A DNA stretch of 64,000 nucleotides from Halomarina ordinaria. Its GTDB lineage: Archaea > Halobacteriota > Halobacteria > Halobacteriales > Haloarculaceae. Shown here piece by piece: positions 1-64,000 of this stretch; positions within the stretch are counted from its first letter, which is position 1; each line of letters starts with the position of its first letter. A model generated the notes under the pieces. It had not been told where the DNA came from. It worked only from the letters and a program-made list of their open reading frames with translations, and ran no database searches. The position numbers and the translations under genes were made by a program. The stretch is taken from NCBI RefSeq assembly GCF_030553305.1, contig NZ_JARRAH010000004.1:1-64000 (forward strand). Direction: 5' to 3'.

Positions 1-709
1 ACACGTCGTCTCGATCTTCACGCTCATCCCCTGCTCTGGCATCCGCCCCGAACTGAACAATAGTGTAGCCACGTTCGGCCCGTTGGTCGGTCGCCGTCCG
101 CTCAGTCGAGCCGGGATAGGTCGCGAACGTTCCCCCGATATCCTCGTAGGCAGGCGTGTGATCGTCGCCGAGAAGCGCCACGTCGAATCCAATAGAGGAC
201 GAGGACAGAACGCTGGGAAGCGACCACTCCGCATGCGGGACTAGCGGCTCAAACGCGCCGTGCGCGACCAACACCGCGTGTTCGGCATCGTGCTGTTCGA
301 AATCGTATTCCAGCTGATCTCGTCGCGATGGGGACACGTAATCCTGCCCGTAGACGGCCACGTCGTCCAGGACTGTCGGCTCATAATTGAGATGAATCGC
401 ATCAGCGACCTCCGAGAACACGGAAACCCATTGCTCGTCGCGAGTCGAATCGTGGTTCCCTGCGACGGTGAGAAAGGGAATATCGGCTGCCTGGAGCCGA
501 CGGAGTTGTCGGATTGCGTGAAGAAGCGGCCCGATGCGCGGATTCGAATCGTGAAACATGTCTCCGCTGTGAACAACACCGTCGACGTCGAGATCAATCG
601 CGTCGTCGATTACCTGCTCGAACGCTGCGGCGAAGTCATCGGCCCGCTCCTGGCGATGGTATTGATGATACCCAAGATGAGTGTCCGACGTGTGGAGGAG
701 GACGGTCAT
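1..709 (-). CDS. Mre11/SbcD-like metallophosphoesterase, 3' end outside window
   Basis: The gene starts at 709 and is still open at the left edge after 236 codons. The product is a calcineurin-type phosphoesterase of the Mre11/SbcD group, a Mn-dependent DNA nuclease that processes double-strand ends. Visible metal-binding motifs are D9-x-H11 in HTSDTHLG, D50 in SGDMFHD, N85-H86-D87 in AGNHD, H150 in VLVAHG and H184 in GDDHTPAY. The usual GxH motif is partly changed to GDDH, so one metal ligand may differ. It is the third gene of the Argonaute-headed strand, 138 bp after the nuclease-helicase. A Rad50-type ATPase would be expected downstream, outside the window. The family is clear. Whether it is the housekeeping Mre11 or a defence-specific paralogue cannot be told here. 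Confidence 0.85.
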   Translation of the reverse strand, partial: MTVLLHTSDTHLGYHQYHRQERADDFAAAFEQVIDDAIDLDVDGVVHSGDMFHDSNPRIGPLLHAIRQLRRLQAADIPFLTVAGNHDSTRDEQWVSVFSEVADAIHLNYEPTVLDDVAVYGQDYVSPSRRDQLEYDFEQHDAEHAVLVAHGAFEPLVPHAEWSLPSVLSSSSIGFDVALLGDDHTPAYEDIGGTFATYPGSTERTATDQRAERGYTIVQFGADARAGDEREDRDDV

Positions 710-847
710 CGGTACACCCCAATACAACGGCTAGTACTACTCGAAACGGTATCGAGGCAGCTCTCAAGGACCCATTCGGCGGTTTCCTGATATTGGGCGA
801 ACGGTGCGGCGGTCGATGTGGATTGGATGCTACTCATGGATTCGTAG

Positions 848-3800
848 TCAGTGAAGGGTGTGGACTTCGAGCTGCGTATCGAGCGGTGGGTCGAGAGCGC
901 CCAGATCGGTATCGCCGACGAGCGCATCGAGTGTGCCCTCCCATACCGGTGGGTGGTCAAGCACGTCAAGGTCGTCGAACAAGCCTTTCCAGAGACCCGC
1001 GCGCTCGTACTCCTCAACCTCTGGTGGGATGACATCGAACACCTGCTCGGACGCGACGACGATCAGTCCCCGCTGCATTCTGGACATAGCAACGTTGAGG
1101 CGGTTCGGATTCAGCAGGAATTCCGACTCGATCTGAACGAAATCGGGATCCGAAGCAGTCGCCGACACCAGAATAACCGGCCGCTGCCCGCCCTGGTATC
1201 GTTCGACGGTGTCGCACTCGACATCGTTCAGATAGGTGTCCAGGAGACCGCGCTGAGCGTTGTGTGGCGTGACGATCCCAACAGCGTCGTCGGGGTGGCT
1301 GGATTCGGCGATCGCCGCCCCAATGGCCGCCTCCACTGGATTCGACTGGCGTGAGGCGTCCTCGTCGTGGACGATGAGTGTCAGCGCGTGCGGGACAGCA
1401 TCTTCGGCGTCGAGAATGTCCGGATCACAGAGCACCCGTCCCACTCCTCGGCTAACCGGTGTTGGCCGGCGTACCGTCTCCCTCTCTTCGGAGTAGTACG
1501 GGATTCCGTCCTGTTCGTAAATATGCTCACGGAGGAACTCGGCAACTCGCTCGTGACACCGATAACTTTGCTCTAGCTGATACAAGGGGATCGTAGCTGT
1601 GCCAGCAACGACACAGCGCTCAGCAGGATGATCGCCTCGAGTGCAGTCATCGACACCGATATCGTCCCCCCGGAGTAGCCGACAGTAGTCGAGAGCTGAA
1701 AGCGATGGCCGACGCTCTTGAGTCGTTCGGCGGAATTCACGCTCCCACTCGTGCTGGCGAACGGGGGGCATCTGTCGCTGGTCGCCGGCGACCAACATCT
1801 GCGCGTCGTCATGGAGGAAGGCCCCAACGGAAAGGAACGACGGGAGCCGCATCATCGAGGCCTCGTCAACAGCGAGTATATCGAAGAACGACGCGTTTCC
1901 GGCCAGCCAGTCCTCGGGGGTCCGGTCGCCCCCCTGCATGACGTCGAAGTTATCGACGAGTTTGTACAGCCGGGCGGGCGTGCCAAAGACGAGCGTCTGC
2001 TGGCCTGTTTGGCGACGAAGTCGACCGACGATCCGCCGAAGCTCCGCATCGTCTTCGTGGTAATCAAGATAGGTGACGTGCTCTAAGGAGTCGTCAGGTT
2101 CGTCGGACGTCAGCCGAACGAGTTCGAGGTGATCGAGCAGGTCATCGCAGCCGGTATCCTCAGCGCGTTCCCCCTCATTTCGATACGCGACTAGAGCCGC
2201 GTGGACATCCTCAAGAACCTCGTCCACGGCCTTGTTCGACTCTCCAGCCACTATCCCGGCACAATCACGGTCGTCGACCGCATAGGCTCGTACCCGGGCG
2301 AGGGTCGCATGTGCGAGTGCCCCCGATGTCTTCCCAGTGCCTGGTGGACCCTGCAGGAGAACTAACTGAGCGGTTGTCTCCGCAATGAATCCCTGTTGCT
2401 CTGTGTTCGGTGGAGGGTCCACGGTCAGTTCAGCTGTATCTCCTTCGCCTAAGTCGGGTCCGTCTTCCTCGGGACCCTCCTCTGGGACGTCACCGACATC
2501 GACCGTCTCTCGATCTGGTGGTGTGGCCCAATTGAGGTAGCCCTGGACACCAGCATCCGAAATCGCGTCCGTTGTTAGGGTCTCGAGTCGCCCGGTCGCA
2601 AGATCGTCGATCAGGCGGCAGAGCGTGTTGTTCTGTGCTTCCCCAAGGAGATCGTAGGCACGCTGAGCGACGATATCGTCGGTCTGCTTGTCGAGAATGA
2701 AGATCTCGTCCTCGACGAACAGGTATGTGCTGTCGTCCTCGTCGTCTGGATCGATAGTCCATCCTCGATGCCACGTTCGATACTCGCGATTCCCTTGCCC
2801 CCGAGACGGGAAGGCGGTGAGATGGATCGTTCGTTCTTCAATATCGAGGTCCTCAACGGTGAGCGCGGGCCCGTGTTCGATGTATTGCGGTTGCGGGGAA
2901 TCCTGTGGGTCGGCGTGCCGATCCAATCGGTTCGCGACCACCCACGAGCCCATCGTCGAACCGTCGGTCTCTTTCAGTCGACAGGCCCGGGCAACCCGTT
3001 CCCCGTCGTCGAAGAGTGGATCGTAGGGAAGATGGCCGTCGACGTGGAGAATGTTTGTATCACCATCTACCCAGGCGTCGGTGACGACAACCGGGACAGC
3101 CTCGCCATTTCTGATGCGCTGGGTGACTGGCAGGCCGTACGATTTGAGCTGGTCCCGTCGACCCGACTCGTGTTCGAGTGCGAGAAACTCCGTCGCGGCC
3201 CGGGCAGTATGACTCTCTCCGAGAGTGAACGTGGAGAGCTCGTCGAGAATGATCGGTCGCTTGGTGAGGTCCGCGTTGCGGTACTCGAGAGAGCGTTCTA
3301 GATGAGCACAGCCGTGAGCGAATCGCATCACGAGCTGTTCGAGATCCTCAATCGTGATCCGAGTGGTCTGAGCGTCCTCGTCGATCCATCTGAACGGCTC
3401 GACAGACTGATAGCCATCTGACTCCTCTTTGATTTCTGCCGCCCACTCGGGTGTGAGCACCTCGTGAGCGGCCCATATGTACTCCAGTGGAATCTCCGCT
3501 CTCCCCCGTGGTCGGGAGGGATAGTAGCCATCGCGATCGTCTTCGGCATAGAGGGCAAGGCCAGGGCGCTCCCGCCGATAGCCAACGGTGTAGTCAAACA
3601 GCTTGTAGTCGAACGCCTCCTTGAGATCAACCTCCACTCCGTCCGACCGGGTATACCCCCAGTCACGCCGATAGAGGGTATCCTCATCGGCTTCACAGAC
3701 ATCAAGTGCTGGTAGGAGCCCGACTGTGGGAATACCGAGAGCACGCCGCTCACGGAGCTCCCGCTGGACAATGGAGACCATTGCCTGCTCGTCATGATCG

Positions 3801-5401
3801 AACGCTTCGTCGCCCCGACCACTAAGAGCCGCCCGGAGCCCAAGCAGGTCACGAACTGCGGACGCTCCGGGGACTTCCTGCCGAGTCGCGGCCTCGACGA
3901 GGGTCTCGTACTCACTGTTCGTGAAGAAATAGAAGTGGACAGCGGCCTGATCGGTATCCATCGCTGCGCCGAGGGTCTGGACGGCACGGAACAGATCTTC
4001 CAGTCCGTCCGTGAGTAACTCTTCTTCAAGCGCGGTGGCCTCGGCCACCGAGTCGGGAACAGCCGACGCGACATGGCCGAACCGGACGGAATCATCGGCG
4101 TTCGACGCGGACACATACCCTCCGATCGCGTTGATTCGGTCGTAGCGGTGGTCTCGCTGGATATTGAGGTAGATCCGGATCATCCCACCCCGCTCGATGG
4201 GCTGATTGAGATCGAATCCAGGATCATCAGCGGGGAGTGCGCCATCGCCGCTCCCGACGAGCCAAACGGGCGTACGCCCGCCAGCGGCAAACGTCGTTCC
4301 AGGGGCGACCCGCCCCCAGAACGATTGGGCACGCTGGATGTGATTTTGAAGCCGCTCCGAGACCCCCGGTTCGTCAAGGAGCGCCTGGTACGTCTCACGG
4401 TCGCGAGGACGGAGGTCGTTATAGTCGTAGGGGCGCGGCTCACCAGGGGGGTACGCCAGTCCGGCGAGGTCCTCGATAGTGTCGACACCATAATCAGCGA
4501 GGACTGCCTGGTCGTTCCGCGATAACCCCAGCAGTGCAGTAGATCCCGATTCGAGTGCCTCAGTGTAACACGCTTCCTTGTACGCACAGCCGTGGCATTT
4601 CGGCTCAAGTTGGTAGGTGACCCGGTCTGACTCAGCGTTGTAGAGGTCATCGAGTGGACCGTCTTCCCGGATGAGGCGACGTACGTCTACCTCGCGGTTT
4701 CGGAGGTCAAACGAAGGGAAGGCCTCCGGTGCCGCGTCGTCGAACTCGTCAGTACGGATGATGATTCCTCCCTCGATTACATAGGGGAAGTCGACGTCGA
4801 CGTGTTCGAGAAACTGACGCAGGAGAAGGGTGTAGCAGGCAACCTGAATTTGCTGATAGGTCTTCTCCTCGTGGGCGGCTTTGATATCGAGGATGCGAAA
4901 TCGTAGCCCCACCCGATCGGTGTCGTTCTCCTCGGCGTCCAGCGGGAGGGGCCAGCACACCAAGAGGTCGGCATCTCCGGCGACCGGCCACGCGTCTAGA
5001 TGGTTGCCGAGTCGCGCCTGTTCGAGGATGAGTGGCACCGTAGGATCAGGAAGATCGAGTGCCGCATCGAACGTATCGAGCAACGCTGGCCGAGAGCGTT
5101 CCCACGTCTCAATATGATCGTGATCGCGGACGTGGGCATGATCTCGGAGCTCGTCGACGACCTGCTCTTCGTAGTCGTTCCCGTCTTTTGCCAGCAGTAG
5201 GTTCAGCGGGTGAAAGGCCTCTTTGTAATCGTGCTCACGCCGTCGTTCGGCGGCGTACTCGTCGTCATACTCGAACTGGAACCACTGCGGACAGCCATCA
5301 AGGTTGACGAAGCGCCCAAGCTTCGATGGAAGGACTGGCGGTTTCTCAAGCACTTCGGCGGGGACCTCAATGGGCGGAGGAGGTGTCGATGACGTGGCCA
5401 T
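848..5401 (-). CDS. Cas4/Dna2-like nuclease fused to superfamily 1 helicase
   Basis: 1517-residue fusion. The N-terminal RecB/Cas4-type nuclease has G142-D143-A-D145, D172-I-K174 and a QxxxxxxY segment at 183-190. Cysteines C37, C269, C272 and C278 fit an AddB/Dna2-type [4Fe-4S] clamp. The middle resembles the RNase H-like part of TM0106-type proteins but lacks an obvious acidic first motif (IYLNIQRD), so it may be inactive. The C-terminal helicase has Walker A GPPGTGKT near residue 1015, Walker B AVDEASMM, GDQRQMPPV, QSYRCH and ERYQGGQ. Expected role: unwinding and cutting of DNA ends or flaps. It starts 109 bp after the Argonaute gene on the same strand and is followed by the Mre11-like gene, suggesting joint action. 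The domain calls are strong; cooperation with Argonaute is inference. Confidence 0.88.
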   Translation of the reverse strand: MATSSTPPPPIEVPAEVLEKPPVLPSKLGRFVNLDGCPQWFQFEYDDEYAAERRREHDYKEAFHPLNLLLAKDGNDYEEQVVDELRDHAHVRDHDHIETWERSRPALLDTFDAALDLPDPTVPLILEQARLGNHLDAWPVAGDADLLVCWPLPLDAEENDTDRVGLRFRILDIKAAHEEKTYQQIQVACYTLLLRQFLEHVDVDFPYVIEGGIIIRTDEFDDAAPEAFPSFDLRNREVDVRRLIREDGPLDDLYNAESDRVTYQLEPKCHGCAYKEACYTEALESGSTALLGLSRNDQAVLADYGVDTIEDLAGLAYPPGEPRPYDYNDLRPRDRETYQALLDEPGVSERLQNHIQRAQSFWGRVAPGTTFAAGGRTPVWLVGSGDGALPADDPGFDLNQPIERGGMIRIYLNIQRDHRYDRINAIGGYVSASNADDSVRFGHVASAVPDSVAEATALEEELLTDGLEDLFRAVQTLGAAMDTDQAAVHFYFFTNSEYETLVEAATRQEVPGASAVRDLLGLRAALSGRGDEAFDHDEQAMVSIVQRELRERRALGIPTVGLLPALDVCEADEDTLYRRDWGYTRSDGVEVDLKEAFDYKLFDYTVGYRRERPGLALYAEDDRDGYYPSRPRGRAEIPLEYIWAAHEVLTPEWAAEIKEESDGYQSVEPFRWIDEDAQTTRITIEDLEQLVMRFAHGCAHLERSLEYRNADLTKRPIILDELSTFTLGESHTARAATEFLALEHESGRRDQLKSYGLPVTQRIRNGEAVPVVVTDAWVDGDTNILHVDGHLPYDPLFDDGERVARACRLKETDGSTMGSWVVANRLDRHADPQDSPQPQYIEHGPALTVEDLDIEERTIHLTAFPSRGQGNREYRTWHRGWTIDPDDEDDSTYLFVEDEIFILDKQTDDIVAQRAYDLLGEAQNNTLCRLIDDLATGRLETLTTDAISDAGVQGYLNWATPPDRETVDVGDVPEEGPEEDGPDLGEGDTAELTVDPPPNTEQQGFIAETTAQLVLLQGPPGTGKTSGALAHATLARVRAYAVDDRDCAGIVAGESNKAVDEVLEDVHAALVAYRNEGERAEDTGCDDLLDHLELVRLTSDEPDDSLEHVTYLDYHEDDAELRRIVGRLRRQTGQQTLVFGTPARLYKLVDNFDVMQGGDRTPEDWLAGNASFFDILAVDEASMMRLPSFLSVGAFLHDDAQMLVAGDQRQMPPVRQHEWEREFRRTTQERRPSLSALDYCRLLRGDDIGVDDCTRGDHPAERCVVAGTATIPLYQLEQSYRCHERVAEFLREHIYEQDGIPYYSEERETVRRPTPVSRGVGRVLCDPDILDAEDAVPHALTLIVHDEDASRQSNPVEAAIGAAIAESSHPDDAVGIVTPHNAQRGLLDTYLNDVECDTVERYQGGQRPVILVSATASDPDFVQIESEFLLNPNRLNVAMSRMQRGLIVVASEQVFDVIPPEVEEYERAGLWKGLFDDLDVLDHPPVWEGTLDALVGDTDLGALDPPLDTQLEVHTLH

Positions 5402-5510
5402 ATTTAGTATCCCCTAGTTGTTGTGACAGCCGTCATAATCGTTCGGCTCAGGACAGCTATCTGACCGAGAGACCGAGGAGAATGCCCCGTGAAATGCTGC
5501 ATCCCTCTGA

Positions 5511-8159
5511 TCACACGTACGGAACCCCCCGGATAAGTTCCCCACTCAGGAGATACCCCTTCCGCGCATGCTCGGCACAGCGGTCCGCATAGTAGGTGGT
5601 GATAGGGAGCCGAGTCGACCGGCTGATCGATCCCACGTGGGCCTCCGAGAGCCAGTAGGCCTGCTTCGCAAGGGTCTCCAAGTCGGTCGAGCCGTGACGC
5701 TTGACCAGTCGAATCGGCCGAGGCGTTCCTGGGACGCGTTCCGGATCCCCGGTCGTCGCGAGGTACGCGTGATCAGCGTGCTGCGCGACGAACCCGGTCC
5801 CCTTGTTCGCGACCTCGAAAGTGTCCCCGGTGTAGTTAGCGATCCGAGGGTTCCCGCTCTTCCGGATTTCCACCAGATCGAACTTCGGGATTAGTTCGGC
5901 GGCTTGGTCGAGCCGTTCCGCCAGCTCGTCGACATCGAGATAGTACTGCCCGTCGCGGTGGATAATTACGTGTCGGGGGGTATCGTCTTCCTCACGGAGA
6001 TATACCGACAGGAGATTCTTGATGATATCCACGATGTCGTCGATCTCGAACGTCTCACCGCTCTGCAACGACACGGACTGTGACGCGAGAATCGTCCCGT
6101 CGGCGAGGACGACGTTCGCGCTGGCACCAAGATGCTGGCCGGTGGCGGGATCGTACGTGACATCTAACCCGATGAACACGTCCGTCTGTCCCGGAACTTC
6201 ATGGATGCGCCATGGGATTCCCCCGCACTTCGCGACTAAACCTGAGGCGATGTTTCCCAGATAGGATTCCTCGTCTAGGTTGGAGACCTGGATCATCTGG
6301 GAAGGGAGTTTTTCCTGCCCCCACTGGCGCTTGAATTCGGGGTACGGATCGTCGATGTCGGGTTGTGTCTTGAGCCAGTCCTGATCGGGAACGACCGCGA
6401 CGACACCGTCGTACTCGGTCGCCTGTTCGGCCACCTGCGTATACGCGAACTCGGATCCGAGACTGTAGGTTTCCTGATTGAGGCGAGTCGCGTTCGCGTC
6501 GTAGTCATTCAGTTTCGAGAGGAGCCGTCGAACGAACTCCCGACTTCCTTCTTTGTACTGCTCGGGGTAGACGGTGAGTAGGTCAAATGATTCCGGTGAC
6601 TGGTGGACGCCGTGGTTTTCCAGCCCCCGAGCGCCGTAGGAGGCAGTCTGACCGCTACCGAACCGGAGATTGTTGCTCCGCGTGTTGACTGTGAGCTCGT
6701 CGTAACAGGTGTTGGATGGCTGCGTTGCAGGCTCGAGCCCGAGCGCTGGTGTCATCCCCAGCGACTTCACGAAAGACGTCGCGATCGAATAGCGCTCATC
6801 CGGCGTCAGTCGGGCGGACCGTTGGAACCGCTCGTGGAAGTCTGGGTCGACGATCTTGAGCTGATCGAGCGTCGGGACGATCCGGCAATAGTCGAGCGCC
6901 TGCAGCCCACTGAATGAACCGTAGTCGATGTGGGCCATCACCGGCTCGCCGGCTGCGACGCTCTTAATGAGGTCTTCCTCAACGTAGCCGCTTTGGTCGT
7001 GATACTCAGCGATTGACGAACCCATCTCGGGTACACGCTCGGTGTACCCCGTGTCGGCGAGTTCGGTGACGGTTCCCGTACCAGAATTGTCGTAGACGTC
7101 CGTGTCGTGCTCGACACTGACCCCTTCGATTTCGTATCCACGGTGAACGTACTCGGCCGCCGAAAATGTCGATGCGAGACGGAAGCCGACGTTCACGCCA
7201 CAGATAACCGTTCCATCGGAGTCCACCCATATCCGACACTTGTACTCACGAGCAGCAGTGAAGTCGCCGCTGGTCGCTTTGAGTTGCGGGGCGAACTCAA
7301 CGATCGAGTTGATCGCGTTGATGACATATTTCCCCCGGAGAGACGCCTTTACGTCCTGTTTGACGAGTTCACGCAGTGGCTCTTGATCGTCGAACGACTG
7401 GGGTTCGAGCGTCGCGATCCCTTGGTGAACAGGACGAACGGTGTATCCGTTGATTGAGAGGTTCTCGTGGAGTTTGTCGACCGCGTATACCCGCAGCGGG
7501 CCGTTCGTGGTAACAGGTGCCTCACTCTGGTAGCGGAAGCGCGCTGCGGCCCGGGCTGTGAAACCTAGCACGCCGTTGTCGAGATCGTCGTCCGACGGGT
7601 CAAGGCCCCCAGGAACATCGAGTTCGTACTTATGGACATCCAACTGTGAGAGATTGCCCAGCGGGAAGTGGAGAAGATAGTTGCCGGGAGCAAGCGACTG
7701 CTGCGCCAACGCGGCGCCGCCGTCGGCGGTCGTCTGCCCAGTCTGTCGAACATCCGAGGCGGGTTGGAAGTCGGACTCGTCAGCCTCCGTGGATTCCGTA
7801 CTGTTCGGCGCCGTATCCGACGTTTCGGCCGTGCTGGTAAGGTTCGTCGGATCGCTCGCAGCAGCCGGCGGTCCATCAAGCGGAACGATTTCGAAGTCCC
7901 ACGAGGGGACGAGCTGGAGTTCATCCCAGTTCTCGTAGTAGTTGCCCTCGGCTCCTTCGAGCCTGTACCAGCGACCCTCGTCCCAGTCGAACGTTGCACA
8001 GTCGTTGCTCTCGAAGATGACCAGCGGGACTTCAGCGCCGTCGGCATCCTCGAAGAGCACCTTCCGCGCGAGACTGCCCTTGTGGATTCCGATGATCTCC
8101 GTCGCGCGGAGTTCGATAGTCAGCTGTTCGCCGTCAGTGATCTCCTCGCGCGTGTTCAT
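5511..8159 (-). CDS. Long prokaryotic Argonaute, NgAgo-like, catalytically intact
   Basis: 882 residues, close to Natronobacterium gregoryi Argonaute (887). Residues 1-95 look like the OB-fold (repA-type) domain of halophilic Argonautes; an A/S/T/D-rich linker follows (about 97-145), then N, linker, MID and PIWI regions. The PIWI domain carries a complete DEDD tetrad: D666 in FIGLDVTYD, glutamate-finger E702 in QSGETF, D736 in IIHRDG and D859 in YYADR. The last residues PYV are hydrophobic, as is common at Argonaute C termini. Known role of the family: guide-directed nicking of DNA, defence against plasmids and viruses, and stimulation of recombination. It is the first gene of a same-strand set with nuclease-helicase and Mre11-like genes. 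The start at 8159 follows a 329 bp gap. Guide and target type cannot be read from sequence. Confidence 0.93.
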   Translation of the reverse strand: MNTREEITDGEQLTIELRATEIIGIHKGSLARKVLFEDADGAEVPLVIFESNDCATFDWDEGRWYRLEGAEGNYYENWDELQLVPSWDFEIVPLDGPPAAASDPTNLTSTAETSDTAPNSTESTEADESDFQPASDVRQTGQTTADGGAALAQQSLAPGNYLLHFPLGNLSQLDVHKYELDVPGGLDPSDDDLDNGVLGFTARAAARFRYQSEAPVTTNGPLRVYAVDKLHENLSINGYTVRPVHQGIATLEPQSFDDQEPLRELVKQDVKASLRGKYVINAINSIVEFAPQLKATSGDFTAAREYKCRIWVDSDGTVICGVNVGFRLASTFSAAEYVHRGYEIEGVSVEHDTDVYDNSGTGTVTELADTGYTERVPEMGSSIAEYHDQSGYVEEDLIKSVAAGEPVMAHIDYGSFSGLQALDYCRIVPTLDQLKIVDPDFHERFQRSARLTPDERYSIATSFVKSLGMTPALGLEPATQPSNTCYDELTVNTRSNNLRFGSGQTASYGARGLENHGVHQSPESFDLLTVYPEQYKEGSREFVRRLLSKLNDYDANATRLNQETYSLGSEFAYTQVAEQATEYDGVVAVVPDQDWLKTQPDIDDPYPEFKRQWGQEKLPSQMIQVSNLDEESYLGNIASGLVAKCGGIPWRIHEVPGQTDVFIGLDVTYDPATGQHLGASANVVLADGTILASQSVSLQSGETFEIDDIVDIIKNLLSVYLREEDDTPRHVIIHRDGQYYLDVDELAERLDQAAELIPKFDLVEIRKSGNPRIANYTGDTFEVANKGTGFVAQHADHAYLATTGDPERVPGTPRPIRLVKRHGSTDLETLAKQAYWLSEAHVGSISRSTRLPITTYYADRCAEHARKGYLLSGELIRGVPYV

Positions 8160-8488
8160 ACATACACCCCAGATGAACGATATCTGCTCCGGTGGCGATA
8201 ATCGGGGCCCAGGACGGCGGATAGTCGGTATTTGACGGTTTGTAGGCTCGGTTTCGGCCCCCTTGAAATTCGTGGTCGTCGTGATCGGGTAGAGGGTCGC
8301 ACGCCGGTATGATGCAGCATACCACCCTCAACGACGGCCTAGCGCTTAAAGATATCGGATATCCACATTACAACGTAGAAATTGGATCACTCCGATGTTA
8401 TAGTGAGTGTTCGGGCTTCATTAAACATAGTTTATAAGAGTATTAGTAGTAGCGCAAAGCACTTGTCCCTCTAGTTCATACTAGGATT
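8160..8488. promoter_or_regulatory. Divergent promoter region between Argonaute and ATPase genes
   Basis: Non-coding stretch of 329 bp between divergent starts. The right third is AT-rich with a good TATA-like box, TTTATAAG, at 8431-8438 for the plus-strand ATPase. No equally clear TATA box is seen close before the Argonaute start; AAATAC (minus strand, about 8228) is a weak candidate. No repeats were seen. Confidence 0.6.
8431..8438 (+). promoter_or_regulatory. TATA box of the AAA_14-type ATPase gene
   Basis: TTTATAAG in an AT-rich stretch. A start of transcription about 27 bp downstream (near 8462) would leave a short leader before the GTG at 8489. Confidence 0.55.
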
Positions 8489-9928
8489 GTGCTTACAAGT
8501 CGACTCCAGCGGGATCTCCCACTCTACAATGAGTGGTGGCAGAGTGGAGATCCACCTAGCTCAGACGACTCGCCGTATCGAGAGTCGCGACGCAGTGATT
8601 ACAGGAATCATCTCGACAGCGTTCGCGAGCAATCATTTTACGCACTCGTAGGAGCAGACGGGAGCGGAAAGACGGCGACGCTCTATCAGATTGTCCATGA
8701 TTTCATCGTTGATTACGACGTTGAGCCCGACCACGTCGTATACGTTCCGCTCGAGAATCCAATTTACGCACTCGAAAGCGATCAGTTCATCATCGATATC
8801 TACGAGTGGTACACTTCGTACATCCGCCGACAGACATCGGAGGACGGATCGACCTATTTCCTCTTCGATGACATTCACCAGCTGGATAATTGGGCAGAGC
8901 AGGTCAATGAGCTACTTGCTCGCTCGGAGTCGCTCCACGTGGCTGTGACGTTGCCGACAGAAGTACCTGAAATCGAAGATTTCGATGGTTCACTATCGGA
9001 TAATCGATCCATTCTTCTCCCACCGAAGTTCTATGACTTTGCGAGTATCGAAGCGGGTGTTCCTGAAGCAGACAAAGAGGATTTCATCTACCATATCCGA
9101 GATGGTATCGCTGCGAAGCGTGGGGTAGACCTCACAACGATTGTCGACGAATGTCTCACACTTCACGATTATCTCGCCACGGAATGTGATGATTTGTCGT
9201 CTGTCGTAGACAATTATCTATTCAACAGTGGGCTTCGTGATGAAGAGGGCCGAGGACTTTCAACGATCAAACAACGACTTCAGTTGGCGCTATACAAAGA
9301 TGTTCAGCAGTTCTATTCGATTGAGGATGCAGGGGATCTCTTCACGCTTTGTGTGTTAGTGGCTCAAGAACCTGTTCAGGAGTATCAATTCAGTCGACTT
9401 ACGAACCAGTTAGATACCGACCGGCGGACAATCAGGAAGTATCTCGATATTCTTCAGGACTTTTTCGTCCTCTCCCCCTCGTACAAGTGGGGCTACGAAC
9501 GACACCGGACTCTCCGGATGTACCTCCGGGATCCGCGGTACGTGAGTGCCCTGAATCTCTTATCGGATGCCGATTCAGCCCCACGGACGGATGATCATCG
9601 AGAGAATCTCATCCACTCGGTTGTGTATGATCATCTCCGTCGGCTTAGCTTCTATATGAACGATTACACCGACGTTGATATGCCAGTTCGCTATTGGGAC
9701 GAAGCAAATGAGACGGTTGAATTTGTCCTTGACGTGTACGGATCTCCAGTTCCTGTCGCTCTTAGTACTCGTCGGGGCGAAGATGCTGCGACGCAAGCGG
9801 TCATCGACTGTCTTGACGACACAGAAGCTACGCGAGGAGTTGTTGCGGGAGAAGATATCCGACAACCATACGCTGGTGATGATCAAGTCCTTCGTCTTCC
9901 ACTCTGGATGCTACTCTACATATGTTAG
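8489..9928 (+). CDS. AAA_14-type ATPase with degenerate DUF4143-like C terminus
   Basis: 479 residues with a GTG start. The N-terminal half is an AAA_14-like P-loop ATPase: Walker A GADGSGKT (about 55-62), a following VVYVPLENP segment, and Walker B YFLFDDIHQLDNW. A winged-helix-like middle (TNQLDTDRRTIRKYLDIL) leads to a C-terminal DUF4143-like region. There the usual nuclease-like VDF...IEVK pattern reads VEFVLD...VPVALS, so the E and K are gone and nuclease activity is unlikely. The gene is AT-richer than its neighbours and transcribed away from the Argonaute gene with its own TATA box, 30-60 bp before the start. Members of this family are common in archaea but poorly understood. A regulatory or defence-accessory role is a guess from position. 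Confidence 0.7.
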   Translation: MLTSRLQRDLPLYNEWWQSGDPPSSDDSPYRESRRSDYRNHLDSVREQSFYALVGADGSGKTATLYQIVHDFIVDYDVEPDHVVYVPLENPIYALESDQFIIDIYEWYTSYIRRQTSEDGSTYFLFDDIHQLDNWAEQVNELLARSESLHVAVTLPTEVPEIEDFDGSLSDNRSILLPPKFYDFASIEAGVPEADKEDFIYHIRDGIAAKRGVDLTTIVDECLTLHDYLATECDDLSSVVDNYLFNSGLRDEEGRGLSTIKQRLQLALYKDVQQFYSIEDAGDLFTLCVLVAQEPVQEYQFSRLTNQLDTDRRTIRKYLDILQDFFVLSPSYKWGYERHRTLRMYLRDPRYVSALNLLSDADSAPRTDDHRENLIHSVVYDHLRRLSFYMNDYTDVDMPVRYWDEANETVEFVLDVYGSPVPVALSTRRGEDAATQAVIDCLDDTEATRGVVAGEDIRQPYAGDDQVLRLPLWMLLYIC

Positions 9929-10006
9929 ATAGATATCAGACGATCAATACTAATTACAAACTCAGAGGATGAAGTGTATAGATAGGGCAATCGATTCCAA
10001 CAGCAG

Positions 10007-13000
10007 TTATGGCGGTTTTGTTGACTTCTCTCGGTTATCGAGGAATTGATCACACCACGTCGGAAGGGAATCCATCGGTCCATTTTCAGTTACTGCCCCA
10101 TCGCCTGCAATCCGGGTAAACACGCCGTCCCGTCCCCACGCACACACTACTGGCTCCTGGTCTTGATCGGGTCGAGTCACGATTCGCTGATGGAGCCGCG
10201 ACGGATCCTCACTCACATCCTGCAGTACTGTGAGGAGCTGTCCTAGAAGTGGATGACCTGGTGCAAGATGCTGAACGGATGGGAACTCGTCAGCACACAC
10301 AGCCGAGAACGTCACCGCCACTTCATCAGCAGCAGTCGCAATAGCCTGTGCAATCGTCTGTTCCCCATCCCCGGCTGGGACCTCAATCGGTGCATCACCT
10401 ACTGAAAGGCGATATGTACTGTCCGCAAAGTCGAAGTCCCCGTCATCGTACTCGAAGTCAATCTCATGAACCGGAGTGAATTCGACACCGGCCTCGGCAA
10501 GAGCGTCGTTATCGACCAACACTGACTGAAGACTCGGTGTCTCGAACGGAGGTTGATACTCGTATTCCTCCTCGCCGACATCGACAAGATCTGGGTGATT
10601 GTAGGACTGCCACGCATCAAGTTTTGCTTCGTCGACAACGTCCTGAGCGACGAGGTCGTCGACGTCCTCGAGTGACTCTCCGACATCGACGCGATCGCCC
10701 TGATCGCGTTCTTCGAGTTCTTCAGAGAACTCGCGGTCAGCTGACTCGACCGCAGTCTGGTCGTCAGCGCTGTCGGCGTTCAAGGTCGCATCCCGAATCT
10801 GTTGGCTGACGCCTGAGAGTATGGGTTGCATCTCACCGACGACATTTTCGAAGAGACCAATCCGGTCGTCAAGGCGATCATAGATGTCCGTCTCAACCGT
10901 ATCCTCGTAGCTGTAGTTGAGAATGCGAATCTCGTCGAATCGTTGGCCGATGCGGTCAATCCGACCGATACGCTGTTCAACCCTCATCGGATTCCACGGC
11001 AGGTCGTAGTTGATGAGCGCCCCACACTCCTGGAGGTTTAGCCCCTCACTCGCGGAGTCGGTACAGACGAGGATATCGACCAGGCCATCATCACGTGAGA
11101 ATTCACGCTTCACGCGCTCTTTCCCGACGTGCTCCCACGTTTCAGAATCGGGGTCGTACAGCTCGCCGCCACGACCGGAGTACGTCGCGATTGTCGCTCC
11201 AAGAAGGTCCGCGAGACTGTCCCGGATGAAGTCCATTGTGTCCGCGTACTGCGTGAAGACAATCACCCGGTTGTGACCAGCCCGGTCCAGCTCGTCGAGG
11301 TCGTTGTACAGCTGCTGAATCTTCGGATCTGTATCAACCAAGTCTAAGTCGTTGACGAACGCTTCCAGGGCCTCGATTTCTTCCTCGATAAGCTGTTTCC
11401 CCTCTTCAGTCACGCTCGGGATGAGTTCAGAGAGGTCCAAGTCGTCGCTACTAGCGTCGAGTTCATCCAGAACATCCCCGTCGTCGAGGTCTGCGTCTTG
11501 TAGCGTTTCGAGGACGACCTGCTCCGCATCACCATAGTCCCGATCACGAGCGCGTTCCCGTCCGGCAAGCACGGTTCGTTGCGCCCGAAGTGTCTCAAGC
11601 CGGTGTTTCAGGCTCTGACTGATCGCATAGACACTCGACGTGAGTCGCTGCCGGTACGTGGTCATCACGAACCCAATGGCGCGTGTTTGGGCTTCGTCAG
11701 TCTGTTGGGCTCGCTTGTAGAATTCACGTGTGTACTCGTCGATCTGGTCGTAGACCGCCCGTGCCTCCTCGGTGAGTTCGATTTTCCGTTGTTCGGGATT
11801 TCGGTTCGGAACGGTTGTTTCGAGGAGACCGACTGCCTCGTACTTCCGGAGTGTATCCCGTGTATTCCGGTGAATGAGCGCGTCGACGGGCGTGGACTCT
11901 GCGAGAACATCGCGGATGACTCGCCAACCGCCCGGGGAAAGTTCGTCAAGTGCGTCCTGTCGGTCGCTGCGGGACGCCATCAACCACTCGTCGGCGTCTT
12001 CAGGATAGAGGAGCCGTTTGAGTTTCGTATCCTCGCTCGCCTCGAAGCGGTCGATGTCATAATCTGCCATCGCGTCGTCGACATGGTCGAGATAGCCGTC
12101 GTAGGCGTCTCCATAGGCTCGTGCGAGCCGGCACGCGGTCAGCACACGCTCTTTGGCAATGGCACGGTCCTGTCTGTCCTCATTGATCTCGAGTTCGTCT
12201 GCAAGGTGCTGGAAGACTTTTGAGGAGAATGGTCGGTCCGTCGGGAGCCGGTCTTGGTGTTCCAGTCCATCGAGCGTGGCTTGCGTGTCCCAGGAAGCCT
12301 CCGCTTTGTCGGACTCTGAACTAGGGTTGTCGAGAACCTCGTTGAGGGCCCGCGACAGCCCGTCTCGGGTTTCGAAGAACTCCATGAAGGTATCCCGGTT
12401 ATCCCAACCACCCGGAAGATCCAGCAACTGCATCAGATCGTAAAGTTCGCCTGAGTGCAATTGCATCGGTGTAGCCGTCAAGAGGTAGTAGGCGTGCGTA
12501 TAATCGCGAAGCTGTTCGAGAAGAGCGTAGAAATTACTGCCACGTCGGGCGTTGTGCGCCTCGTCGACGATGACGGCGTCCCACACGCCCATCCGGTCTT
12601 CCGTATCGTGGTCGCGTCCGCGACAGCTTGCCGGGATGACGTCCCGAGACCGGTCGGATACCCGGTCTAAGGGAGCGACCTGATCCCACCGGTCGTCGAG
12701 ACGAGCCGTGTGCCAGGACATAATGACGACCGTCGGCCCATCCAGCGGCGACGATACATCGGCATCAGTCGACTGCTGTTCGTAGAGGAACCGCCAGATG
12801 GGGCTGTCCGTCCATTCGCGCTCCCCAGTGAGGTCGAGGTCCGTTGCCGATGGTGGATAGTGATCGCGACCGCGGACATCCCGGAATACGTGATCGCCCG
12901 CTGTGTCCCGGTCAAATCGGACGGCGTTGATGTTGAACTTCTCCCAGAGCTCTTCCTGCCACTGCCGCTGCAGACTCGCCGGAACCAGCAACAGCCCGGT

Positions 13001-13954
13001 TTCAAGCTCCCCGGTGAGTCCAAGCCGGGAGAGTGTAAGACCGGCCTCGATCGTCTTCCCGAGCCCCACCTCGTCACACAGCAAGAAGCTCTGTGGATAT
13101 GTATTGACGAGTGTGTCCGAGACAACTCGTTGATGTGGCCACGGCGTGATCGTGCTCGCTTCCTCGGCCAGTGCGAGCCCACCGGGCGAGAGCGGTCCAT
13201 CCTGAATGATGTTCGCTTTGTCGCGCTCCGTCGGCGGAGCTGTACCGTTCGCGATCTGAATCGCTTCCTGGAGATCGCTCTCGGTGTCTGGGGCTTTCCA
13301 GTCGATGATGTCCTCTTCGATCGCCTCGGGGAGGTCATACACTTCGACGAAGGGGTGTTCATCACTCCACAGTCGCTCGAAGGTTTCCTCGTCGCCGGCG
13401 ACGTAGTCCGCCTGTTCAGGAACCCACGACCGATGAACTTTGAACCGCTCATAGTTGCGAGCCCAGCCGCCGACCGTCTCGTTGACGCTGCCCTCGAACG
13501 AAATCGTGTTTCCGCCGCTATCGTGGAAGAGTCCAACTTTCGGATGGAAGATCTCCCAGTCGTGAGAGGGAGAGCGTGGATAGGCGACCTTGATGTGGAT
13601 CCGGCCCTCGCGGAGGAGACGCGCGAGAATACGGAGGTTCGCATCCAGGCGTTCGTCATCGAGGTCCTCGAGGTTTTCCTCGAGGCGGTCGGTGAGCGTC
13701 TCTAGAACCGGACGGTCAGACTCGTAGAGTTCGGTGCCGACGATGAGGCGCATTTCACCATCGTTCTCGACGAGGGCGTGAATGCCGTTGGCAGCAGCCG
13801 CGAGTGCCGTACTCGAGAAGTAGCCCGCGATCCGGTCGTATTGCTGACTGCGTTCCAATGCGGGCTCGTAGAAGTCCTTGACGAGATGGGCTCGCCCCTG
13901 CTCGGGCTTGCTCTCGTAGATCGACTGCCACTCGCGGTCACGTAGATTAGTCAT
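10007..13954 (-). CDS. PLD-like and SNF2-type helicase of the DUF499/DUF1156 defence operon
   Basis: 1315 residues. Residues about 30-190 form a phospholipase D-like domain with FHPKVGLF and SFEGSVNET, an HxK-type half site. The SNF2/superfamily 2 ATPase follows: DEVGLGKT near residue 298, VDEAHNARR near 461, TATPMQLHSGE, and C-terminal motifs VIVFTQYADTM near 895 and QRIGRIDRIGQ near 1000. It is the last gene of the minus-strand operon, 17 bp after the methylase remnant. Similar helicases accompany the methylase in DISARM-related systems (DrmD is SNF2-like) and the DUF499-DUF3780-DUF1156 arrays. Likely role: ATP-driven movement on, and possibly cleavage or blocking of, unmodified invading DNA. 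The fold is certain; the mechanism is not. Confidence 0.88.
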   Translation of the reverse strand: MTNLRDREWQSIYESKPEQGRAHLVKDFYEPALERSQQYDRIAGYFSSTALAAAANGIHALVENDGEMRLIVGTELYESDRPVLETLTDRLEENLEDLDDERLDANLRILARLLREGRIHIKVAYPRSPSHDWEIFHPKVGLFHDSGGNTISFEGSVNETVGGWARNYERFKVHRSWVPEQADYVAGDEETFERLWSDEHPFVEVYDLPEAIEEDIIDWKAPDTESDLQEAIQIANGTAPPTERDKANIIQDGPLSPGGLALAEEASTITPWPHQRVVSDTLVNTYPQSFLLCDEVGLGKTIEAGLTLSRLGLTGELETGLLLVPASLQRQWQEELWEKFNINAVRFDRDTAGDHVFRDVRGRDHYPPSATDLDLTGEREWTDSPIWRFLYEQQSTDADVSSPLDGPTVVIMSWHTARLDDRWDQVAPLDRVSDRSRDVIPASCRGRDHDTEDRMGVWDAVIVDEAHNARRGSNFYALLEQLRDYTHAYYLLTATPMQLHSGELYDLMQLLDLPGGWDNRDTFMEFFETRDGLSRALNEVLDNPSSESDKAEASWDTQATLDGLEHQDRLPTDRPFSSKVFQHLADELEINEDRQDRAIAKERVLTACRLARAYGDAYDGYLDHVDDAMADYDIDRFEASEDTKLKRLLYPEDADEWLMASRSDRQDALDELSPGGWRVIRDVLAESTPVDALIHRNTRDTLRKYEAVGLLETTVPNRNPEQRKIELTEEARAVYDQIDEYTREFYKRAQQTDEAQTRAIGFVMTTYRQRLTSSVYAISQSLKHRLETLRAQRTVLAGRERARDRDYGDAEQVVLETLQDADLDDGDVLDELDASSDDLDLSELIPSVTEEGKQLIEEEIEALEAFVNDLDLVDTDPKIQQLYNDLDELDRAGHNRVIVFTQYADTMDFIRDSLADLLGATIATYSGRGGELYDPDSETWEHVGKERVKREFSRDDGLVDILVCTDSASEGLNLQECGALINYDLPWNPMRVEQRIGRIDRIGQRFDEIRILNYSYEDTVETDIYDRLDDRIGLFENVVGEMQPILSGVSQQIRDATLNADSADDQTAVESADREFSEELEERDQGDRVDVGESLEDVDDLVAQDVVDEAKLDAWQSYNHPDLVDVGEEEYEYQPPFETPSLQSVLVDNDALAEAGVEFTPVHEIDFEYDDGDFDFADSTYRLSVGDAPIEVPAGDGEQTIAQAIATAADEVAVTFSAVCADEFPSVQHLAPGHPLLGQLLTVLQDVSEDPSRLHQRIVTRPDQDQEPVVCAWGRDGVFTRIAGDGAVTENGPMDSLPTWCDQFLDNREKSTKPP

Positions 13955-13971
13955 ACTGGAGGGGTTTCGAG

Positions 13972-14607
13972 TTAGGCGTGGTCACCGAGTTCGGTCTGTT
14001 CGGCCCTGTCTTCTGAGACGTCAGTGAAATCAGTAGGGGTGAATTCGAGACCGAGTGCGTCGTGGGTCCGACCTAAGGCGAGGTCGCGAGCAGCCTCCCA
14101 TTCAGGATGATCCTGGGGGAGTACCTGCAAGAGTGCTTTTAGAGTGGCTTTGAATGGCGCATCCGTATCGAAATTCCGTTCTTTGAGCCAATCAATTGCA
14201 ACGTCTTCACCTTGCTTCGCGTAAACATGCATCGCTGCGTGGACCGCATCCAGTGCAATTGTGAAGGAAATAGCATCTGGATCGACTGGTTTCCGGTTAG
14301 AACGTTCCTCTTTGGGGAGAGTAATATCTTGTACCCTATCGTCATAGCCACGCAATTTGATGTCACCTCGGCGCTTTCGCCAAAGTTTGGTGGAACGCTT
14401 GATTTCGTCGATATCGACCCCAATACCGAGTCCTAATTGGTGTCCCTCGTCGTAATTGAATGTATCTGACTCGTGAACAAGCCACGAGAGGACATACCAT
14501 TCTGTTATGTCGTCCAATTCACCCAGACCTCCCCCCTCCAGATACTCATCGACAAGAATCTGTGTCACAGCTTCGCGGGCTTCCTCTAATGCGCGCCGCG
14601 GCGGCAC
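13972..14607 (-). pseudogene. C-terminal part of DUF1156 methylase, out of frame
   Basis: This 211-codon frame begins at an unconvincing GTG but is protein-like throughout. It reads as the missing C-terminal third of the preceding methylase: in the frame shifted by two bases, the upstream part continues as LSLTKTDVIISAFGPTLKVY and runs without a stop into this frame. Joining 16880-13972 with two bases removed gives exactly 969 codons (968 residues plus stop), a plausible full DUF1156 length. It is either the tail of a phase-variable gene in the OFF state or a decaying remnant. It lies 17 bp before the helicase gene. No independent function is proposed. Confidence 0.8.
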
Positions 14608-14654
14608 TGGTTCATCTTGATCATCGACAACTGGATAGGCATCAGCGTATACTT

Positions 14655-16880
14655 TTAGAGTTGGACCGAATGCGGAAATGATAACATCAGTCTTCGTGAG
14701 AGAGAGAGGCCCGAATCAAGAAGATCCCGTGCAGCGTCTTTCGCGGCAAGCCGTGTGTCGGCACGCACATCACTCCAAAGAGTTGGTACATCACTATCGA
14801 TCGGAGATGAGCCTTCGGTGGTCTTCCGCCCAGTAAGTAAGAGAGTGCTATCAGCAGACCCACTATCCTGAGTGTCGATTCTAGCAGGCATCTCACTAGA
14901 AATCGGGTGTGTTGATGTTATCGTAAAGCCAGAGTTGATCAGGGATTTGGTAAGAGTATCCCAAGCATCTGTTTCTTTGTGCGTGAACATTACAGTCATC
15001 ACTCCACCAGGCTTGAGAACGCGGTATAATTCTGAGAAGATCTCGCTCATTTTCTGCTCATATTCATTATTTGCTAATTCTCGCTTAGAATCAGAGCCGC
15101 CTGCAATACCTTCAAATCGGCTGGGATTTGCAACCGCTTCATCATCCTTGTTCGTGAGATCCGGCTGGAACTGGTCAGGATAGACGTCGTCTAAATATTC
15201 CTTCATCCACACATAGAACATATCAGATAGTTCTGCATACATAATACTGCTATAGTATGGAGGATCGATCACAACGGCCTCAATTTCGTTATCCGAATAT
15301 GGTAGACTCGCAGCATCTCCCGTAGATAGTTCCGCAGGGGAAGCATCGTCGGGAAGATAAGATACCAGTTCTTCATAAGATTCAATTATTTTTCTAATGG
15401 CAGATTGGTAACTACCCATTCCACCGACCGACATATTGATATCGGCAAATGATTTTGCAAGAGACAGGTGTTTACCCCCCATCGCGTTCGAAGGATATCC
15501 TTTCCCTGTATGCCATGGTGAGAATCGCGAATTATAATCAACAAGTTTGCCCGGAACTAAAGAAAGAACTGTCAGAAGTGCTTCTGCCTCACCTTCCGGA
15601 TATTCTTCTTTGATTTCATCCTTCTTATCCTCAAAGGACCTGTAATACTCGTAGTGAGAGACCAGCTGGCGGGGAGTGAACATATCCCTCCATTCATGAA
15701 TTCCATGTTCCCGTGGTTCCCGGGTCTTTTCTCCTTCTGGTAGAGGAGTAGTCAAGAACGATGCAAGATCAAAATCAGACTCAATACGTTGTTCAGCACT
15801 CGTTAATGCCTCATAATCAGCTTCATTAGGAGCCCGGAAACTGTAATTTCCAGAGGAGTTCATATAGCGGACGCAGATGATGTCATAACTGAAATCCCCC
15901 TCCTGATGCATTTCTACGATATCCTCAGATTCAGTCACGATACCACAATTCAAACACTCAGCGTCACCACCGCGAGAGACCGTCCCCTGTTTGTGATCAA
16001 ATTCGTCTAGTTCTTCCTCAGTTGGCTCAATCAGACAATCGTACCCAATCGAGCCATCTTCAGCCACTTCTGGAACAGAGATAACGGTATCTGCACTCCG
16101 TCGTGTACGAATAGACCATTTCGAAACTAACGGTATATCTGTTCCACAGTCGGGACAAGTAACAACATGTGCGCAGACGTAAGAATCGACGGAGTCATGC
16201 TCTCCTTCTGAGGGGAAGTATTGTTCCAGTCGCTCTTCCGCAAGGTCATCAATACGTTGGCTCCATTGCTCCAAGTCGTCCTTGAGTGACCCAACTCTTG
16301 GTGCGTAATTCAATAATACCTGTAGGATTACCGAAGGAACCGGGTTTAGCTCGTTAGCCTTAGTCGGTAAACCATATCTGATAGCCTCGTATGGAATTAT
16401 GCCCCCACCCGCACACGGGTCTAATACGGTTGGAAGTTCACCATCCCATGTCTCTTCCAGTATTTCATGGATATCACGTCTCTCTTTTTTATTCGGTGAT
16501 TGTGTAAATGGACGAGGATAGCCATAATGTTCACCCAGAGAACCACTTCTATCCCCCTCACTAGCTTTCTTTTTCTCAACGTATTCTGAGATGTCTCCTT
16601 CAATCCCCTCTTTGGGGCCGATTTGTATCCAACTGAGTATTTGGTCAGAATCTACACCCTCAGGGAGGATAGAGGCCAAAGTCGCTAACCGAGCTGCAGG
16701 AGTAGGACGGCGAGCGAACCAAGGGTGAAGGTACCGATGAGGAGGCATATGTTTGGGGTTTGCCTCCTTCAAATTCTCTATCCCTACGGCTTTTAGTGGT
16801 AGTTTTCCTTCTATTGCAAGATTCTGTCCCTCAATACCGTCTGAATTAGAATTATCCTCAGTCATTTTTCTATTTGACAT
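14655..16880 (-). CDS. DUF1156 adenine-type DNA methylase, truncated by frameshift
   Basis: 741 residues as encoded, ending in a short non-native tail after residue ~728. AdoMet-binding motif VLDPCAGGG lies near residue 155 and catalytic motif VIDPPYYSS near 538. The first DUF1156 segment (PHRYLHPWFARRPTPAARLA) is near 50-70. CPDCG and CLNCG pairs suggest a zinc site between the motifs. Expected role: amino-methylation of DNA that marks self in the DUF499 defence module. The start overlaps the DUF3780 stop by 11 bp. Base composition is AT-richer than the flanks, suggesting separate transfer. A GA-repeat at 14698-14709 throws the frame out by two bases; both motifs remain, so the short form might keep some activity, but the lost C terminus probably includes target recognition. 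Confidence 0.87.
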   Translation of the reverse strand: MSNRKMTEDNSNSDGIEGQNLAIEGKLPLKAVGIENLKEANPKHMPPHRYLHPWFARRPTPAARLATLASILPEGVDSDQILSWIQIGPKEGIEGDISEYVEKKKASEGDRSGSLGEHYGYPRPFTQSPNKKERRDIHEILEETWDGELPTVLDPCAGGGIIPYEAIRYGLPTKANELNPVPSVILQVLLNYAPRVGSLKDDLEQWSQRIDDLAEERLEQYFPSEGEHDSVDSYVCAHVVTCPDCGTDIPLVSKWSIRTRRSADTVISVPEVAEDGSIGYDCLIEPTEEELDEFDHKQGTVSRGGDAECLNCGIVTESEDIVEMHQEGDFSYDIICVRYMNSSGNYSFRAPNEADYEALTSAEQRIESDFDLASFLTTPLPEGEKTREPREHGIHEWRDMFTPRQLVSHYEYYRSFEDKKDEIKEEYPEGEAEALLTVLSLVPGKLVDYNSRFSPWHTGKGYPSNAMGGKHLSLAKSFADINMSVGGMGSYQSAIRKIIESYEELVSYLPDDASPAELSTGDAASLPYSDNEIEAVVIDPPYYSSIMYAELSDMFYVWMKEYLDDVYPDQFQPDLTNKDDEAVANPSRFEGIAGGSDSKRELANNEYEQKMSEIFSELYRVLKPGGVMTVMFTHKETDAWDTLTKSLINSGFTITSTHPISSEMPARIDTQDSGSADSTLLLTGRKTTEGSSPIDSDVPTLWSDVRADTRLAAKDAARDLLDSGLSLSRRLMLSFPHSVQL
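14698..14709. repeat. GA dinucleotide tract at the methylase frameshift
   Basis: Plus-strand (GA)5GG; on the coding strand CCTCTCTCTCTC. Losing one dinucleotide unit restores a single 968-residue methylase frame. Short dinucleotide tracts can slip during replication, so this may be a phase-variation switch. A sequencing error is possible but a two-base error in a clean short tract is less usual than a single-base one. Confidence 0.7.
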
Positions 16881-17511
16881 GGTCCGTCAGCAACACTCGA
16901 AGGGCCTTTTCGCCGTTCGGACTCGACGGAGACCGACACTTTGCGTACCAGTAGTAACACTCCTCATCGCTCATCCGTGCAACGCCTCGAGCCAGCGACC
17001 GCATCCGGTCGATACGCTGAATCGGTTTCACGCCACGGAAGGCAACAGCAAGCCGGACGCCTGCCGTCTCGGGTAGGAATACGAATCCAGCCCCCCCAGT
17101 GAGAACTTCTGATGAATCTCCTGGCGTGCCCTCGACCGCTTCCCGGACGACATCCTGGAGCGCACGGACGCGGGTCGGGTCAAGCCGTGCGACCTTTGCG
17201 CCGGCCCACTCATCCCACGTCCAGCCATCGAGCTTGGAAAGGAGGTCGTCCCCGGCGACGTCCGAGACGAGATCCTCGACTGGTGTGATACTCAACGAAC
17301 GACCATCCCGCTCCAGGCGATCACGGCGGGCTTCAGCCTGTTCACGAGGGAGTAGTTCGTGGAGCGTCCACTCGCCGCCACCGTCTGTCTCTCGTCGGAC
17401 GAGCGTGAACGTCGGGCGGCCACCGAACATACTCGTCCCGTAGCGAACCAGCCGATCCTCCTCTGTTCCCTCAGCGGGTGAGGTCTCAAATTCCGAACCG
17501 CGACTCGCCAT
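16870..17511 (-). CDS. DUF3780 protein of the defence operon
   Basis: 213 residues. The conserved core is recognisable: a MFGGRPTFTLVRRE segment near 28-42, WTLHELLPREQAEARR near 48-65, a W-rich stretch (LDGWTWDEWAGAKVARLDP) near 95-112, and VRLAVAFRGVKPIQRIDRM near 155-175. No catalytic motif is evident. DUF3780 is known mainly from its fixed position beside DUF499 ATPases and DUF1156 methylases in defence islands. The start overlaps the DUF499 stop by one base (TGATG-type junction) and the end overlaps the methylase start by 11 bp, so translation is probably coupled. Likely an adaptor between ATPase and methylase; this is inference from gene order. Confidence 0.8.
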   Translation of the reverse strand: MASRGSEFETSPAEGTEEDRLVRYGTSMFGGRPTFTLVRRETDGGGEWTLHELLPREQAEARRDRLERDGRSLSITPVEDLVSDVAGDDLLSKLDGWTWDEWAGAKVARLDPTRVRALQDVVREAVEGTPGDSSEVLTGGAGFVFLPETAGVRLAVAFRGVKPIQRIDRMRSLARGVARMSDEECYYWYAKCRSPSSPNGEKALRVLLTDHVK

Positions 17512-20500
17512 CAGACCGTCACCTCCGAGCTCGCCTGAATCGGGCCACGCCCTTCGACCCGGACGTCGATGTTGCCCGCATCGAGGTCATTATCGAGGGC
17601 AGCGAGGAGGTCGTCACCCTCGTCAGTGATCGGTTCGGGCTCGTCAAACTGGAAGCGGAACTGGATGGTCTCTCGATCATCACCGAACGAGCCGGGCTGG
17701 TCGATCACGTCCCGGAATCGGCTCGGTGACCCCGTGAATTCCGCGCTGTACGTCCCGTCGTCAGTCCGAGTTTCGTACTGCATTCGAACCGTCACCGAGT
17801 CTTCGCGAGCTTTGAATCCGGGACGCTGACTGATGAACTTGGCCGCTTGGAAAGGTTCGTCCCCACCGACCTGGATGGTCACCTCTTCAAGCAGCGGCGT
17901 CCGGTCAGTTCCGGCCTTCGATTCCGCATCGCGACGGACCTCCGAAAATGCCCGTGAGGCAGACATCATCTTCTTACTTGCCTCCCAGGACTCGTCGGGC
18001 TGGCACTCCTGGCATCGGCCGCGTTCGTCCAGCAGCTGCTCGCTAGCGACCTCTTTTCCGCAGGAACTACAGGTCGTATCGGACTGGTGTTCCTCACAGT
18101 AGTAGGGTTCGCTGCCTTCTGGGTTTTCAACCTCCGCCCCACACTCGGCACAGGTAGCAACCGTCTGTTCTGGCCGGTCGATTTCGTCGAGGTGGTCGTC
18201 GACGAGCGCGTCGATATCTCGATAAACGACGAAGGCGCCCCCGATTTGGACATCGCTGTCCCGAATCGAGGTCTCGACATCGGGAGATTTCGCGAACGGT
18301 TCCGGATGCGGCCACGTTTCAGGCTCCGTTGTCCCGACCCAGTACGCTGTCCCAGACTCGCCATCCCAGTATGCGTACCCGTGGTCACTAACGAGGGAGG
18401 AGACAGTCTCTCGAATCGGTTTTGTGCTGAAGAGGTAGTCCAGCCCCGGCTTCTTCGCGTATTGGTTGACCAGCGCTTCGGTGGACATAGCGTCCTGGGT
18501 CTGCTGCCAGAGTTTCTGTTGGACGTGAGCGGACCCACGAGCGCCGGCGTCGCGTTTCACGATCTTATCCTCGAGCGTTGTCTGGACAGCGTCGACCAGT
18601 GTCGTCCCGCCGTTGGATTCGGTCGCACCGATGGTGATGTGGGTGAGCCCGTCCCGGTCGGGGTAGTAGAGGTGCCGGTAGACGTTCCGAACGAGCTCTC
18701 CGAGCATCAGTTGTGCCTCGTCGCTCCGTTCTCGAAGCTCCTCGATTTGTTCCGAGGAGAGGTCGGCTTTCTGTTCAGGGCTATCAAGCAGGGCCTCGAT
18801 AGCCTCGAGACGCCGAGCCTCGTCGATTGCAGCATCCATTCGATCAGCGTCAGGGGCGAGGAACAGAGCGTAGTTCTTGTAGATTCGCGTCTCAGTCTCT
18901 CCCTCGTGTTTTGCGGCTTGCTGCTCGTAGAGCTGAGTCACACGATTTGGCGGCGTATCGCCGCCGTCTTCGACAGCAGCGGTGTCCGGATGCATCACCG
19001 CGAGCTTCGGCGTATCCGGGGTATCCGGTAAGTCCGCCGGCGATTCAGGGAACTCCACCGGCTGGAAGCCACCATCGCCGATTTCCTTCGAGGTGAGACG
19101 GTTCTGGAAACGCGAATGAGCGCTTGCTTCGGGGGTAGACTCGATCCGCTGGTCGATGATCCGGATCAGATTTGGTTCTTGCTTGAATCGGAGGCGCTCT
19201 TCCTCGTAGAGGAAGTAACACGCGACGTCCATATCGTCGCCCCGGAGTGCGGATAGAGCGGCATCGTAGTCGTCGAAGTTCAGATCGGGATGGCCGATGG
19301 CGAGGTTCAGATCGGCGTGAGTTAGGCCTGCGGCCTGTTCACCGTATGCGAGGCTGTGCCAGAGAACTGTCGTCGTCAGATGGGTACCGAGAGGGGGGAG
19401 ACCGTTTTCGGTCCATTTTCGGTCCTCAAGCTGGGCGTGCGCGGTACCATCGTCGTCGTAGATGTCGGCGGTCACTGCGGGACCGAGATCGACGAAGTCG
19501 AATAGGCGCTCACGAAGGATCGTCTGAATCCCACCGCCAGGGTCGTCATCAGCGACTGTGAGGTCGTAGATCCGAATCCAGTGACGGTCGTAACTGTCGG
19601 GCTGGTGATTCCAGAGGTAGTAGACGGCTCGAGCAAGCAAGCGGAGGGCATCACGCGTGCGCTGGAATCGAGGGATCGTATCGATCTTGTCTGTGAGAGC
19701 GTCGATTAAGGAGGGATGGAAGGGGTACTCGCGAGCGAGGACATCCACGTAGCCAGCGTCGGTGGCTTCCTGTGGATACTGCCGATCTTCCTGGTCATAG
19801 AATTGGAAGTATGAGTCGGCGGCTTCGTGCGCGGCGTTTTCTGGAACTTCCGAGAAGAGTCGGTGCTGAAGGACTTGTCCGATCTCGTTTTCGTCGGTCG
19901 GCGTGACCGTCTTGTGCTGCCGCCGGCCAATCTCATTGACCTCCTCGATATGGTCACGGACGCCATCACGAACCCGGTCAGCCTGCTCACCAAAGGCCGT
20001 ATCCGCGATAGAGTAGACGACCGTGACGTGCGCGGATTCGGCAGCCGCTTCGAGGAGCGCCATCACGAACGAAAGCGTCTGATCGGCGAGCGTCTTGTCG
20101 CCGACAGGCGTGCCCGCGGCTTTGTTCATGTAGTCGGCGATTTCGTCGATCAGAATGAGGGCCGGCTGGTCGTGCTGAGCGAAGAGTTTCGAGAGGGTCC
20201 CCTCACCGGGGGCGTCCCGGTCTTGGTCGTAGTCCTTGAGGTACTCGTAGCCATCGAGCCCATAGAGCTGGTACGCGAGTTCACCCCACATCGTCCGGGT
20301 ATTCGGAGCATCCGGATCGTCGTCGGCATGGCGGGCATCCTTGCTATCAGCCTTCGTTCCGATGAAGACCCCCGTCGCAATATCGAGGCCCTCTGCCACC
20401 GCATCTTGATAATCGGCCGCAAGCTCCTCGTCGCCGTCCAGCAGGTAGTGCGAGAGGTCGTCAATATCTACGGGGTTCTCAGCAAGATGGTAAGAGGCAA

Positions 20501-20810
20501 TGAGGTCGTGCGTTTTCCCACCACCGAACCGTGTGTCGAGACAGAGAATGCTCGAAGTATACGAGCTGGGGTCGTACTTTGTGGTCGCCAAGAAACGCCC
20601 CGTGAGATTGGAGAGCAGCGTGCGGAGACCCTCCGTGGGATAGGTCATATCGTAGAACGAGTCGGGGTCTCGATAGACTGGTGCTGCCTTCTCAGGGTTG
20701 TGGACGACAGTCGAGAGTTTTGCAGCGAACTGTTCCTCCTGGAGCGAGCCGTCTAAGACATCGTCTCGTGGCTGACAGCTCTCGAAAAGAGAGGGGTACT
20801 CACTACTCAT
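17511..20810 (-). CDS. DUF499 ATPase of the methylase-helicase defence operon
   Basis: 1099 residues. Walker A reads DTRFGGGKTH near residue 97, characteristic of DUF499; Walker B is PALILIDEIADYMN near 220. A zinc-binding segment near 887-935 holds CAECGAE, YYCEEH, CSSCGKE and CQECQ. The very C-terminal part is beta-rich and ends the ORF at 17511. DUF499 proteins are STAND/AAA-like ATPases found with DUF3780, DUF1156 methylases and SNF2 helicases; related proteins occur in archaeal phosphorothioate-linked Pbe defence. No Dnd genes are visible here, so methylation rather than phosphorothioation is the likely mark. The start overlaps the AbrB-like gene by 8 bp. Family membership is firm; the exact role (sensing or ATP-driven activation) is unknown. 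Confidence 0.85.
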   Translation of the reverse strand: MSSEYPSLFESCQPRDDVLDGSLQEEQFAAKLSTVVHNPEKAAPVYRDPDSFYDMTYPTEGLRTLLSNLTGRFLATTKYDPSSYTSSILCLDTRFGGGKTHDLIASYHLAENPVDIDDLSHYLLDGDEELAADYQDAVAEGLDIATGVFIGTKADSKDARHADDDPDAPNTRTMWGELAYQLYGLDGYEYLKDYDQDRDAPGEGTLSKLFAQHDQPALILIDEIADYMNKAAGTPVGDKTLADQTLSFVMALLEAAAESAHVTVVYSIADTAFGEQADRVRDGVRDHIEEVNEIGRRQHKTVTPTDENEIGQVLQHRLFSEVPENAAHEAADSYFQFYDQEDRQYPQEATDAGYVDVLAREYPFHPSLIDALTDKIDTIPRFQRTRDALRLLARAVYYLWNHQPDSYDRHWIRIYDLTVADDDPGGGIQTILRERLFDFVDLGPAVTADIYDDDGTAHAQLEDRKWTENGLPPLGTHLTTTVLWHSLAYGEQAAGLTHADLNLAIGHPDLNFDDYDAALSALRGDDMDVACYFLYEEERLRFKQEPNLIRIIDQRIESTPEASAHSRFQNRLTSKEIGDGGFQPVEFPESPADLPDTPDTPKLAVMHPDTAAVEDGGDTPPNRVTQLYEQQAAKHEGETETRIYKNYALFLAPDADRMDAAIDEARRLEAIEALLDSPEQKADLSSEQIEELRERSDEAQLMLGELVRNVYRHLYYPDRDGLTHITIGATESNGGTTLVDAVQTTLEDKIVKRDAGARGSAHVQQKLWQQTQDAMSTEALVNQYAKKPGLDYLFSTKPIRETVSSLVSDHGYAYWDGESGTAYWVGTTEPETWPHPEPFAKSPDVETSIRDSDVQIGGAFVVYRDIDALVDDHLDEIDRPEQTVATCAECGAEVENPEGSEPYYCEEHQSDTTCSSCGKEVASEQLLDERGRCQECQPDESWEASKKMMSASRAFSEVRRDAESKAGTDRTPLLEEVTIQVGGDEPFQAAKFISQRPGFKAREDSVTVRMQYETRTDDGTYSAEFTGSPSRFRDVIDQPGSFGDDRETIQFRFQFDEPEPITDEGDDLLAALDNDLDAGNIDVRVEGRGPIQASSEVTV

Positions 20811-21030
20811 CGATTTCCTCCGTGGATGATGAATCAGCTGCTGGTTTGGACACGATCACAAACTCACTCTCCTTGCTGTTCTCGATAATCGCCTTGGCGA
20901 TTCCCTTGGATTCGGCGACATCAACCTTGATGGCGTCCCCAACTTCTGCATCAAATTGGTCGAGTTCAGGTCCCGACAAATTCACCCGGCCCGATTGACC
21001 GGTGTTCTGTCCAATTGTCTTCTGAGTCAT
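20803..21030 (-). CDS. AbrB-like small DNA-binding protein heading the defence operon
   Basis: 75 residues from the ATG at 21030; a GTG 12 bp upstream is possible, but the palindromic TATA-like box at 21059-21066 would put transcription start near 21035, favouring a leaderless message from this ATG. The segment SGRVNLSGPELDQFDAEVGDAIKVDV resembles a SpoVT/AbrB swapped-hairpin domain. The last bases overlap the DUF499 start, so it is the first gene of the defence operon. AbrB proteins are usually autoregulators or antitoxins. Here it probably controls expression of the module. Confidence is moderate because the domain is short. Confidence 0.65.
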   Translation of the reverse strand: MTQKTIGQNTGQSGRVNLSGPELDQFDAEVGDAIKVDVAESKGIAKAIIENSKESEFVIVSKPAADSSSTEEIDE

Positions 21031-21058
21031 CTGGATAGTCACATCACCTAGCGGGAAT

Positions 21059-21066
21059 GTTATAAC
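21059..21066 (-). promoter_or_regulatory. TATA-like box of the DUF499 operon
   Basis: GTTATAAC, a perfect palindrome, about 30 bp before the ATG at 21030. Spacing fits a leaderless haloarchaeal transcript. Confidence 0.55.
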
Positions 21067-21174
21067 CTTTACTTAGTCTAAGTTCCCGATTTTGTAATGT
21101 GGTATTTCTTCTACAGCCCCTCCCCCCACTACCCCCTGAATACTAAGTGACTGGGGGTAATCGGTCTACTCACA

Positions 21175-22149
21175 ATGCAAATTAATGGTGGTCCTCGCGA
21201 CCACCGATATGGGACGTACTGGGATCGTATCCCGGAGTGTATGCCGAGGCACGTTCCGCTAGCAGACCTGGGAGACTTCTCCATACCCCGTAAAGAGACG
21301 GGAGTACTCTCTAGAGAGGAGTTTCCCTATCCAGTAGTCCCGGTCAGCGACCAATACCAGTTACATCTGTTTCCGGCACCTGACCATATCCGGCCGATGC
21401 TGGTTCGGCTCACCGATGGCGAAGTGCTCACCGATGGTCACGAACCGTACGGATTCTGGCTGACCGTCGATGGGATTGCCGAAGCTCGAGAGACTCTTAT
21501 CGCACAGGCAGAGAACTCTACGAACCAGACGGCCCCTCAAGAACTCGGAACCGCCCTCCAAGACGCACTCGCCACGGATGAACTTCTACACGACATCTTC
21601 TCAGAGCAGCTCACTGAGAAGCTCCGTCCACCGACCGTTCGTTGGCTTCGTGACCGTACCAAGTCTGTAAGCGCAGACACTGTCGAATACACCGGAGGAG
21701 CGTACGTCAAAACGGAGTGGACCATCGAGTTGGAACCTGAATCAAACAGGGGGGAGCGATCCCCACGGACACTCGAGTTCCACACCGATGACCTCATTCA
21801 GCAGGATTCGCAACGGTTCACGGTTGATTACCGGCAGCTCTTCCGCCAGCAAATTCGATGCTCAAACACCTGGTGGACGGATCTCAGCAATTACTGGATC
21901 TCCTCGGCAACGGTCGAAGATATTGTAGACGACGATTATCCCACAGAAGACGAATCTGCATTCTCGCTCCGCCAATCTGGGAAGGCGAAGTACCACCTCG
22001 TACGGAATGAAACTGGGACGACCGTCTGTGGTCATGAAGCCCGTTCAGGCGACACCCGGCAATTCTCCCCAGATACGCTCCCGATGCCAGCGGCACTCTG
22101 CAATCATTGCTCCAGAAAAGTCAAACGACACCTGATTCCCAGAGAATAG
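21175..22149 (+). CDS. Hypothetical protein with C-terminal cysteine cluster
   Basis: 324 residues, not recognised. The C terminus has VCGHEA followed by ALCNHCSRKVKRHL, a probable zinc site seen in many small haloarchaeal proteins of unknown role. The N-terminal region is rich in Pro, Asp and aromatic residues with no transmembrane segment. It is divergent from the DUF499 operon across a 144 bp gap and followed by three more short plus-strand genes. Composition matches the neighbours. Coding status is supported by length, acidic bias and absence of overlapping alternatives. Confidence 0.6.
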   Translation: MQINGGPRDHRYGTYWDRIPECMPRHVPLADLGDFSIPRKETGVLSREEFPYPVVPVSDQYQLHLFPAPDHIRPMLVRLTDGEVLTDGHEPYGFWLTVDGIAEARETLIAQAENSTNQTAPQELGTALQDALATDELLHDIFSEQLTEKLRPPTVRWLRDRTKSVSADTVEYTGGAYVKTEWTIELEPESNRGERSPRTLEFHTDDLIQQDSQRFTVDYRQLFRQQIRCSNTWWTDLSNYWISSATVEDIVDDDYPTEDESAFSLRQSGKAKYHLVRNETGTTVCGHEARSGDTRQFSPDTLPMPAALCNHCSRKVKRHLIPRE

Positions 22150-22283
22150 TGTCAATTCGGGCTGAATCGCTGATCGTGAATAGCTGAACACGATAGAATC
22201 AGGCGGTCCGCAACACCTGTTTAAACCAGCCAGAAGCGGTACAGCACCAGAATATTATGACGTTCCAGTCGTGGTATCTTCGT

Positions 22284-22739
22284 ATGAGTATCCCCGATCT
22301 CGCCCCGATACGGGAGTCTCTTGATGCCAGAATCGAGGAGCTGGAAGAGGAGCAAAAACGACAGGAAGAGCGGCACGAAGGAGATGGAAGCACACCGGCG
22401 GTCTGGGACAAGGTGGAACCGAAAATTCGGCGAGGTGTCGTGGAGGACTGCCAAGATGATCTTGACGGCGTGGATGAACCAGACGAGATTTTCCGAATAT
22501 TGGCTGAATGGCGCCGTAACGAAAATCGAGAGTGGGAATTCAACCGGAACAGTTCCACGGTAGAGAACGAACGGAACAACATCAAGACGGCTGAAATTCG
22601 GATCTGGAAGGAGGAGCTCATAGAACTAATTCCCGAGTCCGAATTCAAGACCTGCGGCCTCTGTGAGTCTATTCAAATGCCAAAAATCGACCGGCGCAGG
22701 AGTCGAGGGTATGTATGGGAATGTCCTGACTGCTTCTAG
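22284..22739 (+). CDS. Hypothetical coiled-coil and zinc-ribbon protein
   Basis: 151 residues from the ATG at 22284; an ATG at 22257 is also in frame, but an AT-rich box at about 22250-22256 fits a leaderless start at 22284. Residues 5-30 (DARIEELEEEQKRQEE) form a short coiled coil. The C terminus has CGLCES and WECPDC, a likely zinc ribbon. It is not recognised. Position between a defence operon and the origin suggests plasmid accessory function only. Confidence 0.55.
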   Translation: MSIPDLAPIRESLDARIEELEEEQKRQEERHEGDGSTPAVWDKVEPKIRRGVVEDCQDDLDGVDEPDEIFRILAEWRRNENREWEFNRNSSTVENERNNIKTAEIRIWKEELIELIPESEFKTCGLCESIQMPKIDRRRSRGYVWECPDCF

Positions 22740-22784
22740 TCTGGGCCCACGAACATCTATTATACTGACGACAAGAGGGGGAGT

Positions 22785-23144
22785 ATGGGCGCATCTGATT
22801 GGGCTGGCAGGATGTGTTTGCGACTAGAAGAGGAGTTTGACATAAGCGAGGACCGGGCCCTCCGTATCACGACACTCGTTCGACTACTCCGAGGGGAAGG
22901 ATATGAGGATGTCTTTGGCGAGTACGGAAGCGAACGACACCAGAAACTCCAAAAGCAGCTGATCGACGAACTCGATAAGTCACTCCTCGAGCAGTCCGGC
23001 AATACGATCGAAGAACGCTGGAATAACTTGATGGATGAGTTGGACTGTCAAAGTCGCGCTGACAACGGAGTATACCTCATCCCCTGGAGTGAACACGAAG
23101 CCGACGACTGGCAAAATCCCGGTGTGACGAGTTCTCGCCCGTGA
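22785..23144 (+). CDS. Hypothetical protein, first of an overlapping pair
   Basis: 119 residues, mostly helical by eye (LEEEFDISEDRALRITTLVRLLRGEGYEDVFGEYG). No known motif. The stop overlaps the GTG start of the next frame (GTGA), implying translational coupling. The two products may work together. Not recognised. Confidence 0.55.
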   Translation: MGASDWAGRMCLRLEEEFDISEDRALRITTLVRLLRGEGYEDVFGEYGSERHQKLQKQLIDELDKSLLEQSGNTIEERWNNLMDELDCQSRADNGVYLIPWSEHEADDWQNPGVTSSRP

Positions 23145-23386
23145 CACGATGTTCCGGAAATCCCGGAACCCTTGAATTTCCACGAGTGGTCGTCGACGAC
23201 GAGAAGAGCTCGCGAGACCGGGTCGCTCTCGCCCACGAAGCGATCGAGACCTACGACGCCTCGTACTACGAGACGCAGCTGGTTCGAGCGGTTGAGAGCA
23301 TACTGGCACCTCTTGACTGGGATCGGAATGACATCCGACGAGAACTCAACGAAACACATGTAGTCGGTATCACAGACTGGACCTGA
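23141..23386 (+). CDS. Small hypothetical protein overlapping the previous gene
   Basis: 81 residues from a GTG that overlaps the preceding stop by four bases. Acidic composition (VVVDDEKSSRDRVALAHEAIETYDASYYE) is haloarchaeal in style. It ends five bases before the first inverted origin box at 23391. No motif recognised. Confidence 0.45.
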   Translation: MTRCSGNPGTLEFPRVVVDDEKSSRDRVALAHEAIETYDASYYETQLVRAVESILAPLDWDRNDIRRELNETHVVGITDWT

Positions 23387-23390
23387 CGAA

Positions 23391-23417
23391 CCCCCTCCCC
23401 CCTTTTTCGAGTTGTAA
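23391..23417 (-). repeat. Origin recognition box 1, inverted
   Basis: On the minus strand it begins TTACAACTCGAAAAAGGGGG and continues GAGGGGG. It is identical over 27 bp to box 2 in opposite orientation. Confidence 0.85.
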
Positions 23418-23590
23418 ACTCGTGACGCCGGGGAGGGGGTGAACAGCAGGAGGGCTTGCAAAACAGCCGATTGTGGCGGATATACGCGATAGAGAGTCTG
23501 AGAGTCTAATATCCTAACTTGCAACTAGATATGCCAAAGTTTATGTAACACGTTGCCTTACCATAACCGCACTAGAGACAAATAGTACAT

Positions 23591-23613
23591 ATCGTCTAGC
23601 TCAGCTAGACGAT
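23591..23613. repeat. Palindrome inside the putative unwinding region
   Basis: ATCGTCTAGC, loop TCA, GCTAGACGAT: a perfect 10 bp stem with three-base loop. It sits between the inverted origin boxes in the AT-rich part. It may be an initiator or regulator site. Confidence 0.65.
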
Positions 23614-23755
23614 TGATGTCTCGGGATGTAGATAACGACTCCATCTCGCTTGTGGTTCTCATCCCGTGTATTATCGCGTCTCACCGCCTCTATACCAACT
23701 TTAGTTACCTCAACTCTCGTTACACTACGTCTTGGATGGCCTGTTCCCCCGCGAC

Positions 23756-23782
23756 TTACAACTCGAAAAAGGGGGGAGGGGG
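23756..23782 (+). repeat. Origin recognition box 2
   Basis: Begins TTACAACTCGAAAAAGGGGG; mirror partner of box 1. The AAAAAGGGGGG variant is unique to this pair; the other boxes have AAAACGGGG. Confidence 0.85.
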
Positions 23783-23896
23783 TGAAACATTCGAGATCAC
23801 CAAAGCGGCTTCTCCAGCAATATGTCCGAAACCCGGCATTCCTCTCACTCGTGAACGGATTCTACGAGCGGCGTTCTTTCGCAACCATTCTGGCGC

Positions 23897-23918
23897 TTAC
23901 TACTCGAAAACGGGGAGT
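23897..23918 (+). repeat. Origin recognition box 3
   Basis: TTACTACTCGAAAACGGGG followed by AGT; one core G is replaced. Confidence 0.8.
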
Positions 23919-24060
23919 GTGAGAAAGACCGTATCACCCTGGGCATCATTCACAAAATCCGGATTATGTGGATATTGCTCCGAGACCCACCTCGACTCAC
24001 TTCTCCTTACAACGTGAGGGTGGGTGCATCGAACCATGTGTGTTACAGCCTCCCAACATC

Positions 24061-24082
24061 TTACAACTCGAAAACGGGGGGT
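24061..24082 (+). repeat. Origin recognition box 4
   Basis: TTACAACTCGAAAACGGGG then GGT; matches the window consensus. Confidence 0.85.
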
Positions 24083-24127
24083 CCGGGTCATCGAGGAAGT
24101 TCGACGATAGCGAGCTTCGTTGAACCG

Positions 24128-24149
24128 TTACAACTCGAAAACGGAGGGT
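24128..24149 (+). repeat. Origin recognition box 5
   Basis: TTACAACTCGAAAACGGAG then GGT; one substitution in the G run. Confidence 0.8.
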
Positions 24150-24250
24150 GATAGATTCCGAAGACGGTATCTGACTCATCCAGAGGATACGGGGCTGTAG
24201 TCGTTAGATAGCCTGTTTTCGCCCGGTTACAACTCCACAAGGGTCCATAT

Positions 24251-24257
24251 TTTTATA
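24251..24257 (+). promoter_or_regulatory. TATA box of orc1/cdc6
   Basis: TTTTATA centred about 27 bp before the ATG at 24281, so the message is probably leaderless. Confidence 0.65.
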
Positions 24258-24280
24258 CCCAGAGTTCGAGGGGGTTCATA

Positions 24281-25780
24281 ATGGGACGAGAGGGACGTAG
24301 AGCAGGATCGAATAATCCGGAAGGTGAGGAGGATCGTGAATCTTCTGCTGCTGATCCTGAAACTCCTGAATCGACGGATGAGGAGGTGGCGTCTCCTGGC
24401 ACGTCACAAACGACCTTCGAAAACGGATCAGATCCCGCTGATTCGTCTCAAGAAGCAACTAATGGCGACGGTGGCGGCATCTCAATTCGTGATAGGCTCC
24501 AAACCGAGTCGTCCGGCGGGGTCTTCGCGAACAAAGACCTCGTCCGGTCAGATACCATCATCGACGAGGACCGGATCGTCGGTCGTGACGACCAGCTAGG
24601 CCGTGTCGTCGACAACCTAAAACCGGTCCTCCAGAATGAGGGGATCCCCGATATGCTTCTGAGTGGTCCTTCTGGAACTGGGAAGTCGCTCATCATTCAT
24701 GCGGTCTGCAAACAGATCGTCGAACTGTGTGAATCCCAAGGCAAGACCTTCGGGGTCATTTCAATCAACTGCGAGGGGCCGAAGACTGCAGATCGGGCTG
24801 TCTATCGGTTAGTCAAAGCTGCTGCCGACGACCTCGGCGTTGATCCTGGTGTTCCCCAAACCGGTGTCTCAACGGATCAGAAGCTGGAGCGACTGTACGA
24901 ACTCATGCGAGAGTATTACGACGGTGTCATCTTCATTCTCGATGAGATCGATATGCTCGAGGGGCCGTATCAGGAAGCAGAGTACAATTCTCTCATCTAC
25001 CAGCTTTCACGGGCTCGCAAACTCGCTGACTTTGATGGCCCCATCTCGCTCACAACGATTACGAACTACGCCGACTTTATGAAGGACCTCAACAGCCGCG
25101 CACAGAGTTCTTACAACCCTGACGACATCTTCTTCGATGATTACGATGCGAACCAGCTCCGTAGTATTCTCCGCAACCGGCGGGACGCCTTCAAGCCAGA
25201 CTCACTTGCAGATGACGTTGTTCCGCTTGTTGCTGCGTTCGGCTCCCAAACGCACGGGGATGCGCGGAAAGCGATTGATCTCCTCAGATGGGCTGGTGAA
25301 TTAGCCGAGCGGCGTGGGGCTGACACGGTTATCGAGACTGATGTCCGTGATGCTCAGGAAAAATACACCGAAAACCGCAAGCTCCGGCATATCAGCGGCA
25401 TTTCGACTCAAAAGAAACTCTCCATCTACGCTGTGGCGGCCACTGCCCACTACGCAAGAGAACATCCTGAGTGGATCCCTGCCGGACCTGCGTTCAAGAC
25501 GTATCAATTCATTGCCGATACGATGGATGCGGACCAGTACAGTCGCGAGACGTTCGTGAATCACGTCACAGAGCAGAGTACGTACGGTGTACTGGACTTC
25601 GAGCGTCGGGGCAAGGGGCGAGGCAGAGGAGTGCATATGTATTTCTCCCTCTCCGAGGATCCGGAAACAATCATGGAGACGATCCGTGAGGATTCCCGGT
25701 TCGAAGATCTAGCTCACGAAGAGGCGACTATCAGCGCGGTTGTCCGCGAACGGCTGAAGCAGTTCCGGAGTAAAAACTAA
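24281..25780 (+). CDS. orc1/cdc6: Orc1/Cdc6-family replication initiator
   Basis: 499 residues. An acidic, Ser-rich N-terminal extension (1-80) precedes the AAA+ core. Sensor and nucleotide motifs: Walker A GPSGTGKS at 129-136, Walker B ILDEIDML at 219-226, and the conserved RIVGRDDQL at 98-106. The C-terminal winged helix (about 390-499) contains the box-binding region. The protein binds the flanking origin boxes, opens DNA and recruits MCM. The TATA box at 24251 implies a leaderless transcript. Origin boxes on both sides of the gene show that the gene and its cognate origin form an autonomous unit. This makes the window part of a self-replicating replicon or an integrated one with a retained origin. 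Identification is secure. Confidence 0.96.
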   Translation: MGREGRRAGSNNPEGEEDRESSAADPETPESTDEEVASPGTSQTTFENGSDPADSSQEATNGDGGGISIRDRLQTESSGGVFANKDLVRSDTIIDEDRIVGRDDQLGRVVDNLKPVLQNEGIPDMLLSGPSGTGKSLIIHAVCKQIVELCESQGKTFGVISINCEGPKTADRAVYRLVKAAADDLGVDPGVPQTGVSTDQKLERLYELMREYYDGVIFILDEIDMLEGPYQEAEYNSLIYQLSRARKLADFDGPISLTTITNYADFMKDLNSRAQSSYNPDDIFFDDYDANQLRSILRNRRDAFKPDSLADDVVPLVAAFGSQTHGDARKAIDLLRWAGELAERRGADTVIETDVRDAQEKYTENRKLRHISGISTQKKLSIYAVAATAHYAREHPEWIPAGPAFKTYQFIADTMDADQYSRETFVNHVTEQSTYGVLDFERRGKGRGRGVHMYFSLSEDPETIMETIREDSRFEDLAHEEATISAVVRERLKQFRSKN

Positions 25781-25803
25781 TCTCGCCCGTATTCTCCCCG
25801 CAC

Positions 25804-25825
25804 TTACTTCTCGAAAACGGGGGGT
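25804..25825 (+). repeat. Origin recognition box 6
   Basis: TTACTTCTCGAAAACGGGG then GGT, 23 bp after the orc1/cdc6 stop. Confidence 0.8.
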
Positions 25826-25846
25826 GTTCGTATCCCGCGCGATGCG

Positions 25847-25869
25847 TTACAACTCGAAAACGGGGGGGT
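25847..25869 (+). repeat. Origin recognition box 7
   Basis: TTACAACTCGAAAACGGGG followed by GGGT, one extra G in the run. Confidence 0.85.
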
Positions 25870-25890
25870 GTCATTCGTCGGGATGTCTCG

Positions 25891-25912
25891 TTACTACTCG
25901 AAAACGGGGGGT
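25891..25912 (+). repeat. Origin recognition box 8
   Basis: TTACTACTCGAAAACGGGG then GGT. Confidence 0.85.
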
Positions 25913-25975
25913 GGGTGAGCCAAGAGATTTGACGTGCCGGTCGATGTACTGTGCTTTCCCCTTGCCCTCTCCCAT

Positions 25976-25997
25976 TTACAACTCGAAAACGGGGGGT
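25976..25997 (+). repeat. Origin recognition box 9
   Basis: TTACAACTCGAAAACGGGG then GGT; full consensus. Confidence 0.85.
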
Positions 25998-26260
25998 GTG
26001 TCCTACGATTTCTTTGTCGTCGGTACCATCGATGATGCGGAGACGGTGGAGAAACGACGGAAATACGGGGGTGTGGTCCCTTCAAAATCAGCGTCACCCC
26101 CTCCACACACATCCTGTTACGACGGAAACGTGGGGTGGATGTCCTCTCCCTTCGAGTTTCACTCATCCGGGTTGACTGGGCCCATTCACACTCTGGGGGG
26201 TGCCGCCTGCTACGTCTCTAATAGTACTGAAAAGAACATCAGACTACAGTTCAATCTCGT

Positions 26261-26587
26261 CTACTCGCCGGGATTCACTGGGCCTTTGTACTTCGACGTC
26301 ACCGAATCTCCTTCCCGCCACTGCCAGTAGTAGTAGCGGTTGTCGTTGATCTCCTTGATCGTGATCGTCGCCTTCGCTGGCACGTCGTCCGGGAGGTCAT
26401 CGGGGCGCTCCTCGACATCGGCGTCATCCGCCTCTTCCTCCTCGAGACGAGCTTCACGCTCCTTGTATTCGGCCAACGCCTCGGCGTAGCTGGCAACGTC
26501 CCGAAGATGCTCCGATGAGGCTTCGTTGAGCGTGTTGACGATCTCCGTCGGGAGGTTCGCTGGTGGGGTCGGGGGTTCGTAGGACAT
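26261..26587 (-). CDS. Small acidic protein with aromatic C-terminal motif
   Basis: 108 residues. A Pro-rich start (MSYEPPTPPANLP), a Glu/Asp-rich coiled-coil middle, and a basic-aromatic end (NDNRYYYWQWREGDSVTSKYKGPV). Such RYYYWQW...YKGP ends are recurrent in haloarchaeal plasmid and virus proteins, where they resemble DUF6788-like nucleic-acid-binding motifs; the match is by eye. The start lies 15 bp from palindromic element 1, which also faces the divergent regulator gene. Function unknown. Confidence 0.65.
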   Translation of the reverse strand: MSYEPPTPPANLPTEIVNTLNEASSEHLRDVASYAEALAEYKEREARLEEEEADDADVEERPDDLPDDVPAKATITIKEINDNRYYYWQWREGDSVTSKYKGPVNPGE

Positions 26588-26601
26588 CGGCTGCTCTCGT
26601 G

Positions 26602-26642
26602 TTAACCAACACTATCCGCGACTCCATAGTTTTGTTGGTTAA
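26602..26642. repeat. 41-bp palindromic element, copy 1
   Basis: TTAACCAACA, 21 bp spacer, TGTTGGTTAA. It lies between divergent genes (26587 minus, 26726 plus). Arm centres are 31 bp apart, about three helical turns. Confidence 0.85.
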
Positions 26643-26725
26643 GACGATGGAGACGGTTCTCACGATGACTGTCTGTAACACTACTCGAAACTTGTTTATA
26701 AAGAAATTTCCTACTATGTTACACC

Positions 26726-27649
26726 GTGCTCCGGCGCATCGAGCTTGAGGTCCTCGCCACGGTCGACCGCGGCGACACTATCTCCGAACTCGCGACGAAG
26801 CTCGACCACAGCGAGAGCTATCTCTCTCGTGCCGTCGGGGACCTCGTCGAAAAGGGACTCGTCTACACGGAACGCGATGGCCGGCGAAAACGAGTCGTCC
26901 CGTCGGATGCTCGTGCCGTTGAACGCTACCAGGACCTCGTCCGCCAGCACTCCCACATCGAGTTCCCCGAGCTGCTGACCGGCAAGGCACTCGAGGTGCT
27001 GTACTACCTCGACCAGCCGCGAACCGTCTCCGAGATCGCCGACCGGAGCGACAACTACCGCAACACGGTCAACCGCATCCTCAAGCGGTTTCGCGACCGT
27101 GGTCTCGTCGGGACGGGCGACGGCCACTACGAGTTCAACGCCGACTTCGACCGCCTCCACGCGGTCGCACGTGAACTCGCACACCATCTGCATCGCCAAC
27201 GCCTCGAAGCCGTCGCCCCGAAGGGCACGATTCTCTGGGAGGACTACGACGAATTCCTCGCCCAGACCGAGACGGAAATCGACGTGGAGGCGTTCCACGA
27301 AACCGGCCTCGCTCGATTCGCGGCCTTCGACCTCCAGTTCCTGCTCACCGGCCACCGCTACTACGTCTACTCCGAGGACCTCGATGCAGTCTCGCCGGCG
27401 GAGCTCTGCTGTCACACGCTGTTAATCGACGATGGCAGCCGCCACCGCTCGTACTGTCTTCTCCTGCTCAGCCACGTCGACGTCGACGAGGAGAATCTCC
27501 GAGAGCAGGCAGCGAAATACGACCTTGAAAACGAAATCGACGCCTTGCTCCGCTACCTTGAGACGCACGGCGAGGTCGCCGACGACCGGCTCCCGGAGTG
27601 GGACGAGTTCCAGAAGCTGGCGACTGACTACGAGGTGCGACTATTCTGA
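26726..27649 (+). CDS. Winged-helix transcriptional regulator, two HTH domains
   Basis: 307 residues with a GTG start; no ATG in frame upstream. Two winged-helix units are visible: ISELATKLDHSESYLSRAVGDLVEKGLV near 19-46 and SEIADRSDNYRNTVNRILKRFRDRGLV near 102-128. The C-terminal half is a sensor-like region (FDLQFLLTGHRYYVYSEDL) similar to that of other haloarchaeal MarR/TrmB-like regulators. It lies beside palindromic element 1 and is convergent with the VapBC pair. It is the nearest candidate for the protein that binds the dispersed palindromes, but this is inference from position only. Confidence 0.75.
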   Translation: MLRRIELEVLATVDRGDTISELATKLDHSESYLSRAVGDLVEKGLVYTERDGRRKRVVPSDARAVERYQDLVRQHSHIEFPELLTGKALEVLYYLDQPRTVSEIADRSDNYRNTVNRILKRFRDRGLVGTGDGHYEFNADFDRLHAVARELAHHLHRQRLEAVAPKGTILWEDYDEFLAQTETEIDVEAFHETGLARFAAFDLQFLLTGHRYYVYSEDLDAVSPAELCCHTLLIDDGSRHRSYCLLLLSHVDVDEENLREQAAKYDLENEIDALLRYLETHGEVADDRLPEWDEFQKLATDYEVRLF

Positions 27650-27686
27650 GACCGAACATCGTCACCAGCCGTGGCGTCTCCCAGCG

Positions 27687-28121
27687 TCAGTTCGGATCGT
27701 AGGGATTCGTTGCTGTATCGAGTCGATAGACATCCTCGACAGCGTCAAAATCGTCGTCAAACGCATACAGGTAGCCGAGCTCCTCGGTTTGCATATACGC
27801 GACAATGCAGGCATCGACGAAGGAGAGCGGTTCGTGTTGGCGAAAGAGGGCCTTCCCTGTCGCGAGGGCGTCGGTGGTGAGTGAGTCGATGTGGAAGCGG
27901 GCGTTTTCTTCGATACGATCGAGGAGATCGACGGCTGCGTCGTGGCCGGCGTGGGTCGTGAGGCCGTTGAGCGTTTCCGCGAGCACGTAGTCGAGGACAA
28001 CTGCTTCCGGGAGCGTTCCGTCGTCGATGCCGTGGAGCACCGGGAGCGCGGCATCGTGGGATCCATCTCGTCGGTATGCGGCGGCAAAGAGGACTGTCGT
28101 ATCGATGAGTGCCCGCGGCAT
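27687..28121 (-). CDS. vapC: VapC-like PIN-domain toxin
   Basis: 144 residues. PIN acidic residues are visible: D7 in LIDTTVLF, E49 region in VLAETLNGL, D102 in LSFVDACIVAYM and D121-D124 in YAFDDDFD. Family role: Mg-dependent RNase that cleaves tRNA or rRNA. The start directly abuts the antitoxin stop (TAAATG), typical of coupled toxin-antitoxin genes. It maintains the replicon or acts in abortive responses. Confidence 0.88.
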   Translation of the reverse strand: MPRALIDTTVLFAAAYRRDGSHDAALPVLHGIDDGTLPEAVVLDYVLAETLNGLTTHAGHDAAVDLLDRIEENARFHIDSLTTDALATGKALFRQHEPLSFVDACIVAYMQTEELGYLYAFDDDFDAVEDVYRLDTATNPYDPN

Positions 28122-28373
28122 TTACTCGACGTCGACGCCCCAGGCGTCGTGCTCGCTCGTGACATCGGTCGGCTCCTCACCAGCGTAGCCGTCGAAGTCG
28201 GCGAACGTGCCCGTTTGCTGTTGGATCACTTGGACTCGGATGCTCCCGTCATCCTCGAGCTGCCAGCGGAGCTGATCGCCATCATCGATATTGAGTTCAC
28301 GCCGAATCCGGGCGGGGATGTTTGCCTGGTTTCCAGACACCTTGCTTTCGGCGTCGATTCTGTCGCTGCTCAT
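28122..28373 (-). CDS. vapB: AbrB-type VapB antitoxin
   Basis: 83 residues. The N-terminal SpoVT/AbrB fold reads SKVSGNQANIPARIRRELNIDDGDQLRWQLEDDGSIRVQV (residues 10-49, quoted in two parts by motif: PARIRRELNI and GDQLRW). The acidic C terminus likely wraps the toxin. It precedes vapC with no spacing and should autoregulate the pair. Confidence 0.85.
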   Translation of the reverse strand: MSSDRIDAESKVSGNQANIPARIRRELNIDDGDQLRWQLEDDGSIRVQVIQQQTGTFADFDGYAGEEPTDVTSEHDAWGVDVE

Positions 28374-28447
28374 ACCTCACGGTAGGTGACCGGCCGTGAA
28401 AAGTCTAGTGTGCCGCCACACTACCACGCGCTCCAGAAGATATCGTT

Positions 28448-29269
28448 CTAGTTCGAGGGTGCTGGAAGGCGCCCATCCGGACGTGGAACACGACCCTGTT
28501 TTATCTCGTGATCGACGCGACGCAGATGCTTACAGCCGCCTTCGGGTGAGCGCTGCTGCCAGTCAGGGCAGGTACACGACTTGTCGATGACGTCGACTTC
28601 GTACCGGTTTCCGGACGCGGACTGAACTTCGTAGCGGCCACCTTTCGAGAGAAGCGAAACGTCCATCGCTTCGGCGACAGCACGCTTCGTTCGGGGCTCG
28701 AGATCGTCCTGTGACTTTGGGTTCTCGTCGACGACCAGTCGGTCGCGAACGTCGCCCGTTCGGCCACCGTCGGGAGCGACGGCTTCCGCAGGGCCACTAA
28801 GCCGCTCGTGGAGCACTTCCTCCACCGGATGGCCTTCCGGCCAGAGGTAATGAACCTCGCGGCGCTCGCGATGGTCATAGGAGCCGCACGCGGCTGCGCT
28901 CCCAGTCCAGACACGCCACGCCCCGAGTGCTGCCATCACGTCGACGATGACTCGCGGAACAGCCTCGTGCTTGTCGGGGTAGAACATCCGAAAGCGAGTA
29001 CATTCCGCCTGCGGCGGAACCGTCTCCCACCACTCGACGTCGTCGTCCCAGCTCTCGCACATCGCCTTATCCTCCCCGTATCCAACGGTCAGGCCGTCGA
29101 TCTGCGGTATCTCCATCGATGTCTCGTCAGCCTCGTCTTCGAGCAGCCGAAGGACGGCGTACCGGAGATACTCGTGATTCGGATTGTCTGAAGATTGGGC
29201 GACCTGCTCGTGGTGCTCTGCGACTCGCTCTGCCTCGTCGAGAACGGTCGGTAGATATTGGTCGGTCAT
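28448..29269 (-). CDS. SWIM zinc-finger protein
   Basis: 273 residues from the ATG at 29269, chosen because hairpin leader 29290-29321 lies just upstream; a longer frame to 29332 would run through that leader. The SWIM motif CTCPDW...GGCKHLRRV lies near residues 233-253 (C-x-C-x(n)-C-x-H). The N-terminal part is unassigned. SWIM domains bind DNA or protein partners; haloarchaeal plasmids often carry them. It is divergent from the next regulator across palindromic element 2. Confidence 0.8.
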   Translation of the reverse strand: MTDQYLPTVLDEAERVAEHHEQVAQSSDNPNHEYLRYAVLRLLEDEADETSMEIPQIDGLTVGYGEDKAMCESWDDDVEWWETVPPQAECTRFRMFYPDKHEAVPRVIVDVMAALGAWRVWTGSAAACGSYDHRERREVHYLWPEGHPVEEVLHERLSGPAEAVAPDGGRTGDVRDRLVVDENPKSQDDLEPRTKRAVAEAMDVSLLSKGGRYEVQSASGNRYEVDVIDKSCTCPDWQQRSPEGGCKHLRRVDHEIKQGRVPRPDGRLPAPSN

Positions 29270-29289
29270 GGGTCGGTGGAGACGGAAGT

Positions 29290-29321
29290 GCGCCTCCGCC
29301 CCTCGGCGGGCGCTGAAAAAC
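29290..29321 (-). promoter_or_regulatory. Leader hairpin 1, before SWIM gene
   Basis: Stem GCGCC/GGCGC (29290-29294 with 29309-29313), RNA-sense loop containing GAGGGGCGGA, preceded by TTTTT. Confidence 0.65.
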
Positions 29322-29363
29322 TTAACCAACAAATACCGATCAATCGTATCCTCTGTTGGTTAA
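29322..29363. repeat. 42-bp palindromic element, copy 2
   Basis: TTAACCAACA, 22 bp, TGTTGGTTAA, between divergent genes and directly next to leader hairpin 1. Confidence 0.85.
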
Positions 29364-29494
29364 CCCCTCTCTGCTCGAATGCTGAGCCGGATCGGACTAC
29401 CGGAGCTAAGAATAGTATATCTGTATAGAGATAACTCTATAGGGAATACGGGGGACAAGACTAATACCGTTAGATGCGATACCGATAACTAACG

Positions 29495-30169
29495 ATGATG
29501 GAGTACGTCGACGAGACCGCGGCGAAGATCATGGTCGCGGCCCGGCCGGGTGACTCGATCCGGCGAATCGCCCAGAAGATCGACGGCTCCTACTCGTGGG
29601 TCTACGACTGGATCGAGCGGTTGGAGGACGCAGGCTTCATCCGGCGTGAGGACGGCATCTACATCGAGAATTACGCTGTCAGGGATCGCTACTACGACCT
29701 CGTCGCGGCCATCTCTCGCGCTGTTCCCCCTTCGATCGACGACGGCTACGTCATTCCACACTTCGCCGGGATGCCCTTTGCGTACACGAAAATCGACGGC
29801 GTCTACGTCTGGACCCACGGCGGCTATCAGATCGCTCGCGGCCACGACGATTATCCGATCTTCATCCAGGTCGCCGACCAGGACGTCGAACGGTGGACAG
29901 CGTTCTTTGATGAGTTCGTGATTCCGAGCCGGATCGAAGAGCGGCCGGACGCGACCGACTCCGACGCGGCCGTCTCGTACGTGTTGTTCCCGGCGAGTGG
30001 GGAGATCACTCGCGAGTGGGTTGACGGCAATCCGGTTATTCCGTTGGATGAGGCAATCGAGCACATGTTGGAGTACCGGGTGAACTACGAGCCGGCGTTG
30101 GAGATGATCGCCGACGAGTACGACCGCGATATCGACGCGTCCCACGAGGATCCGCGTCTCAATGCATGA
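29495..30169 (+). CDS. Winged-helix protein, AbiEi-like antitoxin candidate
   Basis: 224 residues. N-terminal HTH: DSIRRIAQKIDGSYSWVYDWIERLEDAGFI near 20-50. The rest is unassigned but compact. Its stop overlaps the nucleotidyltransferase start by four bases (ATGA), the arrangement of AbiE-type type IV toxin-antitoxin pairs, where the HTH partner represses and counteracts the transferase. A second ATG three bases later is an equal start. The AT-rich stretch 29405-29445 before it likely holds the promoter. Confidence 0.72.
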   Translation: MMEYVDETAAKIMVAARPGDSIRRIAQKIDGSYSWVYDWIERLEDAGFIRREDGIYIENYAVRDRYYDLVAAISRAVPPSIDDGYVIPHFAGMPFAYTKIDGVYVWTHGGYQIARGHDDYPIFIQVADQDVERWTAFFDEFVIPSRIEERPDATDSDAAVSYVLFPASGEITREWVDGNPVIPLDEAIEHMLEYRVNYEPALEMIADEYDRDIDASHEDPRLNA

Positions 30170-30861
30170 GCCTCGGTGAACGCGAAGACGAACTACTGGA
30201 TACGCTGGAGGCAGTCATCGACGCTGACCTGCCGTACGTGCTCGTCGGTGGGTGGGCGATCGCGGCGTTCAATCAACGCTTCACCACGGACGTCGACGTC
30301 GTCATTCCGGCCCAAGCGGTCGACGACTACACTGACCTTCTCACCGACCGCGGCTACGAGAAAACGACCGATGTCGAGCGAAACGAGCTCTACGAGGGCC
30401 GGACTATCCGGTTTACGAAAGATATCGGGAATCCGGTTCAGTTCGACGCGATGGTGGACGCGCTGGGCTGTCGCCAGACGGAAGCTGAATGGTCGTATCG
30501 CTATCTGGCCCAGCACTCTGTCACCGAGGAACTGCGAACCGGGCGCCCGGTAACAGCCAGGATTCCGGAACGGGAGTTGCTGTTCGCGGTGAAACTCCAC
30601 AGTGGCCGCAAGGCAGACTCTCGGGATCTGGTGGTGCTGTCTGCTGGCGCGGATTTCGACCGGATCGCGACTCATCTGCATCGCGGAGAGTCCGAGAAGC
30701 TCGCTGGTCGCATCGAGACTGTCCTCAACCGTCTCACGTCGGAGGATTTCGCAGATGCATTCAAAGGAGTCTTCGAACAGCAAACGGTTCCCGAACAGGA
30801 TATCGATGCCGTCGTTGAGTTCCTTCGTGACCAGCAGCGCCGAATCGATTCTGAACGATAA
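30166..30861 (+). CDS. AbiEii-like nucleotidyltransferase toxin candidate
   Basis: 231 residues. The polymerase-beta-type nucleotidyltransferase signature is clear: VGGWAIAAFNQRFTTDVDVVI near 26-46, a GG followed by DxD. A third acidic residue is likely in VQFDAMVDAL near 89-98. Then ELLFAVKLHSGRKADSRDL near 145-163, as in AbiEii relatives. Family role: nucleotide addition to RNA (tRNA) that blocks growth. Coupled by overlap to the HTH gene. Could be a defence or plasmid maintenance unit. Confidence 0.82.
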   Translation: MSLGEREDELLDTLEAVIDADLPYVLVGGWAIAAFNQRFTTDVDVVIPAQAVDDYTDLLTDRGYEKTTDVERNELYEGRTIRFTKDIGNPVQFDAMVDALGCRQTEAEWSYRYLAQHSVTEELRTGRPVTARIPERELLFAVKLHSGRKADSRDLVVLSAGADFDRIATHLHRGESEKLAGRIETVLNRLTSEDFADAFKGVFEQQTVPEQDIDAVVEFLRDQQRRIDSER

Positions 30862-30926
30862 CATCGACTGTCGATGGGTATGTCTCGGGACCGATCGAAA
30901 CACACGGGGTCGGGACGCCGAACGAA

Positions 30927-30967
30927 TTAACCAACAGAGTGGGGTAGTACCCCAAGGCGTTGGTTAA
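30927..30967. repeat. 41-bp palindromic element, copy 3
   Basis: TTAACCAACA, 21 bp, CGTTGGTTAA, between convergent gene ends. Here it cannot be a simple start-site operator for either neighbour. Confidence 0.85.
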
Positions 30968-30985
30968 CAGCCGGGAAGGGGGTGT

Positions 30986-31915
30986 TCAGCCCTCGTCGAT
31001 CGCCCCGATGATCTTCTGCGCGGTTGAACTAATCCGGCCGAGACGATCCTGGATCACCTCGGGATCGTCGTCCTGCCACGCGGCAAGATAGAACGCCGAC
31101 CCGCTCGTATCCAGTCCGAAATACCGCCCGACGATGTACGCAACAGCTTCAGCTTCGACCTCGCGTTTCGATCGTTCGTTCTCCTCGCCGACATCGAAAT
31201 GGAGCAGTGCGTGCGCGTATTCGTGAATCAACGTGACCGCGAGGTCGGCCTTGTTCGGGCGAGCTTTCGCCTCGACGACGGGTTGGCACTCGTGGAGATT
31301 CCGGTGTTTGCAGACGCCTTTCGCGTCCCTATGCTCCCACTCAGCAGCGTCGACGACACGGACGTCGACATCGAGAGTAGCTGCCGCATCAAGGAGCGCT
31401 GGCACCAGGTCGTCGGCGTCACCTGTGGCCTCGGTTTCCAGCTCGGGGAGCGGTTCGCCCTCGGTCTGAGACACATCGAAGACAGCCGTTGGCTTGAATC
31501 CGACAAGCCCTTTCGACCACTCGTCCGGCGATGTCTCGTCGTACTCACAGTCGCTTTGCTCGTGGTAACTGGGTGAATTCTCGCACTCCGGGCACTGCTT
31601 GGCAATGATCGGCGCCCAGATCCAGATGGCTGACTCGCCTTCCTGGACATATCGGTCGAACTCATTGCGCCAGGTGTTGTAGCCGGCAACTTTTCTGGCC
31701 TCGGGATACTGGAGTTTGATGAGCAGCGTGTTGCGATGCGAGTAGTCGTGGAAGCGACTCTGGATGTCGAGCCATTCTTGGAACTCCGCGCTGGCCTGTG
31801 CCTCGTCGACGTCGTCAACGAGCTCGTCAATCCACTGTTCGATGGTGCTGTTCATCTCGTCGGATCGCGTGTCGGTCTGTTCAAAGGAGACCGACGAGTT
31901 ACTGGTCGTAGCCAT
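30986..31915 (-). CDS. ArdC-like antirestriction protein with zincin motif
   Basis: 309 residues from the ATG at 31915 (a longer frame to 31969 would overlap leader hairpin 2). The N-terminal ArdC-like ssDNA-binding region contains FHDYSHRNTLLIKLQYPEA near 55-73 and AIWIWAPI near 96-103; the metallopeptidase-like site HEYAHALLHF is at 231-240 with E in EAEAVAY further on. ArdC proteins of conjugative plasmids protect incoming ssDNA or block host restriction. Its presence supports transfer of this replicon. Two CxxC-like groups between the domains suggest extra metal binding. Confidence 0.85.
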   Translation of the reverse strand: MATTSNSSVSFEQTDTRSDEMNSTIEQWIDELVDDVDEAQASAEFQEWLDIQSRFHDYSHRNTLLIKLQYPEARKVAGYNTWRNEFDRYVQEGESAIWIWAPIIAKQCPECENSPSYHEQSDCEYDETSPDEWSKGLVGFKPTAVFDVSQTEGEPLPELETEATGDADDLVPALLDAAATLDVDVRVVDAAEWEHRDAKGVCKHRNLHECQPVVEAKARPNKADLAVTLIHEYAHALLHFDVGEENERSKREVEAEAVAYIVGRYFGLDTSGSAFYLAAWQDDDPEVIQDRLGRISSTAQKIIGAIDEG

Positions 31916-31960
31916 TGTGTTCACCGAATCGAGTTCACGGCGACTGCGGCAGTTCAGGCC

Positions 31961-31990
31961 GCGCCGCACCCCTTAGGGGCGCAGAAAAAC
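31961..31990 (-). promoter_or_regulatory. Leader hairpin 2, before ArdC-like gene
   Basis: Stem GCGCC/GGCGC (31961-31965 with 31978-31982); RNA-sense loop CCTAAGGGGTGC; preceded by GTTTTTC. Confidence 0.68.
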
Positions 31991-32070
31991 ACGCCTCCGC
32001 GACTTCGTTCAAGTCGGGGTGGCTGTCAGGGGATGGTGTTAACAACCGCAAGTACATCAGATAAGCCAGA

Positions 32071-32217
32071 ATGGGTCTCTTGAGTACACTCCGCAGGGCC
32101 GTCGAAGGGGAGTCATCGACCCTGTGGGAGTGCCGAAACTGTGGGGAGACACTCTCAGAGGACGCCGAAGAGTGTCCAAGCTGTGGGGCTGAGGATGTCG
32201 CCTACTACGAGCTCTGA
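32071..32217 (+). CDS. Tiny zinc-ribbon protein, 48 residues
   Basis: ATG at 32071, stop TGA at 32215-32217. The product has CRNCG at 21-25 and CPSCG at 35-39, the two-knuckle CPxCG pattern of haloarchaeal micro-zinc-finger proteins. A GTTAAC box at 32038-32043 is about 28 bp upstream, fitting a leaderless message. It is convergent with the next gene with no space (TGATCA shared ends). Such proteins act in regulation or stress but are mostly uncharacterised. Confidence 0.75.
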   Translation: MGLLSTLRRAVEGESSTLWECRNCGETLSEDAEECPSCGAEDVAYYEL

Positions 32218-32562
32218 TCAGCGAAGTGCTTCCTTCTCATCAGCGAAGCCAATCGAGACGAGGTACTCGAGGAACTCGTCGAACCGCTCGACGTCGCTAG
32301 GCGTGTCGGTCGCAAGGTGGCGCGCCCACTCGATGGCCCATTGGAAGGCGGGATCCGTTCCGCCCTTGCCGTGAATGTACCACCATCGAGCCGCTTTCAG
32401 CACGACCAGCGGGTTCGTCGGTGGGTGCTCACCGGCGAGTCCACGGGTGATGGACTCGATTTCGTCGGGGATGTCGGTGAGATTGACCTCGCTTGATTGC
32501 GTGTTGTCGATATCGATCGGAATGTCGTCGATTGAGACGTTGTTTGTCTGTTGTTGGCTCAC
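32218..32562 (-). CDS. Hypothetical haloarchaeal plasmid protein
   Basis: 114 residues. An acidic, Asn/Gln/Thr-rich N terminus (QQQTNNVSIDDIPIDIDN) precedes a helical C-terminal part with LKAARWWYIHGKGG and WAIEWARHLATDTPSDVERF. Not recognised. Preceded by leader hairpin 3. Confidence 0.6.
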   Translation of the reverse strand: MSQQQTNNVSIDDIPIDIDNTQSSEVNLTDIPDEIESITRGLAGEHPPTNPLVVLKAARWWYIHGKGGTDPAFQWAIEWARHLATDTPSDVERFDEFLEYLVSIGFADEKEALR

Positions 32563-32580
32563 AGGAGCTCACCTCAGGCT

Positions 32581-32626
32581 GAGGGCTTTCGGAGAAGCCC
32601 TCGCCCTCTCCGGGGGTCCGAAAAAC
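32581..32626 (-). promoter_or_regulatory. Leader hairpin 3, compound
   Basis: Two hairpins: GAGGGCTT/AAGCCCTC with a six-base loop at 32581-32602, then a C-run/G-run stem with sense loop GGAGAGGGCGA, preceded by GTTTTTC. Confidence 0.6.
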
Positions 32627-32773
32627 AGAACGTTGTGTTACGCCGGCGGGGAGTGGACATTATGCTCGTCGATGACGAAGCGGAGGGCGTGTGAGAAGAT
32701 CGATTAGCTGCATCTGATGGCTTCCTATTCACAAGGCGGAACGTATTTTCCCGTAACGGTGGACCGGTGGTAT

Positions 32774-33199
32774 ATGGAGATCGGGTTGGTGAGCTGTACG
32801 AAGGCGAAGGAGGACTCGGCGTCGACGCCGAGGGAACTCTACGAGCCCTCCGCGCTGTTCCGGAAGGCCCGGAGTTACGTCGAGGAGAACCACGATGAGT
32901 GGTACGTGCTTTCGGCGAAGTACAACGTTCTTGATCCAGACGGCTCGCCGATCGAGCCCTACGACGAGACGCTGAACAACGCTGGCGGCGAAGAGCGACG
33001 AGAGTGGAGCCGAACTGTCGTCGGACAGCTACGGGAGCGCGACCTGCTCGCGGAGGGGAACACTCTCGTCATTCACGCTGGGAGGGCGTACTACGAGGAA
33101 CTCCTGCCGCTGCTCCACGACGAGCCAGTCGACGTCGGGATTCCAACCGAGGGACTACGGATGGGCGAGACGTTGTCGTGGTACAATGAACGAATCTAG
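32774..33199 (+). CDS. DUF6884-like protein
   Basis: 141 residues from ATG 32774; the AT-rich box at 32751-32758 is about 23 bp away, so the earlier in-frame ATG at 32717 is unlikely. Conserved signature IGLVSCTKAKEDSASTPREL near 3-22, then YVLSAKYNVLDPDGSPIEPYDETLN near 50-74. The C2 end GMETLSW-like motif is present as MGETLSWYNERI. DUF6884 proteins resemble the domain found with tRNA-guanine transglycosylases and in viruses; role unknown. It overlaps the GIY-YIG gene by 14 bp and may act with it. Confidence 0.75.
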   Translation: MEIGLVSCTKAKEDSASTPRELYEPSALFRKARSYVEENHDEWYVLSAKYNVLDPDGSPIEPYDETLNNAGGEERREWSRTVVGQLRERDLLAEGNTLVIHAGRAYYEELLPLLHDEPVDVGIPTEGLRMGETLSWYNERI

Positions 33200-34049
33200 G
33201 TTCTACGCCGCAGATTGGCTCGGCGTAGAGTGGTCGAATTGGGGGACTCTCGATCCCGGCGGCGACCACCTATCCACGTTCTCCACTGACGAGGGGCTTT
33301 ACCGCGTTCGCCATCCCGCCCGCCCCGGTCTGGAGTATATTGGCGAGACTGGGCGCAGCCTCCGTGGTCGAGTCCGTGCGCTCGCCCACGGGGCGTTCGC
33401 CGAGGAAATGCCTTATCGCGATCCACACACCGCGGCACCATGTCTCTGGGCTGTCCAGCAGGAGGAGGCCGAGAAACTGGAGGTGTCGGTCACGACGCCG
33501 ACGCTCGCTGAGGACAAGCAATCTCGAAAGGCGTTCGAGGACGCGCTAATCGCAGTCTACCGCCGTGAAATGGGCGAGAGTCCGACGGCGAACTTCGGCC
33601 GGATTATTGACGGCTACCGGCAGTCGACGTACCGCAGCGGCGAGGAACGCGGCGGGCCGCTCGAACCAGGTCAGACGGAGTCTAACACTGAGGACGGTGT
33701 CGGCCCGCTGGATTGGAGCCAGAGCAACGACATGTTCTCGGAGGACTGGATGGGGCTCTTGTGGTCGTCTCCACGACCGTTGGCAGACGCGGACACGTCG
33801 ATTCCGACGGACGATGGGCTGTACCGGATCTGGCGCGAGGGCGAGGCACCGCCACTGGAGTACATCGGGCAGAGTTCGAATCTCAAGTCACGGCTGTATC
33901 GTCACCGGCGAAACCGGCACGATGCGTTGCTATTCTCGTACTCAGAACTGGGGGAGCACGACGCCCAGCACAAGCGCGAAGAGGTTGAGACGGAGCTTAT
34001 CGGCGTTCACTGGTTGGAAGTTGGGGAGAGTCCACAAGATCAGTTCTAG
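33186..34049 (+). CDS. Tandem GIY-YIG nuclease-like protein
   Basis: 287 residues with two GIY-YIG-like units. Unit 1: GLYRVRHPARPGLEYIGETGRSLRGRVRAL near 37-66, cited as GLYRV...LEYIGETG and R in RGRVR. Unit 2: GLYRIWREG...LEYIGQSSNLKSRLYRHRR near 217-245. Each is preceded by a similar DWLGVEWSN or DWMGLLWSS segment, so the protein arose by internal duplication. Acidic candidates (E118 and E268 regions) could complete the metal sites. GIY-YIG enzymes nick DNA; a two-site protein could make paired cuts. It overlaps the DUF6884 gene. Confidence 0.78.
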   Translation: MNESRFYAADWLGVEWSNWGTLDPGGDHLSTFSTDEGLYRVRHPARPGLEYIGETGRSLRGRVRALAHGAFAEEMPYRDPHTAAPCLWAVQQEEAEKLEVSVTTPTLAEDKQSRKAFEDALIAVYRREMGESPTANFGRIIDGYRQSTYRSGEERGGPLEPGQTESNTEDGVGPLDWSQSNDMFSEDWMGLLWSSPRPLADADTSIPTDDGLYRIWREGEAPPLEYIGQSSNLKSRLYRHRRNRHDALLFSYSELGEHDAQHKREEVETELIGVHWLEVGESPQDQF

Positions 34050-34143
34050 ATATCCTAACTCTCTACCCTCATACCCATGTGTAGTTCTGGAATAGGTTTT
34101 TGCCCTCGGGGCTGAATCTTCTTGCAACTAAACAGAATCCCAG

Positions 34144-35061
34144 ATGGAGAATGAAATAGAAGTCCCTTGGTCAGAACATACCGTAATCGAGAAGTCAGAA
34201 CTACTGGACAACCTCTCTGATGCTGGTGAATGGCATGAAGACAAGATAAAGACGTCCTCTTTCATCGTCAGTCCAAGTTACGGAACCCTGGATTATGACG
34301 GCTTCGTGAGTTTTCTTCGGAACAAATTCATGTTCTTTGCGCTGTCGAAAGATGAGATTCAGGAGTCCGAACGCCCTCATCTTGAAGCACAGCAGCTCTC
34401 AGATTACAGGGATGATGCTAAGATGGATGGCAAGTGGGGAGAGCTGATTCTATTTACAATGGTTGAAGGTTTCCTTGACATCCCTATGATGTCGCACAAG
34501 CTTGGGTGGAAACAAAATCCGACTGATCAGGTTAAGGGATCTGACGGCCTCTTCTTCGGGGAATACGAAGGATCCCCGACGTTAGGAATTGGTGAGGCGA
34601 AGATGTACACCGATTTGGATGATGGGATTGAGGAAGCTCTTGACAGCACAGATCGATTCCACGGAGAAGATAGCCAACTCCGAAATCAGCACGAGTTAAC
34701 GGTTGCTATGGGTAATCCGAGCGATAATCTCTCGAAAGAGAAGATCGAACTGCTCTCATCCCTTTTCACGGGGGAATCCCAAGATTACCAAATGCTACAC
34801 CCCATCTTCGTCGGATATGAGGATGCGGAGCTGGAGGAATTCCAGACAAAGCCGGTCGAGGACGATCAGGAACTAGTAGACCAGCTCCATGAACATGTCG
34901 AGGATACTGACTTACTCTCCAAAGTAACCGACTCTCTGGAGGATGACTACAGTCATCTTCGAAAGCACTGGTTGACATTCTTTTTCCTCCCACTAGAGGA
35001 CAAAGATAGGTTTGTAGAGAACGTCAAAGCGGCTATCTACCCCTGGACGACGAACCACTAA
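34144..35061 (+). CDS. hamA: Hachiman HamA nuclease (DUF1837)
   Basis: 305 residues. DUF1837-type PD-(D/E)xK nuclease: E100 in KWGELILF, D134 in KGSDGLFF and E151-A-K153 in GIGEAKMY. All catalytic residues are present. In Hachiman, HamA is held inactive by HamB and released when HamB meets damaged or abnormal DNA, then degrades cellular and phage DNA. The stop overlaps the hamB start by one base (TAATG). Sequence is AT-richer than the neighbouring plasmid genes, a sign of recent transfer. A DNA-repair nuclease role is the alternative, but the partner gene makes Hachiman the clear reading. Confidence 0.9.
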   Translation: MENEIEVPWSEHTVIEKSELLDNLSDAGEWHEDKIKTSSFIVSPSYGTLDYDGFVSFLRNKFMFFALSKDEIQESERPHLEAQQLSDYRDDAKMDGKWGELILFTMVEGFLDIPMMSHKLGWKQNPTDQVKGSDGLFFGEYEGSPTLGIGEAKMYTDLDDGIEEALDSTDRFHGEDSQLRNQHELTVAMGNPSDNLSKEKIELLSSLFTGESQDYQMLHPIFVGYEDAELEEFQTKPVEDDQELVDQLHEHVEDTDLLSKVTDSLEDDYSHLRKHWLTFFFLPLEDKDRFVENVKAAIYPWTTNH

Positions 35062-37637
35062 TGTCTACATACGAAAACGCAGCGGACCTAGAGTTCTTCA
35101 ATGACTGTCTCGATATACTGATAAAAGATTTGCTCTATAATGATCTCGGCGTTACTGATTATCGTTGGGATCAGAACTCGGAGAGTAAACTCCAAAAGAG
35201 TGCTTGGGTGGCATCACTTCTCGCTTCCAGTGATGATGAAGAACACCAATCTAAGGCCCTTTCCTTTGCGATTCTCGCATATATTGAGAAGCGAGGGACC
35301 GATGACGAGGAGATGTACGAACGGTACCTCTATATCGTTCTCTCTCGCATCGGCAATCTTCAAACGTTCAATACTGTTCGGCGAGAACAGGCAGATGTCA
35401 GCTTCGAGGAGAGGCTCATTTCCTCGCTTGACTCTGCGTTGGGCCTCGAGCTGAGTTCTGACCTCCAGCAGCACGAACTCGGTGATGGGACTGTGCTGTC
35501 CTCCTTCCAGAAGGATATCCTAAATGCGCTTCAGGCAGGGAAGGATATTGCGATATCCGGTCCGACATCTTCCGGGAAGTCATTCATACTCCGGAAATAC
35601 ATCCAGAGAGAGCTCGAAAGCGAGGATGGCTTCGAAGCAATCTACGTCGTCCCGACTAGAGCACTCATTGCGGAGGTGAGCGAGAAGCTCTCCAGTCTTA
35701 ACGATGATCTAGACGGAGAGCAAGAGATTGAGGTCAGAACCGGCGCATATTTCGAGGAGGAATCGGAGGATCTAGAAACAGATTTGAACTCGTTCTTAGT
35801 AGTTACTCCTGAGCGGTGTCTGCGGCTCATCGACGAGGACACTAGGGCGAGAATTGAGCCAGATCTGATATTCTTCGACGAGATTCAGAACGTCCAGGAC
35901 GGGCAGAGGGGTGTCTTATTCGAGGATATCATTCAATTACTCAGTGAATCCTGGCCGGAAACTCAAATCGTCGCCGCAGGTCCCTACCTTGAGGAGCCCC
36001 AGGATACTCTAAGCAGTCTAACAGACCGAGAGGTCGTACAGATCAAAACCGCATTTACACCGGTCCTTCAAATGAAGGCGATTATTCGGTTCAAGAGAGC
36101 AAAAAACCAATCCGGATCTAGACGGATGGTTGATGTTGTCCTCTACAGTCCTTCTGGAGACAAATTAGAGTTCACGATAGCCGAACCGGACGACCTCACG
36201 TATACTACGGTCAACAATAGCAAGACTAGAGCGCTGACCACCATAATCGATGAATATGGGCAAAATAGCCAAAATCTGGTATACGCCAGCAAAACCAATC
36301 TAGCCGAGGATCGAGCCGACGCTATCGCAAACAACCGGGACCGAGAGATAACGTCTGCGAGAATCGATGATCTCACCGAATTCCTGAAGAACACGATCCA
36401 CGAAGACTATCCACTCATTGATCACCTCCAAAAAGGAGTGGCCTTCCACCACGGTCGCGTACCGAAGATTGCGAGAGAGGAGATAGAAGACCTCTATCGC
36501 TCGAAGGTGGGCCTGGACACAATCGTATGTACTTCCACTCTACTAGAGGGGGTGAACCTCCCCGCGGAGAAAATTTTTCTGACTAGTGCATATCGAGGGG
36601 ACGATGAGCTGTCAGAACTCGACTTCCAGAACCTCGTCGGACGGGTCGGTCGCGTTGATTCCCGGTTGTACGGTTCTATCTATTGCGTTGAGGCCGAAGA
36701 TGACGAATGGGTGGATGAGAAATTGGATAGCGACACGGAGGAATCGGTCAATCCTGCTACCTCACAAGCTACGGATAACCCAAACAAACTCATCACTGCG
36801 CTCGGAAGCAATGACCTTCGGCAGCTCAAAGACGCATCGACGCGGTACACGTCGATTCTCCTTCGCTCTCGCTACCTCAAATCCGACTACGATGTCGACA
36901 AATACCTCTCCAACAAGGGGCTCTCGGACTCAGATATTTCCTCAGCGAAAGACGAACTCGATCGGACTCTCGAAGACATCGAGATTCCGGAGAAACTGCT
37001 GAGGCGGAACCCAACTGTCGATCCCGTGGAGCAGAACACGCTCTACAGGCTGGTGATGAAGAACCCGGAAAGGTGGGTGATTGGTGAGAATACAGCAGAA
37101 TACAGTTACGATAAACTCATGCGGATCACTCAGCAGTTGAATCAGGTATTCAAGTTCACTAAGGATGATGAATACGGGATCGATCCCTCAAACCGAGAAA
37201 CCAAGCACGGAGCGCTGGAGCCGATCGTAGTAGTTGCGAATCAGTGGCTTCGAGGAGAGACGTACAATTCCATGATTGATTCTAGGCAAGCGAACGTTGA
37301 GGATGAGGGTCTGAGTAAGTGTATCAGAACGATCCTTGATCTCGTGAACGACGACGTTCGATTTATTCTGGTCAAGTATTACGGGATGCTGGTCGATATG
37401 CTAGAAGAAACCGACTACGAGATGGGTAAGTGGGCAAGCAACTTCGACCAGATGTTGGAGATGGGATCGATGAACTTCGGGGAGTTGCGTCTCATGTCGA
37501 AAGGTGTAGACCGGTCGGTTGCGCTGCAGTTAGGAATCCCACCGAACGTTGATGATGTCGAAGAATTTCTTGAAAACCGTCGAGGGAAGATCCCCAAATT
37601 CTTCGCTCGACACCTAGAGTCGCAGGGGGTCCTCTAG
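35061..37637 (+). CDS. hamB: Hachiman HamB helicase
   Basis: 858 residues. Superfamily 2 DEAD/DEAH-like helicase: Q-type motif SSFQKDILNAL near 147-157, Walker A GPTSSGKS at 167-174, VVPTRAL near 196-202, DEIQ at 273-276, and motif VI QNLVGRVGRVDSR near 525-537. VCTSTLLEGVNLPA is the motif IV-V segment. HamB senses DNA structures and controls HamA. The N-terminal 130 residues are helical and typical of HamB. Gene pair, overlap and composition are as for hamA. No other gene of the pair is needed, so the system looks complete. Confidence 0.9.
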   Translation: MSTYENAADLEFFNDCLDILIKDLLYNDLGVTDYRWDQNSESKLQKSAWVASLLASSDDEEHQSKALSFAILAYIEKRGTDDEEMYERYLYIVLSRIGNLQTFNTVRREQADVSFEERLISSLDSALGLELSSDLQQHELGDGTVLSSFQKDILNALQAGKDIAISGPTSSGKSFILRKYIQRELESEDGFEAIYVVPTRALIAEVSEKLSSLNDDLDGEQEIEVRTGAYFEEESEDLETDLNSFLVVTPERCLRLIDEDTRARIEPDLIFFDEIQNVQDGQRGVLFEDIIQLLSESWPETQIVAAGPYLEEPQDTLSSLTDREVVQIKTAFTPVLQMKAIIRFKRAKNQSGSRRMVDVVLYSPSGDKLEFTIAEPDDLTYTTVNNSKTRALTTIIDEYGQNSQNLVYASKTNLAEDRADAIANNRDREITSARIDDLTEFLKNTIHEDYPLIDHLQKGVAFHHGRVPKIAREEIEDLYRSKVGLDTIVCTSTLLEGVNLPAEKIFLTSAYRGDDELSELDFQNLVGRVGRVDSRLYGSIYCVEAEDDEWVDEKLDSDTEESVNPATSQATDNPNKLITALGSNDLRQLKDASTRYTSILLRSRYLKSDYDVDKYLSNKGLSDSDISSAKDELDRTLEDIEIPEKLLRRNPTVDPVEQNTLYRLVMKNPERWVIGENTAEYSYDKLMRITQQLNQVFKFTKDDEYGIDPSNRETKHGALEPIVVVANQWLRGETYNSMIDSRQANVEDEGLSKCIRTILDLVNDDVRFILVKYYGMLVDMLEETDYEMGKWASNFDQMLEMGSMNFGELRLMSKGVDRSVALQLGIPPNVDDVEEFLENRRGKIPKFFARHLESQGVL

Positions 37638-37750
37638 ATTATCCGCGTCCCGCGTACTAACTCAGGCACATTTTCATAGACAACTTCGGCCGATAGTCTA
37701 GCTCATCACATTTTGGAAGCGTTCGCGTAGCGCGTCCTCGTGCTACTTTC

Positions 37751-37771
37751 ACGGGCGCAAAAACAACCACC
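37751..37771 (-). promoter_or_regulatory. Orphan leader-like sequence behind Hachiman
   Basis: On the minus strand GTTTTTGCGCCC, like the start of the leader hairpins, but it runs into the 3' end of hamB instead of a start codon. It may be the remains of a leader whose gene was displaced. Confidence 0.35.
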
Positions 37772-37812
37772 TTAACCAACATTCTGCCCAAAAAATCAGC
37801 TCTGTTGGTTAA
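37772..37812. repeat. 41-bp palindromic element, copy 4
   Basis: TTAACCAACA, 21 bp, TGTTGGTTAA. It lies 134 bp after hamB, and its right arm overlaps the stop codon of the next minus-strand gene. Confidence 0.85.
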
Positions 37813-38003
37813 TCACTAAGACGCCCCCGACACCTGTCTTCGACTCTCTCGTCGGCTTTGCGTCGATAGCGTACCTGTTCAGGATTCAGTACCCACGGAT
37901 GGGCGTTCCAGCAGTGACGGGTGTGCTCTTGTGCCGTGTCGAACAGCGCCTCACACGACCCACACTCGTAGGCGATCTCGGGCCAGCGTTCCGTGACGAA
38001 CAT
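37809..38003 (-). CDS. Small C2H2-like zinc-finger protein
   Basis: 64 residues from ATG 38003; ATG 38086 in the same frame is possible and would overlap the upstream gene by 31 bp. The finger reads CGSCEALFDTAQEHTRHCWNAH near 14-35, cited here by C-x2-C and H-x3-C/H spacing. Typical of haloarchaeal plasmid regulators. The stop is inside palindromic element 4. Confidence 0.6.
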   Translation of the reverse strand: MFVTERWPEIAYECGSCEALFDTAQEHTRHCWNAHPWVLNPEQVRYRRKADERVEDRCRGRLSD

Positions 38004-38055
38004 CGTCGTCACCGTCGACCTAACCGGATCTGATGCGGCCGACCGCTGAACGTAA

Positions 38056-38352
38056 TCATTCGTAGAGGCACTGAGCGGACGCATCCTCTCCATTGAGGGT
38101 CTGCTGATCCTCGTCCGTATCAGCGAAGAGTGTTGACTGATCTCCCTCGGATGTTTGCTCAACTTCGGGTCGATCGTCGACACCGAACTCACTAGCCTCG
38201 GGCCGATCAAGACGCGAATCCCGGTCACGATGATCCACGTCAGCGCCGAAATCCTCAAGCGAGGTCTCGACGCTCGTTTCAGTTACTTCGAGTTGGCCAT
38301 CGTCACCGAATGCGGTCTGTCGTTGAATCTCGATCTCTGGTCGATCGCTCAT
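38056..38352 (-). CDS. Acidic hypothetical protein
   Basis: 98 residues from ATG 38352 (MSDRPEIEIQ); the extension to 38409 would run through leader hairpin 4. Low-complexity acidic composition with repeated RPE/DRPE segments. Unrecognised and possibly disordered. Confidence 0.55.
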   Translation of the reverse strand: MSDRPEIEIQRQTAFGDDGQLEVTETSVETSLEDFGADVDHRDRDSRLDRPEASEFGVDDRPEVEQTSEGDQSTLFADTDEDQQTLNGEDASAQCLYE

Positions 38353-38359
38353 CTGGATT

Positions 38360-38381
38360 GAGCCTCCACCCACCGAGGCTC
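38360..38381 (-). promoter_or_regulatory. Leader hairpin 4
   Basis: Perfect seven-base stem GAGCCTC/GAGGCTC with sense loop GGTGGGTG. No T-tract precedes it. Ends 8 bp before the start at 38352. Confidence 0.62.
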
Positions 38382-38405
38382 CGACAGACACCTCCGGGCG
38401 TTGGG

Positions 38406-38626
38406 TCAATCGTCTTGTGCGCGGAGTTCGCTGGCCCGCTGTTCAAGCCGGCGGAGGATTTGGACCCGTTGCTGATTCGCGTTCTCGTAGGCGACACAGG
38501 CTCGCAGCGTCTCCATATCGTTGATCGTCACGATACCAGCGTTGATGAGTCGCGTATTCGGGGGCTCGAGCCGTTGTTCTGGCGAAAGCTCGCTTGCGTC
38601 TGTTGTTTGACCGTCTGGATTGCTCA
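38406..38626 (-). CDS. Small coiled-coil hypothetical protein
   Basis: 73 residues from a GTG at 38626, chosen because leader hairpin 5 ends just upstream; the longer frame to 38660 would lie inside the hairpin. The C-terminal half is helical (ENANQQRVQILRRLEQRASEL). Unrecognised, plasmid-type. Confidence 0.6.
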
Positions 38627-38633
38627 CTGATAA

Positions 38634-38664
38634 TCGCCTCCGCCACTGCTGAGGCGACAAAAAA
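38634..38664 (-). promoter_or_regulatory. Leader hairpin 5
   Basis: Stem CGCCTC/GAGGCG (38634-38639 with 38650-38655), sense loop AGCAGTGGCG, preceded by GTTTTTTG. Confidence 0.66.
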
Positions 38665-38676
38665 CGGCCCTCGTCG

Positions 38677-38952
38677 TTACCCGTCTTCTTCGGGTTGGAT
38701 TTGGCGAGCGTCCTCTGCGAGATCGTGGATGTATTCTCTGAGGGTTTCCATGTCCTCGCGAGCGTCTTCGAGGGTCTTGCCTTTCGCTTTCGCGATTACC
38801 TCGTCCTGATCTCTGGTACCGGTTCCACGCTTGAGCTTTACGGTGAGGGAGACGCCGACGTCACTGCGTTCGACGTACTCCGTTCGTGTCGTCTGTTCAC
38901 TGGTTTCGGCCGATTCGCCATCCGCACGAGATAGTTGGGTATGTTCTGACAT
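38677..38952 (-). CDS. Small hypothetical protein, DUF7389-like
   Basis: 91 residues. The middle, SDVGVSLTVKLKRGTGTRDQDEV (near 30-52), and the helical end LEDAREDMETLREYIHDLAEDAR recur in haloarchaeal plasmid proteins; the DUF7389 label is from memory. It has no leader hairpin and lies 23 bp after its upstream neighbour, so it is probably cotranscribed. Confidence 0.6.
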   Translation of the reverse strand: MSEHTQLSRADGESAETSEQTTRTEYVERSDVGVSLTVKLKRGTGTRDQDEVIAKAKGKTLEDAREDMETLREYIHDLAEDARQIQPEEDG

Positions 38953-38975
38953 GGGTTACTTTCGGTGATTGGTAT

Positions 38976-39377
38976 TCAGATGGACGGTGCAACCGGCTCG
39001 CCGGGTGTTTCGTGAAGGATTGCGTCGATCTCGGGTCCGGTGAGTCGCCAGCGTTCACCAGACCCAGCGCAGTCCAGCTGGCTCACGACCTCGGTTTTGA
39101 ATGCCTGGTAGTGGTCGAGGGCCAACGCCTCGTCTCTCGTGTAGTCGAGGAGGAGTGCGAGCGCGAGTTGCGCCGGACCACTACCACCATATCCCCATTC
39201 GAATCCCGAAGGACTGTGGTTCACTAGCGCGAGACTCCGATCTGGCGTGAGCCGTTCTTGGCCGGGACGTTTCTCAACGATAGCCTGCCCGCTCTGCCGA
39301 TACCCGACGTAGGCGATGTCGCAGTCGCTCGCTGGGTGTGTCTGTTCAATCGAGTGTGTGTCGCTAGGTCTACTCAT
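38976..39377 (-). CDS. DUF6166-like hypothetical protein
   Basis: 133 residues. Core YVGYRQSGQAIVEKRPG, FEWGYGGSGPAQLALALLLDYTRDEALALDHYQAFK is of the DUF6166 type found on haloarchaeal plasmids (label by recollection). No catalytic motif. Headed by leader hairpin 6. Confidence 0.68.
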   Translation of the reverse strand: MSRPSDTHSIEQTHPASDCDIAYVGYRQSGQAIVEKRPGQERLTPDRSLALVNHSPSGFEWGYGGSGPAQLALALLLDYTRDEALALDHYQAFKTEVVSQLDCAGSGERWRLTGPEIDAILHETPGEPVAPSI

Positions 39378-39405
39378 CGGTCTGTTCGGGAGCTACTCGT
39401 TCGAG

Positions 39406-39436
39406 CACCCCCGCACCCCTCAGGGGGCGAAAAACA
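39406..39436 (-). promoter_or_regulatory. Leader hairpin 6
   Basis: Stem GCCCCC/GGGGGU in RNA sense, loop TGAGGGGTGC, preceded by GTTTTTC. Confidence 0.68.
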
Positions 39437-39456
39437 GCCACAGGAACTGCTTTCCC

Positions 39457-39852
39457 CTACGCGAGATGGGAGATATCGGCTGGTTCGTCGACATCGTCGA
39501 ACTCGCCTCGTTCGACCGGCTGCCAGTCATCACCGGGTGCTGGACTCCACCAGTCGACCTCGTAGGCACCCGGTGCGCCGAGGATCTTCACCCGTGCCGA
39601 CCCATCGGGTAGGTCGCGACGGAGCTTCTCGTCGACGTGGAGGTTCCACGTTGAGTGGGTGTCGAAGCAGGCGAGGACGGCCTCCTCGTAGCCGCGTGTC
39701 TCTCGGGATTCTTGGAGTTCGACCTGCGTGTTGCAGTTCTTGCAGAACACTCCTTCGAAGGGAATGTGACTGAATACCTCGTGCCCGCAGACCGGACACC
39801 AGAGGAACTCGAACAGTGCTTCGCTGTGGCGGTCGATAACTTCCAGACTCAT
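39457..39852 (-). CDS. DUF7567-like zinc-ribbon protein
   Basis: 131 residues from ATG 39852; leader hairpin 7 at 39877-39904 excludes the longer frame to 39909. Zinc ribbon: CPVCGHEV and CKNCNTQV near 19-46. C-terminal part has SARVKILGAPGAYEVDWWSPAPGDDW. A conserved haloarchaeal plasmid family (DUF7567 by recollection) of unknown role. Confidence 0.7.
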   Translation of the reverse strand: MSLEVIDRHSEALFEFLWCPVCGHEVFSHIPFEGVFCKNCNTQVELQESRETRGYEEAVLACFDTHSTWNLHVDEKLRRDLPDGSARVKILGAPGAYEVDWWSPAPGDDWQPVERGEFDDVDEPADISHLA

Positions 39853-39876
39853 CTGTGGATCTGGCCCGATTGAGAC

Positions 39877-39904
39877 GGGCCACCCATTCCGGCCCAAAAT
39901 AAAC
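39877..39904 (-). promoter_or_regulatory. Leader hairpin 7
   Basis: Stem GGGCC/GGCCC (39877-39881 with 39891-39895), sense loop GGAATGGGT, preceded by GTTTATTTT. Confidence 0.66.
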
Positions 39905-39929
39905 GTCACCGTAGATCCGCACTAATCAA

Positions 39930-40295
39930 TCAGCGCTCGGCGCCGTACACGATTCTCGAGGATGCTTCGTACCCACAGCTCCGACACTCGAACCAACGCT
40001 GAACCTTCGCGCCGTCAGCCGTTTTTCCGCCGATTGCCACATCGCTGTTCGGACACTCGGGACAACTCAGTTCGGGCGCTGGCCGTTTCCGGAGCTCGTC
40101 ACGGAACGATTTCGCGTCTTTTGTCTCGTACCCCCGCGACCCCACCGGGTAGCCGTCGACGAGGATTGCGCCACGCCACTTGTAGCGGTACGAGCCCGGT
40201 GCTCGGTGTAAGACCGCCCGAGCGCCGGTCTCGGTATTCCGGTATGCGAGTGTGGGTGTGCGACTCTCGCGCTTCCAATTTGTGATCCGGGACAT
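39930..40295 (-). CDS. DUF7568-like zinc-ribbon protein
   Basis: 121 residues. N-terminal TPTLAYRNTETGARAVLHRAPGSYRYKW is a compact beta-like unit; the zinc ribbon CPECPNSDV and CRSCGYEA lies near 78-112. Three bases separate it from the upstream gene, so it shares a transcript with that gene. Family name from memory; function unknown. Confidence 0.68.
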   Translation of the reverse strand: MSRITNWKRESRTPTLAYRNTETGARAVLHRAPGSYRYKWRGAILVDGYPVGSRGYETKDAKSFRDELRKRPAPELSCPECPNSDVAIGGKTADGAKVQRWFECRSCGYEASSRIVYGAER

Positions 40296-40298
40296 CTG

Positions 40299-40790
40299 TT
40301 AGAAGTGGACGTCGGCGGGCACGATCCAGAGGTCCTCGCTCTCCTCCAGCACTCGATCCAGCTGCTCACGGTGACGGATACCGTTCGCATATTCGTTGTA
40401 CAGGAAGATTGTTGGCCCGTCGTAGGCGCCGACCTGGTGGAAGGCGTGCCGAGCGAGATCTTCGTCGCGCATGATCTCCTCGTCGGAGAGTTCCTCGATG
40501 GCCTCTTTCACCCGGTCGAGGTTGCGTTCGAACTCCTCTTTCGTCGCCTCCCAGCCACGCTCAAGCAGGTCTTGGCCGTCATCGGAGTCGACAGGGGCCG
40601 CGGTCGGGAGCTCACCCCATCGCGCTGTCCCCGCAACGGACGTGTCCTCCTCATCGAACGTCACGTGGTAGTCGAAGACTGCGCTGGCATGTGGGTCCGC
40701 GCCGACCAGGCGGTCGAACACCGTCTTTCCGGTGGCCAGTGCGTCGTCGTGGGTCGATTCTTCTACCAGAGCGTAAATCACCATATGCAT
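40299..40790 (-). CDS. Hypothetical plasmid protein
   Basis: 163 residues from ATG 40790 (MHMVIYALVEE); ATG 40784 is equally possible. It begins with a ferredoxin-like strand pattern, VIYALVEESTHDDALATGKTVFDRLVG, and continues with helices LLERGWEATKEEFERNLDRVKEAIEEL. Not an identified family. Leader hairpin 8 precedes it, and it ends three bases before the next gene. Confidence 0.65.
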   Translation of the reverse strand: MHMVIYALVEESTHDDALATGKTVFDRLVGADPHASAVFDYHVTFDEEDTSVAGTARWGELPTAAPVDSDDGQDLLERGWEATKEEFERNLDRVKEAIEELSDEEIMRDEDLARHAFHQVGAYDGPTIFLYNEYANGIRHREQLDRVLEESEDLWIVPADVHF

Positions 40791-40845
40791 CTCGAACACC
40801 TCGAAGCGCCGACGCACCGGGAGTCGTTGCTCGCTCACTCCTGCT

Positions 40846-40877
40846 GCGCCGGCACCCATCGCCGGCGCTCGAAAAAC
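40846..40877 (-). promoter_or_regulatory. Leader hairpin 8
   Basis: Perfect eight-base stem GCGCCGGC/GCCGGCGC (40846-40853 with 40861-40868), sense loop GATGGGT, preceded by GTTTTTC. Confidence 0.7.
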
Positions 40878-40896
40878 CTGATCTAGCGGTCGATTT

Positions 40897-41319
40897 TTAG
40901 GACTCGTTCGCTCGCTCGACTGTGATGGTTAGATTGCCCGACGCGTAGTCGGCCTCGAAGTCGACGCTGAACGCGTCGGAGTCGTAGGCGGCGTGGTAGG
41001 CACGGTGCAGTTCGAGCGACCCGGTCGCCTTGAAGTGGAAGAACGCAGCCGAGGTGTAGGGCTTGCTCTGGGTTTCGACTTGCGTCTCGACAGAGGCCGG
41101 GAGCGCGATTTGTGGTGTGTCCGTATCGATGCTCGCAGCGAACGCCTTCGCTTCCTCGACGGTCGCCTGCGAATGTGCGGGCGTCTCACCGGTTAGCACG
41201 TTCACGGGCGTCTCCGTGTCGTCGGTGAACAGGACATCGTGGAAGGTGCGCGTCCCGAGGATTGCGTCGGGACCGAACTCACAATCGTGGAATGGGTCGT
41301 CGTCTGGTTTCTCGGGCAT
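40897..41319 (-). CDS. Hypothetical plasmid protein
   Basis: 140 residues. SxxFFHFKATGSLELHRAYHAAYDSDAF near 90-118 and acidic ends; no known motif. Conserved-looking and in line with the neighbouring plasmid genes. Preceded by leader hairpin 9. Confidence 0.6.
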   Translation of the reverse strand: MPEKPDDDPFHDCEFGPDAILGTRTFHDVLFTDDTETPVNVLTGETPAHSQATVEEAKAFAASIDTDTPQIALPASVETQVETQSKPYTSAAFFHFKATGSLELHRAYHAAYDSDAFSVDFEADYASGNLTITVERANES

Positions 41320-41337
41320 CCAATCACGAGCCCACGG

Positions 41338-41368
41338 TGGGACTCAGTCCTTTCTGCCCCAGAAAAAC
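41338..41368 (-). promoter_or_regulatory. Leader hairpin 9
   Basis: Six-pair stem UGGGGC/GUCCCA with one G-U pair, sense loop AGAAAGGACTGA, preceded by GTTTTTC. The stem differs fully from other copies yet pairs. Confidence 0.6.
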
Positions 41369-41393
41369 ACCATCTGCTTCGACGCAAATCGGC

Positions 41394-42056
41394 CTACGAG
41401 CGGCTAAGTGTCGCGTCCAGAGACAGTGTTTCACCGCTCGGGATGCGCAACTCCTGCCGCTTCCCGACCCACTCGCCGAGCTTCTGTGTGAGGTACTGTC
41501 TCGCGGTCGACTGGGTGAACACACCCTTGTCAACCATATCGCCAACGACGTCTTTCAGTGCCCGGAACTGCCCCTTCAGATGGCCGTCACCGACCGGCTC
41601 GCCGTCGTGCCATCGGACGGTCGCAAGCGCCCCGTTCCCTACTGTCTCGCCGTGGTCGACCGTCTCTGAATCGTACTGGAGGCCGAACCACAGCGTCCGA
41701 TAGGCGGTCACCTCGAACGTCGGCGACACCACGAAGAACGCCTCGTGGTGGAGGTAGTCGAGATGGTCCGCGACGATCTCGTCGAGGGTGAGCCCGGTGG
41801 CGCGGGGCTTCGGTTCGACGACCGTCGACGGTCGCTCCTCGTCAGCGAGGTAGCCGTCGACGGCTTCTGCCTCGAGGCCATCGGCCAGTTCCGCCAGCAG
41901 CTGTTTCGCCCACTTGGAGTCGGTGTCGTCGCCACCGAACGGCGACTCAGCCGAGATTCGGTGCTTGAGCTTCAGGTTCGCTGCGCCCCAATGGCTGTAG
42001 TGGAGCGTGTACTGTCCGTCCGTGCGTTCGTACGCAACGAGTGCGCGGTGTCCCAT
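41394..42056 (-). CDS. DUF6735-like hypothetical protein
   Basis: 220 residues. Begins GHRALVAYERTDGQYTLHYSHWGAANLKLKHRI, the DUF6735-type opening seen on many haloarchaeal plasmids. Later WHDGEPVGDGHLKGQFRAL and a helical C terminus. No catalytic motif seen. Headed by leader hairpin 10. Confidence 0.72.
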   Translation of the reverse strand: MGHRALVAYERTDGQYTLHYSHWGAANLKLKHRISAESPFGGDDTDSKWAKQLLAELADGLEAEAVDGYLADEERPSTVVEPKPRATGLTLDEIVADHLDYLHHEAFFVVSPTFEVTAYRTLWFGLQYDSETVDHGETVGNGALATVRWHDGEPVGDGHLKGQFRALKDVVGDMVDKGVFTQSTARQYLTQKLGEWVGKRQELRIPSGETLSLDATLSRS

Positions 42057-42091
42057 CGAGCAATCACCTCACGGGGCGACCGCGACTGGAT

Positions 42092-42121
42092 CGCCCCGCA
42101 CCCCTCCCGGGGGACGAACAA
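42092..42121 (-). promoter_or_regulatory. Leader hairpin 10
   Basis: Sense CCCCC and GGGG arms, loop GGGAGGGGTGC. The T-tract is weaker (GTTCGTC). Confidence 0.58.
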
Positions 42122-42123
42122 CT

Positions 42124-42504
42124 CTACTCGTCGATCGGGTCGGGGGAACTGAGGTCCGCGTGGAGGACTTCGCCGTCCCGAACGACGTACCGCTTCGCCA
42201 GCACGGGGAAGCGGCACTTGGTGAACCCCGCCGTCTGGATATCGAGTTCCTCGTCGGCTTCGAGGTGGTCGGCGAGTTCTCGCAGGAATTCGTGGGTCAC
42301 GATGCCGCCCTCGTAGTCCGGGAGGCCGTTCTCCCGCGCCTCGTACACCTCGAAGTCGTCGTACCCCCAGATGGTGAGCTCTCCGTCTTCGGTCACCTCC
42401 CAGTCGAGCGTCCCGAAGCAGTAGCTCTCACAGAGCTCGCGGACTGCCTGCGGATCCGATACAATCGCGCCGGTCGACGTCGTCGCAGCTTGCAGTGTCG
42501 CCAT
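42124..42504 (-). CDS. Hypothetical plasmid protein
   Basis: 126 residues. VRELCESYCFGTLDWEVTEDGELTIWGYDDFEVYEARENG near 22-61 is a compact acidic unit. Unrecognised. Headed by leader hairpin 11. Confidence 0.62.
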   Translation of the reverse strand: MATLQAATTSTGAIVSDPQAVRELCESYCFGTLDWEVTEDGELTIWGYDDFEVYEARENGLPDYEGGIVTHEFLRELADHLEADEELDIQTAGFTKCRFPVLAKRYVVRDGEVLHADLSSPDPIDE

Positions 42505-42520
42505 GTCTGGACCTCACGGG

Positions 42521-42553
42521 GTCGCCCCCGCACCCCTGTCGGGGGCAATAAAC
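42521..42553 (-). promoter_or_regulatory. Leader hairpin 11
   Basis: Stem GCCCCC/GGGGGC (42524-42529 with 42541-42546), sense loop GACAGGGGTGC, preceded by GTTTATT. Confidence 0.68.
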
Positions 42554-42595
42554 CGACGCGAGAGGTGCCTCCCGAGGCGTGGCCGGCGACTCCAG

Positions 42596-42784
42596 TTAGG
42601 AGTCTGCGTGGACGTCCGCCCCGACTCCGTCGCCCGGCCGCGTGAGAAGGCTCACCTCTTCCAGGAGGTCTCTCGCGGTCTCGACTCGCTCTCGATCCGC
42701 GTCGTCCAACCGGTCGACGTCGAGTCGGTTGAGATTGCTGAGTATACGATGCATCCGGTAGCCCTGTTTGAACTCTTGCTCCAT
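42596..42784 (-). CDS. Small helical protein
   Basis: 62 residues from ATG 42784, directly after leader hairpin 12; the longer frame runs through the hairpin and palindromic element 5 and is rejected. EFKQGYRMHRILSNLNRLDVDRLDDADRERVETARDLLEEV is helical. Function unknown. Confidence 0.55.
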   Translation of the reverse strand: MEQEFKQGYRMHRILSNLNRLDVDRLDDADRERVETARDLLEEVSLLTRPGDGVGADVHADS

Positions 42785-42789
42785 CGGAA

Positions 42790-42820
42790 GCGCCTCACCG
42801 CTCGCCGGCGCGGAAAGACC
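42790..42820 (-). promoter_or_regulatory. Leader hairpin 12
   Basis: Stem GCGCC/GGCGC (42790-42794 with 42807-42811), sense loop GGCGAGCGGTGA, five bases before the start. Confidence 0.63.
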
Positions 42821-42861
42821 CACCATCGAGACTGGCGTCGGGCTTGCAGGAGATCCCAGTC

Positions 42862-42903
42862 TTAACCAACGAACCTCGACGGTACTCGCAGGCTGTTGGT
42901 TAA
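42862..42903. repeat. 42-bp palindromic element, copy 5
   Basis: TTAACCAACG, 22 bp, TGTTGGTTAA, between tandem minus-strand genes. Confidence 0.82.
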
Positions 42904-42921
42904 TCGATGCCCAGCCCTGCG

Positions 42922-43803
42922 CTACTCGAGATTGGGGCCGTAGCGAGCCGAACCACACACCCGACACTCCCAGATCGGTTGCCCCGTCCACGCCGCATCC
43001 GGGACCGACTCGTGCGTCTTGAACCGATGGTCGGTCGCCCGTCCACAGGTTTGACAGTCGAGTTCCTGCGTCGTCGGTACCGACGACGCCTGGCGATCAG
43101 CCGCAGCCTCGCCAGCGGATTCGGTCAGCGCCATCGCTGGAACCAGCCACACCGCGTCGTCGGCGTTGTCGCGGACCGCGTCGAGACGCGCCCCGTCGCG
43201 GATGCCGTCCCCACGCTGGTCGTAGAGCCGCGTCGGGGCCTGCTCCTGACGCTCCGACGCTTCCTGCCCGTTCCACCCACTCCGGTCACGGGCAGCACTG
43301 AGAAGCCGCTCTCCCTCCTCTGACGCCACCTGTACCGCGTCGGGGAGTGAGGGCCACTGCTCGGCCAGCTGGCGCGCTGGCGCCTCGTCGAGATCGTAGA
43401 TGAGCGTGTAGTCGTCGACGGCCGGATCCGCCTCATTGGCAGAGAGGAGGTTCGCCGCGGCGCCGCCTTTCGCCACGGCGCCGTAGAACGTGGTCGACTC
43501 GACGACCAGATGGACGATGCCGAGGAACGTCGTCGACGCTGCCTCGTTCGTGCTAGTGGCGTCACCTCCGAGATGGTTAGAGAGACAGAACCGGCATTTC
43601 GTCTGGCCGTCTGGGACTGACGCCCCACAGGACCGGCACTCGCCATCGGCGGCCGTCGGCACATCCGGGTAGCCACCAGCGCTCGTCGCGACGCGTTGCC
43701 GCCGGGGGGTACCTTCACACCCGTCGTCCAGCCTCGTGTCCGGAATGTGGGACGCCTCGCCGGTCGGCCGCAGTTCCTCAAAGTCGGAGTAACGACCGTT
43801 CAT
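42922..43803 (-). CDS. Haloarchaeal plasmid zinc-finger protein
   Basis: 293 residues from ATG 43803; TTTAAA at about 43839-43844 puts transcription start near 43814, excluding the earlier ATG 43824. Four-cysteine sites: CRSCGASV...CRFC near 56-73, and C-terminal CQTCGRATDH and CRVCGSARYG. The middle carries FLGIVHLVVESTTFYGAVAKGGAAANLL. Close relatives are often annotated as biosurfactant protein 1, a label without clear support. It looks like a nucleic-acid or protein-binding factor. Confidence 0.68.
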   Translation of the reverse strand: MNGRYSDFEELRPTGEASHIPDTRLDDGCEGTPRRQRVATSAGGYPDVPTAADGECRSCGASVPDGQTKCRFCLSNHLGGDATSTNEAASTTFLGIVHLVVESTTFYGAVAKGGAAANLLSANEADPAVDDYTLIYDLDEAPARQLAEQWPSLPDAVQVASEEGERLLSAARDRSGWNGQEASERQEQAPTRLYDQRGDGIRDGARLDAVRDNADDAVWLVPAMALTESAGEAAADRQASSVPTTQELDCQTCGRATDHRFKTHESVPDAAWTGQPIWECRVCGSARYGPNLE

Positions 43804-43837
43804 AGAGCAGTCTACAGAGAACATGGCTCGTCTTCGT

Positions 43838-43845
43838 GTTTAAAT
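43838..43845 (-). promoter_or_regulatory. TATA box of the 43803 gene
   Basis: GTTTAAAT centred 27 bp before position 43814; supports the ATG at 43803 with a short leader. Confidence 0.5.
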
Positions 43846-43897
43846 CGTAGCGTGGATAGAACGATGCGCAGTACAGATGGAGAGACAGTAATCTGTC

Positions 43898-44824
43898 TCA
43901 GGCGACCTGCTCCTCCAACGTATCCCGGTGCGCCCGAACAGTCGCCTTCGAGGCGTTCGCCACGTCCGCGGCCTCGGATTGCGTCAGCCATCGGCCCTCT
44001 TCGCGACCGGCCTTGTAGAGGCAGGCTGCGGCGAACCCGGCCGGATGAACGCCCGTCGTGACGCCCCGATCCTCGGCCTGCTCCGCCAGGGTTCGGGCCC
44101 GCTGTCGGATTTCGTCCGGACACTCGAGGTCCGAGGCGAGTCGCGGCACGAACACGCTGGGGGAGACGGGCTCAGCGGGGAGGCCCAGCTCCTCGTTCAG
44201 CGTTTTGTACGCGTTCGTGACTCGTGACTCCGCGACGCGGGCCATCTCGCTGACGTCGTCCACTAACCGCGAGCGGCCGTTGCACCGGCAGGCCCCGTAG
44301 ACGCTGGCCGCGGCAATGGCCTCGATGGACCTGCCACGAAGCAGATCCTCGTTCTGGGCGCTCCGGAAGAGCTGACACGCCTGGTCGCGGACCGAATCAG
44401 AGAGTTCGAGCGCACTCGCCAACCGACGCACCTCGCCCAGTCCGTGGGCGAGATTCCGTTCCGCTTTCGACCGCCAGCGCCCCCGGGTCTGCTCACGGCG
44501 CATCCGCGCGAGTCGCCGTCGCTTCTGCCCCGAGAGTTCGTTCCCCTTCGCGTCGGTACCGCGACCGATCTCCGTCGACAGGCCGCGATCGTGGCGGGCC
44601 GCAGTGAGTGGAGCACCCGTTCGCTCGCGCTTCTCGTCGTCGTACGCCCGCCACTCCGGCCCGTGATCGATGCGCTGTTCGTCGATGACCAGGCCACAGT
44701 CCTCGCAGACCGTTTCGACCGCGTTCGTCGTGACTCGGCCGTCGCATTCGGGACATTGGTTCGCGCTCGACTTAGCTCGGCCGTCTTCGTCGAATCCGCT
44801 TTCGTAGATGTCTCTGGTTGCCAT
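43898..44824 (-). CDS. tfb: Transcription initiation factor TFB
   Basis: 308 residues from ATG 44824. N-terminal zinc ribbon C24-P-E-C27 and C40-E-D-C43, B-finger region near 60-85 (DHGPEWRAYDDEKRERTGAPLT), then two cyclin folds (about 120-215 and 220-305) ending in an HTH-like SEAADVANASKATVRAHRDTL. TFB bridges TBP and RNA polymerase and reads the BRE. Haloarchaea have many TFBs, and plasmid-borne copies can direct element-specific transcription. The leader carries hairpin 13. This TFB could serve the unusual promoters of the array around it. Confidence 0.93.
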   Translation of the reverse strand: MATRDIYESGFDEDGRAKSSANQCPECDGRVTTNAVETVCEDCGLVIDEQRIDHGPEWRAYDDEKRERTGAPLTAARHDRGLSTEIGRGTDAKGNELSGQKRRRLARMRREQTRGRWRSKAERNLAHGLGEVRRLASALELSDSVRDQACQLFRSAQNEDLLRGRSIEAIAAASVYGACRCNGRSRLVDDVSEMARVAESRVTNAYKTLNEELGLPAEPVSPSVFVPRLASDLECPDEIRQRARTLAEQAEDRGVTTGVHPAGFAAACLYKAGREEGRWLTQSEAADVANASKATVRAHRDTLEEQVA

Positions 44825-44860
44825 CGTTCTCACCGTGTTTCGGGAACCCGCCAGTACAGC

Positions 44861-44887
44861 GAGCCCCTCACCCATTGGGGGTTAATA
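44861..44887 (-). promoter_or_regulatory. Leader hairpin 13, before tfb
   Basis: Sense arms CCCC/GGGG (44864-44867 with 44877-44880), loop CAATGGGTGA, preceded by CTATTAA. Confidence 0.56.
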
Positions 44888-45018
44888 GACTCTGTGGGAG
44901 GTTCTGCTTAGTTAGAAATCAGCAATAGGCCAACGATTAATAAGGTGAAGTGGCTACTACATCTCCGTCGGATTTCATCGATATTCAAAACACGAATTGA
45001 ACGTCTGGATGTCTCGCC

Positions 45019-45564
45019 CTATTCATCTTCCACAATGAGCACGAATTCGCCATCCATCGGCTCAAATTCATACTCTCCAGGGTCGATACAGCTTGCTTCT
45101 TGCTGTGGATTCGCCCAGACGTCATACTCCAACTTAACGGTCTGTCCCGGCTCGATAGCATACTGATTAACGACTGCAGGTTCTGGGAAACTCTCCTCCT
45201 CTGGCTTCCAACATTCGTCCGAGGCCCGCGTCGGATCATATGCATCAGATAGCAGTACCAGACCTGGTTCCTCTTCAGTACTGGGGAGAGGGGTTGGGGC
45301 GTCTGGATCGATATTTAACTCGATAGATTCACTGCCATTATTTGTGTATGAGATTCGAATGTGTGCTGTAGCATTTGCTGTGATTTCTGCGTTGGGGATG
45401 TCCACCTCGATTTCTAAATTTTCTGTCTCGGTACTTGTGACCACGTCTTTGACGGATACTGTCTTTTGCATTTGATTGGAAGGGCTTTGACCCGCGTCGC
45501 TGCTGATGCATCCTGAAGTTATTACCACTGCTGCAACCGATGACAGGTATGTGCGTCGCCTCAT
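45019..45564 (-). CDS. Secreted lipoprotein
   Basis: 181 residues from ATG 45564 (MRRRTYLSSVAAVVITSGC). The RR start, hydrophobic stretch and SGC lipobox at 17-19 indicate twin-arginine export and a lipid-anchored Cys. The mature part is acidic and Thr/Ser-rich, with a beta-like domain (ATAHIRISYTNNGSESIELN). Function unknown. It is followed on the same strand (upstream) by a membrane-bound HTH protein, possibly its regulator. Confidence 0.78.
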   Translation of the reverse strand: MRRRTYLSSVAAVVITSGCISSDAGQSPSNQMQKTVSVKDVVTSTETENLEIEVDIPNAEITANATAHIRISYTNNGSESIELNIDPDAPTPLPSTEEEPGLVLLSDAYDPTRASDECWKPEEESFPEPAVVNQYAIEPGQTVKLEYDVWANPQQEASCIDPGEYEFEPMDGEFVLIVEDE

Positions 45565-45630
45565 AGCCAAATGGGAATTAGAACGGTAAAAATAAAGGCC
45601 TTCAGTGGGGTTCAAGAGCCGTTTTACTCC

Positions 45631-46245
45631 TCAATGATGCTGCTCCTGATAGTGACGAACACAAAGGAACACAACTACTGCAAACAGCGTTCCGAGGAAA
45701 AATATCGCTCCAGGTGGTAACATGAAGGTTGTTACTTCACTGGAAGACTGCCCCGCTCCAGCAGAAATCGGGGAGGAAGATGAGGCGAACCGCCGGAATA
45801 GCTGATCAACAAGGACACTAACGATAGAGAACGCTGCCACAATTCCTATCAGATTTTTAATTGAACTCAGAACGGTCGATTGAGTCAAATCTTCGCCAGC
45901 AAATAAAACAAGTGCTTCATCGGATGGTGTGTATACTTTCATTTCTTTACCTTGGTCTGAGTACCACGTATCAGCAACCTCAATGAGATCATTCTCTTTG
46001 AGTTTTGTCAAATGATAGTTTATATTCTGAAGCGAAGTATCCACTTCATCGCCAATTTCAGATGCCGTCTTCGGCTTCTTGTAAAGGGAGGTCAGTATCG
46101 ATCGGGTGGTTGCAGAGGAAAGTGCATTGAAAATCTCGTCAGCGGACTCATCATCCATCGCTAATACTGTCGGTTCGGCGTCTTTTTCTTGTTGAATAGA
46201 TTTGGCTGACTGCCGCCGAGACAGGAGCCGAGTAATTGATGTCAT
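45631..46245 (-). CDS. Membrane-anchored ArsR-like winged-helix regulator
   Basis: 204 residues. Cytoplasmic HTH: DEIFNALSSATTRSILTSLYKKPKTASEIGDEVDTSLQNINYHLTKL near 36-82. Then two hydrophobic segments, IGIVAAFSIVSVLVDQL near 131-147 and AIFFLGTLFAVVVFLCV near 180-196. Such two-TM winged-helix proteins are common in haloarchaea and may sense membrane or salt state. It is the gene immediately upstream of the lipoprotein on the same strand (67 bp gap), so the two may be linked. Confidence 0.75.
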   Translation of the reverse strand: MTSITRLLSRRQSAKSIQQEKDAEPTVLAMDDESADEIFNALSSATTRSILTSLYKKPKTASEIGDEVDTSLQNINYHLTKLKENDLIEVADTWYSDQGKEMKVYTPSDEALVLFAGEDLTQSTVLSSIKNLIGIVAAFSIVSVLVDQLFRRFASSSSPISAGAGQSSSEVTTFMLPPGAIFFLGTLFAVVVFLCVRHYQEQHH

Positions 46246-46319
46246 TATCGATTAAAACACACCCGCTCAGATATGTCTTCTATAAGCTAAAATACCCGTT
46301 TAACCCCTTTTTGACACAG

Positions 46320-46535
46320 CTATCTACTAACACAATCATGTTGCTGAATTCGCTCCGGGAGCCCGATCCTCCCGCAGACGGGACACTCCCGAAGGGGTGT
46401 TGGCGGTAGGTCGTTCCAGGCGTCCAGAGCAGCCGCTAACTGTGCCTCGACGATTGGCGAGTCGGTCGTCCGGCGGGCTTCGCGAATGTGAATGCGAAGC
46501 CGTTCACGGGCCGTGAGAGTACGTTCTTCGGACAT
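46320..46535 (-). CDS. Small zinc-finger protein
   Basis: 71 residues: helical basic N terminus (ARERLRIHIREARRTTDSP), then CPVCGRIGLPERIQQHDC near 51-68, a C-x2-C...H-x-C finger. Preceded by leader hairpin 14. Likely a DNA-binding or adaptor protein. Confidence 0.62.
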   Translation of the reverse strand: MSEERTLTARERLRIHIREARRTTDSPIVEAQLAAALDAWNDLPPTPLRECPVCGRIGLPERIQQHDCVSR

Positions 46536-46560
46536 TGGTGCTCGGGGACACTTCTAATGT

Positions 46561-46592
46561 GCCCTCCGCCCCTCTAGGAGGCAAATAAACAG
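46561..46592 (-). promoter_or_regulatory. Leader hairpin 14
   Basis: Stem CCTCC/GGAGG (46563-46567 with 46577-46581), sense loop TAGAGGGGCGG, preceded by GTTTATTTG. Confidence 0.62.
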
Positions 46593-46684
46593 ACCACATC
46601 GAAACAGCGGCCTTGCTCTTCGGTACACCACTCCTGAAAGCTGTAACTCCGGTTGTGGCTGCCGGCCGACCGGAGGGAGGCCGG

Positions 46685-46713
46685 GAGCGGAGGGTGGGGC
46701 GGTGGGGCTTGGG
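46685..46713 (-). repeat. Dispersed GC-rich repeat, copy A
   Basis: 29 bp identical to copy B at 47543-47571; on the minus strand it starts CCCAAGCCCCACCGCCCCAC. Both lie in the gap after a minus-strand stop codon, about 70-100 bp away. The rest of 46593-46783 shows no gene. Confidence 0.75.
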
Positions 46714-46783
46714 CTGGTCCGGCGCACACTAAAACAAGAGGTATCCTCATCTGGATCTCTCATGCGGCCACCGTGCGATACCG

Positions 46784-47413
46784 CTACTCGGGAGTGTATT
46801 TCATCCCCCAGAGATCCTCGAAATACTCGAGTGTGTATTTCCCTCGACTGCCACCTTTGTACGAGTTGAACCGGTCGACGTAGTACATCACCTCAAGAAA
46901 GCCTTCTTTCTCGTGATGGACGCCCTGGTCCATCCGGGGCAGAATCTCGTCAAGGAGGAGATCGACCTGTTCGCGCTTGACGATGAACTGATCGCGGAGC
47001 GGGGTCAGGAGCGTCCGTGTATTGCTGATACCCTGCACGCCCCAAATGTACTGATCGCTCCGGTTCTCATTGGCTTCGAGACTGGATACATGACAGTTCA
47101 CATCGTGAGCATCACAGTACGCACAGAGCGCCTCCATCAGGTGGTCACGATACGTTTCGGTGACCTCGATCTGCGGCTGAAGTCGATGGTCGACTCGATA
47201 CTCACTATTCTGGCCTACTTTCACGCCAATCCATCCTTCTGCGTCGAGAGTTCCAGTCAGCTGTTCGTGGGTGATTCGGAGCATTGGTGCAAGTTCAAAG
47301 CCGGTGCTGTACCGCTCTCGATCGGCAATTGCGATGCGGATACAGCCTTCACCGTCGAAGAAGCCAGTAAACCACGCATCGAAATCATGGGTCTCGGGTG
47401 AACTATTTGTCAT
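46784..47413 (-). CDS. LAGLIDADG homing endonuclease, free-standing
   Basis: 209 residues. First motif FTGFFDGEGCIRI near 15-27 and a second, weaker one (DILPRMDQGVHHEKEGFLEVM, cited from LLLDEILPRMDQ) near 155-175. Such enzymes cut long asymmetric DNA sites and spread by homing. No intein junctions or split host gene are seen. The gene sits between two copies of the 29 bp repeat, so it may be a mobile passenger. Leader hairpin 15 abuts its start. Confidence 0.82.
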   Translation of the reverse strand: MTNSSPETHDFDAWFTGFFDGEGCIRIAIADRERYSTGFELAPMLRITHEQLTGTLDAEGWIGVKVGQNSEYRVDHRLQPQIEVTETYRDHLMEALCAYCDAHDVNCHVSSLEANENRSDQYIWGVQGISNTRTLLTPLRDQFIVKREQVDLLLDEILPRMDQGVHHEKEGFLEVMYYVDRFNSYKGGSRGKYTLEYFEDLWGMKYTPE

Positions 47414-47444
47414 CGCGCTGCGCCCATCGGCGGCGCGGATAAAC
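47414..47444 (-). promoter_or_regulatory. Leader hairpin 15
   Basis: Stem CGCGC/GCGCG (47414-47418 with 47433-47437) with sense loop CGCCGATGGGCGCA; stem ends against the start codon. GTTTATC precedes it about 27 bp before the ATG, so the tract could also act as a TATA box. Confidence 0.6.
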
Positions 47445-47542
47445 TCTCCCTGCTACCAATTGGACGAGAAGAGATCAACTCACCACTTCACTCTCCACAA
47501 CGGTCGTGGCTGCGCGCGCAGCGACCGCAGGGAGCGAGCACG

Positions 47543-47571
47543 GAGCGGAGGGTGGGGCGGTGGGGCTTGGG
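47543..47571 (-). repeat. Dispersed GC-rich repeat, copy B
   Basis: Exact match to copy A; flanking bases (GTGGCTGC upstream and CTGGTC downstream) are also alike, so the repeat unit is longer than the exact core. Confidence 0.75.
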
Positions 47572-47611
47572 TCTGGTCTGGCACCGAAAAAGAAAGAGAC
47601 CAGTTCGCTCG

Positions 47612-48478
47612 CTACTCTTCCCACCACCGGCCGCGCTCCGGGAATTCGACCCGCGACCACCCGGTCAGCGCGATTGAGCACCGGCCTTCGTACCAGTTCT
47701 TGGCCGCTGCCCGGAACCTGACCGTCTGCCCTTCACGCACCACGGGCTGATTCGAGCGCTCCCAAATCGTGAATTTCGTACGCCCGCTTTCGTCTTCGAT
47801 GAGTCCGACTTGGGCGATGGCTGGGGAACTGGGATCCCAGAGTTCGCTCACTGTGCCTTCGACCGTCACCTCACCGACCGGGACGTCCGGCACGTCCGCG
47901 ATGGGCACGATCGCCCCCGGCGCCGCCTTCAGTTCTTCGAGGGTTTCCAGCACCGCCTTCGTGACGTCCCGTCCGCGCTGCACCTTCTCGGCCAGCTGCT
48001 TCGCGACGACCGCTCTCGACCAGCCGCCCTGCACTTCGTCGCTGATCCGCATCGCTTGCTTGTTGACCGCCGCGAGTTCCTCTTGCGTCAGCTTCTCTCG
48101 GGGATCCGTGCGCTCCGCCGGCGCCGGCTCGTCACGACCACACTGCTCGCTGACGACCTCTCGCGTGCGCTGCTCCCGACCGTCCTGCGTTCCCAGCTCG
48201 GCCTGGGCACTGATGCGCTCCAGTTCGGCTTCCCGCGCCCGAATGCGCTCTTCCTGTTCGAGGGTGACACCGTGAATCCGCTCGTTGCTCGTGTCCGCGA
48301 TCCCGTCCGGGTGGTTCGCATCCACCTTCGCCTGCGTCTCCTGCTCGACCGCGGCCTCGAACTCCGGCGTCTCGTCGACGACCGGGAAGCCGTCCTCATC
48401 GACCGCCTGACCGCCCGCTTTCTCGAATGCCTGTTCATCCACCGTAACGACCTTTCCGCTAGCGTTGTTACTAGACAT
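47612..48478 (-). CDS. OB-fold ssDNA-binding (RPA-like) protein
   Basis: 288 residues. The N-terminal half is acidic and coiled-coil-like (LEQEERIRAREAELERISAQAEL). Residues ~195-288 form an OB fold: GEVTVEGTVSELWDPSSPAIAQVGLIEDESGRTKFTIW then VREGQTVRFRAAAKNWYEGRCSIAL. Similar haloarchaeal proteins are RPA-like single-stranded DNA binders. On this element it may protect DNA during replication or transfer. The leader holds hairpin 16 and a strong 19 bp stem further upstream. Confidence 0.78.
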   Translation of the reverse strand: MSSNNASGKVVTVDEQAFEKAGGQAVDEDGFPVVDETPEFEAAVEQETQAKVDANHPDGIADTSNERIHGVTLEQEERIRAREAELERISAQAELGTQDGREQRTREVVSEQCGRDEPAPAERTDPREKLTQEELAAVNKQAMRISDEVQGGWSRAVVAKQLAEKVQRGRDVTKAVLETLEELKAAPGAIVPIADVPDVPVGEVTVEGTVSELWDPSSPAIAQVGLIEDESGRTKFTIWERSNQPVVREGQTVRFRAAAKNWYEGRCSIALTGWSRVEFPERGRWWEE

Positions 48479-48510
48479 TGGAGTTCACCAACTCCGAAGG
48501 CGCTCACGCG

Positions 48511-48544
48511 CCGACACCGCGATGCCCTTACATCGCGGTTTTCC
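48511..48544 (-). promoter_or_regulatory. Leader hairpin 16
   Basis: Perfect eight-base stem CCGCGATG/CATCGCGG with sense loop TAAGGG. The flanking tract is AAAA, not TTTT, on this strand. Confidence 0.58.
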
Positions 48545-48570
48545 GACGACAACGACCGACAGAACCATCT

Positions 48571-48626
48571 GCGCGCTCTCGCTCGCGCCTTCGCGAGCGC
48601 CCTACCGGGCGCGAGCGAGAGCGCGC
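48571..48626. repeat. Strong 19-bp hairpin upstream of the OB-fold gene
   Basis: Left arm GCGCGCTCTCGCTCGCGCC at 48571-48589, exact complement at 48608-48626, 18-base loop. It lies 93 bp before the OB-fold start. It might be a terminator of rightward genes, a transfer or replication structure, or a processed RNA. Confidence 0.7.
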
Positions 48627-49068
48627 CTGAAAGAGGTGGCCCCAACCAGCACCGCGCGCCGACCCGCCCGGAGCGAGCGGCCAGCGCATTCCCCGTTCGC
48701 CGCGACGCAACCACGTCCGTCGCGGTCGGCTTTGCCGAGGTCCGGAGGACCCGAACGGGTGAAGCGCTGGCGTCGAGGGCACATCCATTTTAGCCCGGAA
48801 CGGGCGCGGGCGGTGCGGAGAGCGCCCGTATGCCCGGAATGGTCGGTCGCGAGCGACGCGGAGGGCGGAACGCGGCGAGCGGGGCGGGCCACTACGTACA
48901 CACCTGTTCAACCGGCCACGTCGCTCGGTGAACCATCTACCGGCCTGGCGGACTCAGAAAGGGCGAGGCCGCCTCGGCCGTCCCCCGACCCCGCAAGCAC
49001 CACAGGCACGAGGAGCGCAGCGGTGGTCGCGGGATGCCGAGCGGCCGAGGGCTTTCAGAAACTGTATT
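48627..49068. other. GC-rich gap without convincing gene
   Basis: Open frames here are Arg/Ala/Pro-rich and lack haloarchaeal acidic bias, so they are shadows of GC-rich DNA. Nothing else was seen. Confidence 0.5.
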
Positions 49069-49398
49069 TCAATCGTCGTGCTGCGCGTTCAATTCTGTAA
49101 GGAACTGGCCGGCTGCTGTCCCGATACGAACACCGTCGACGTTACGCATCTCGAGGTCATGCGTAGCAGTCCGAAAGGGGTGGTGGTCGACGAGGATGCG
49201 ATGGATAACGGTTCGGACGGGGCCGGTCCCGTACCTATCGACGACAGTAGCCATCATCTCGTCAAGATGCGCGTCCCGGTGCTCCGTCCGGGGATGCTGT
49301 GCGCGTTCGAGGATGAGTTCGACCACGTCATCAACTGATGCGTGCTCGGGATTCTTCGTTCGTTCACAAACGTCGTAGAGAGCGTCGTTATCGGACAT
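49069..49398 (-). CDS. Hypothetical protein
   Basis: 109 residues. ALYDVCERTKNPEHASVDDVVELILERAQHP and MMATVVDRYGTGPVRTVIHRILVDHH suggest a small helical fold. No family recognised. It is 31 bp after the PIN toxin on the same strand, so it may share its transcript. Confidence 0.55.
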   Translation of the reverse strand: MSDNDALYDVCERTKNPEHASVDDVVELILERAQHPRTEHRDAHLDEMMATVVDRYGTGPVRTVIHRILVDHHPFRTATHDLEMRNVDGVRIGTAAGQFLTELNAQHDD

Positions 49399-49429
49399 TC
49401 CAAATCACTTCGAAGGATCCTCCATGGTG

Positions 49430-49942
49430 TCAGGGCTCTTCGAGCAATGAGCGAGCTCGCTGCACGTAACTGTTCGCGCCCCAGCTACGGGCGTCACTGA
49501 TCGCATCGAGGAGCAACCGGGCATCGGCAGCTGATAGGTGTTCAGTTCGAACGAGAACCGAGAGTAGCGTCGGTGTCGTGACGAGTCGGGTATCAGCGAG
49601 TGAGGCGTGAATCAAGCCAAGTTGGTTGAACTCGTCACAGAGGAAGAGTGCAGCATCGAGATCGTTCGCGAGCGTGACCGCCGCGTTCTCACCGTCATCG
49701 AGCGGAAACTCGGCATCGAGGTCCACCGACTGTGTCGTGAATGACTCCGTTTGGTCGAGGACGGCGGACGCGGCGTGGCCATGGACGTCATCGTAGGAGG
49801 CGATCTCTCGGAGTTCATCGATGACCGCCGTTGGGACGACGACCTCGTACCGGGAGAGACAGAGTGCGAGTGGATCAGGATCGTCGTCAGTAACGATCCC
49901 GAGACTCACGAGGGCGGAGGCGTCTGCGATAAGCCGCGACAT
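49430..49942 (-). CDS. PIN-domain toxin, second pair
   Basis: 170 residues. PIN-like residues: D7 in LIADASALVSL, E43 in IDELREIA, D82-G-E in LDDGENAAVTLA and D99 in LFLCDEFNQLG. The DGExxA motif marks the clade of DUF3368-like PIN proteins. The start directly abuts the antitoxin stop (TAGATG). Expected role: RNase toxin in plasmid maintenance. Confidence 0.82.
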   Translation of the reverse strand: MSRLIADASALVSLGIVTDDDPDPLALCLSRYEVVVPTAVIDELREIASYDDVHGHAASAVLDQTESFTTQSVDLDAEFPLDDGENAAVTLANDLDAALFLCDEFNQLGLIHASLADTRLVTTPTLLSVLVRTEHLSAADARLLLDAISDARSWGANSYVQRARSLLEEP

Positions 49943-50245
49943 CTAAGCGTCGGCGACCTCGTCGACGAAGTCCTCGTCCAGTTGCTGTTTCAACACTCGG
50001 AGGTTTGCCGCCTCCTCGGCGCCGACGAGCGCTTTGAGTTGCTCGAAGGTGATCTCATCGTCGTAATAGGCGGCAGCGATCTCCTGGGTGAGTGCGTCGT
50101 CGTGAGCGGCGTCTTGGAGGTACTCCCGAAGCGCGGTCACGAGGACGTCTGTTCGGTCTTCCCCGAGGACTGCGGCCAGTGCGTCGGCCCGGTCGATGAG
50201 CCGATCGGGGGCCCGAAACTGCACGCGCTTCTTATCGGTGCTCAT
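49943..50245 (-). CDS. RHH/UPF0175-like antitoxin
   Basis: 100 residues from ATG 50245. The N-terminal part KKRVQFRAPDRLIDRADALAAVLGEDRTDVLVTALREYL is ribbon-helix-helix-like; the C-terminal half EEITFEQLKALVGAEEAANLRVLK is the UPF0175-type end that pairs with PIN toxins. Repeated TGTGTACNATGTGAG-like sites just upstream suggest autoregulation. Confidence 0.8.
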   Translation of the reverse strand: MSTDKKRVQFRAPDRLIDRADALAAVLGEDRTDVLVTALREYLQDAAHDDALTQEIAAAYYDDEITFEQLKALVGAEEAANLRVLKQQLDEDFVDEVADA

Positions 50246-50248
50246 AAT

Positions 50249-50299
50249 GTGTACATTGTGAGCCAACGCACTTAGCCGTTTTCGTGTGTACGATGTGAG
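50249..50299. promoter_or_regulatory. Two operator-like direct repeats for the PIN pair
   Basis: TGTGTACATTGTGAG (50249-50263) and TGTGTACGATGTGAG (50285-50299), 13 of 15 bases shared, 36 bp apart, the first four bases before the antitoxin start. Confidence 0.6.
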
Positions 50300-50316
50300 C
50301 GTCACTCGGTCGAGCG

Positions 50317-50643
50317 TCACTCGGCTACGAGATGCTCTTCGAGATCACGCGTCCAGTACGTTGCGAGCCCCCCTGGACTACAGTGCTCGCACAGTTGCAA
50401 CGGGCCTTCGAGGTGCCCCAGTTCCACACGGAACCGGGTGAGCGCTGCGAGCGTGTCAACGACGAGCCCACACCCGTCGCAGGCGTGGTGATCGTGCTCC
50501 TCGGGATCCGGCCGTTCTTGGACGGCACAGTCGACACAGATTGGGTGGGTGACCCGTTCGTCCTGCCCCCACGTATGCGCCTCGCCCATTTCTGACCCTG
50601 GCAGCGTCTCGCAGAACGCACACCCGGAAAGCGTCTGTTGCAT
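50317..50643 (-). CDS. Zinc-finger plasmid protein
   Basis: 108 residues from ATG 50643. Three CxxC pairs: CAFCE, CVDCA, CDGCG and CEHCS (near 8-96) imply two zinc sites. The ATG overlaps the upstream stop by one base (TGATG), so it is translationally coupled. Unrecognised, conserved in plasmid style. Confidence 0.68.
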   Translation of the reverse strand: MQQTLSGCAFCETLPGSEMGEAHTWGQDERVTHPICVDCAVQERPDPEEHDHHACDGCGLVVDTLAALTRFRVELGHLEGPLQLCEHCSPGGLATYWTRDLEEHLVAE

Positions 50644-50927
50644 CAGTTGTCCTCCGCGTCTCTGGCGGCTCTCCATCCGCGATGGAACACGGCGAGCTGG
50701 GTGATCGAGTCGAAGGCCTCGCCACTCGGCCCGTGAACGAGGACCCGCTGGTCGGGGACCGGCGTCACCACATCGTCTTCAATGAGATCACCCACGAGAC
50801 GGCGGGCACTCCGCTCGTCGACGTCCGCCGTCGAGACCCGGGCCCCATCCCGGTCCTGGGCAACGAGTTCGGTTTCGAGTCGTTCGTAGTCGTCTGTCGT
50901 ATCGTCGAGGATATCAGGTCCAGTCAT
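50643..50927 (-). CDS. Hypothetical acidic protein
   Basis: 94 residues from ATG 50927. Helix-turn-like end: TADVDERSARRLVGDLIEDDVVTPVPDQRVLVHGPSGEAFDSITQLAVFHRGW near 34-85 resembles a small winged domain. Coupled to the next gene. Headed by leader hairpin 17. Confidence 0.6.
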   Translation of the reverse strand: MTGPDILDDTTDDYERLETELVAQDRDGARVSTADVDERSARRLVGDLIEDDVVTPVPDQRVLVHGPSGEAFDSITQLAVFHRGWRAARDAEDN

Positions 50928-50950
50928 GGAAGCTCTCACTGGACGCGCTT

Positions 50951-50985
50951 CGAGCGCGCCTCGCCCCTTTGCGGGCGCGAACGAC
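50951..50985 (-). promoter_or_regulatory. Leader hairpin 17
   Basis: Stem GCGCC/GGCGC (50956-50960 with 50974-50978), sense loop CGCAAAGGGGCGA, preceded by GTTCGC. The remaining gap to 51158 shows nothing further. Confidence 0.58.
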
Positions 50986-51158
50986 GATCACGTGCGGCCA
51001 GCTCGCCCGGCCGTTTGCGCCCTGCTCTTCCCGGGCACGTACGCCGAACCCGTTCCTCTCCTGCTGCTGATGGGCTAGCTCTCCACCGTCGATGGCACAC
51101 TGCGTATTTCGGCGGATTGCAAGAGTCGATAGCGGGGAGGCTCTCTTCTTTCGGACTG

Positions 51159-51647
51159 TTAGAGTGCGATCACGAGGCCGGTCACGAGTATTACGAGTCC
51201 GAGTGCCAGCCACGTCGTTCGCGCTGCGAGACGCCGCCAGCACCGCTGCCCCAGCTGGCGGAGTTGATCACGGAGGGCTGCCCGCCGTTCTGTTTCGAGG
51301 ACCGCGACTTCGTCGTAGTAATCGCGGCGATCTGCGGGAAGCGTCCGGAGTGTCGTCTGGCACTCGCTGCAGGTGTATTCGAACTCTGCCCGGACGTGCT
51401 GGCGGCGGAACTCTTGCTCGCCGCCCTCGTCGTAGCCTGTGATCTCGTACACGAGGAGTTTTGAGACGAAGCGACGGTTCCCACACTCCGGACATTGGTC
51501 CATCCTGAGCGTTGGTGTTCCATCCTCGCTGCTCGTATCGTCTGGCCAGGATCTCTGTGGCTCTGTGTCCTCGGTCTCTCGGGGTGGGCTCGTGTGGTTT
51601 TCTGACGGCGATGCACTCGCTGTCTCGGAGTTACTAAACGTAGACAT
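51159..51647 (-). CDS. Zinc-ribbon protein with C-terminal membrane anchor
   Basis: 162 residues. Disordered acidic N terminus (1-45), zinc ribbon CPECGNRRF and CSECQTTL near 53-100, and a final hydrophobic helix TTWLALGLVILVTGLVIAL. Likely a tail-anchored regulator. Headed by leader hairpin 18. Confidence 0.68.
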   Translation of the reverse strand: MSTFSNSETASASPSENHTSPPRETEDTEPQRSWPDDTSSEDGTPTLRMDQCPECGNRRFVSKLLVYEITGYDEGGEQEFRRQHVRAEFEYTCSECQTTLRTLPADRRDYYDEVAVLETERRAALRDQLRQLGQRCWRRLAARTTWLALGLVILVTGLVIAL

Positions 51648-51725
51648 GGATTCACCTGTGACTGCACTCAGCTGACTCCAGGCTGGACACCACGACGACT
51701 CTCCTGGTGGTGCCCATCGCGCTGA

Positions 51726-51757
51726 GCGCCGTCACCCTTGGTCGGCGCGATAAACGC
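51726..51757 (-). promoter_or_regulatory. Leader hairpin 18
   Basis: Stem GCGCC/GGCGC (51726-51730 with 51744-51748), sense loop GACCAAGGGTGAC, preceded by GTTTATC. Confidence 0.63.
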
Positions 51758-51775
51758 CACTGCGGGGGCAGTCGC

Positions 51776-52210
51776 TTATTCGTTCCACAGTACTGCGATC
51801 CGGTCTTCAATCTCGTCGAGGACGAGTCGCAGGACATCACGATGATCGGTCGGCCAGGAGTCATCGTCACCGGGCGTCGGGGCGGTGGGCGGGGGATGGA
51901 AGTGATCGCGCGTATTGTGGGGGTTCGGATGCCGATCCCATCGGCATTCCCAGGTGTGCTCCGAATGAGTCTCTCGATAGTGGATCTTGAAGTCGTCGTT
52001 CGTGTACCAGCGAATAGTCAGGGTTGCTTCGTCAACGGGCGCTGGGTAGTACGATGATGCAAAGACGACCTGAAGCTCGAGATGGCCACTTGCATCCGTG
52101 ATGGCCGCTCGGGAGACTTGTCCGGTGGCTTGGAGCCGTGTCTGAAGGAACTCGAGGATGGGGCGATCGATGGGGGCGGGGCTCCCGCCATCGCCTGTCG
52201 GTGGCACCAT
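51776..52210 (-). CDS. RelE-like or unknown partner of the HTH gene
   Basis: 144 residues. HLELQVVFASSYYPAPVDEATLTIRWYTNDDFKIHYRETHSEHTWECRWDRHPN near 42-97 is a beta-sheet-rich core, and the tail (HRDVLRLVLDEIEDRIAVLW) helical. Eight bp follow the upstream winged-helix gene, the layout of a regulator-effector or toxin-antitoxin pair common in haloarchaea. Toxicity is not evident from motifs. Confidence 0.6.
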   Translation of the reverse strand: MVPPTGDGGSPAPIDRPILEFLQTRLQATGQVSRAAITDASGHLELQVVFASSYYPAPVDEATLTIRWYTNDDFKIHYRETHSEHTWECRWDRHPNPHNTRDHFHPPPTAPTPGDDDSWPTDHRDVLRLVLDEIEDRIAVLWNE

Positions 52211-52218
52211 CGAGCGGG

Positions 52219-52752
52219 TTACCCGGATGCCTGTTCGCGCTCGCCACCCGTGCGTTGCTGGCGTGCGCGTTCGTAGCGGTCACGCTCCTCGCGGGCGGTC
52301 GCCCAGTCGGCGAGGTCGCTGTACACGTCGTCGATGGTCCGTTCGTCGCTGGCTTCCGCGGCGGCGACGGCGTCGACGACGGCCGGTGACGCGGCGTCGT
52401 ACGCCTCCTCATACTCGGTGATGCGCGTCGTCAGCTCACGAACGCGGTCCTGGAGTTCCTCGACAGAATGGTCGGCTGCGAGCTGGTTGATGCGTCGCCA
52501 CTCGAAGTACGCGTCATTACGCTCGTAGGTGGCTGGGTGGCCGTCGTGCCGGGTAACGATGCCGAGATCGTCGAACCAGCCCAGATACTTTCGGGCGGTC
52601 TTGGGGTCACAGTCGGCGCTGTCGGCGATCGCGCTTGCCGTCGTCGGCTCGCGGGTCTGCAGGATGGTGCCGTAGATGCGTTGTTCGACGTCGTCGCTGG
52701 CGAACGCATCCTCAAAGGGAGGTGGCCCATCGGCGGCGTCTGTCTCGGACAT
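52219..52752 (-). CDS. Winged-helix protein, DUF7342-like
   Basis: 177 residues. HTH unit: TASAIADSADCDPKTARKYLGWFDDLGIVTRHDG near 38-71, then a coiled coil (VEELQDRVRELTTRITEYEEAY). TATATC-type box at 52773-52781 lies about 27 bp before the start, so the message is leaderless. First gene of a pair. DUF7342 label by recollection. Palindromic element 6 lies 106 bp upstream. Confidence 0.7.
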   Translation of the reverse strand: MSETDAADGPPPFEDAFASDDVEQRIYGTILQTREPTTASAIADSADCDPKTARKYLGWFDDLGIVTRHDGHPATYERNDAYFEWRRINQLAADHSVEELQDRVRELTTRITEYEEAYDAASPAVVDAVAAAEASDERTIDDVYSDLADWATAREERDRYERARQQRTGGEREQASG

Positions 52753-52772
52753 ACTCAGAATTGCAGGTCTAA

Positions 52773-52781
52773 GGATATAGT
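52773..52781 (-). promoter_or_regulatory. TATA box of the 52752 gene
   Basis: AACTATATC on the minus strand, about 27 bp before the ATG at 52752. Confidence 0.55.
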
Positions 52782-52857
52782 TCTTACTTCAAGGAATAGT
52801 TTCCCGAACAACAGTATCCTGCGATAGCCCCCATTTTGCGGCGAGATTGAGCGTAGT

Positions 52858-52898
52858 TAACCAACAAACAGCGCAATATAGCGAGAACGTTGGTTAAT
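52858..52898. repeat. 41-bp palindromic element, copy 6
   Basis: TTAACCAACA, 21 bp, CGTTGGTTAA, between the primase stop and the winged-helix gene. Confidence 0.85.
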
Positions 52899-52963
52899 AC
52901 TTCTATCTCGCGGAACCAGAACTCTCGAGGGAGGGCTTCTCGGATGAAGGTGATGCGGCGCTA

Positions 52964-54226
52964 CTACTCGGACTGGCCACCGAAGAATCGACTCAACATA
53001 GAGGGTGATTCTGAATCGTCATCGGTCTCTCTCGCAGTACCGGAGTCTTCCTCGTGAGACTGCGCAGTCTCCCGGTCACGGGTTGCGAGTTCGCCGGTGA
53101 GCCGCTCGACCTCTGCTTCGAGAGTCTCGATCCGCTCCGTCTTCTGTTCGAGTGTTGCTTCGAGCTCGTCGACGCGCTCGCTCAACAGTCGGTTTTTCTC
53201 CGTCAGGTATGCACGACTCCGGTCTGCCTCGTCAGGTGTCCCGCCAGCTGTGACCTCGTCAGGTGTGCCGTGGGGATCTGCGGCGTCGTCGCCGGCGTCC
53301 GGGTTGTAGAACTCCGATGTGGTCGCAATCGCTCGCTCGATGGTCTTCTCGCCGTAGGTCGACCCGTCAGCGTAGTGAACCTCGTCCCATTTCTCGCGGT
53401 GGAGTCCCGACTGGCGGAACAGGTGATCCATCTGCGTCTGGTCGCCGCCGGTCCAGAATGCAAGCAAACAGCACAGAGCCATGTCGGCCTCGGACTGACT
53501 GTCGTAGCCGACCGTATTCCCGTTCCAGAGCCGCTCGAACTTCTCGCCGTTCGATGCGTTTCGCGCTTTTTCGAGGAGGTCCTCGTCTTCGAGGTCGACG
53601 TCGACGTCGGCTGCGTCGGTCGTCGGTGACCGGGCGTCAGTGCCATCACGCTGTTCGGACTCGGAGGCTGTGTCACGCTCTGTGTCCTGGACGTACTCGC
53701 GGTGAATCGCTGTGAGCGCGTCCTGCCGGCGTGCAACGCGCGTTGGTGTCCACTCGACGTGGTCGCCAGTGACGGTGAAAAAGCGTGCTGTGTCGTACAA
53801 TTCGACGCTCCCGCGCCGGTTCCGCCCCTCGGGGAGTGCGCCAGTGATCAGGACGTGATAGCCGGTACCGGACGGTGACACCTCGGTGTAGGAGTCGAGT
53901 CGCTCAATGATGTCCAGCGCTGCGTCGTCGACGTCGCCGGTTTCCGGGTCGCGGCAGTCGTCCAGATCGACGCCGACGATGGGATCGTCGTCAGTAAACA
54001 CGAACCCAATACCATCGGCGTGCTCTGTCTCGCTGTAGTCGAGTGCTGCCTCGAAACTCGCCCAGGTCTCCGACTCTGTTGCTGACGCGAACCCCCCAGC
54101 CCCTGGCGTCACCGGAATCTTCGTCGGTTTGCCGTCTCGCTCCTCCTCGCGCCAGCACACCCACTGGTCGCGTTCGCGTAACGTCTCCGGAATCGCCTCC
54201 GGCTCGTTGACGATAGGGTCACTCAT
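52964..54226 (-). CDS. PrimPol-type primase, NrS-1-polymerase-like
   Basis: 420 residues from ATG 54226. Archaeo-eukaryotic primase signatures: D87-L-D89 in VGVDLDD, SGTGYH at 119-124, and VELYDTARFFTVTG near 141-154 holding the third acidic site. A helix-bundle domain LWNGNTVGYDSQSEADMALCCLLAFW near 230-256 matches the NrS-1-like HBD group. The C-terminal coiled coil (LLSERVDELEATLEQKTERIETL) may bind a helicase. Role: initiation of DNA synthesis on plasmid or transferred ssDNA. The upstream gap holds five iterons, which may bind it. Confidence 0.85.
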   Translation of the reverse strand: MSDPIVNEPEAIPETLRERDQWVCWREEERDGKPTKIPVTPGAGGFASATESETWASFEAALDYSETEHADGIGFVFTDDDPIVGVDLDDCRDPETGDVDDAALDIIERLDSYTEVSPSGTGYHVLITGALPEGRNRRGSVELYDTARFFTVTGDHVEWTPTRVARRQDALTAIHREYVQDTERDTASESEQRDGTDARSPTTDAADVDVDLEDEDLLEKARNASNGEKFERLWNGNTVGYDSQSEADMALCCLLAFWTGGDQTQMDHLFRQSGLHREKWDEVHYADGSTYGEKTIERAIATTSEFYNPDAGDDAADPHGTPDEVTAGGTPDEADRSRAYLTEKNRLLSERVDELEATLEQKTERIETLEAEVERLTGELATRDRETAQSHEEDSGTARETDDDSESPSMLSRFFGGQSE

Positions 54227-54315
54227 CCTCACGTAGCACCTCGCATGGCTCTCACTGGTTCTGAGCCAGCACAGAACGCTCTCTGCTGTACGTCGCGATC
54301 CAATCCCTTGGTCCC

Positions 54316-54332
54316 AACGGGGACCCCCCGTT
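54316..54332. terminator. Short GC hairpin near the primase promoter
   Basis: AACGGGG, loop ACC, CCCCGTT: a perfect seven-base stem. Could be a terminator of the rightward strand or part of an origin; no T-run follows on the plus strand (TCTATCTTA). Confidence 0.4.
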
Positions 54333-54349
54333 CTATCTTAGTTGGTTGT

Positions 54350-54527
54350 TGGGTGGAACACCCGCTATAGCAGGTTAAAAATCGCTGGACGTGAGCGTGT
54401 TCCACCCATTTCGCTCGGTTCGTTGGTGTTCCACCCATTGAGGATTTGGGTGGAACATGCCGCCGTCGGGTGATTTCCGACCTTCGAGTTTGATTGGATG
54501 AGGTCATGATTCAGCTTGGGTGGAACA
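54350..54527. repeat. Iteron array TGTTCCACCCA, five copies
   Basis: 11 bp copies at 54350-54360 (minus), 54398-54408 (plus), 54427-54437 (plus), 54447-54457 (minus) and 54517-54527 (minus), all exact. Copies 3 and 4 face each other across nine bases. The array sits between the coupling ATPase stop and the primase start, with an AT-rich GGTTAAAAATC at 54373-54383. It may be a primase-dependent replication origin, a transfer origin or an operator. Confidence 0.78.
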
Positions 54528-54577
54528 GGTCTCAAGAAGTCCCGATGATATCGGGAATTGGAGCGTGTACGTCCGTT

Positions 54578-57500
54578 TCATGGCTGAAAGTCCTCTTCAG
54601 ATCGGATGCGGACACCAGTGTAATGCGGGACGGGTTCTCCGTCGATTCGCTTCTTCGTGGAGTCCACCTTGATGTGGGTGTTGAGCTTCCGGGTGAACCA
54701 ACTCTTATTCAGCGGATCGTCGATGCCGTGTGCCTCTGCCCAGTCGTTGTAGAGACCGAATACATCGTCTTTCGGCACGGCTTCATCCGCGTCTTCGACG
54801 AGATATTCGTCGACAAACGCTTCGAACGACGGTGGCGATTGGTCTTCCTCGACTTTCTCATCGGCCTGGTCGGTCTGACTGGGTGGTTCGTCAGCGGCCG
54901 CTGATTCGGGCGATACCGGACGGAGCGACTCGTCAGTGATTGTCGAGAGTGGCCGCTTCTCACCGTCTTCATACACAACCGATTCCGCTTCATCGTGAAG
55001 GATAACGATGCCGTACGTCGAACGTGTGTAATCTGGGACGGGGAGTTCGGCTTCGGGGACGAATGGCTTCTTGACACGCACCCAGTCGTCCTCGAACTTC
55101 GATTTCGTCTCGTAGATGTGTTGCTCACCGTGCTCGTATACCACGTACTCGTCGGCAGCGTGGTCGTAGCTGTAGATGGCTGGAACACGGTCCTTCGAGA
55201 GTTTTTCAAGCGACGGGAGGCGGATGTGTTCCGTCCCGCTGGCATCACGAAGGACGATCTCGGCGCCATCACGCTGCCAGATATTCTGGGTCCCGTTCTC
55301 GTCGTCGGTCGCCGGTCGCACGGCCGTCACTCCACCTTCTTCGGTTGCCCCGCCGTTGAACGTGAGATTCGAGTCAGTTGTGTAGAACCGCGTCTCGTCA
55401 TTCTGAAGGGTGCGGATGGGTGGCGTGAGAATGCCGTCGACACGCTTGGCCCACTCAGTTTCGTCGTTTCCTGGTCGAACGACAAACAGTGGGATATCCC
55501 CTGCTGCTTGGGCCTTCCGGAGATTCGTGAGTACCTTCGCGGGATTGTCGGGCGTCGTCGTTTCGACTTCGATGGCGAATCGGTCGGCAACGTCGGGGTG
55601 GCTCGCCCTCGCGTCAGGTTTCTCGCTGCCATCCTGTGCGAGGATCGAGACGGTGAAACCGAGTGCGGTGAGTTCTTCTTCGATCTGGAGGAGTGCTGCG
55701 TCGTGGGCACTCCCACCAGCGGCCTGCACGCTACCAGTATCGGGTGTCGAGACATCCTCTCCGGCGTCAGTGAGCCGGATGCGGAGCTCGTCGGCGTCGA
55801 TATCGACGGTCGTATCGAGGTATCGTGATCGTTCTCGGATGTCCGCGAGTGCATCATACGACGGCGGCTCGGCGTCAACGTCGTCGAAGAGTCGTCTGAG
55901 TTCGTCGTCGACTGCTTCGACGGCCACCCAGCCGTTCTCCTCACGGCATCCTTCTCGAAGCTGGAGACTCCGGACCACCGTCGCAATCGCGACGTCCAGG
56001 TCGTCGCTCGCGATATCGAGCACCTCGTGTTCGTTGGTCGGTGTTCTCGTTGTTGAGGCGTCTGTTGCGGCCGGCACGCCGTGTTCGTCACTGATGTGCT
56101 CGTGCATCGAGGAGAGCGTCTCAGTGAACTGCTCCTCTTCACGCTCAGTGAGCGGGGTTTCGCTTTCGGGGTGGCCCGGTGGGATCGGGAGGGGTTCGAG
56201 ACTGAACGGATACGGCCCCGTTTCACCGAACGTCGGGCTTGGCAGGCTGGCGATCCACTCTCCGCGCGGCAACGAACGAATCCGATTGGCGAAATCCGCA
56301 GGGTCCATTTCTTCGTGGGCCATCGCTCGTGCCAGTTCCCGGTCGACGTTGATTTTCCCGATGAGCGAACTGCCGATGTTGTTCAGGGCATTCAGGTAGA
56401 TCTTCCGCCCACCTTCAGCCTCCATCTGTTCGGGGAACTGCATCGACAGACCAACAGAGAGGCGAAAGCCCCGCCCTTTCTCGAGGAGATCGTTCATGAT
56501 GTCGGAGACCACGACCGACGCTGCCTCGTCGACGAGCAAGTTCACGACGTAGTCGTCCGGGTGCTGGGAGAGCGCCTGTTTGCGATCTTTGAGGGCCGCA
56601 TCGAGATTCGTCAGGATCACACCGGTCATAATCCGGGCGGCGTCGTCGCGCAGGTCGCCGAGGTCGAAGAGGATGACCGTATCCTCATCGAGGACATCCC
56701 GAAAGTCGAACTGGTTCTCGGTATTGTTGAAGATCTGCCGCAGGTGCGTATCCTGTGAAATGTACGCAAGGCGGTTTCCGACACCACCCATCACGTTCGC
56801 GAAGGTGTTCGGATCTAACTGGAGTTGCCGTCGAATCGTCCGCGTGACCTCCTCGTCGCTCGACCGTGGGGCGTTGCCGATGTTTTCGTTCGGTGGCCCG
56901 GCCTCCCAGAGCTGGTCGACGACGTGTTCGAGCTGTCGGTGGGCGAAATAGTCCGTCGACGCTCGGTACAGCCCGTTTTCACGGCCGTATTCCTCGTCGA
57001 ACAGGGCCTTGATGAGTGTCTTGATGAGAGTCGGGGCCACAGTCGCCCGCTCGTAGCGGTCGGTTCCCATCACGAGCTTCAAAATCTCTTCGTAGTGGTC
57101 GGCCTTCCGTTGGACGGCGTCTTCGCGGCGCCGTCCGCTCTCCATCGACGGTTCGAGATCGAAAAACGAGAACCCGGGGAGGACGTCCGGGATTGGGAAG
57201 TGGACGACGTTCTCTTCGAGGTCGGTCATTCCGAACCGACGCGCGTGAGCTCGCATATAATTCTGGGCCATATCGTCGTTCTTCGGGATGATGAGGATCG
57301 TCGGCCCCTCGGTGTTGTCGTACAGCGACAGCATATCGTTGATGAGGGCTTTCGATTTCCCAGAGCCGGTTGTTCCGAACCGGCCGTAATGAGTGGGCAA
57401 CAGTCCGGGTGGAATGTGTGTCGGCACGTCTTCGGCCTCGCCGGTGTCGTCGAGGGCATACCCGATTGCCATCCCGTCTCGGAACTCACCCATAAGGTCC

Positions 57501-58888
57501 TGGTGCGGACGGGGCAACGGATTCCGACTCTGCTGTTCCGCACGCGTCCCACGTGCCCCCTCGACAGTAAGCTGCTCCGAGGAGGGGACGAGTACGAAGT
57601 GCGCGAGTTCTCGACCACTCAGGACGAACTCCGGTCGGGTCGTCCCACGACCGGTCGTGATCTCACGATCCAAGAGCCGCTGCAGCGCCGCTCGTGCGTT
57701 CCGTTCTTTTGTGGCTGCCCGCAAGCCGCTGTCACGTATTCGTTCGGCTGCAACCTGGTAGTACGGCCCGTCAAGCGGGTCGAATACTGGGACAAGTGAC
57801 TGTATCCGCTCATCGAGATCATCGCGACCGTTACCACCGGATGGAATCCCGACTGCTCGGATGTTCGCGGTGAACGACCGCTTCGGATTTTTCGCCTCGA
57901 TTGCTGCGACACGTTTTGCAACCGCGTCGCTCAGCTGGTTTCTGTCCCGGTTCTCCGGCTGATCGTCAAGTTCGAAGAGGGAGCCAATAATCTCCTGAGC
58001 GAGTGTGTCTCGGCCGTCGATGACGTCCTCCTTGCGAAGGTCGGCATCGGACTGCCAGCTCTCGCGTCGCTGGAAGACGACTTGGAATGCTACTGGTGCT
58101 GTCGCCTCCATTAGGTGGTCGACGAGCGACGCGAGCGCACCTCCTGGCTGATCGACGGCTGGGAGTTCCGCTTCGTCGTCTGCAGTAAATGGCGAGAGTG
58201 AGGTCATCCAGTCTTGCTTCCGAGTTGCCGACCCTTGCCACCGCACGCCGAGTGGGGAGACGGATTCGGTCGCTGGCCGCGCGAGTATCGTCCCCTCCGA
58301 TGTTACCGTTGGTTTGGCAAGCGTCGTGAGTGGCTCATCCTCGGGAATCGCATCTGGTGGGGCGAGTTCGAGGGCAGTATCGCCGATCTCGATGATGTGG
58401 TCGGCAGACTGGTCACCGACCGTTCCTCCATCCGCGACCGATTCGGCGTCCCCTGGCCCCGATTGTTTGTTGTCGTCAGTGCCACGTTCGTATTGCTCGT
58501 CAGGGTCGAATTCGTACTGGAGGTCGCCCGCCTCATAGTGCTCGACGAATGTCTCGCGGTCGAATTCGACAGGCTGTACGAGTCGGGATGCGATGTCGAC
58601 CTCGGTACGCTCGATGTCGAACGTCTCGGGATAGACCGACCGGAGCCGCTTCTCAAGGGTATCCAGATGGTCGTCGGCACCGTAGTAGAATTCGACGAGG
58701 TCATCTTTCCCCTCGCTGAGCGCGAGGAATTCGAAGCGTAGCGGTGTGTCGCTATGTAGCGGATTGAGTTTGTCAGCTAGCCCTGTCGAGTCCGTGGAGG
58801 TCAGTTTGTGGAGGCTCTCCAGTGCCTGCGGCAGACGCTCCGGATTGAGCCGTTCGGAGGTTGGCGTCACGCGAAGGTACTCACGCAT
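54578..58888 (-). CDS. VirD4/HerA-like coupling ATPase with nuclease-like and D5 C-terminal domains
   Basis: 1436 residues from ATG 58888; GGAGGTGA about 7-13 bp before it supports this start, and the ATG overlaps the upstream stop by 8 bp (ATGCGTGA). N-terminal unknown region, then P-loop ATPase: Walker A FGTTGSGKS near 505, Walker B NLLVDEAAS near 786, SLPRGEW near 870. A PD-(D/E)xK-like unit follows near 1085-1140: KPDARAS, then FAIEVETTTPDNPAKVL. The last ~80 residues (FEAFVDEYLVEDADEAVPKDDVFGLYNDWAE) match the D5/P4-primase C-terminal winged domain. Expected role: pumps DNA to the transfer channel. The fusion to a nuclease-like and a primase-associated domain is unusual. Confidence 0.85.
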   Translation of the reverse strand: MREYLRVTPTSERLNPERLPQALESLHKLTSTDSTGLADKLNPLHSDTPLRFEFLALSEGKDDLVEFYYGADDHLDTLEKRLRSVYPETFDIERTEVDIASRLVQPVEFDRETFVEHYEAGDLQYEFDPDEQYERGTDDNKQSGPGDAESVADGGTVGDQSADHIIEIGDTALELAPPDAIPEDEPLTTLAKPTVTSEGTILARPATESVSPLGVRWQGSATRKQDWMTSLSPFTADDEAELPAVDQPGGALASLVDHLMEATAPVAFQVVFQRRESWQSDADLRKEDVIDGRDTLAQEIIGSLFELDDQPENRDRNQLSDAVAKRVAAIEAKNPKRSFTANIRAVGIPSGGNGRDDLDERIQSLVPVFDPLDGPYYQVAAERIRDSGLRAATKERNARAALQRLLDREITTGRGTTRPEFVLSGRELAHFVLVPSSEQLTVEGARGTRAEQQSRNPLPRPHQDLMGEFRDGMAIGYALDDTGEAEDVPTHIPPGLLPTHYGRFGTTGSGKSKALINDMLSLYDNTEGPTILIIPKNDDMAQNYMRAHARRFGMTDLEENVVHFPIPDVLPGFSFFDLEPSMESGRRREDAVQRKADHYEEILKLVMGTDRYERATVAPTLIKTLIKALFDEEYGRENGLYRASTDYFAHRQLEHVVDQLWEAGPPNENIGNAPRSSDEEVTRTIRRQLQLDPNTFANVMGGVGNRLAYISQDTHLRQIFNNTENQFDFRDVLDEDTVILFDLGDLRDDAARIMTGVILTNLDAALKDRKQALSQHPDDYVVNLLVDEAASVVVSDIMNDLLEKGRGFRLSVGLSMQFPEQMEAEGGRKIYLNALNNIGSSLIGKINVDRELARAMAHEEMDPADFANRIRSLPRGEWIASLPSPTFGETGPYPFSLEPLPIPPGHPESETPLTEREEEQFTETLSSMHEHISDEHGVPAATDASTTRTPTNEHEVLDIASDDLDVAIATVVRSLQLREGCREENGWVAVEAVDDELRRLFDDVDAEPPSYDALADIRERSRYLDTTVDIDADELRIRLTDAGEDVSTPDTGSVQAAGGSAHDAALLQIEEELTALGFTVSILAQDGSEKPDARASHPDVADRFAIEVETTTPDNPAKVLTNLRKAQAAGDIPLFVVRPGNDETEWAKRVDGILTPPIRTLQNDETRFYTTDSNLTFNGGATEEGGVTAVRPATDDENGTQNIWQRDGAEIVLRDASGTEHIRLPSLEKLSKDRVPAIYSYDHAADEYVVYEHGEQHIYETKSKFEDDWVRVKKPFVPEAELPVPDYTRSTYGIVILHDEAESVVYEDGEKRPLSTITDESLRPVSPESAAADEPPSQTDQADEKVEEDQSPPSFEAFVDEYLVEDADEAVPKDDVFGLYNDWAEAHGIDDPLNKSWFTRKLNTHIKVDSTKKRIDGEPVPHYTGVRIRSEEDFQP

Positions 58889-61088
58889 CGCCGTCACCTC
58901 CCGCTGCGCCACCATCAGTCTCTGCTGGCGTCTGCTCAGGTGGGCGTTGTCCGTTGTCGGTCGCTCGGCTTTCAATATCGTCTTGGAACGCCTGCACCTC
59001 CGCGTCCACAGCATTCTCACCAGTCCCCGGGAGTGAGTCTCGCCGTTGCTCGGTTGGCTCGAAGTCGATGACCTGCTTCTCCTTGGGCATCGCTTTGACC
59101 TGAATGCCGCGCCACTCGCCGTCGACGCCCACGAGGGCCTCGGAGAAACCGGCGTCCTCGTTGCCAGGAACGGCGTCCTGAACGAACCGCATCTGCGCGT
59201 AGTTCAGCCCGAACTCGTCGGCCCACTCTTCGTCCATCCCGTCGAGGCGGTGGAACTGTTTGACCGCACACTGATCCAGGATCGCCTCAGATTCGGCGTG
59301 CTCGAAGAACTCGTCGACGGTTTGCGTGACCAGCCGGATCGAGAGGTCGTGGTGTCGGTGGTGGCGGAATACCGTTTCGAGGAACGCCAGGCTTGCGGCG
59401 TCCTGCATGATGTAGCGCGCCTCGTCGATGTAGAACACGACCTCCTTGTCCGAGACTTTCGCCCGCTCGTACACCAGCGAGATGAGTAGCTGCATCGTCA
59501 GCGCCGTGCTGCTGTCGACGCTGCCCTCCTGCTGGGCGAGGTCGAGGTAGATGACCTTCTCGTCCCGGATGTCGAAGTCAGATTCTTGGCCCAGGTTGGC
59601 GTGGCGACCGTCGTCCTCGAAGGGGCGGAGCTGGTCGAGGAGCCACGTCGCGTCCTCCTTGATCTTCCTGGCCTCCTCGTCGGACCGGACGACGAACTCC
59701 TCGGGGTCGTTGACCATCTCCTCGAAGACGTCCATCATATCCTGAATCGTCGGGCTCGGATTGTCGTGCGTCGAGATGTCATCGGTGATCCCGTTTCGCT
59801 TGTACGCCCGCTTGAGCCCGAGTTCTAGCGTCGTCCGGCGGTCGCCCAGCGAGATGCCGCGGAGCGCGAAGAAGTTCGTCAGGAAGCTCATCGCGTCGTC
59901 GAGCTTCTCGTTGAACGGGCTGGCGTCCTCGCCCATCGCCCGCTGGACGTGCTCGGGCGTCTCCCGAATCTCCAAGGGGTTCAAGCCGAGCGTCCCGCCG
60001 ACCGTGATGCGTTTGGCGTCGAGGGCTTCGGCGACGCCGGCCCAGTTGTTCAGCGGCTCGAGGATGATGCCGATACGGTCCTTGCTCTGCTCGATGGAGC
60101 GGATGAAGTTCTGCTTGGAGCTGAACGACTTCCCCGAGCCGGTGTCGCCGACGGTGAACATCGCGTACCCGTTGTCCCGAGCGAACGGGTCGATGACCAC
60201 CGGACTCTGGTTGTCCTTGTGAATCCCGAACTCGACGCCACCCTCCTCGAGGATCGTTGCGTTGTGCGGCGAGGAGAGCAACGCACCGACGGCGCCGCCG
60301 AGCGCAATCGACGTCCGCCCGAACTCGTTGTCGCCGATGGGCGCGGCTGACTGAAGGGCGAGATCCTGCCGACAGATCGCCGTCTTCGGCGTGAGGTTCG
60401 CCGGGTCGTCACGGAGCGCGCTCTTGACCTTCTGGACGGCGTCCCTGAGGTCCTCCTTCTCGTCGGCCCGGACAGTGATGAACATCCCCTGGTCGAAGAC
60501 GTTCGCGCCGTTCTCGACGGCCTTGTACGTCGCTGCGGCCTCGTTGGCACGTTCCTGCAGGTAGGCACTCCGCACGCTCTGTTCAAGGTCAGCGTCGACC
60601 TGGAGGTCGTCAGCGATATCCTGCAGTTCGTTCCGCGCCCGCTCCTGGTTCTTCGGCGTGATGTGGGCTGTCAGATCGAACTGCACGTCCGTCATCTCGA
60701 AGAGCTCGGAGAGGTAGCCGTCGTTGGGGTAGTCCGGGTAGTCAGCGATGTACAGCGTCGTCGTCCACTGCTCGCCGACCCGTGCCGCGCGCGTCTCCCA
60801 TTCGATCGCCGCCGGCGCGGTTACCGTCTTGTGTGACTCGGCGATGTCGTCGAGAAGCTGGCGTTCGGCCGCGCCCTGTTCGATGGTCTCCTCGTCGAGC
60901 AGATCCGAGAACTCGACCTCTTCCTCGTCGTCTTCGGTGTACCAGTCCCAGAGGAGTTTCCCGCCGATCCCGACCAGTACCGCGAGCAGGATGTAGAGAG
61001 CCGCACCTTCCGCTGAGGTTGGGTTCGTGAGCCACTCCGTGAGCTGGCCGACGGCTCCGCTGTCCGTCTGGAGGACGAGGTTACGCAT
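58881..61088 (-). CDS. virB4: VirB4-like conjugation ATPase
   Basis: 735 residues from ATG 61088; GGAGG nine bases upstream and an ATGCGTAA overlap with the previous stop (8 bp) mirror the next junction. A transmembrane helix near 26-45 (AALYILLAVLVGIGGKLLW) precedes the P-loop domain: Walker A VGDTGSGKS near 316, Walker B VVFYIDEARYIM near 554, and RLVTQTVDEFF near 595. VirB4 powers assembly of the type IV secretion channel. The C-terminal ~70 residues are acidic and disordered. Identification firm. Confidence 0.9.
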   Translation of the reverse strand: MRNLVLQTDSGAVGQLTEWLTNPTSAEGAALYILLAVLVGIGGKLLWDWYTEDDEEEVEFSDLLDEETIEQGAAERQLLDDIAESHKTVTAPAAIEWETRAARVGEQWTTTLYIADYPDYPNDGYLSELFEMTDVQFDLTAHITPKNQERARNELQDIADDLQVDADLEQSVRSAYLQERANEAAATYKAVENGANVFDQGMFITVRADEKEDLRDAVQKVKSALRDDPANLTPKTAICRQDLALQSAAPIGDNEFGRTSIALGGAVGALLSSPHNATILEEGGVEFGIHKDNQSPVVIDPFARDNGYAMFTVGDTGSGKSFSSKQNFIRSIEQSKDRIGIILEPLNNWAGVAEALDAKRITVGGTLGLNPLEIRETPEHVQRAMGEDASPFNEKLDDAMSFLTNFFALRGISLGDRRTTLELGLKRAYKRNGITDDISTHDNPSPTIQDMMDVFEEMVNDPEEFVVRSDEEARKIKEDATWLLDQLRPFEDDGRHANLGQESDFDIRDEKVIYLDLAQQEGSVDSSTALTMQLLISLVYERAKVSDKEVVFYIDEARYIMQDAASLAFLETVFRHHRHHDLSIRLVTQTVDEFFEHAESEAILDQCAVKQFHRLDGMDEEWADEFGLNYAQMRFVQDAVPGNEDAGFSEALVGVDGEWRGIQVKAMPKEKQVIDFEPTEQRRDSLPGTGENAVDAEVQAFQDDIESRATDNGQRPPEQTPAETDGGAAGGDGDA

Positions 61089-62202
61089 CGTGGTCATCCT
61101 CCCGGCGCGAATGGCCGATGATGGGTTGTTCGCGAACGACGCTCTCTGCGTCGTCGTACTCGTGTTCGCGGCCGTTCCAGAAGTCCATATTCAACACGAA
61201 GAGTTCGACCGTGCTGAGCCGGCGTGCGGACCAGCCCGACGCCTGCTGGATGAACTCCGAGCGCACGTCGTTGACCCGGCTATCCAGCTTCTCGAACATC
61301 TGTGCGCGGCGCTCGACGTCGGTGAGGTCCTCACGGCGGGTCACGAACGGGTTGAACAGGAACCCGATGACGGGGAACTGCGTCAGCTTCTCGGCCGGCG
61401 TCCCCTCGTCGCGGAACCGGTCGTAGACTTCCAGTGGGGTGACCTCGACGCCGATGTAGTACCGCACCTGCTGGATGCCCCGTTCGCGCATCTCCTTCGG
61501 CCGCGTCTCCCGATACTCTTCGAGGAGTTCCCGGAAGATCGGGTTTTCTTTGACGTCCTCGTCGTTCAGGCGGTCTTCGATGTTCTCCGTAATCTGTTCG
61601 ACCGGGAACGAGCGGGTCGTCGCGTGGAGTTTGAGCTTCGAGTCCAGTTCCTTGTTGGCGAACTCCTCGCCGGCGTCCTGGAGCTGTGCCCAGTCGTCGG
61701 ACATCGCGAAGTCCATGTTGCCGGGGTCGATCTCGATGAACGCCTCCATCGTGCCGTCCGCGCGCTGGATCGCGCCAGCGCCCGGCCACGCCCGTTCGAT
61801 GTTCGTGAGGTCTTGCGTCCGCTCGTCGGGCTTGAACGGTGTGTAGTTCGCGAGCCCGCCCTCGTTGCGCTCTGTCTCGTTGGTACTACTGTCGGCCTCC
61901 TCCGGAGCACTGAACGTGATCTGGGGGCGCTTGACGTAGCGATAGACGTCTTTCGTCCACGTCCACGCATTCAGGTGGTCGGGCGAGACGTAGACGATCG
62001 CGACGCCGAACCCGAAGCCACCTGCGACGAACGGTAGAGCGAGTGATTCGATGCCGGTTAGGCCAGCGATGAACAGGCCGACGGTTGGGAAGGCGATCAG
62101 GACGCCCACGTCACCTTCCTCGATGTTGAGGTAGGGGATGCGGCTCTCCTCACCGAACTGGTCCATGATGCGCCGTGCGGCTGCGTCTTCGTCGATGGAC
62201 AT
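61081..62202 (-). CDS. Conjugation-associated membrane protein
   Basis: 373 residues. Two adjacent hydrophobic segments near 30-75 (VGVLIAFPTVGLFIAGLTGI and LALPFVAGGFGFGVAIVYV) then a soluble domain of about 300 residues with YYIGVEVTPLEVYDRF. The PrgI/VirB3-like fusion layout (two TMs before a VirB4-like gene) is suggested by position. It overlaps virB4 by 8 bp. Exact family not named. Confidence 0.72.
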   Translation of the reverse strand: MSIDEDAAARRIMDQFGEESRIPYLNIEEGDVGVLIAFPTVGLFIAGLTGIESLALPFVAGGFGFGVAIVYVSPDHLNAWTWTKDVYRYVKRPQITFSAPEEADSSTNETERNEGGLANYTPFKPDERTQDLTNIERAWPGAGAIQRADGTMEAFIEIDPGNMDFAMSDDWAQLQDAGEEFANKELDSKLKLHATTRSFPVEQITENIEDRLNDEDVKENPIFRELLEEYRETRPKEMRERGIQQVRYYIGVEVTPLEVYDRFRDEGTPAEKLTQFPVIGFLFNPFVTRREDLTDVERRAQMFEKLDSRVNDVRSEFIQQASGWSARRLSTVELFVLNMDFWNGREHEYDDAESVVREQPIIGHSRREDDHDA

Positions 62203-62208
62203 GGATTG

Positions 62209-63270
62209 TTAGTAACCTCCAGGGTCGTTCTCGGTCCGCCGGTAGGACGGCGTCCCGCTGTCATCGTCACTATTCGCGCCTCGTGCTGCCGCCTTCTGGG
62301 CGACAGCGTGTCCCGCAGCGGCTTTCGGTCCCCAGCGGGCCGCGGTCGTCGCGACGCCGGCACCGCCGACGTAGGCCCCGGCAGCAACGCCGCCGATAAG
62401 GGCTGCTCCCTTGGTTGCACCGCCGAGGACTTTCGCCGTTAGCGGGGTCGCGTATTTGAACGTCTTCCACGTGACATATAGCGCAACGAGCGGAAGTGAA
62501 GATGCGACGAGATACTTGAGGAACGCTGTTTCCGGCGTCAAAGCCCCTCCAGAGTAGAGTAAATCGTACCCCTTGAGAACTATCGCTGCAGGCAGGGGAA
62601 GGATGGCCATTGGGACGAACCGTTTGCTGAACCCCATCGCGACATCAGAGAGGACAGGGATATTGCCATACGCGACGGCGAATGCGATGGGCATCCCATA
62701 CAGGTAGACGTAGAGGAGAATCTGCCGGATGTAGAACAGCGCTTCCAGTGCCCACATCGAGATTCCGCCGATAAGAGCAAAGAGGAGACCAAGACCGGGA
62801 TTGGTAATTGACCCCGTTATGAACTGCAACATAGCAGAGGCCAGCGAGGACAGCTCCGGCATCAGCGCTATTGTGAACCCGTCGACAAGGTAGAGAGCGA
62901 GCGCTCCGATCCAGTACCACGTAATGATCAGGAACGCACCGACCCAGGCAGTCTTCTTGGTCTTCCGAGCCTCGTATGCACTCCCGATATTGAAGATACG
63001 GATGGTGTGCCGTCCCTGAACGCTCATCACAAGGAGCAGCAGAGAGATCAACATTATCTCGCCGCCGATGAGCCCTTCTTGGATTGCTGGCCAAGGGGCG
63101 TTACTTGGTTCTCCGAAAATGAAGGCCCCGTCGGTCTGGGGAGTTGGAGTGCCAAACATCTCTTCGGTCAGCGTCTGATACCCCGACCGAAGCCCGTCCA
63201 TGAACAGACCGATGAACCAATCGACGACGTCTTTGAACCCCTCGAGAACGACGTCTATCAGGTCCACCAT
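62209..63270 (-). CDS. VirB6/TrbL-like polytopic membrane protein
   Basis: 353 residues from ATG 63270, two bp after the upstream stop. At least six hydrophobic helices, for example IMLISLLLLVMSV, WVGAFLIITWYWIGALALYLV, GLGLLFALIGGISMW and FVPMAILPLPAAIVL. The Ala/Gly-rich C terminus (GAALIGGVAAGAYVGGAGVA) and basic-acidic end are typical of VirB6-like channel proteins. It lies six bp before the next gene. Role: inner channel of the transfer apparatus. Confidence 0.78.
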   Translation of the reverse strand: MVDLIDVVLEGFKDVVDWFIGLFMDGLRSGYQTLTEEMFGTPTPQTDGAFIFGEPSNAPWPAIQEGLIGGEIMLISLLLLVMSVQGRHTIRIFNIGSAYEARKTKKTAWVGAFLIITWYWIGALALYLVDGFTIALMPELSSLASAMLQFITGSITNPGLGLLFALIGGISMWALEALFYIRQILLYVYLYGMPIAFAVAYGNIPVLSDVAMGFSKRFVPMAILPLPAAIVLKGYDLLYSGGALTPETAFLKYLVASSLPLVALYVTWKTFKYATPLTAKVLGGATKGAALIGGVAAGAYVGGAGVATTAARWGPKAAAGHAVAQKAAARGANSDDDSGTPSYRRTENDPGGY

Positions 63271-63272
63271 CG

Positions 63273-64000
63273 TTAGGCCTCCGTGATTGAAACCTCGCAA
63301 TCACTCATCTCCGTGGATCCGGAGTACTGTACATCGAAGGTCTTGGATACCTGGTCGCCGCCAACTTGAGTTCGGACTGTGACGGTGAACTGGCCGCTGT
63401 TTCCGTCCGGGGAGCATCCCATCCCCTCTTCAGATTCGGAACCAAACGGGAACGAACTACTGAACAGGTCGGTAGTTTCTCCCGGTGAGATCACCACCTG
63501 CTCGGTTTCATACATCCCGCTACCTCGGGGATCTTCGACAGGGTTTGGTACATCACCGGTGAAAATTAACTCAACAACCGCTTCTGGTCCGCTTCCGGTG
63601 TTTTCGACGGTGACGTACGCTTCCCCGTTCTTTAGCCGATCCGTCTCAGTATCTCCGTAGACTTCGTCCCACGACTTCTCCGGGTTATTCCGGTAAAGAC
63701 CAACATCTTGAATTCCAATTTCCGGCTGAATCAGTGAGGAACTCTCAGCTATCGTTTCTTCACCGCTGAGAGCCACGACAGTATACTCTCCAGGCTCGTA
63801 AGAAGTTCCGATCTCGAAAGAGACCTGTTGTGACCCAGCAGCAGTTTCTTGTTGACCGAACAGCTCCCCATTCGGCTGGACGAGGTTGATCTGATCGACT
63901 CCCTCCTCTGACGTGTATTCAATGACGAGTTCTGTCCCCTCTACGGTGACTTGCTGGATGATTCCCTCTTCATCAGACGGGGTTGAGTTCCCGCTACCCG
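63273..64000 (-). CDS. Secreted or surface protein, 5' end outside window
   Basis: 242 codons are visible and the frame remains open at the right edge; the apparent GTG at 63776 is internal. At the window edge the translation begins GSGNSTPSDEEG, like the Ser/Thr/Asp linkers that follow lipoboxes in haloarchaeal exported proteins. Two Ig-like or CARDB-like beta domains seem present (VTVEGTELVIEYTSEEG; NGEAYVTVENTGSGPEAVVELIFTG). Two late cysteines (GMGCSPDG and SDCEVSI) may form a disulfide. It heads or joins the conjugation operon, so it may be an adhesin or pilus partner. Confidence 0.7.
   Translation of the reverse strand, partial: GSGNSTPSDEEGIIQQVTVEGTELVIEYTSEEGVDQINLVQPNGELFGQQETAAGSQQVSFEIGTSYEPGEYTVVALSGEETIAESSSLIQPEIGIQDVGLYRNNPEKSWDEVYGDTETDRLKNGEAYVTVENTGSGPEAVVELIFTGDVPNPVEDPRGSGMYETEQVVISPGETTDLFSSSFPFGSESEEGMGCSPDGNSGQFTVTVRTQVGGDQVSKTFDVQYSGSTEMSDCEVSITEA

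What the first reader, a model, noticed from the sequence alone, without database searches (positions are those of the whole stretch)
1..8159. Argonaute, nuclease-helicase and Mre11-like genes in one same-strand set
A catalytically complete NgAgo-like Argonaute (D666, E702, D736, D859) is followed 109 bp later by a Cas4/Dna2-type nuclease fused to an SF1 helicase, then 138 bp later by an Mre11-like phosphoesterase. Known: NgAgo-type proteins nick DNA and stimulate recombination; Dna2 and Mre11 resect ends in archaea and eukaryotes. Inference: the set may be a guided nick-and-resect defence or guide-generation pathway, with helicase and Mre11 widening Argonaute nicks or producing guides. A Rad50 gene should lie just left of the window.
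Basis: partly seen in the sequence, partly recalled or inferred. Interest (0 to 1): 0.88.

Follow-up and report, generated by a model that had tools for sequence, protein, structure and literature searches.

The report
Argonaute with its own DNA-resection machinery
On a circular plasmid of a salt-loving archaeon, a catalytically complete DNA-cutting Argonaute sits in a same-strand block with a nuclease-helicase and a second Mre11-Rad50 pair, and related Argonautes elsewhere repeatedly carry other DNA-end-processing machines, so how these immune proteins get guides and destroy invading DNA becomes directly testable.

Summary
The window is one end of a circular ~138-kb contig (exact 123-bp terminal overlap). 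The chromosome keeps its own Mre11-Rad50, so the plasmid pair is a second, divergent copy. The block DUF4143 ATPase | Ago-NucHel-Mre11-Rad50 recurs in the same order on a Salinigranum rubrum plasmid (another family; 56-72% identity), with almost nothing else shared in the 20 kb compared. Among 50 haloarchaeal Ago loci, 15 have Mre11-Rad50 within 10 kb, 18 an AddAB-like helicase-nuclease and 6 a NucHel (35 at least one), against 0 of 40 random loci. In one genome Mre11-Rad50-NurA-HerA-AgaP-Ago is a tight six-gene operon. The window's Ago is sister to Agos carrying AddAB-like+AgaP; here NucHel-Mre11-Rad50 stands in their place. Best reading: a plasmid-borne immune module in which Ago nicks or breaks invader DNA and a dedicated resection machine degrades it and/or makes guides, as RecBCD does for CbAgo. 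Linkage and intact motifs are shown; co-transcription, interaction and function are not. No report of Ago-Mre11-Rad50 linkage was found in the library searched.

The parts
5511..8159 (-). Argonaute (long pAgo), 882 aa, with catalytic D666/E702/D736/D859; its N-terminal ~120 residues also match separate proteins (open frames of about 325-400 aa) in other genomes
   Evidence: Piwi PF02171 E=4.5e-22; tetrad invariant in 15 Agos; closest solved structures CpAgo and CbAgo, E about 1e-40; N-terminal matches
848..5401 (-). NucHel, 1517 aa: N-terminal Fe-S PD-(D/E)XK nuclease (Cas4/EXO5 fold, residues 15-335), central RNase H-like fold (about 400-715) with degenerate motif I, C-terminal SF1 (UPF1/DNA2-like) helicase
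   Evidence: Pfam AAA_11/AAA_12; invariant D145/K174/Q186/Y190, near-invariant C37/C269/C272/C278, Walker A 1018-1025 and DEAS 1179-1182; UPF1 and DNA2 profile hits; predicted model and fold matches; IYLNIQ at the expected motif I
2..709 (-). First 236 codons of plasmid-borne Mre11 (481 aa in all). It continues across the contig ends to C4:137096 (L019:19096); Rad50 (888 aa) follows at L019:16287-18953, C4:134286-136952, minus strand, outside the window
   Evidence: Metallophos PF00149 E=3.5e-10; 123-bp terminal overlap; closed-circle translation, 142 bp gap to Rad50; metal-ligand motifs as in the chromosomal Mre11 and intact Rad50 Walker A/B, LSGG and CPEC hook
8489..9928 (+). DUF4143-type AAA ATPase (479 aa), divergent from Ago; its family is found within 10 kb of 24 of 50 haloarchaeal Ago loci and is present in the S. 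rubrum block
   Evidence: AAA_14 and DUF4143; cluster c2 in 25 loci; 24/50; 56% identical protein in S. rubrum
8160..8488 (.). Divergent intergenic region (329 bp) between Ago and the DUF4143 ATPase, the likely place for the block's promoter(s)
   Evidence: gene coordinates and sequence; no promoter test was made

Best explanation
A plasmid-borne immune module. The Argonaute, loaded with small DNA guides, nicks or breaks matching invader DNA. The NucHel nuclease-helicase and the dedicated Mre11-Rad50 pair open and resect the ends, which destroys the invader and/or yields the fragments that become new guides, as RecBCD does for CbAgo in E. coli. SHOWN here: gene order, intact catalytic motifs, conservation of the block in two plasmids of different families, and recurrent linkage of related Agos to other end-processing machines (AddAB-like, MR-NurA-HerA). 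INFERRED: co-expression, cooperation, the DNA guide, the direction of the reaction and the defence role.
For: Four-gene order conserved in Salinigranum rubrum with almost nothing else shared in the 20 kb compared. Plasmid Rad50s of the two species form one clade apart from the chromosomal Rad50s (100/100 and 100/99). 35 of 50 Ago loci have MR, AddAB-like or NucHel within 10 kb; 0 of 40 random loci have any of them, and 0 of 20 Ago-poor NucHel loci have MR. Mre11(-4)Rad50(+2)NurA(-1)HerA(+23)AgaP(+31)Ago is contiguous in G241, and similar operons occur in G278 and G141. MR presence changes 10 times on the Ago tree, so it was gained or lost repeatedly. The window's Ago is sister to Halosimplex Agos with AddAB-like+AgaP. 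Closest solved structures are CpAgo and CbAgo; CbAgo cuts and degrades invader DNA with RecBCD (PMC10164581). In Synechococcus, ago, a cas4-like gene, uvrD and recJ all limit the same plasmid (PMC10653904). A haloarchaeal Ago-PLD pair (APAP) protects against a plasmid and a virus (PMC11442185). The plasmid carries other defence genes.
Against: Exact four-gene order in only two genomes, and S. rubrum's Ago frame is shifted after about residue 116. Gaps of 109, 138 and 142 bp allow separate promoters. NucHel and MR-NurA-HerA copies often lie away from Ago (roughly 35 of 43 HerA paralogues). Defence genes cluster, so neighbourhood alone is weak evidence. 15 of 50 Ago loci show no end-processing module within 10 kb (some flanks are cut short). 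No expression, interaction or activity data.
Confidence: 0.55

Rival explanations
1. Two independent systems side by side: Ago is one defence system, and NucHel-Mre11-Rad50 is a separate anti-invader nuclease complex (an SMC-family ATPase with nucleases) that shares the defence island without working with Ago.
For: Mre11-Rad50-NurA-HerA copies without Ago exist (L188, L174), and about 35 of 43 HerA paralogues have no Ago within 20 kb. NucHel is mostly found without Ago, often near queuosine-like genes. NucHel-Mre11-Rad50 occurs without an adjacent Ago in G337. Intergenic gaps are 109-142 bp.
Against: Same order with Ago in two families and nothing else of the 20 kb conserved apart from one dispersed gene. 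MR near Ago 15/50 versus 0/20 near Ago-poor NucHel loci and 0/40 random. Tight Ago-containing operons in G241, G278 and G141. Several Rad50 lineages are involved.
Confidence: 0.27
2. The block promotes recombination rather than destruction: Ago nicking plus resection would drive homologous recombination, plasmid integration or copy equalisation.
For: NpAgo and CbAgo stimulate recombination or editing in E. coli, as the papers report (PMC11442185; PMC10164581). MR and DNA2-type enzymes are resection enzymes by established knowledge.
Against: No recombinase gene was seen in the conserved block. Related Agos sit with AgaP, part of a pair shown to restrict a plasmid and a virus (PMC11442185). The plasmid carries Hma-like and Hachiman genes.
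Confidence: 0.1
3. Mre11-Rad50-NucHel serve maintenance or repair of the plasmid itself, and Ago is incidental.
For: The block is on a circular replicon with ParA- and TFB-like genes, and Rad50 is a Rad50_Halo relative. In G303 and G339, which lack detectable NurA and HerA, a close NucHel is present, as if it could replace them.
Against: The chromosome already has MR, and NurA and HerA-type genes are present. The block is shared by two plasmids that are otherwise almost unrelated in the stretch compared. Most random secondary-replicon stretches lack these genes (0/20).
Confidence: 0.08

Closest known systems
APAP system (haloarchaeal long-A pAgo + AgaP PLD protein; Cheng et al. 2024, PMC11442185)
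   Same: Haloarchaeal, catalytically complete long pAgo; sisters of the window's Ago carry AgaP; a DUF4143-type ATPase is often alongside.
   Different: No AgaP within 10 kb in the window; NucHel-Mre11-Rad50 stands in its place. The paper mentions only 'a helicase-encoding gene' near some operons and does not contain the words Mre11, Rad50, HerA or NurA.
CbAgo with host RecBCD in E. coli (PMC10164581 and work cited there)
   Same: CbAgo is among the closest solved structures; the proposed logic (Ago cuts, a helicase-nuclease degrades, guides arise from the invader) is the same.
   Different: There the helicase-nuclease is the host's unlinked RecBCD; here a dedicated machine of another type is encoded beside Ago.
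Synechococcus SeAgo with cas4-like, uvrD and recJ genes (PMC10653904)
   Same: Ago plus a Cas4-like nuclease and a helicase act against the same plasmid.
   Different: Genes unlinked, no Mre11-Rad50; here the nuclease and helicase are one protein and linked to Ago.
DNA2 and bacterial DNA2-like Bad (PMC7430649)
   Same: Fe-S Cas4-like nuclease at the N-terminus and SF1 helicase at the C-terminus.
   Different: NucHel has an extra RNase H-like fold in between; direct orthology not tested.
Archaeal Mre11-Rad50-NurA-HerA end-resection operon
   Same: Same Mre11 and Rad50 families; some other Agos sit with the whole set.
   Different: In the window NurA-HerA are absent and NucHel stands beside MR; the copy is extra to the chromosomal one.

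Membership tests
Catalytically active long pAgo | DEDX catalytic tetrad in PIWI | tested here: met
   D666, E702, D736, D859 invariant in 15 aligned Agos
Catalytically active long pAgo | PAZ domain between N and MID | tested here: inconclusive
   Length (882 aa) and alignment to CpAgo from residue 288 fit, but no PAZ model matched
NgAgo-type Argonaute | Orthology to Natronobacterium gregoryi Ago and its N-terminal repA/OB domain | not tested
   No NgAgo sequence was compared; an N-terminal domain also found in separate proteins was seen
APAP (Ago-PLD) system | AgaP PLD gene next to ago | tested here: not met
   No AgaP-cluster gene within 10 kb of the window's Ago
Cas4/RecB-type Fe-S nuclease | D...(D/E)xK...QxxxY motifs plus four cysteines | tested here: met
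   D145, K174, Q186, Y190 invariant; C37, C269, C272, C278 at least 90%; Cas4/EXO5 fold match
DNA2 / Bad helicase-nuclease | N-terminal Fe-S nuclease fused to C-terminal SF1 helicase | tested here: met
DNA2 / Bad helicase-nuclease | No further catalytic-fold domain between nuclease and helicase | tested here: not met
   Residues about 400-715 match RNase H-like exonucleases (Z 9-11), so NucHel is called DNA2-like, not DNA2
Mre11-Rad50 complex | Mre11 metal-ligand motifs; Rad50 Walker A/B, signature and zinc hook | tested here: met
   Motifs as in the chromosomal pair; Rad50_Halo 791 bits
Housekeeping (single chromosomal) Mre11-Rad50 | Only copy in the genome | tested here: not met
   Second pair at C1:1245709-1249697
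Lamassu (LmuB) | LmuB SMC-like ATPase as best match, with LmuA effector | tested here: not met
   LmuB scores 132 bits against 791 for Rad50_Halo; the neighbour is Mre11. LmuA itself was not searched by name

The most novel reading that the evidence does not exclude
Haloarchaeal catalytically active Argonautes form a class of immune systems with built-in, exchangeable DNA-end-processing machines (MR-NurA-HerA, NucHel-MR, AddAB-like), each doing for its Ago what RecBCD does for CbAgo: amplifying guides from, and degrading, the invader.
Probability: 0.4. Interest if true: 0.85.

Novelty: new variant of a known kind. Interest (0 to 1): 0.72.

Why it matters
How long pAgos obtain guides and destroy double-stranded invaders in their native hosts is open; the best model borrows the host RecBCD in E. 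coli. Here the archaeal and eukaryal-type resection enzymes are encoded beside the Ago on a plasmid, in a setting where haloarchaeal genetics exists. Deleting each gene and sequencing Ago-bound DNA would test the guide-generation model directly. If it holds, an Argonaute pathway and Mre11-Rad50 resection, well known separately, are joined in one immune system.

Tried and rejected
(1) NucHel as replacement of HerA-NurA: seven genomes seemed to lack HerA, three of them with the NucHels closest to the window's. Family searches showed that G337, G002 and G073 have another HerA type and NurA; only G303 and G339 (one genus, 88-90% complete) lack both. Kept only as a weak hint. (2) Mutual exclusion of MR and AddAB-like modules: raw counts 1 of 50 with both, P=0.004, but independent pairs on the Ago tree give no support. 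Claim dropped. (3) search for related loci with the Ago alone found nothing in genome contigs; an alignment found 24 loci. No relative in viral contigs. (5) The first three region requests failed on length. (6) Halalkalicoccus and Haladaptatus plasmid NucHels (42-45%) sit next to a restriction endonuclease, not MR or Ago. (7) Foldseek alone gave only weak matches for NucHel 1-1000; the VIA-align second look gave the Cas4/EXO5 and RNase H-like matches. (8) Pfam gives only a weak Multi_ubiq match in the ubiquitin-like genes, so they are not counted as part of the module.
Full report
1. Observation. The window is G000:C4:1-64000 of a 137,954-bp contig. On the minus strand lie an 882-aa Argonaute (8159..5511), a 1517-aa nuclease-helicase here called NucHel (5401..848) and the start of an Mre11-like protein (709..2). 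The gaps are 109 and 138 bp. The last 123 bp of the contig equal its first 123 bp exactly, so it is circular, about 137,831 bp. Reading across the junction gives a 481-aa Mre11, then 142 bp, then an 888-aa Rad50.

2. Second copy. The 2.78-Mb contig C1 carries its own Mre11 and Rad50 (C1:1245709-1249697; 43% and 40% identical to the plasmid copies). In a Rad50 tree the plasmid Rad50 groups with that of another plasmid (100/100), apart from the chromosomal Rad50s of four genomes (100/99). Rad50 keeps Walker A, the CPEC hook, LSGG and Walker B; Mre11 keeps the metal-ligand motifs, including the GDxH form shared with the chromosomal copies.

3. Protein anatomy. Ago residues D666, E702, D736 and D859 are invariant in 15 haloarchaeal Agos; the nearest solved structures are CpAgo and CbAgo, E about 1e-40. 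NucHel has the Cas4/RecB motif set (D145, D172-I-K174, Q186xxxY190) and four cysteines (C37, C269, C272, C278), a Walker A at 1018-1025 and DEAS at 1179-1182; its helicase part matches UPF1 and DNA2. A predicted model of residues 1-1000 (mean pLDDT 78.5) matches Cas4 and EXO5 over residues 15-335, and RNase H-like exonucleases over about 400-715 (Z 9-11). The expected acidic motif I of that second fold reads IYLNIQ, so that domain is probably inactive (inference).

4. Conservation of the block. In a search of 391 genomes of the class, one other genome has Ago-NucHel-Mre11-Rad50 in the same order: G322:C5, 46-57 kb, with 71, 72, 69 and 58% identity in those searches. It is plasmid NZ_CP026313.1 of Salinigranum rubrum GX10 (Haloferacaceae), annotated Piwi protein, AAA protein, metallophosphoesterase, AAA ATPase. 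The divergent DUF4143 ATPase is also shared (56%); in the 20 kb compared the only other match is one gene that lies elsewhere on the window's plasmid. In S. rubrum the Ago frame is shifted between the N-terminal domain and the rest; whether this is real or a sequencing error is not known.

5. Wider pattern. Twenty-kilobase surroundings of Ago loci were fetched and clustered, with Pfam for representatives. Most close relatives of this Ago are followed by AgaP (the PLD protein of the known APAP system), a UvrD_C-like protein, a PD-(D/E)XK protein and a UvrD helicase fused to PD-(D/E)XK (AddAB-like). Others have Mre11-Rad50-NurA-HerA (G241, G061, G083, G278; also G003, G065, G268 and Halarchaeum), or Mre11-Rad50-NurA with or without a MrfA/MrfB-like pair (G141, G068, G373, G095, G224). 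G241 is a contiguous operon: Mre11(-4)Rad50(+2)NurA(-1)HerA(+23)AgaP(+31)Ago. NucHel is also near Ago in Salinirubellus salinus, Haloglomus halophilum, G151 and G180. Names such as AddAB-like and MrfAB-like rest on domain content.

6. Numbers and controls. Of 50 Ago loci in the 391-genome set, 15 have MR, 18 an AddAB-like gene, 6 NucHel and 35 at least one within 10 kb. Forty random 20-kb stretches from Ago-bearing and NucHel-bearing genomes (20 on main contigs, 20 on secondary ones) have none; 20 NucHel loci, 19 without any Ago match, have no MR and 3 an AddA-like gene. MR 15/50 against 0/40 gives Fisher P=7.5e-5; the loci are related, so this is an upper guide only. On the Ago tree MR presence changes 10 times and AddA presence 8 times. 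Two cautions: the random controls are not matched defence islands, and MR/AddAB exclusion did not survive the tree-aware test.

7. Module replacement. On the Ago tree the window's and S. rubrum's Agos are sister to those of Halosimplex aquaticum and H. carlsbadense, which carry AddAB-like genes and AgaP (starred branches of a quick tree, SH-aLRT 96-100). So NucHel-Mre11-Rad50 stands where its relatives have another helicase-nuclease set; which was ancestral is inferred, not shown.

8. How it most likely works. Established: CbAgo cuts invader DNA and RecBCD degrades it and drives recombination (PMC10164581); in Synechococcus ago, cas4-like, uvrD and recJ all limit one plasmid (PMC10653904); an Ago-AgaP pair from Natrinema pellirubrum restricts a plasmid and a virus (PMC11442185). 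Inferred here: Ago nicks or breaks the invader, MR processes the ends, NucHel unwinds and cuts, and the products feed new guides. Confidence 0.55, with independent neighbours as the main rival (0.27).

9. Known or new. Makarova 2009, Ryazansky 2018 and Cheng 2024 report nucleases, helicases, Cas4-like, PLD and UvrD-PD-(D/E)XK neighbours of pAgos; the text searches in them for Mre11 (2009, 2024) and SMC (2018) found nothing, and title, abstract and full-text searches for Argonaute with Mre11-Rad50, HerA or NurA found no report. Preprints and most subscription papers are not in the library, so prior description cannot be excluded. Filed as a new variant of a known kind: a pAgo defence locus with an end-resection module.

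Noticed in passing
L019:13616-15910 (C4, just beyond Rad50, + strand, convergent with it): Three genes of ubiquitin-like type: 97 aa (weak Multi_ubiq, E=0.035), 158 aa (no match; E2-like is a guess) and 519 aa JAB+ThiF/E1. Homologues in the same order (29, 25, 38% identity) lie between Ago-AgaP and MrfB-MrfA-NucHel in Salinirubellus salinus (L108:6745-9363). Absent from the S. rubrum block.
   Followed up: partly
window 10007-20810 (-): Hma-like defence genes: SNF2/PLD helicase (HmaA-like; also DrmD and PLD-helicase matches), methyltransferase (HmaB) and AAA ATPase (HmaC).
   Followed up: partly
window 34144-37637 (+): Hachiman pair HamA (305 aa) and HamB (858 aa, 1003 bits).
   Followed up: no
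G142:C4:169271, G129:C1:2202266, G151:C3:765924 and others; L122, L129: The N-terminal ~120 residues of this Ago match separate proteins (open frames of about 325-400 aa) in many haloarchaea; in L122 and L129 such a gene is close to NucHel.
   Followed up: no
L130, L133, L135, L138, L139, L140: NucHel relatives lie near a recurring set of genes (clusters c11, c12, c13, c42), one of which reads like a QueC-type protein; possible link to 7-deazaguanine DNA modification, not tested by family search.
   Followed up: no
L174 (G011:C6): DUF4143-Mre11-Rad50-NurA-HerA-AgaP-like cluster without an Ago match, as if the same modules can work without Ago.
   Followed up: no
L086:5700-6300 (Salinigranum rubrum plasmid): Frame shift in Ago after about residue 116; RefSeq starts the protein downstream of it.
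   Followed up: partly
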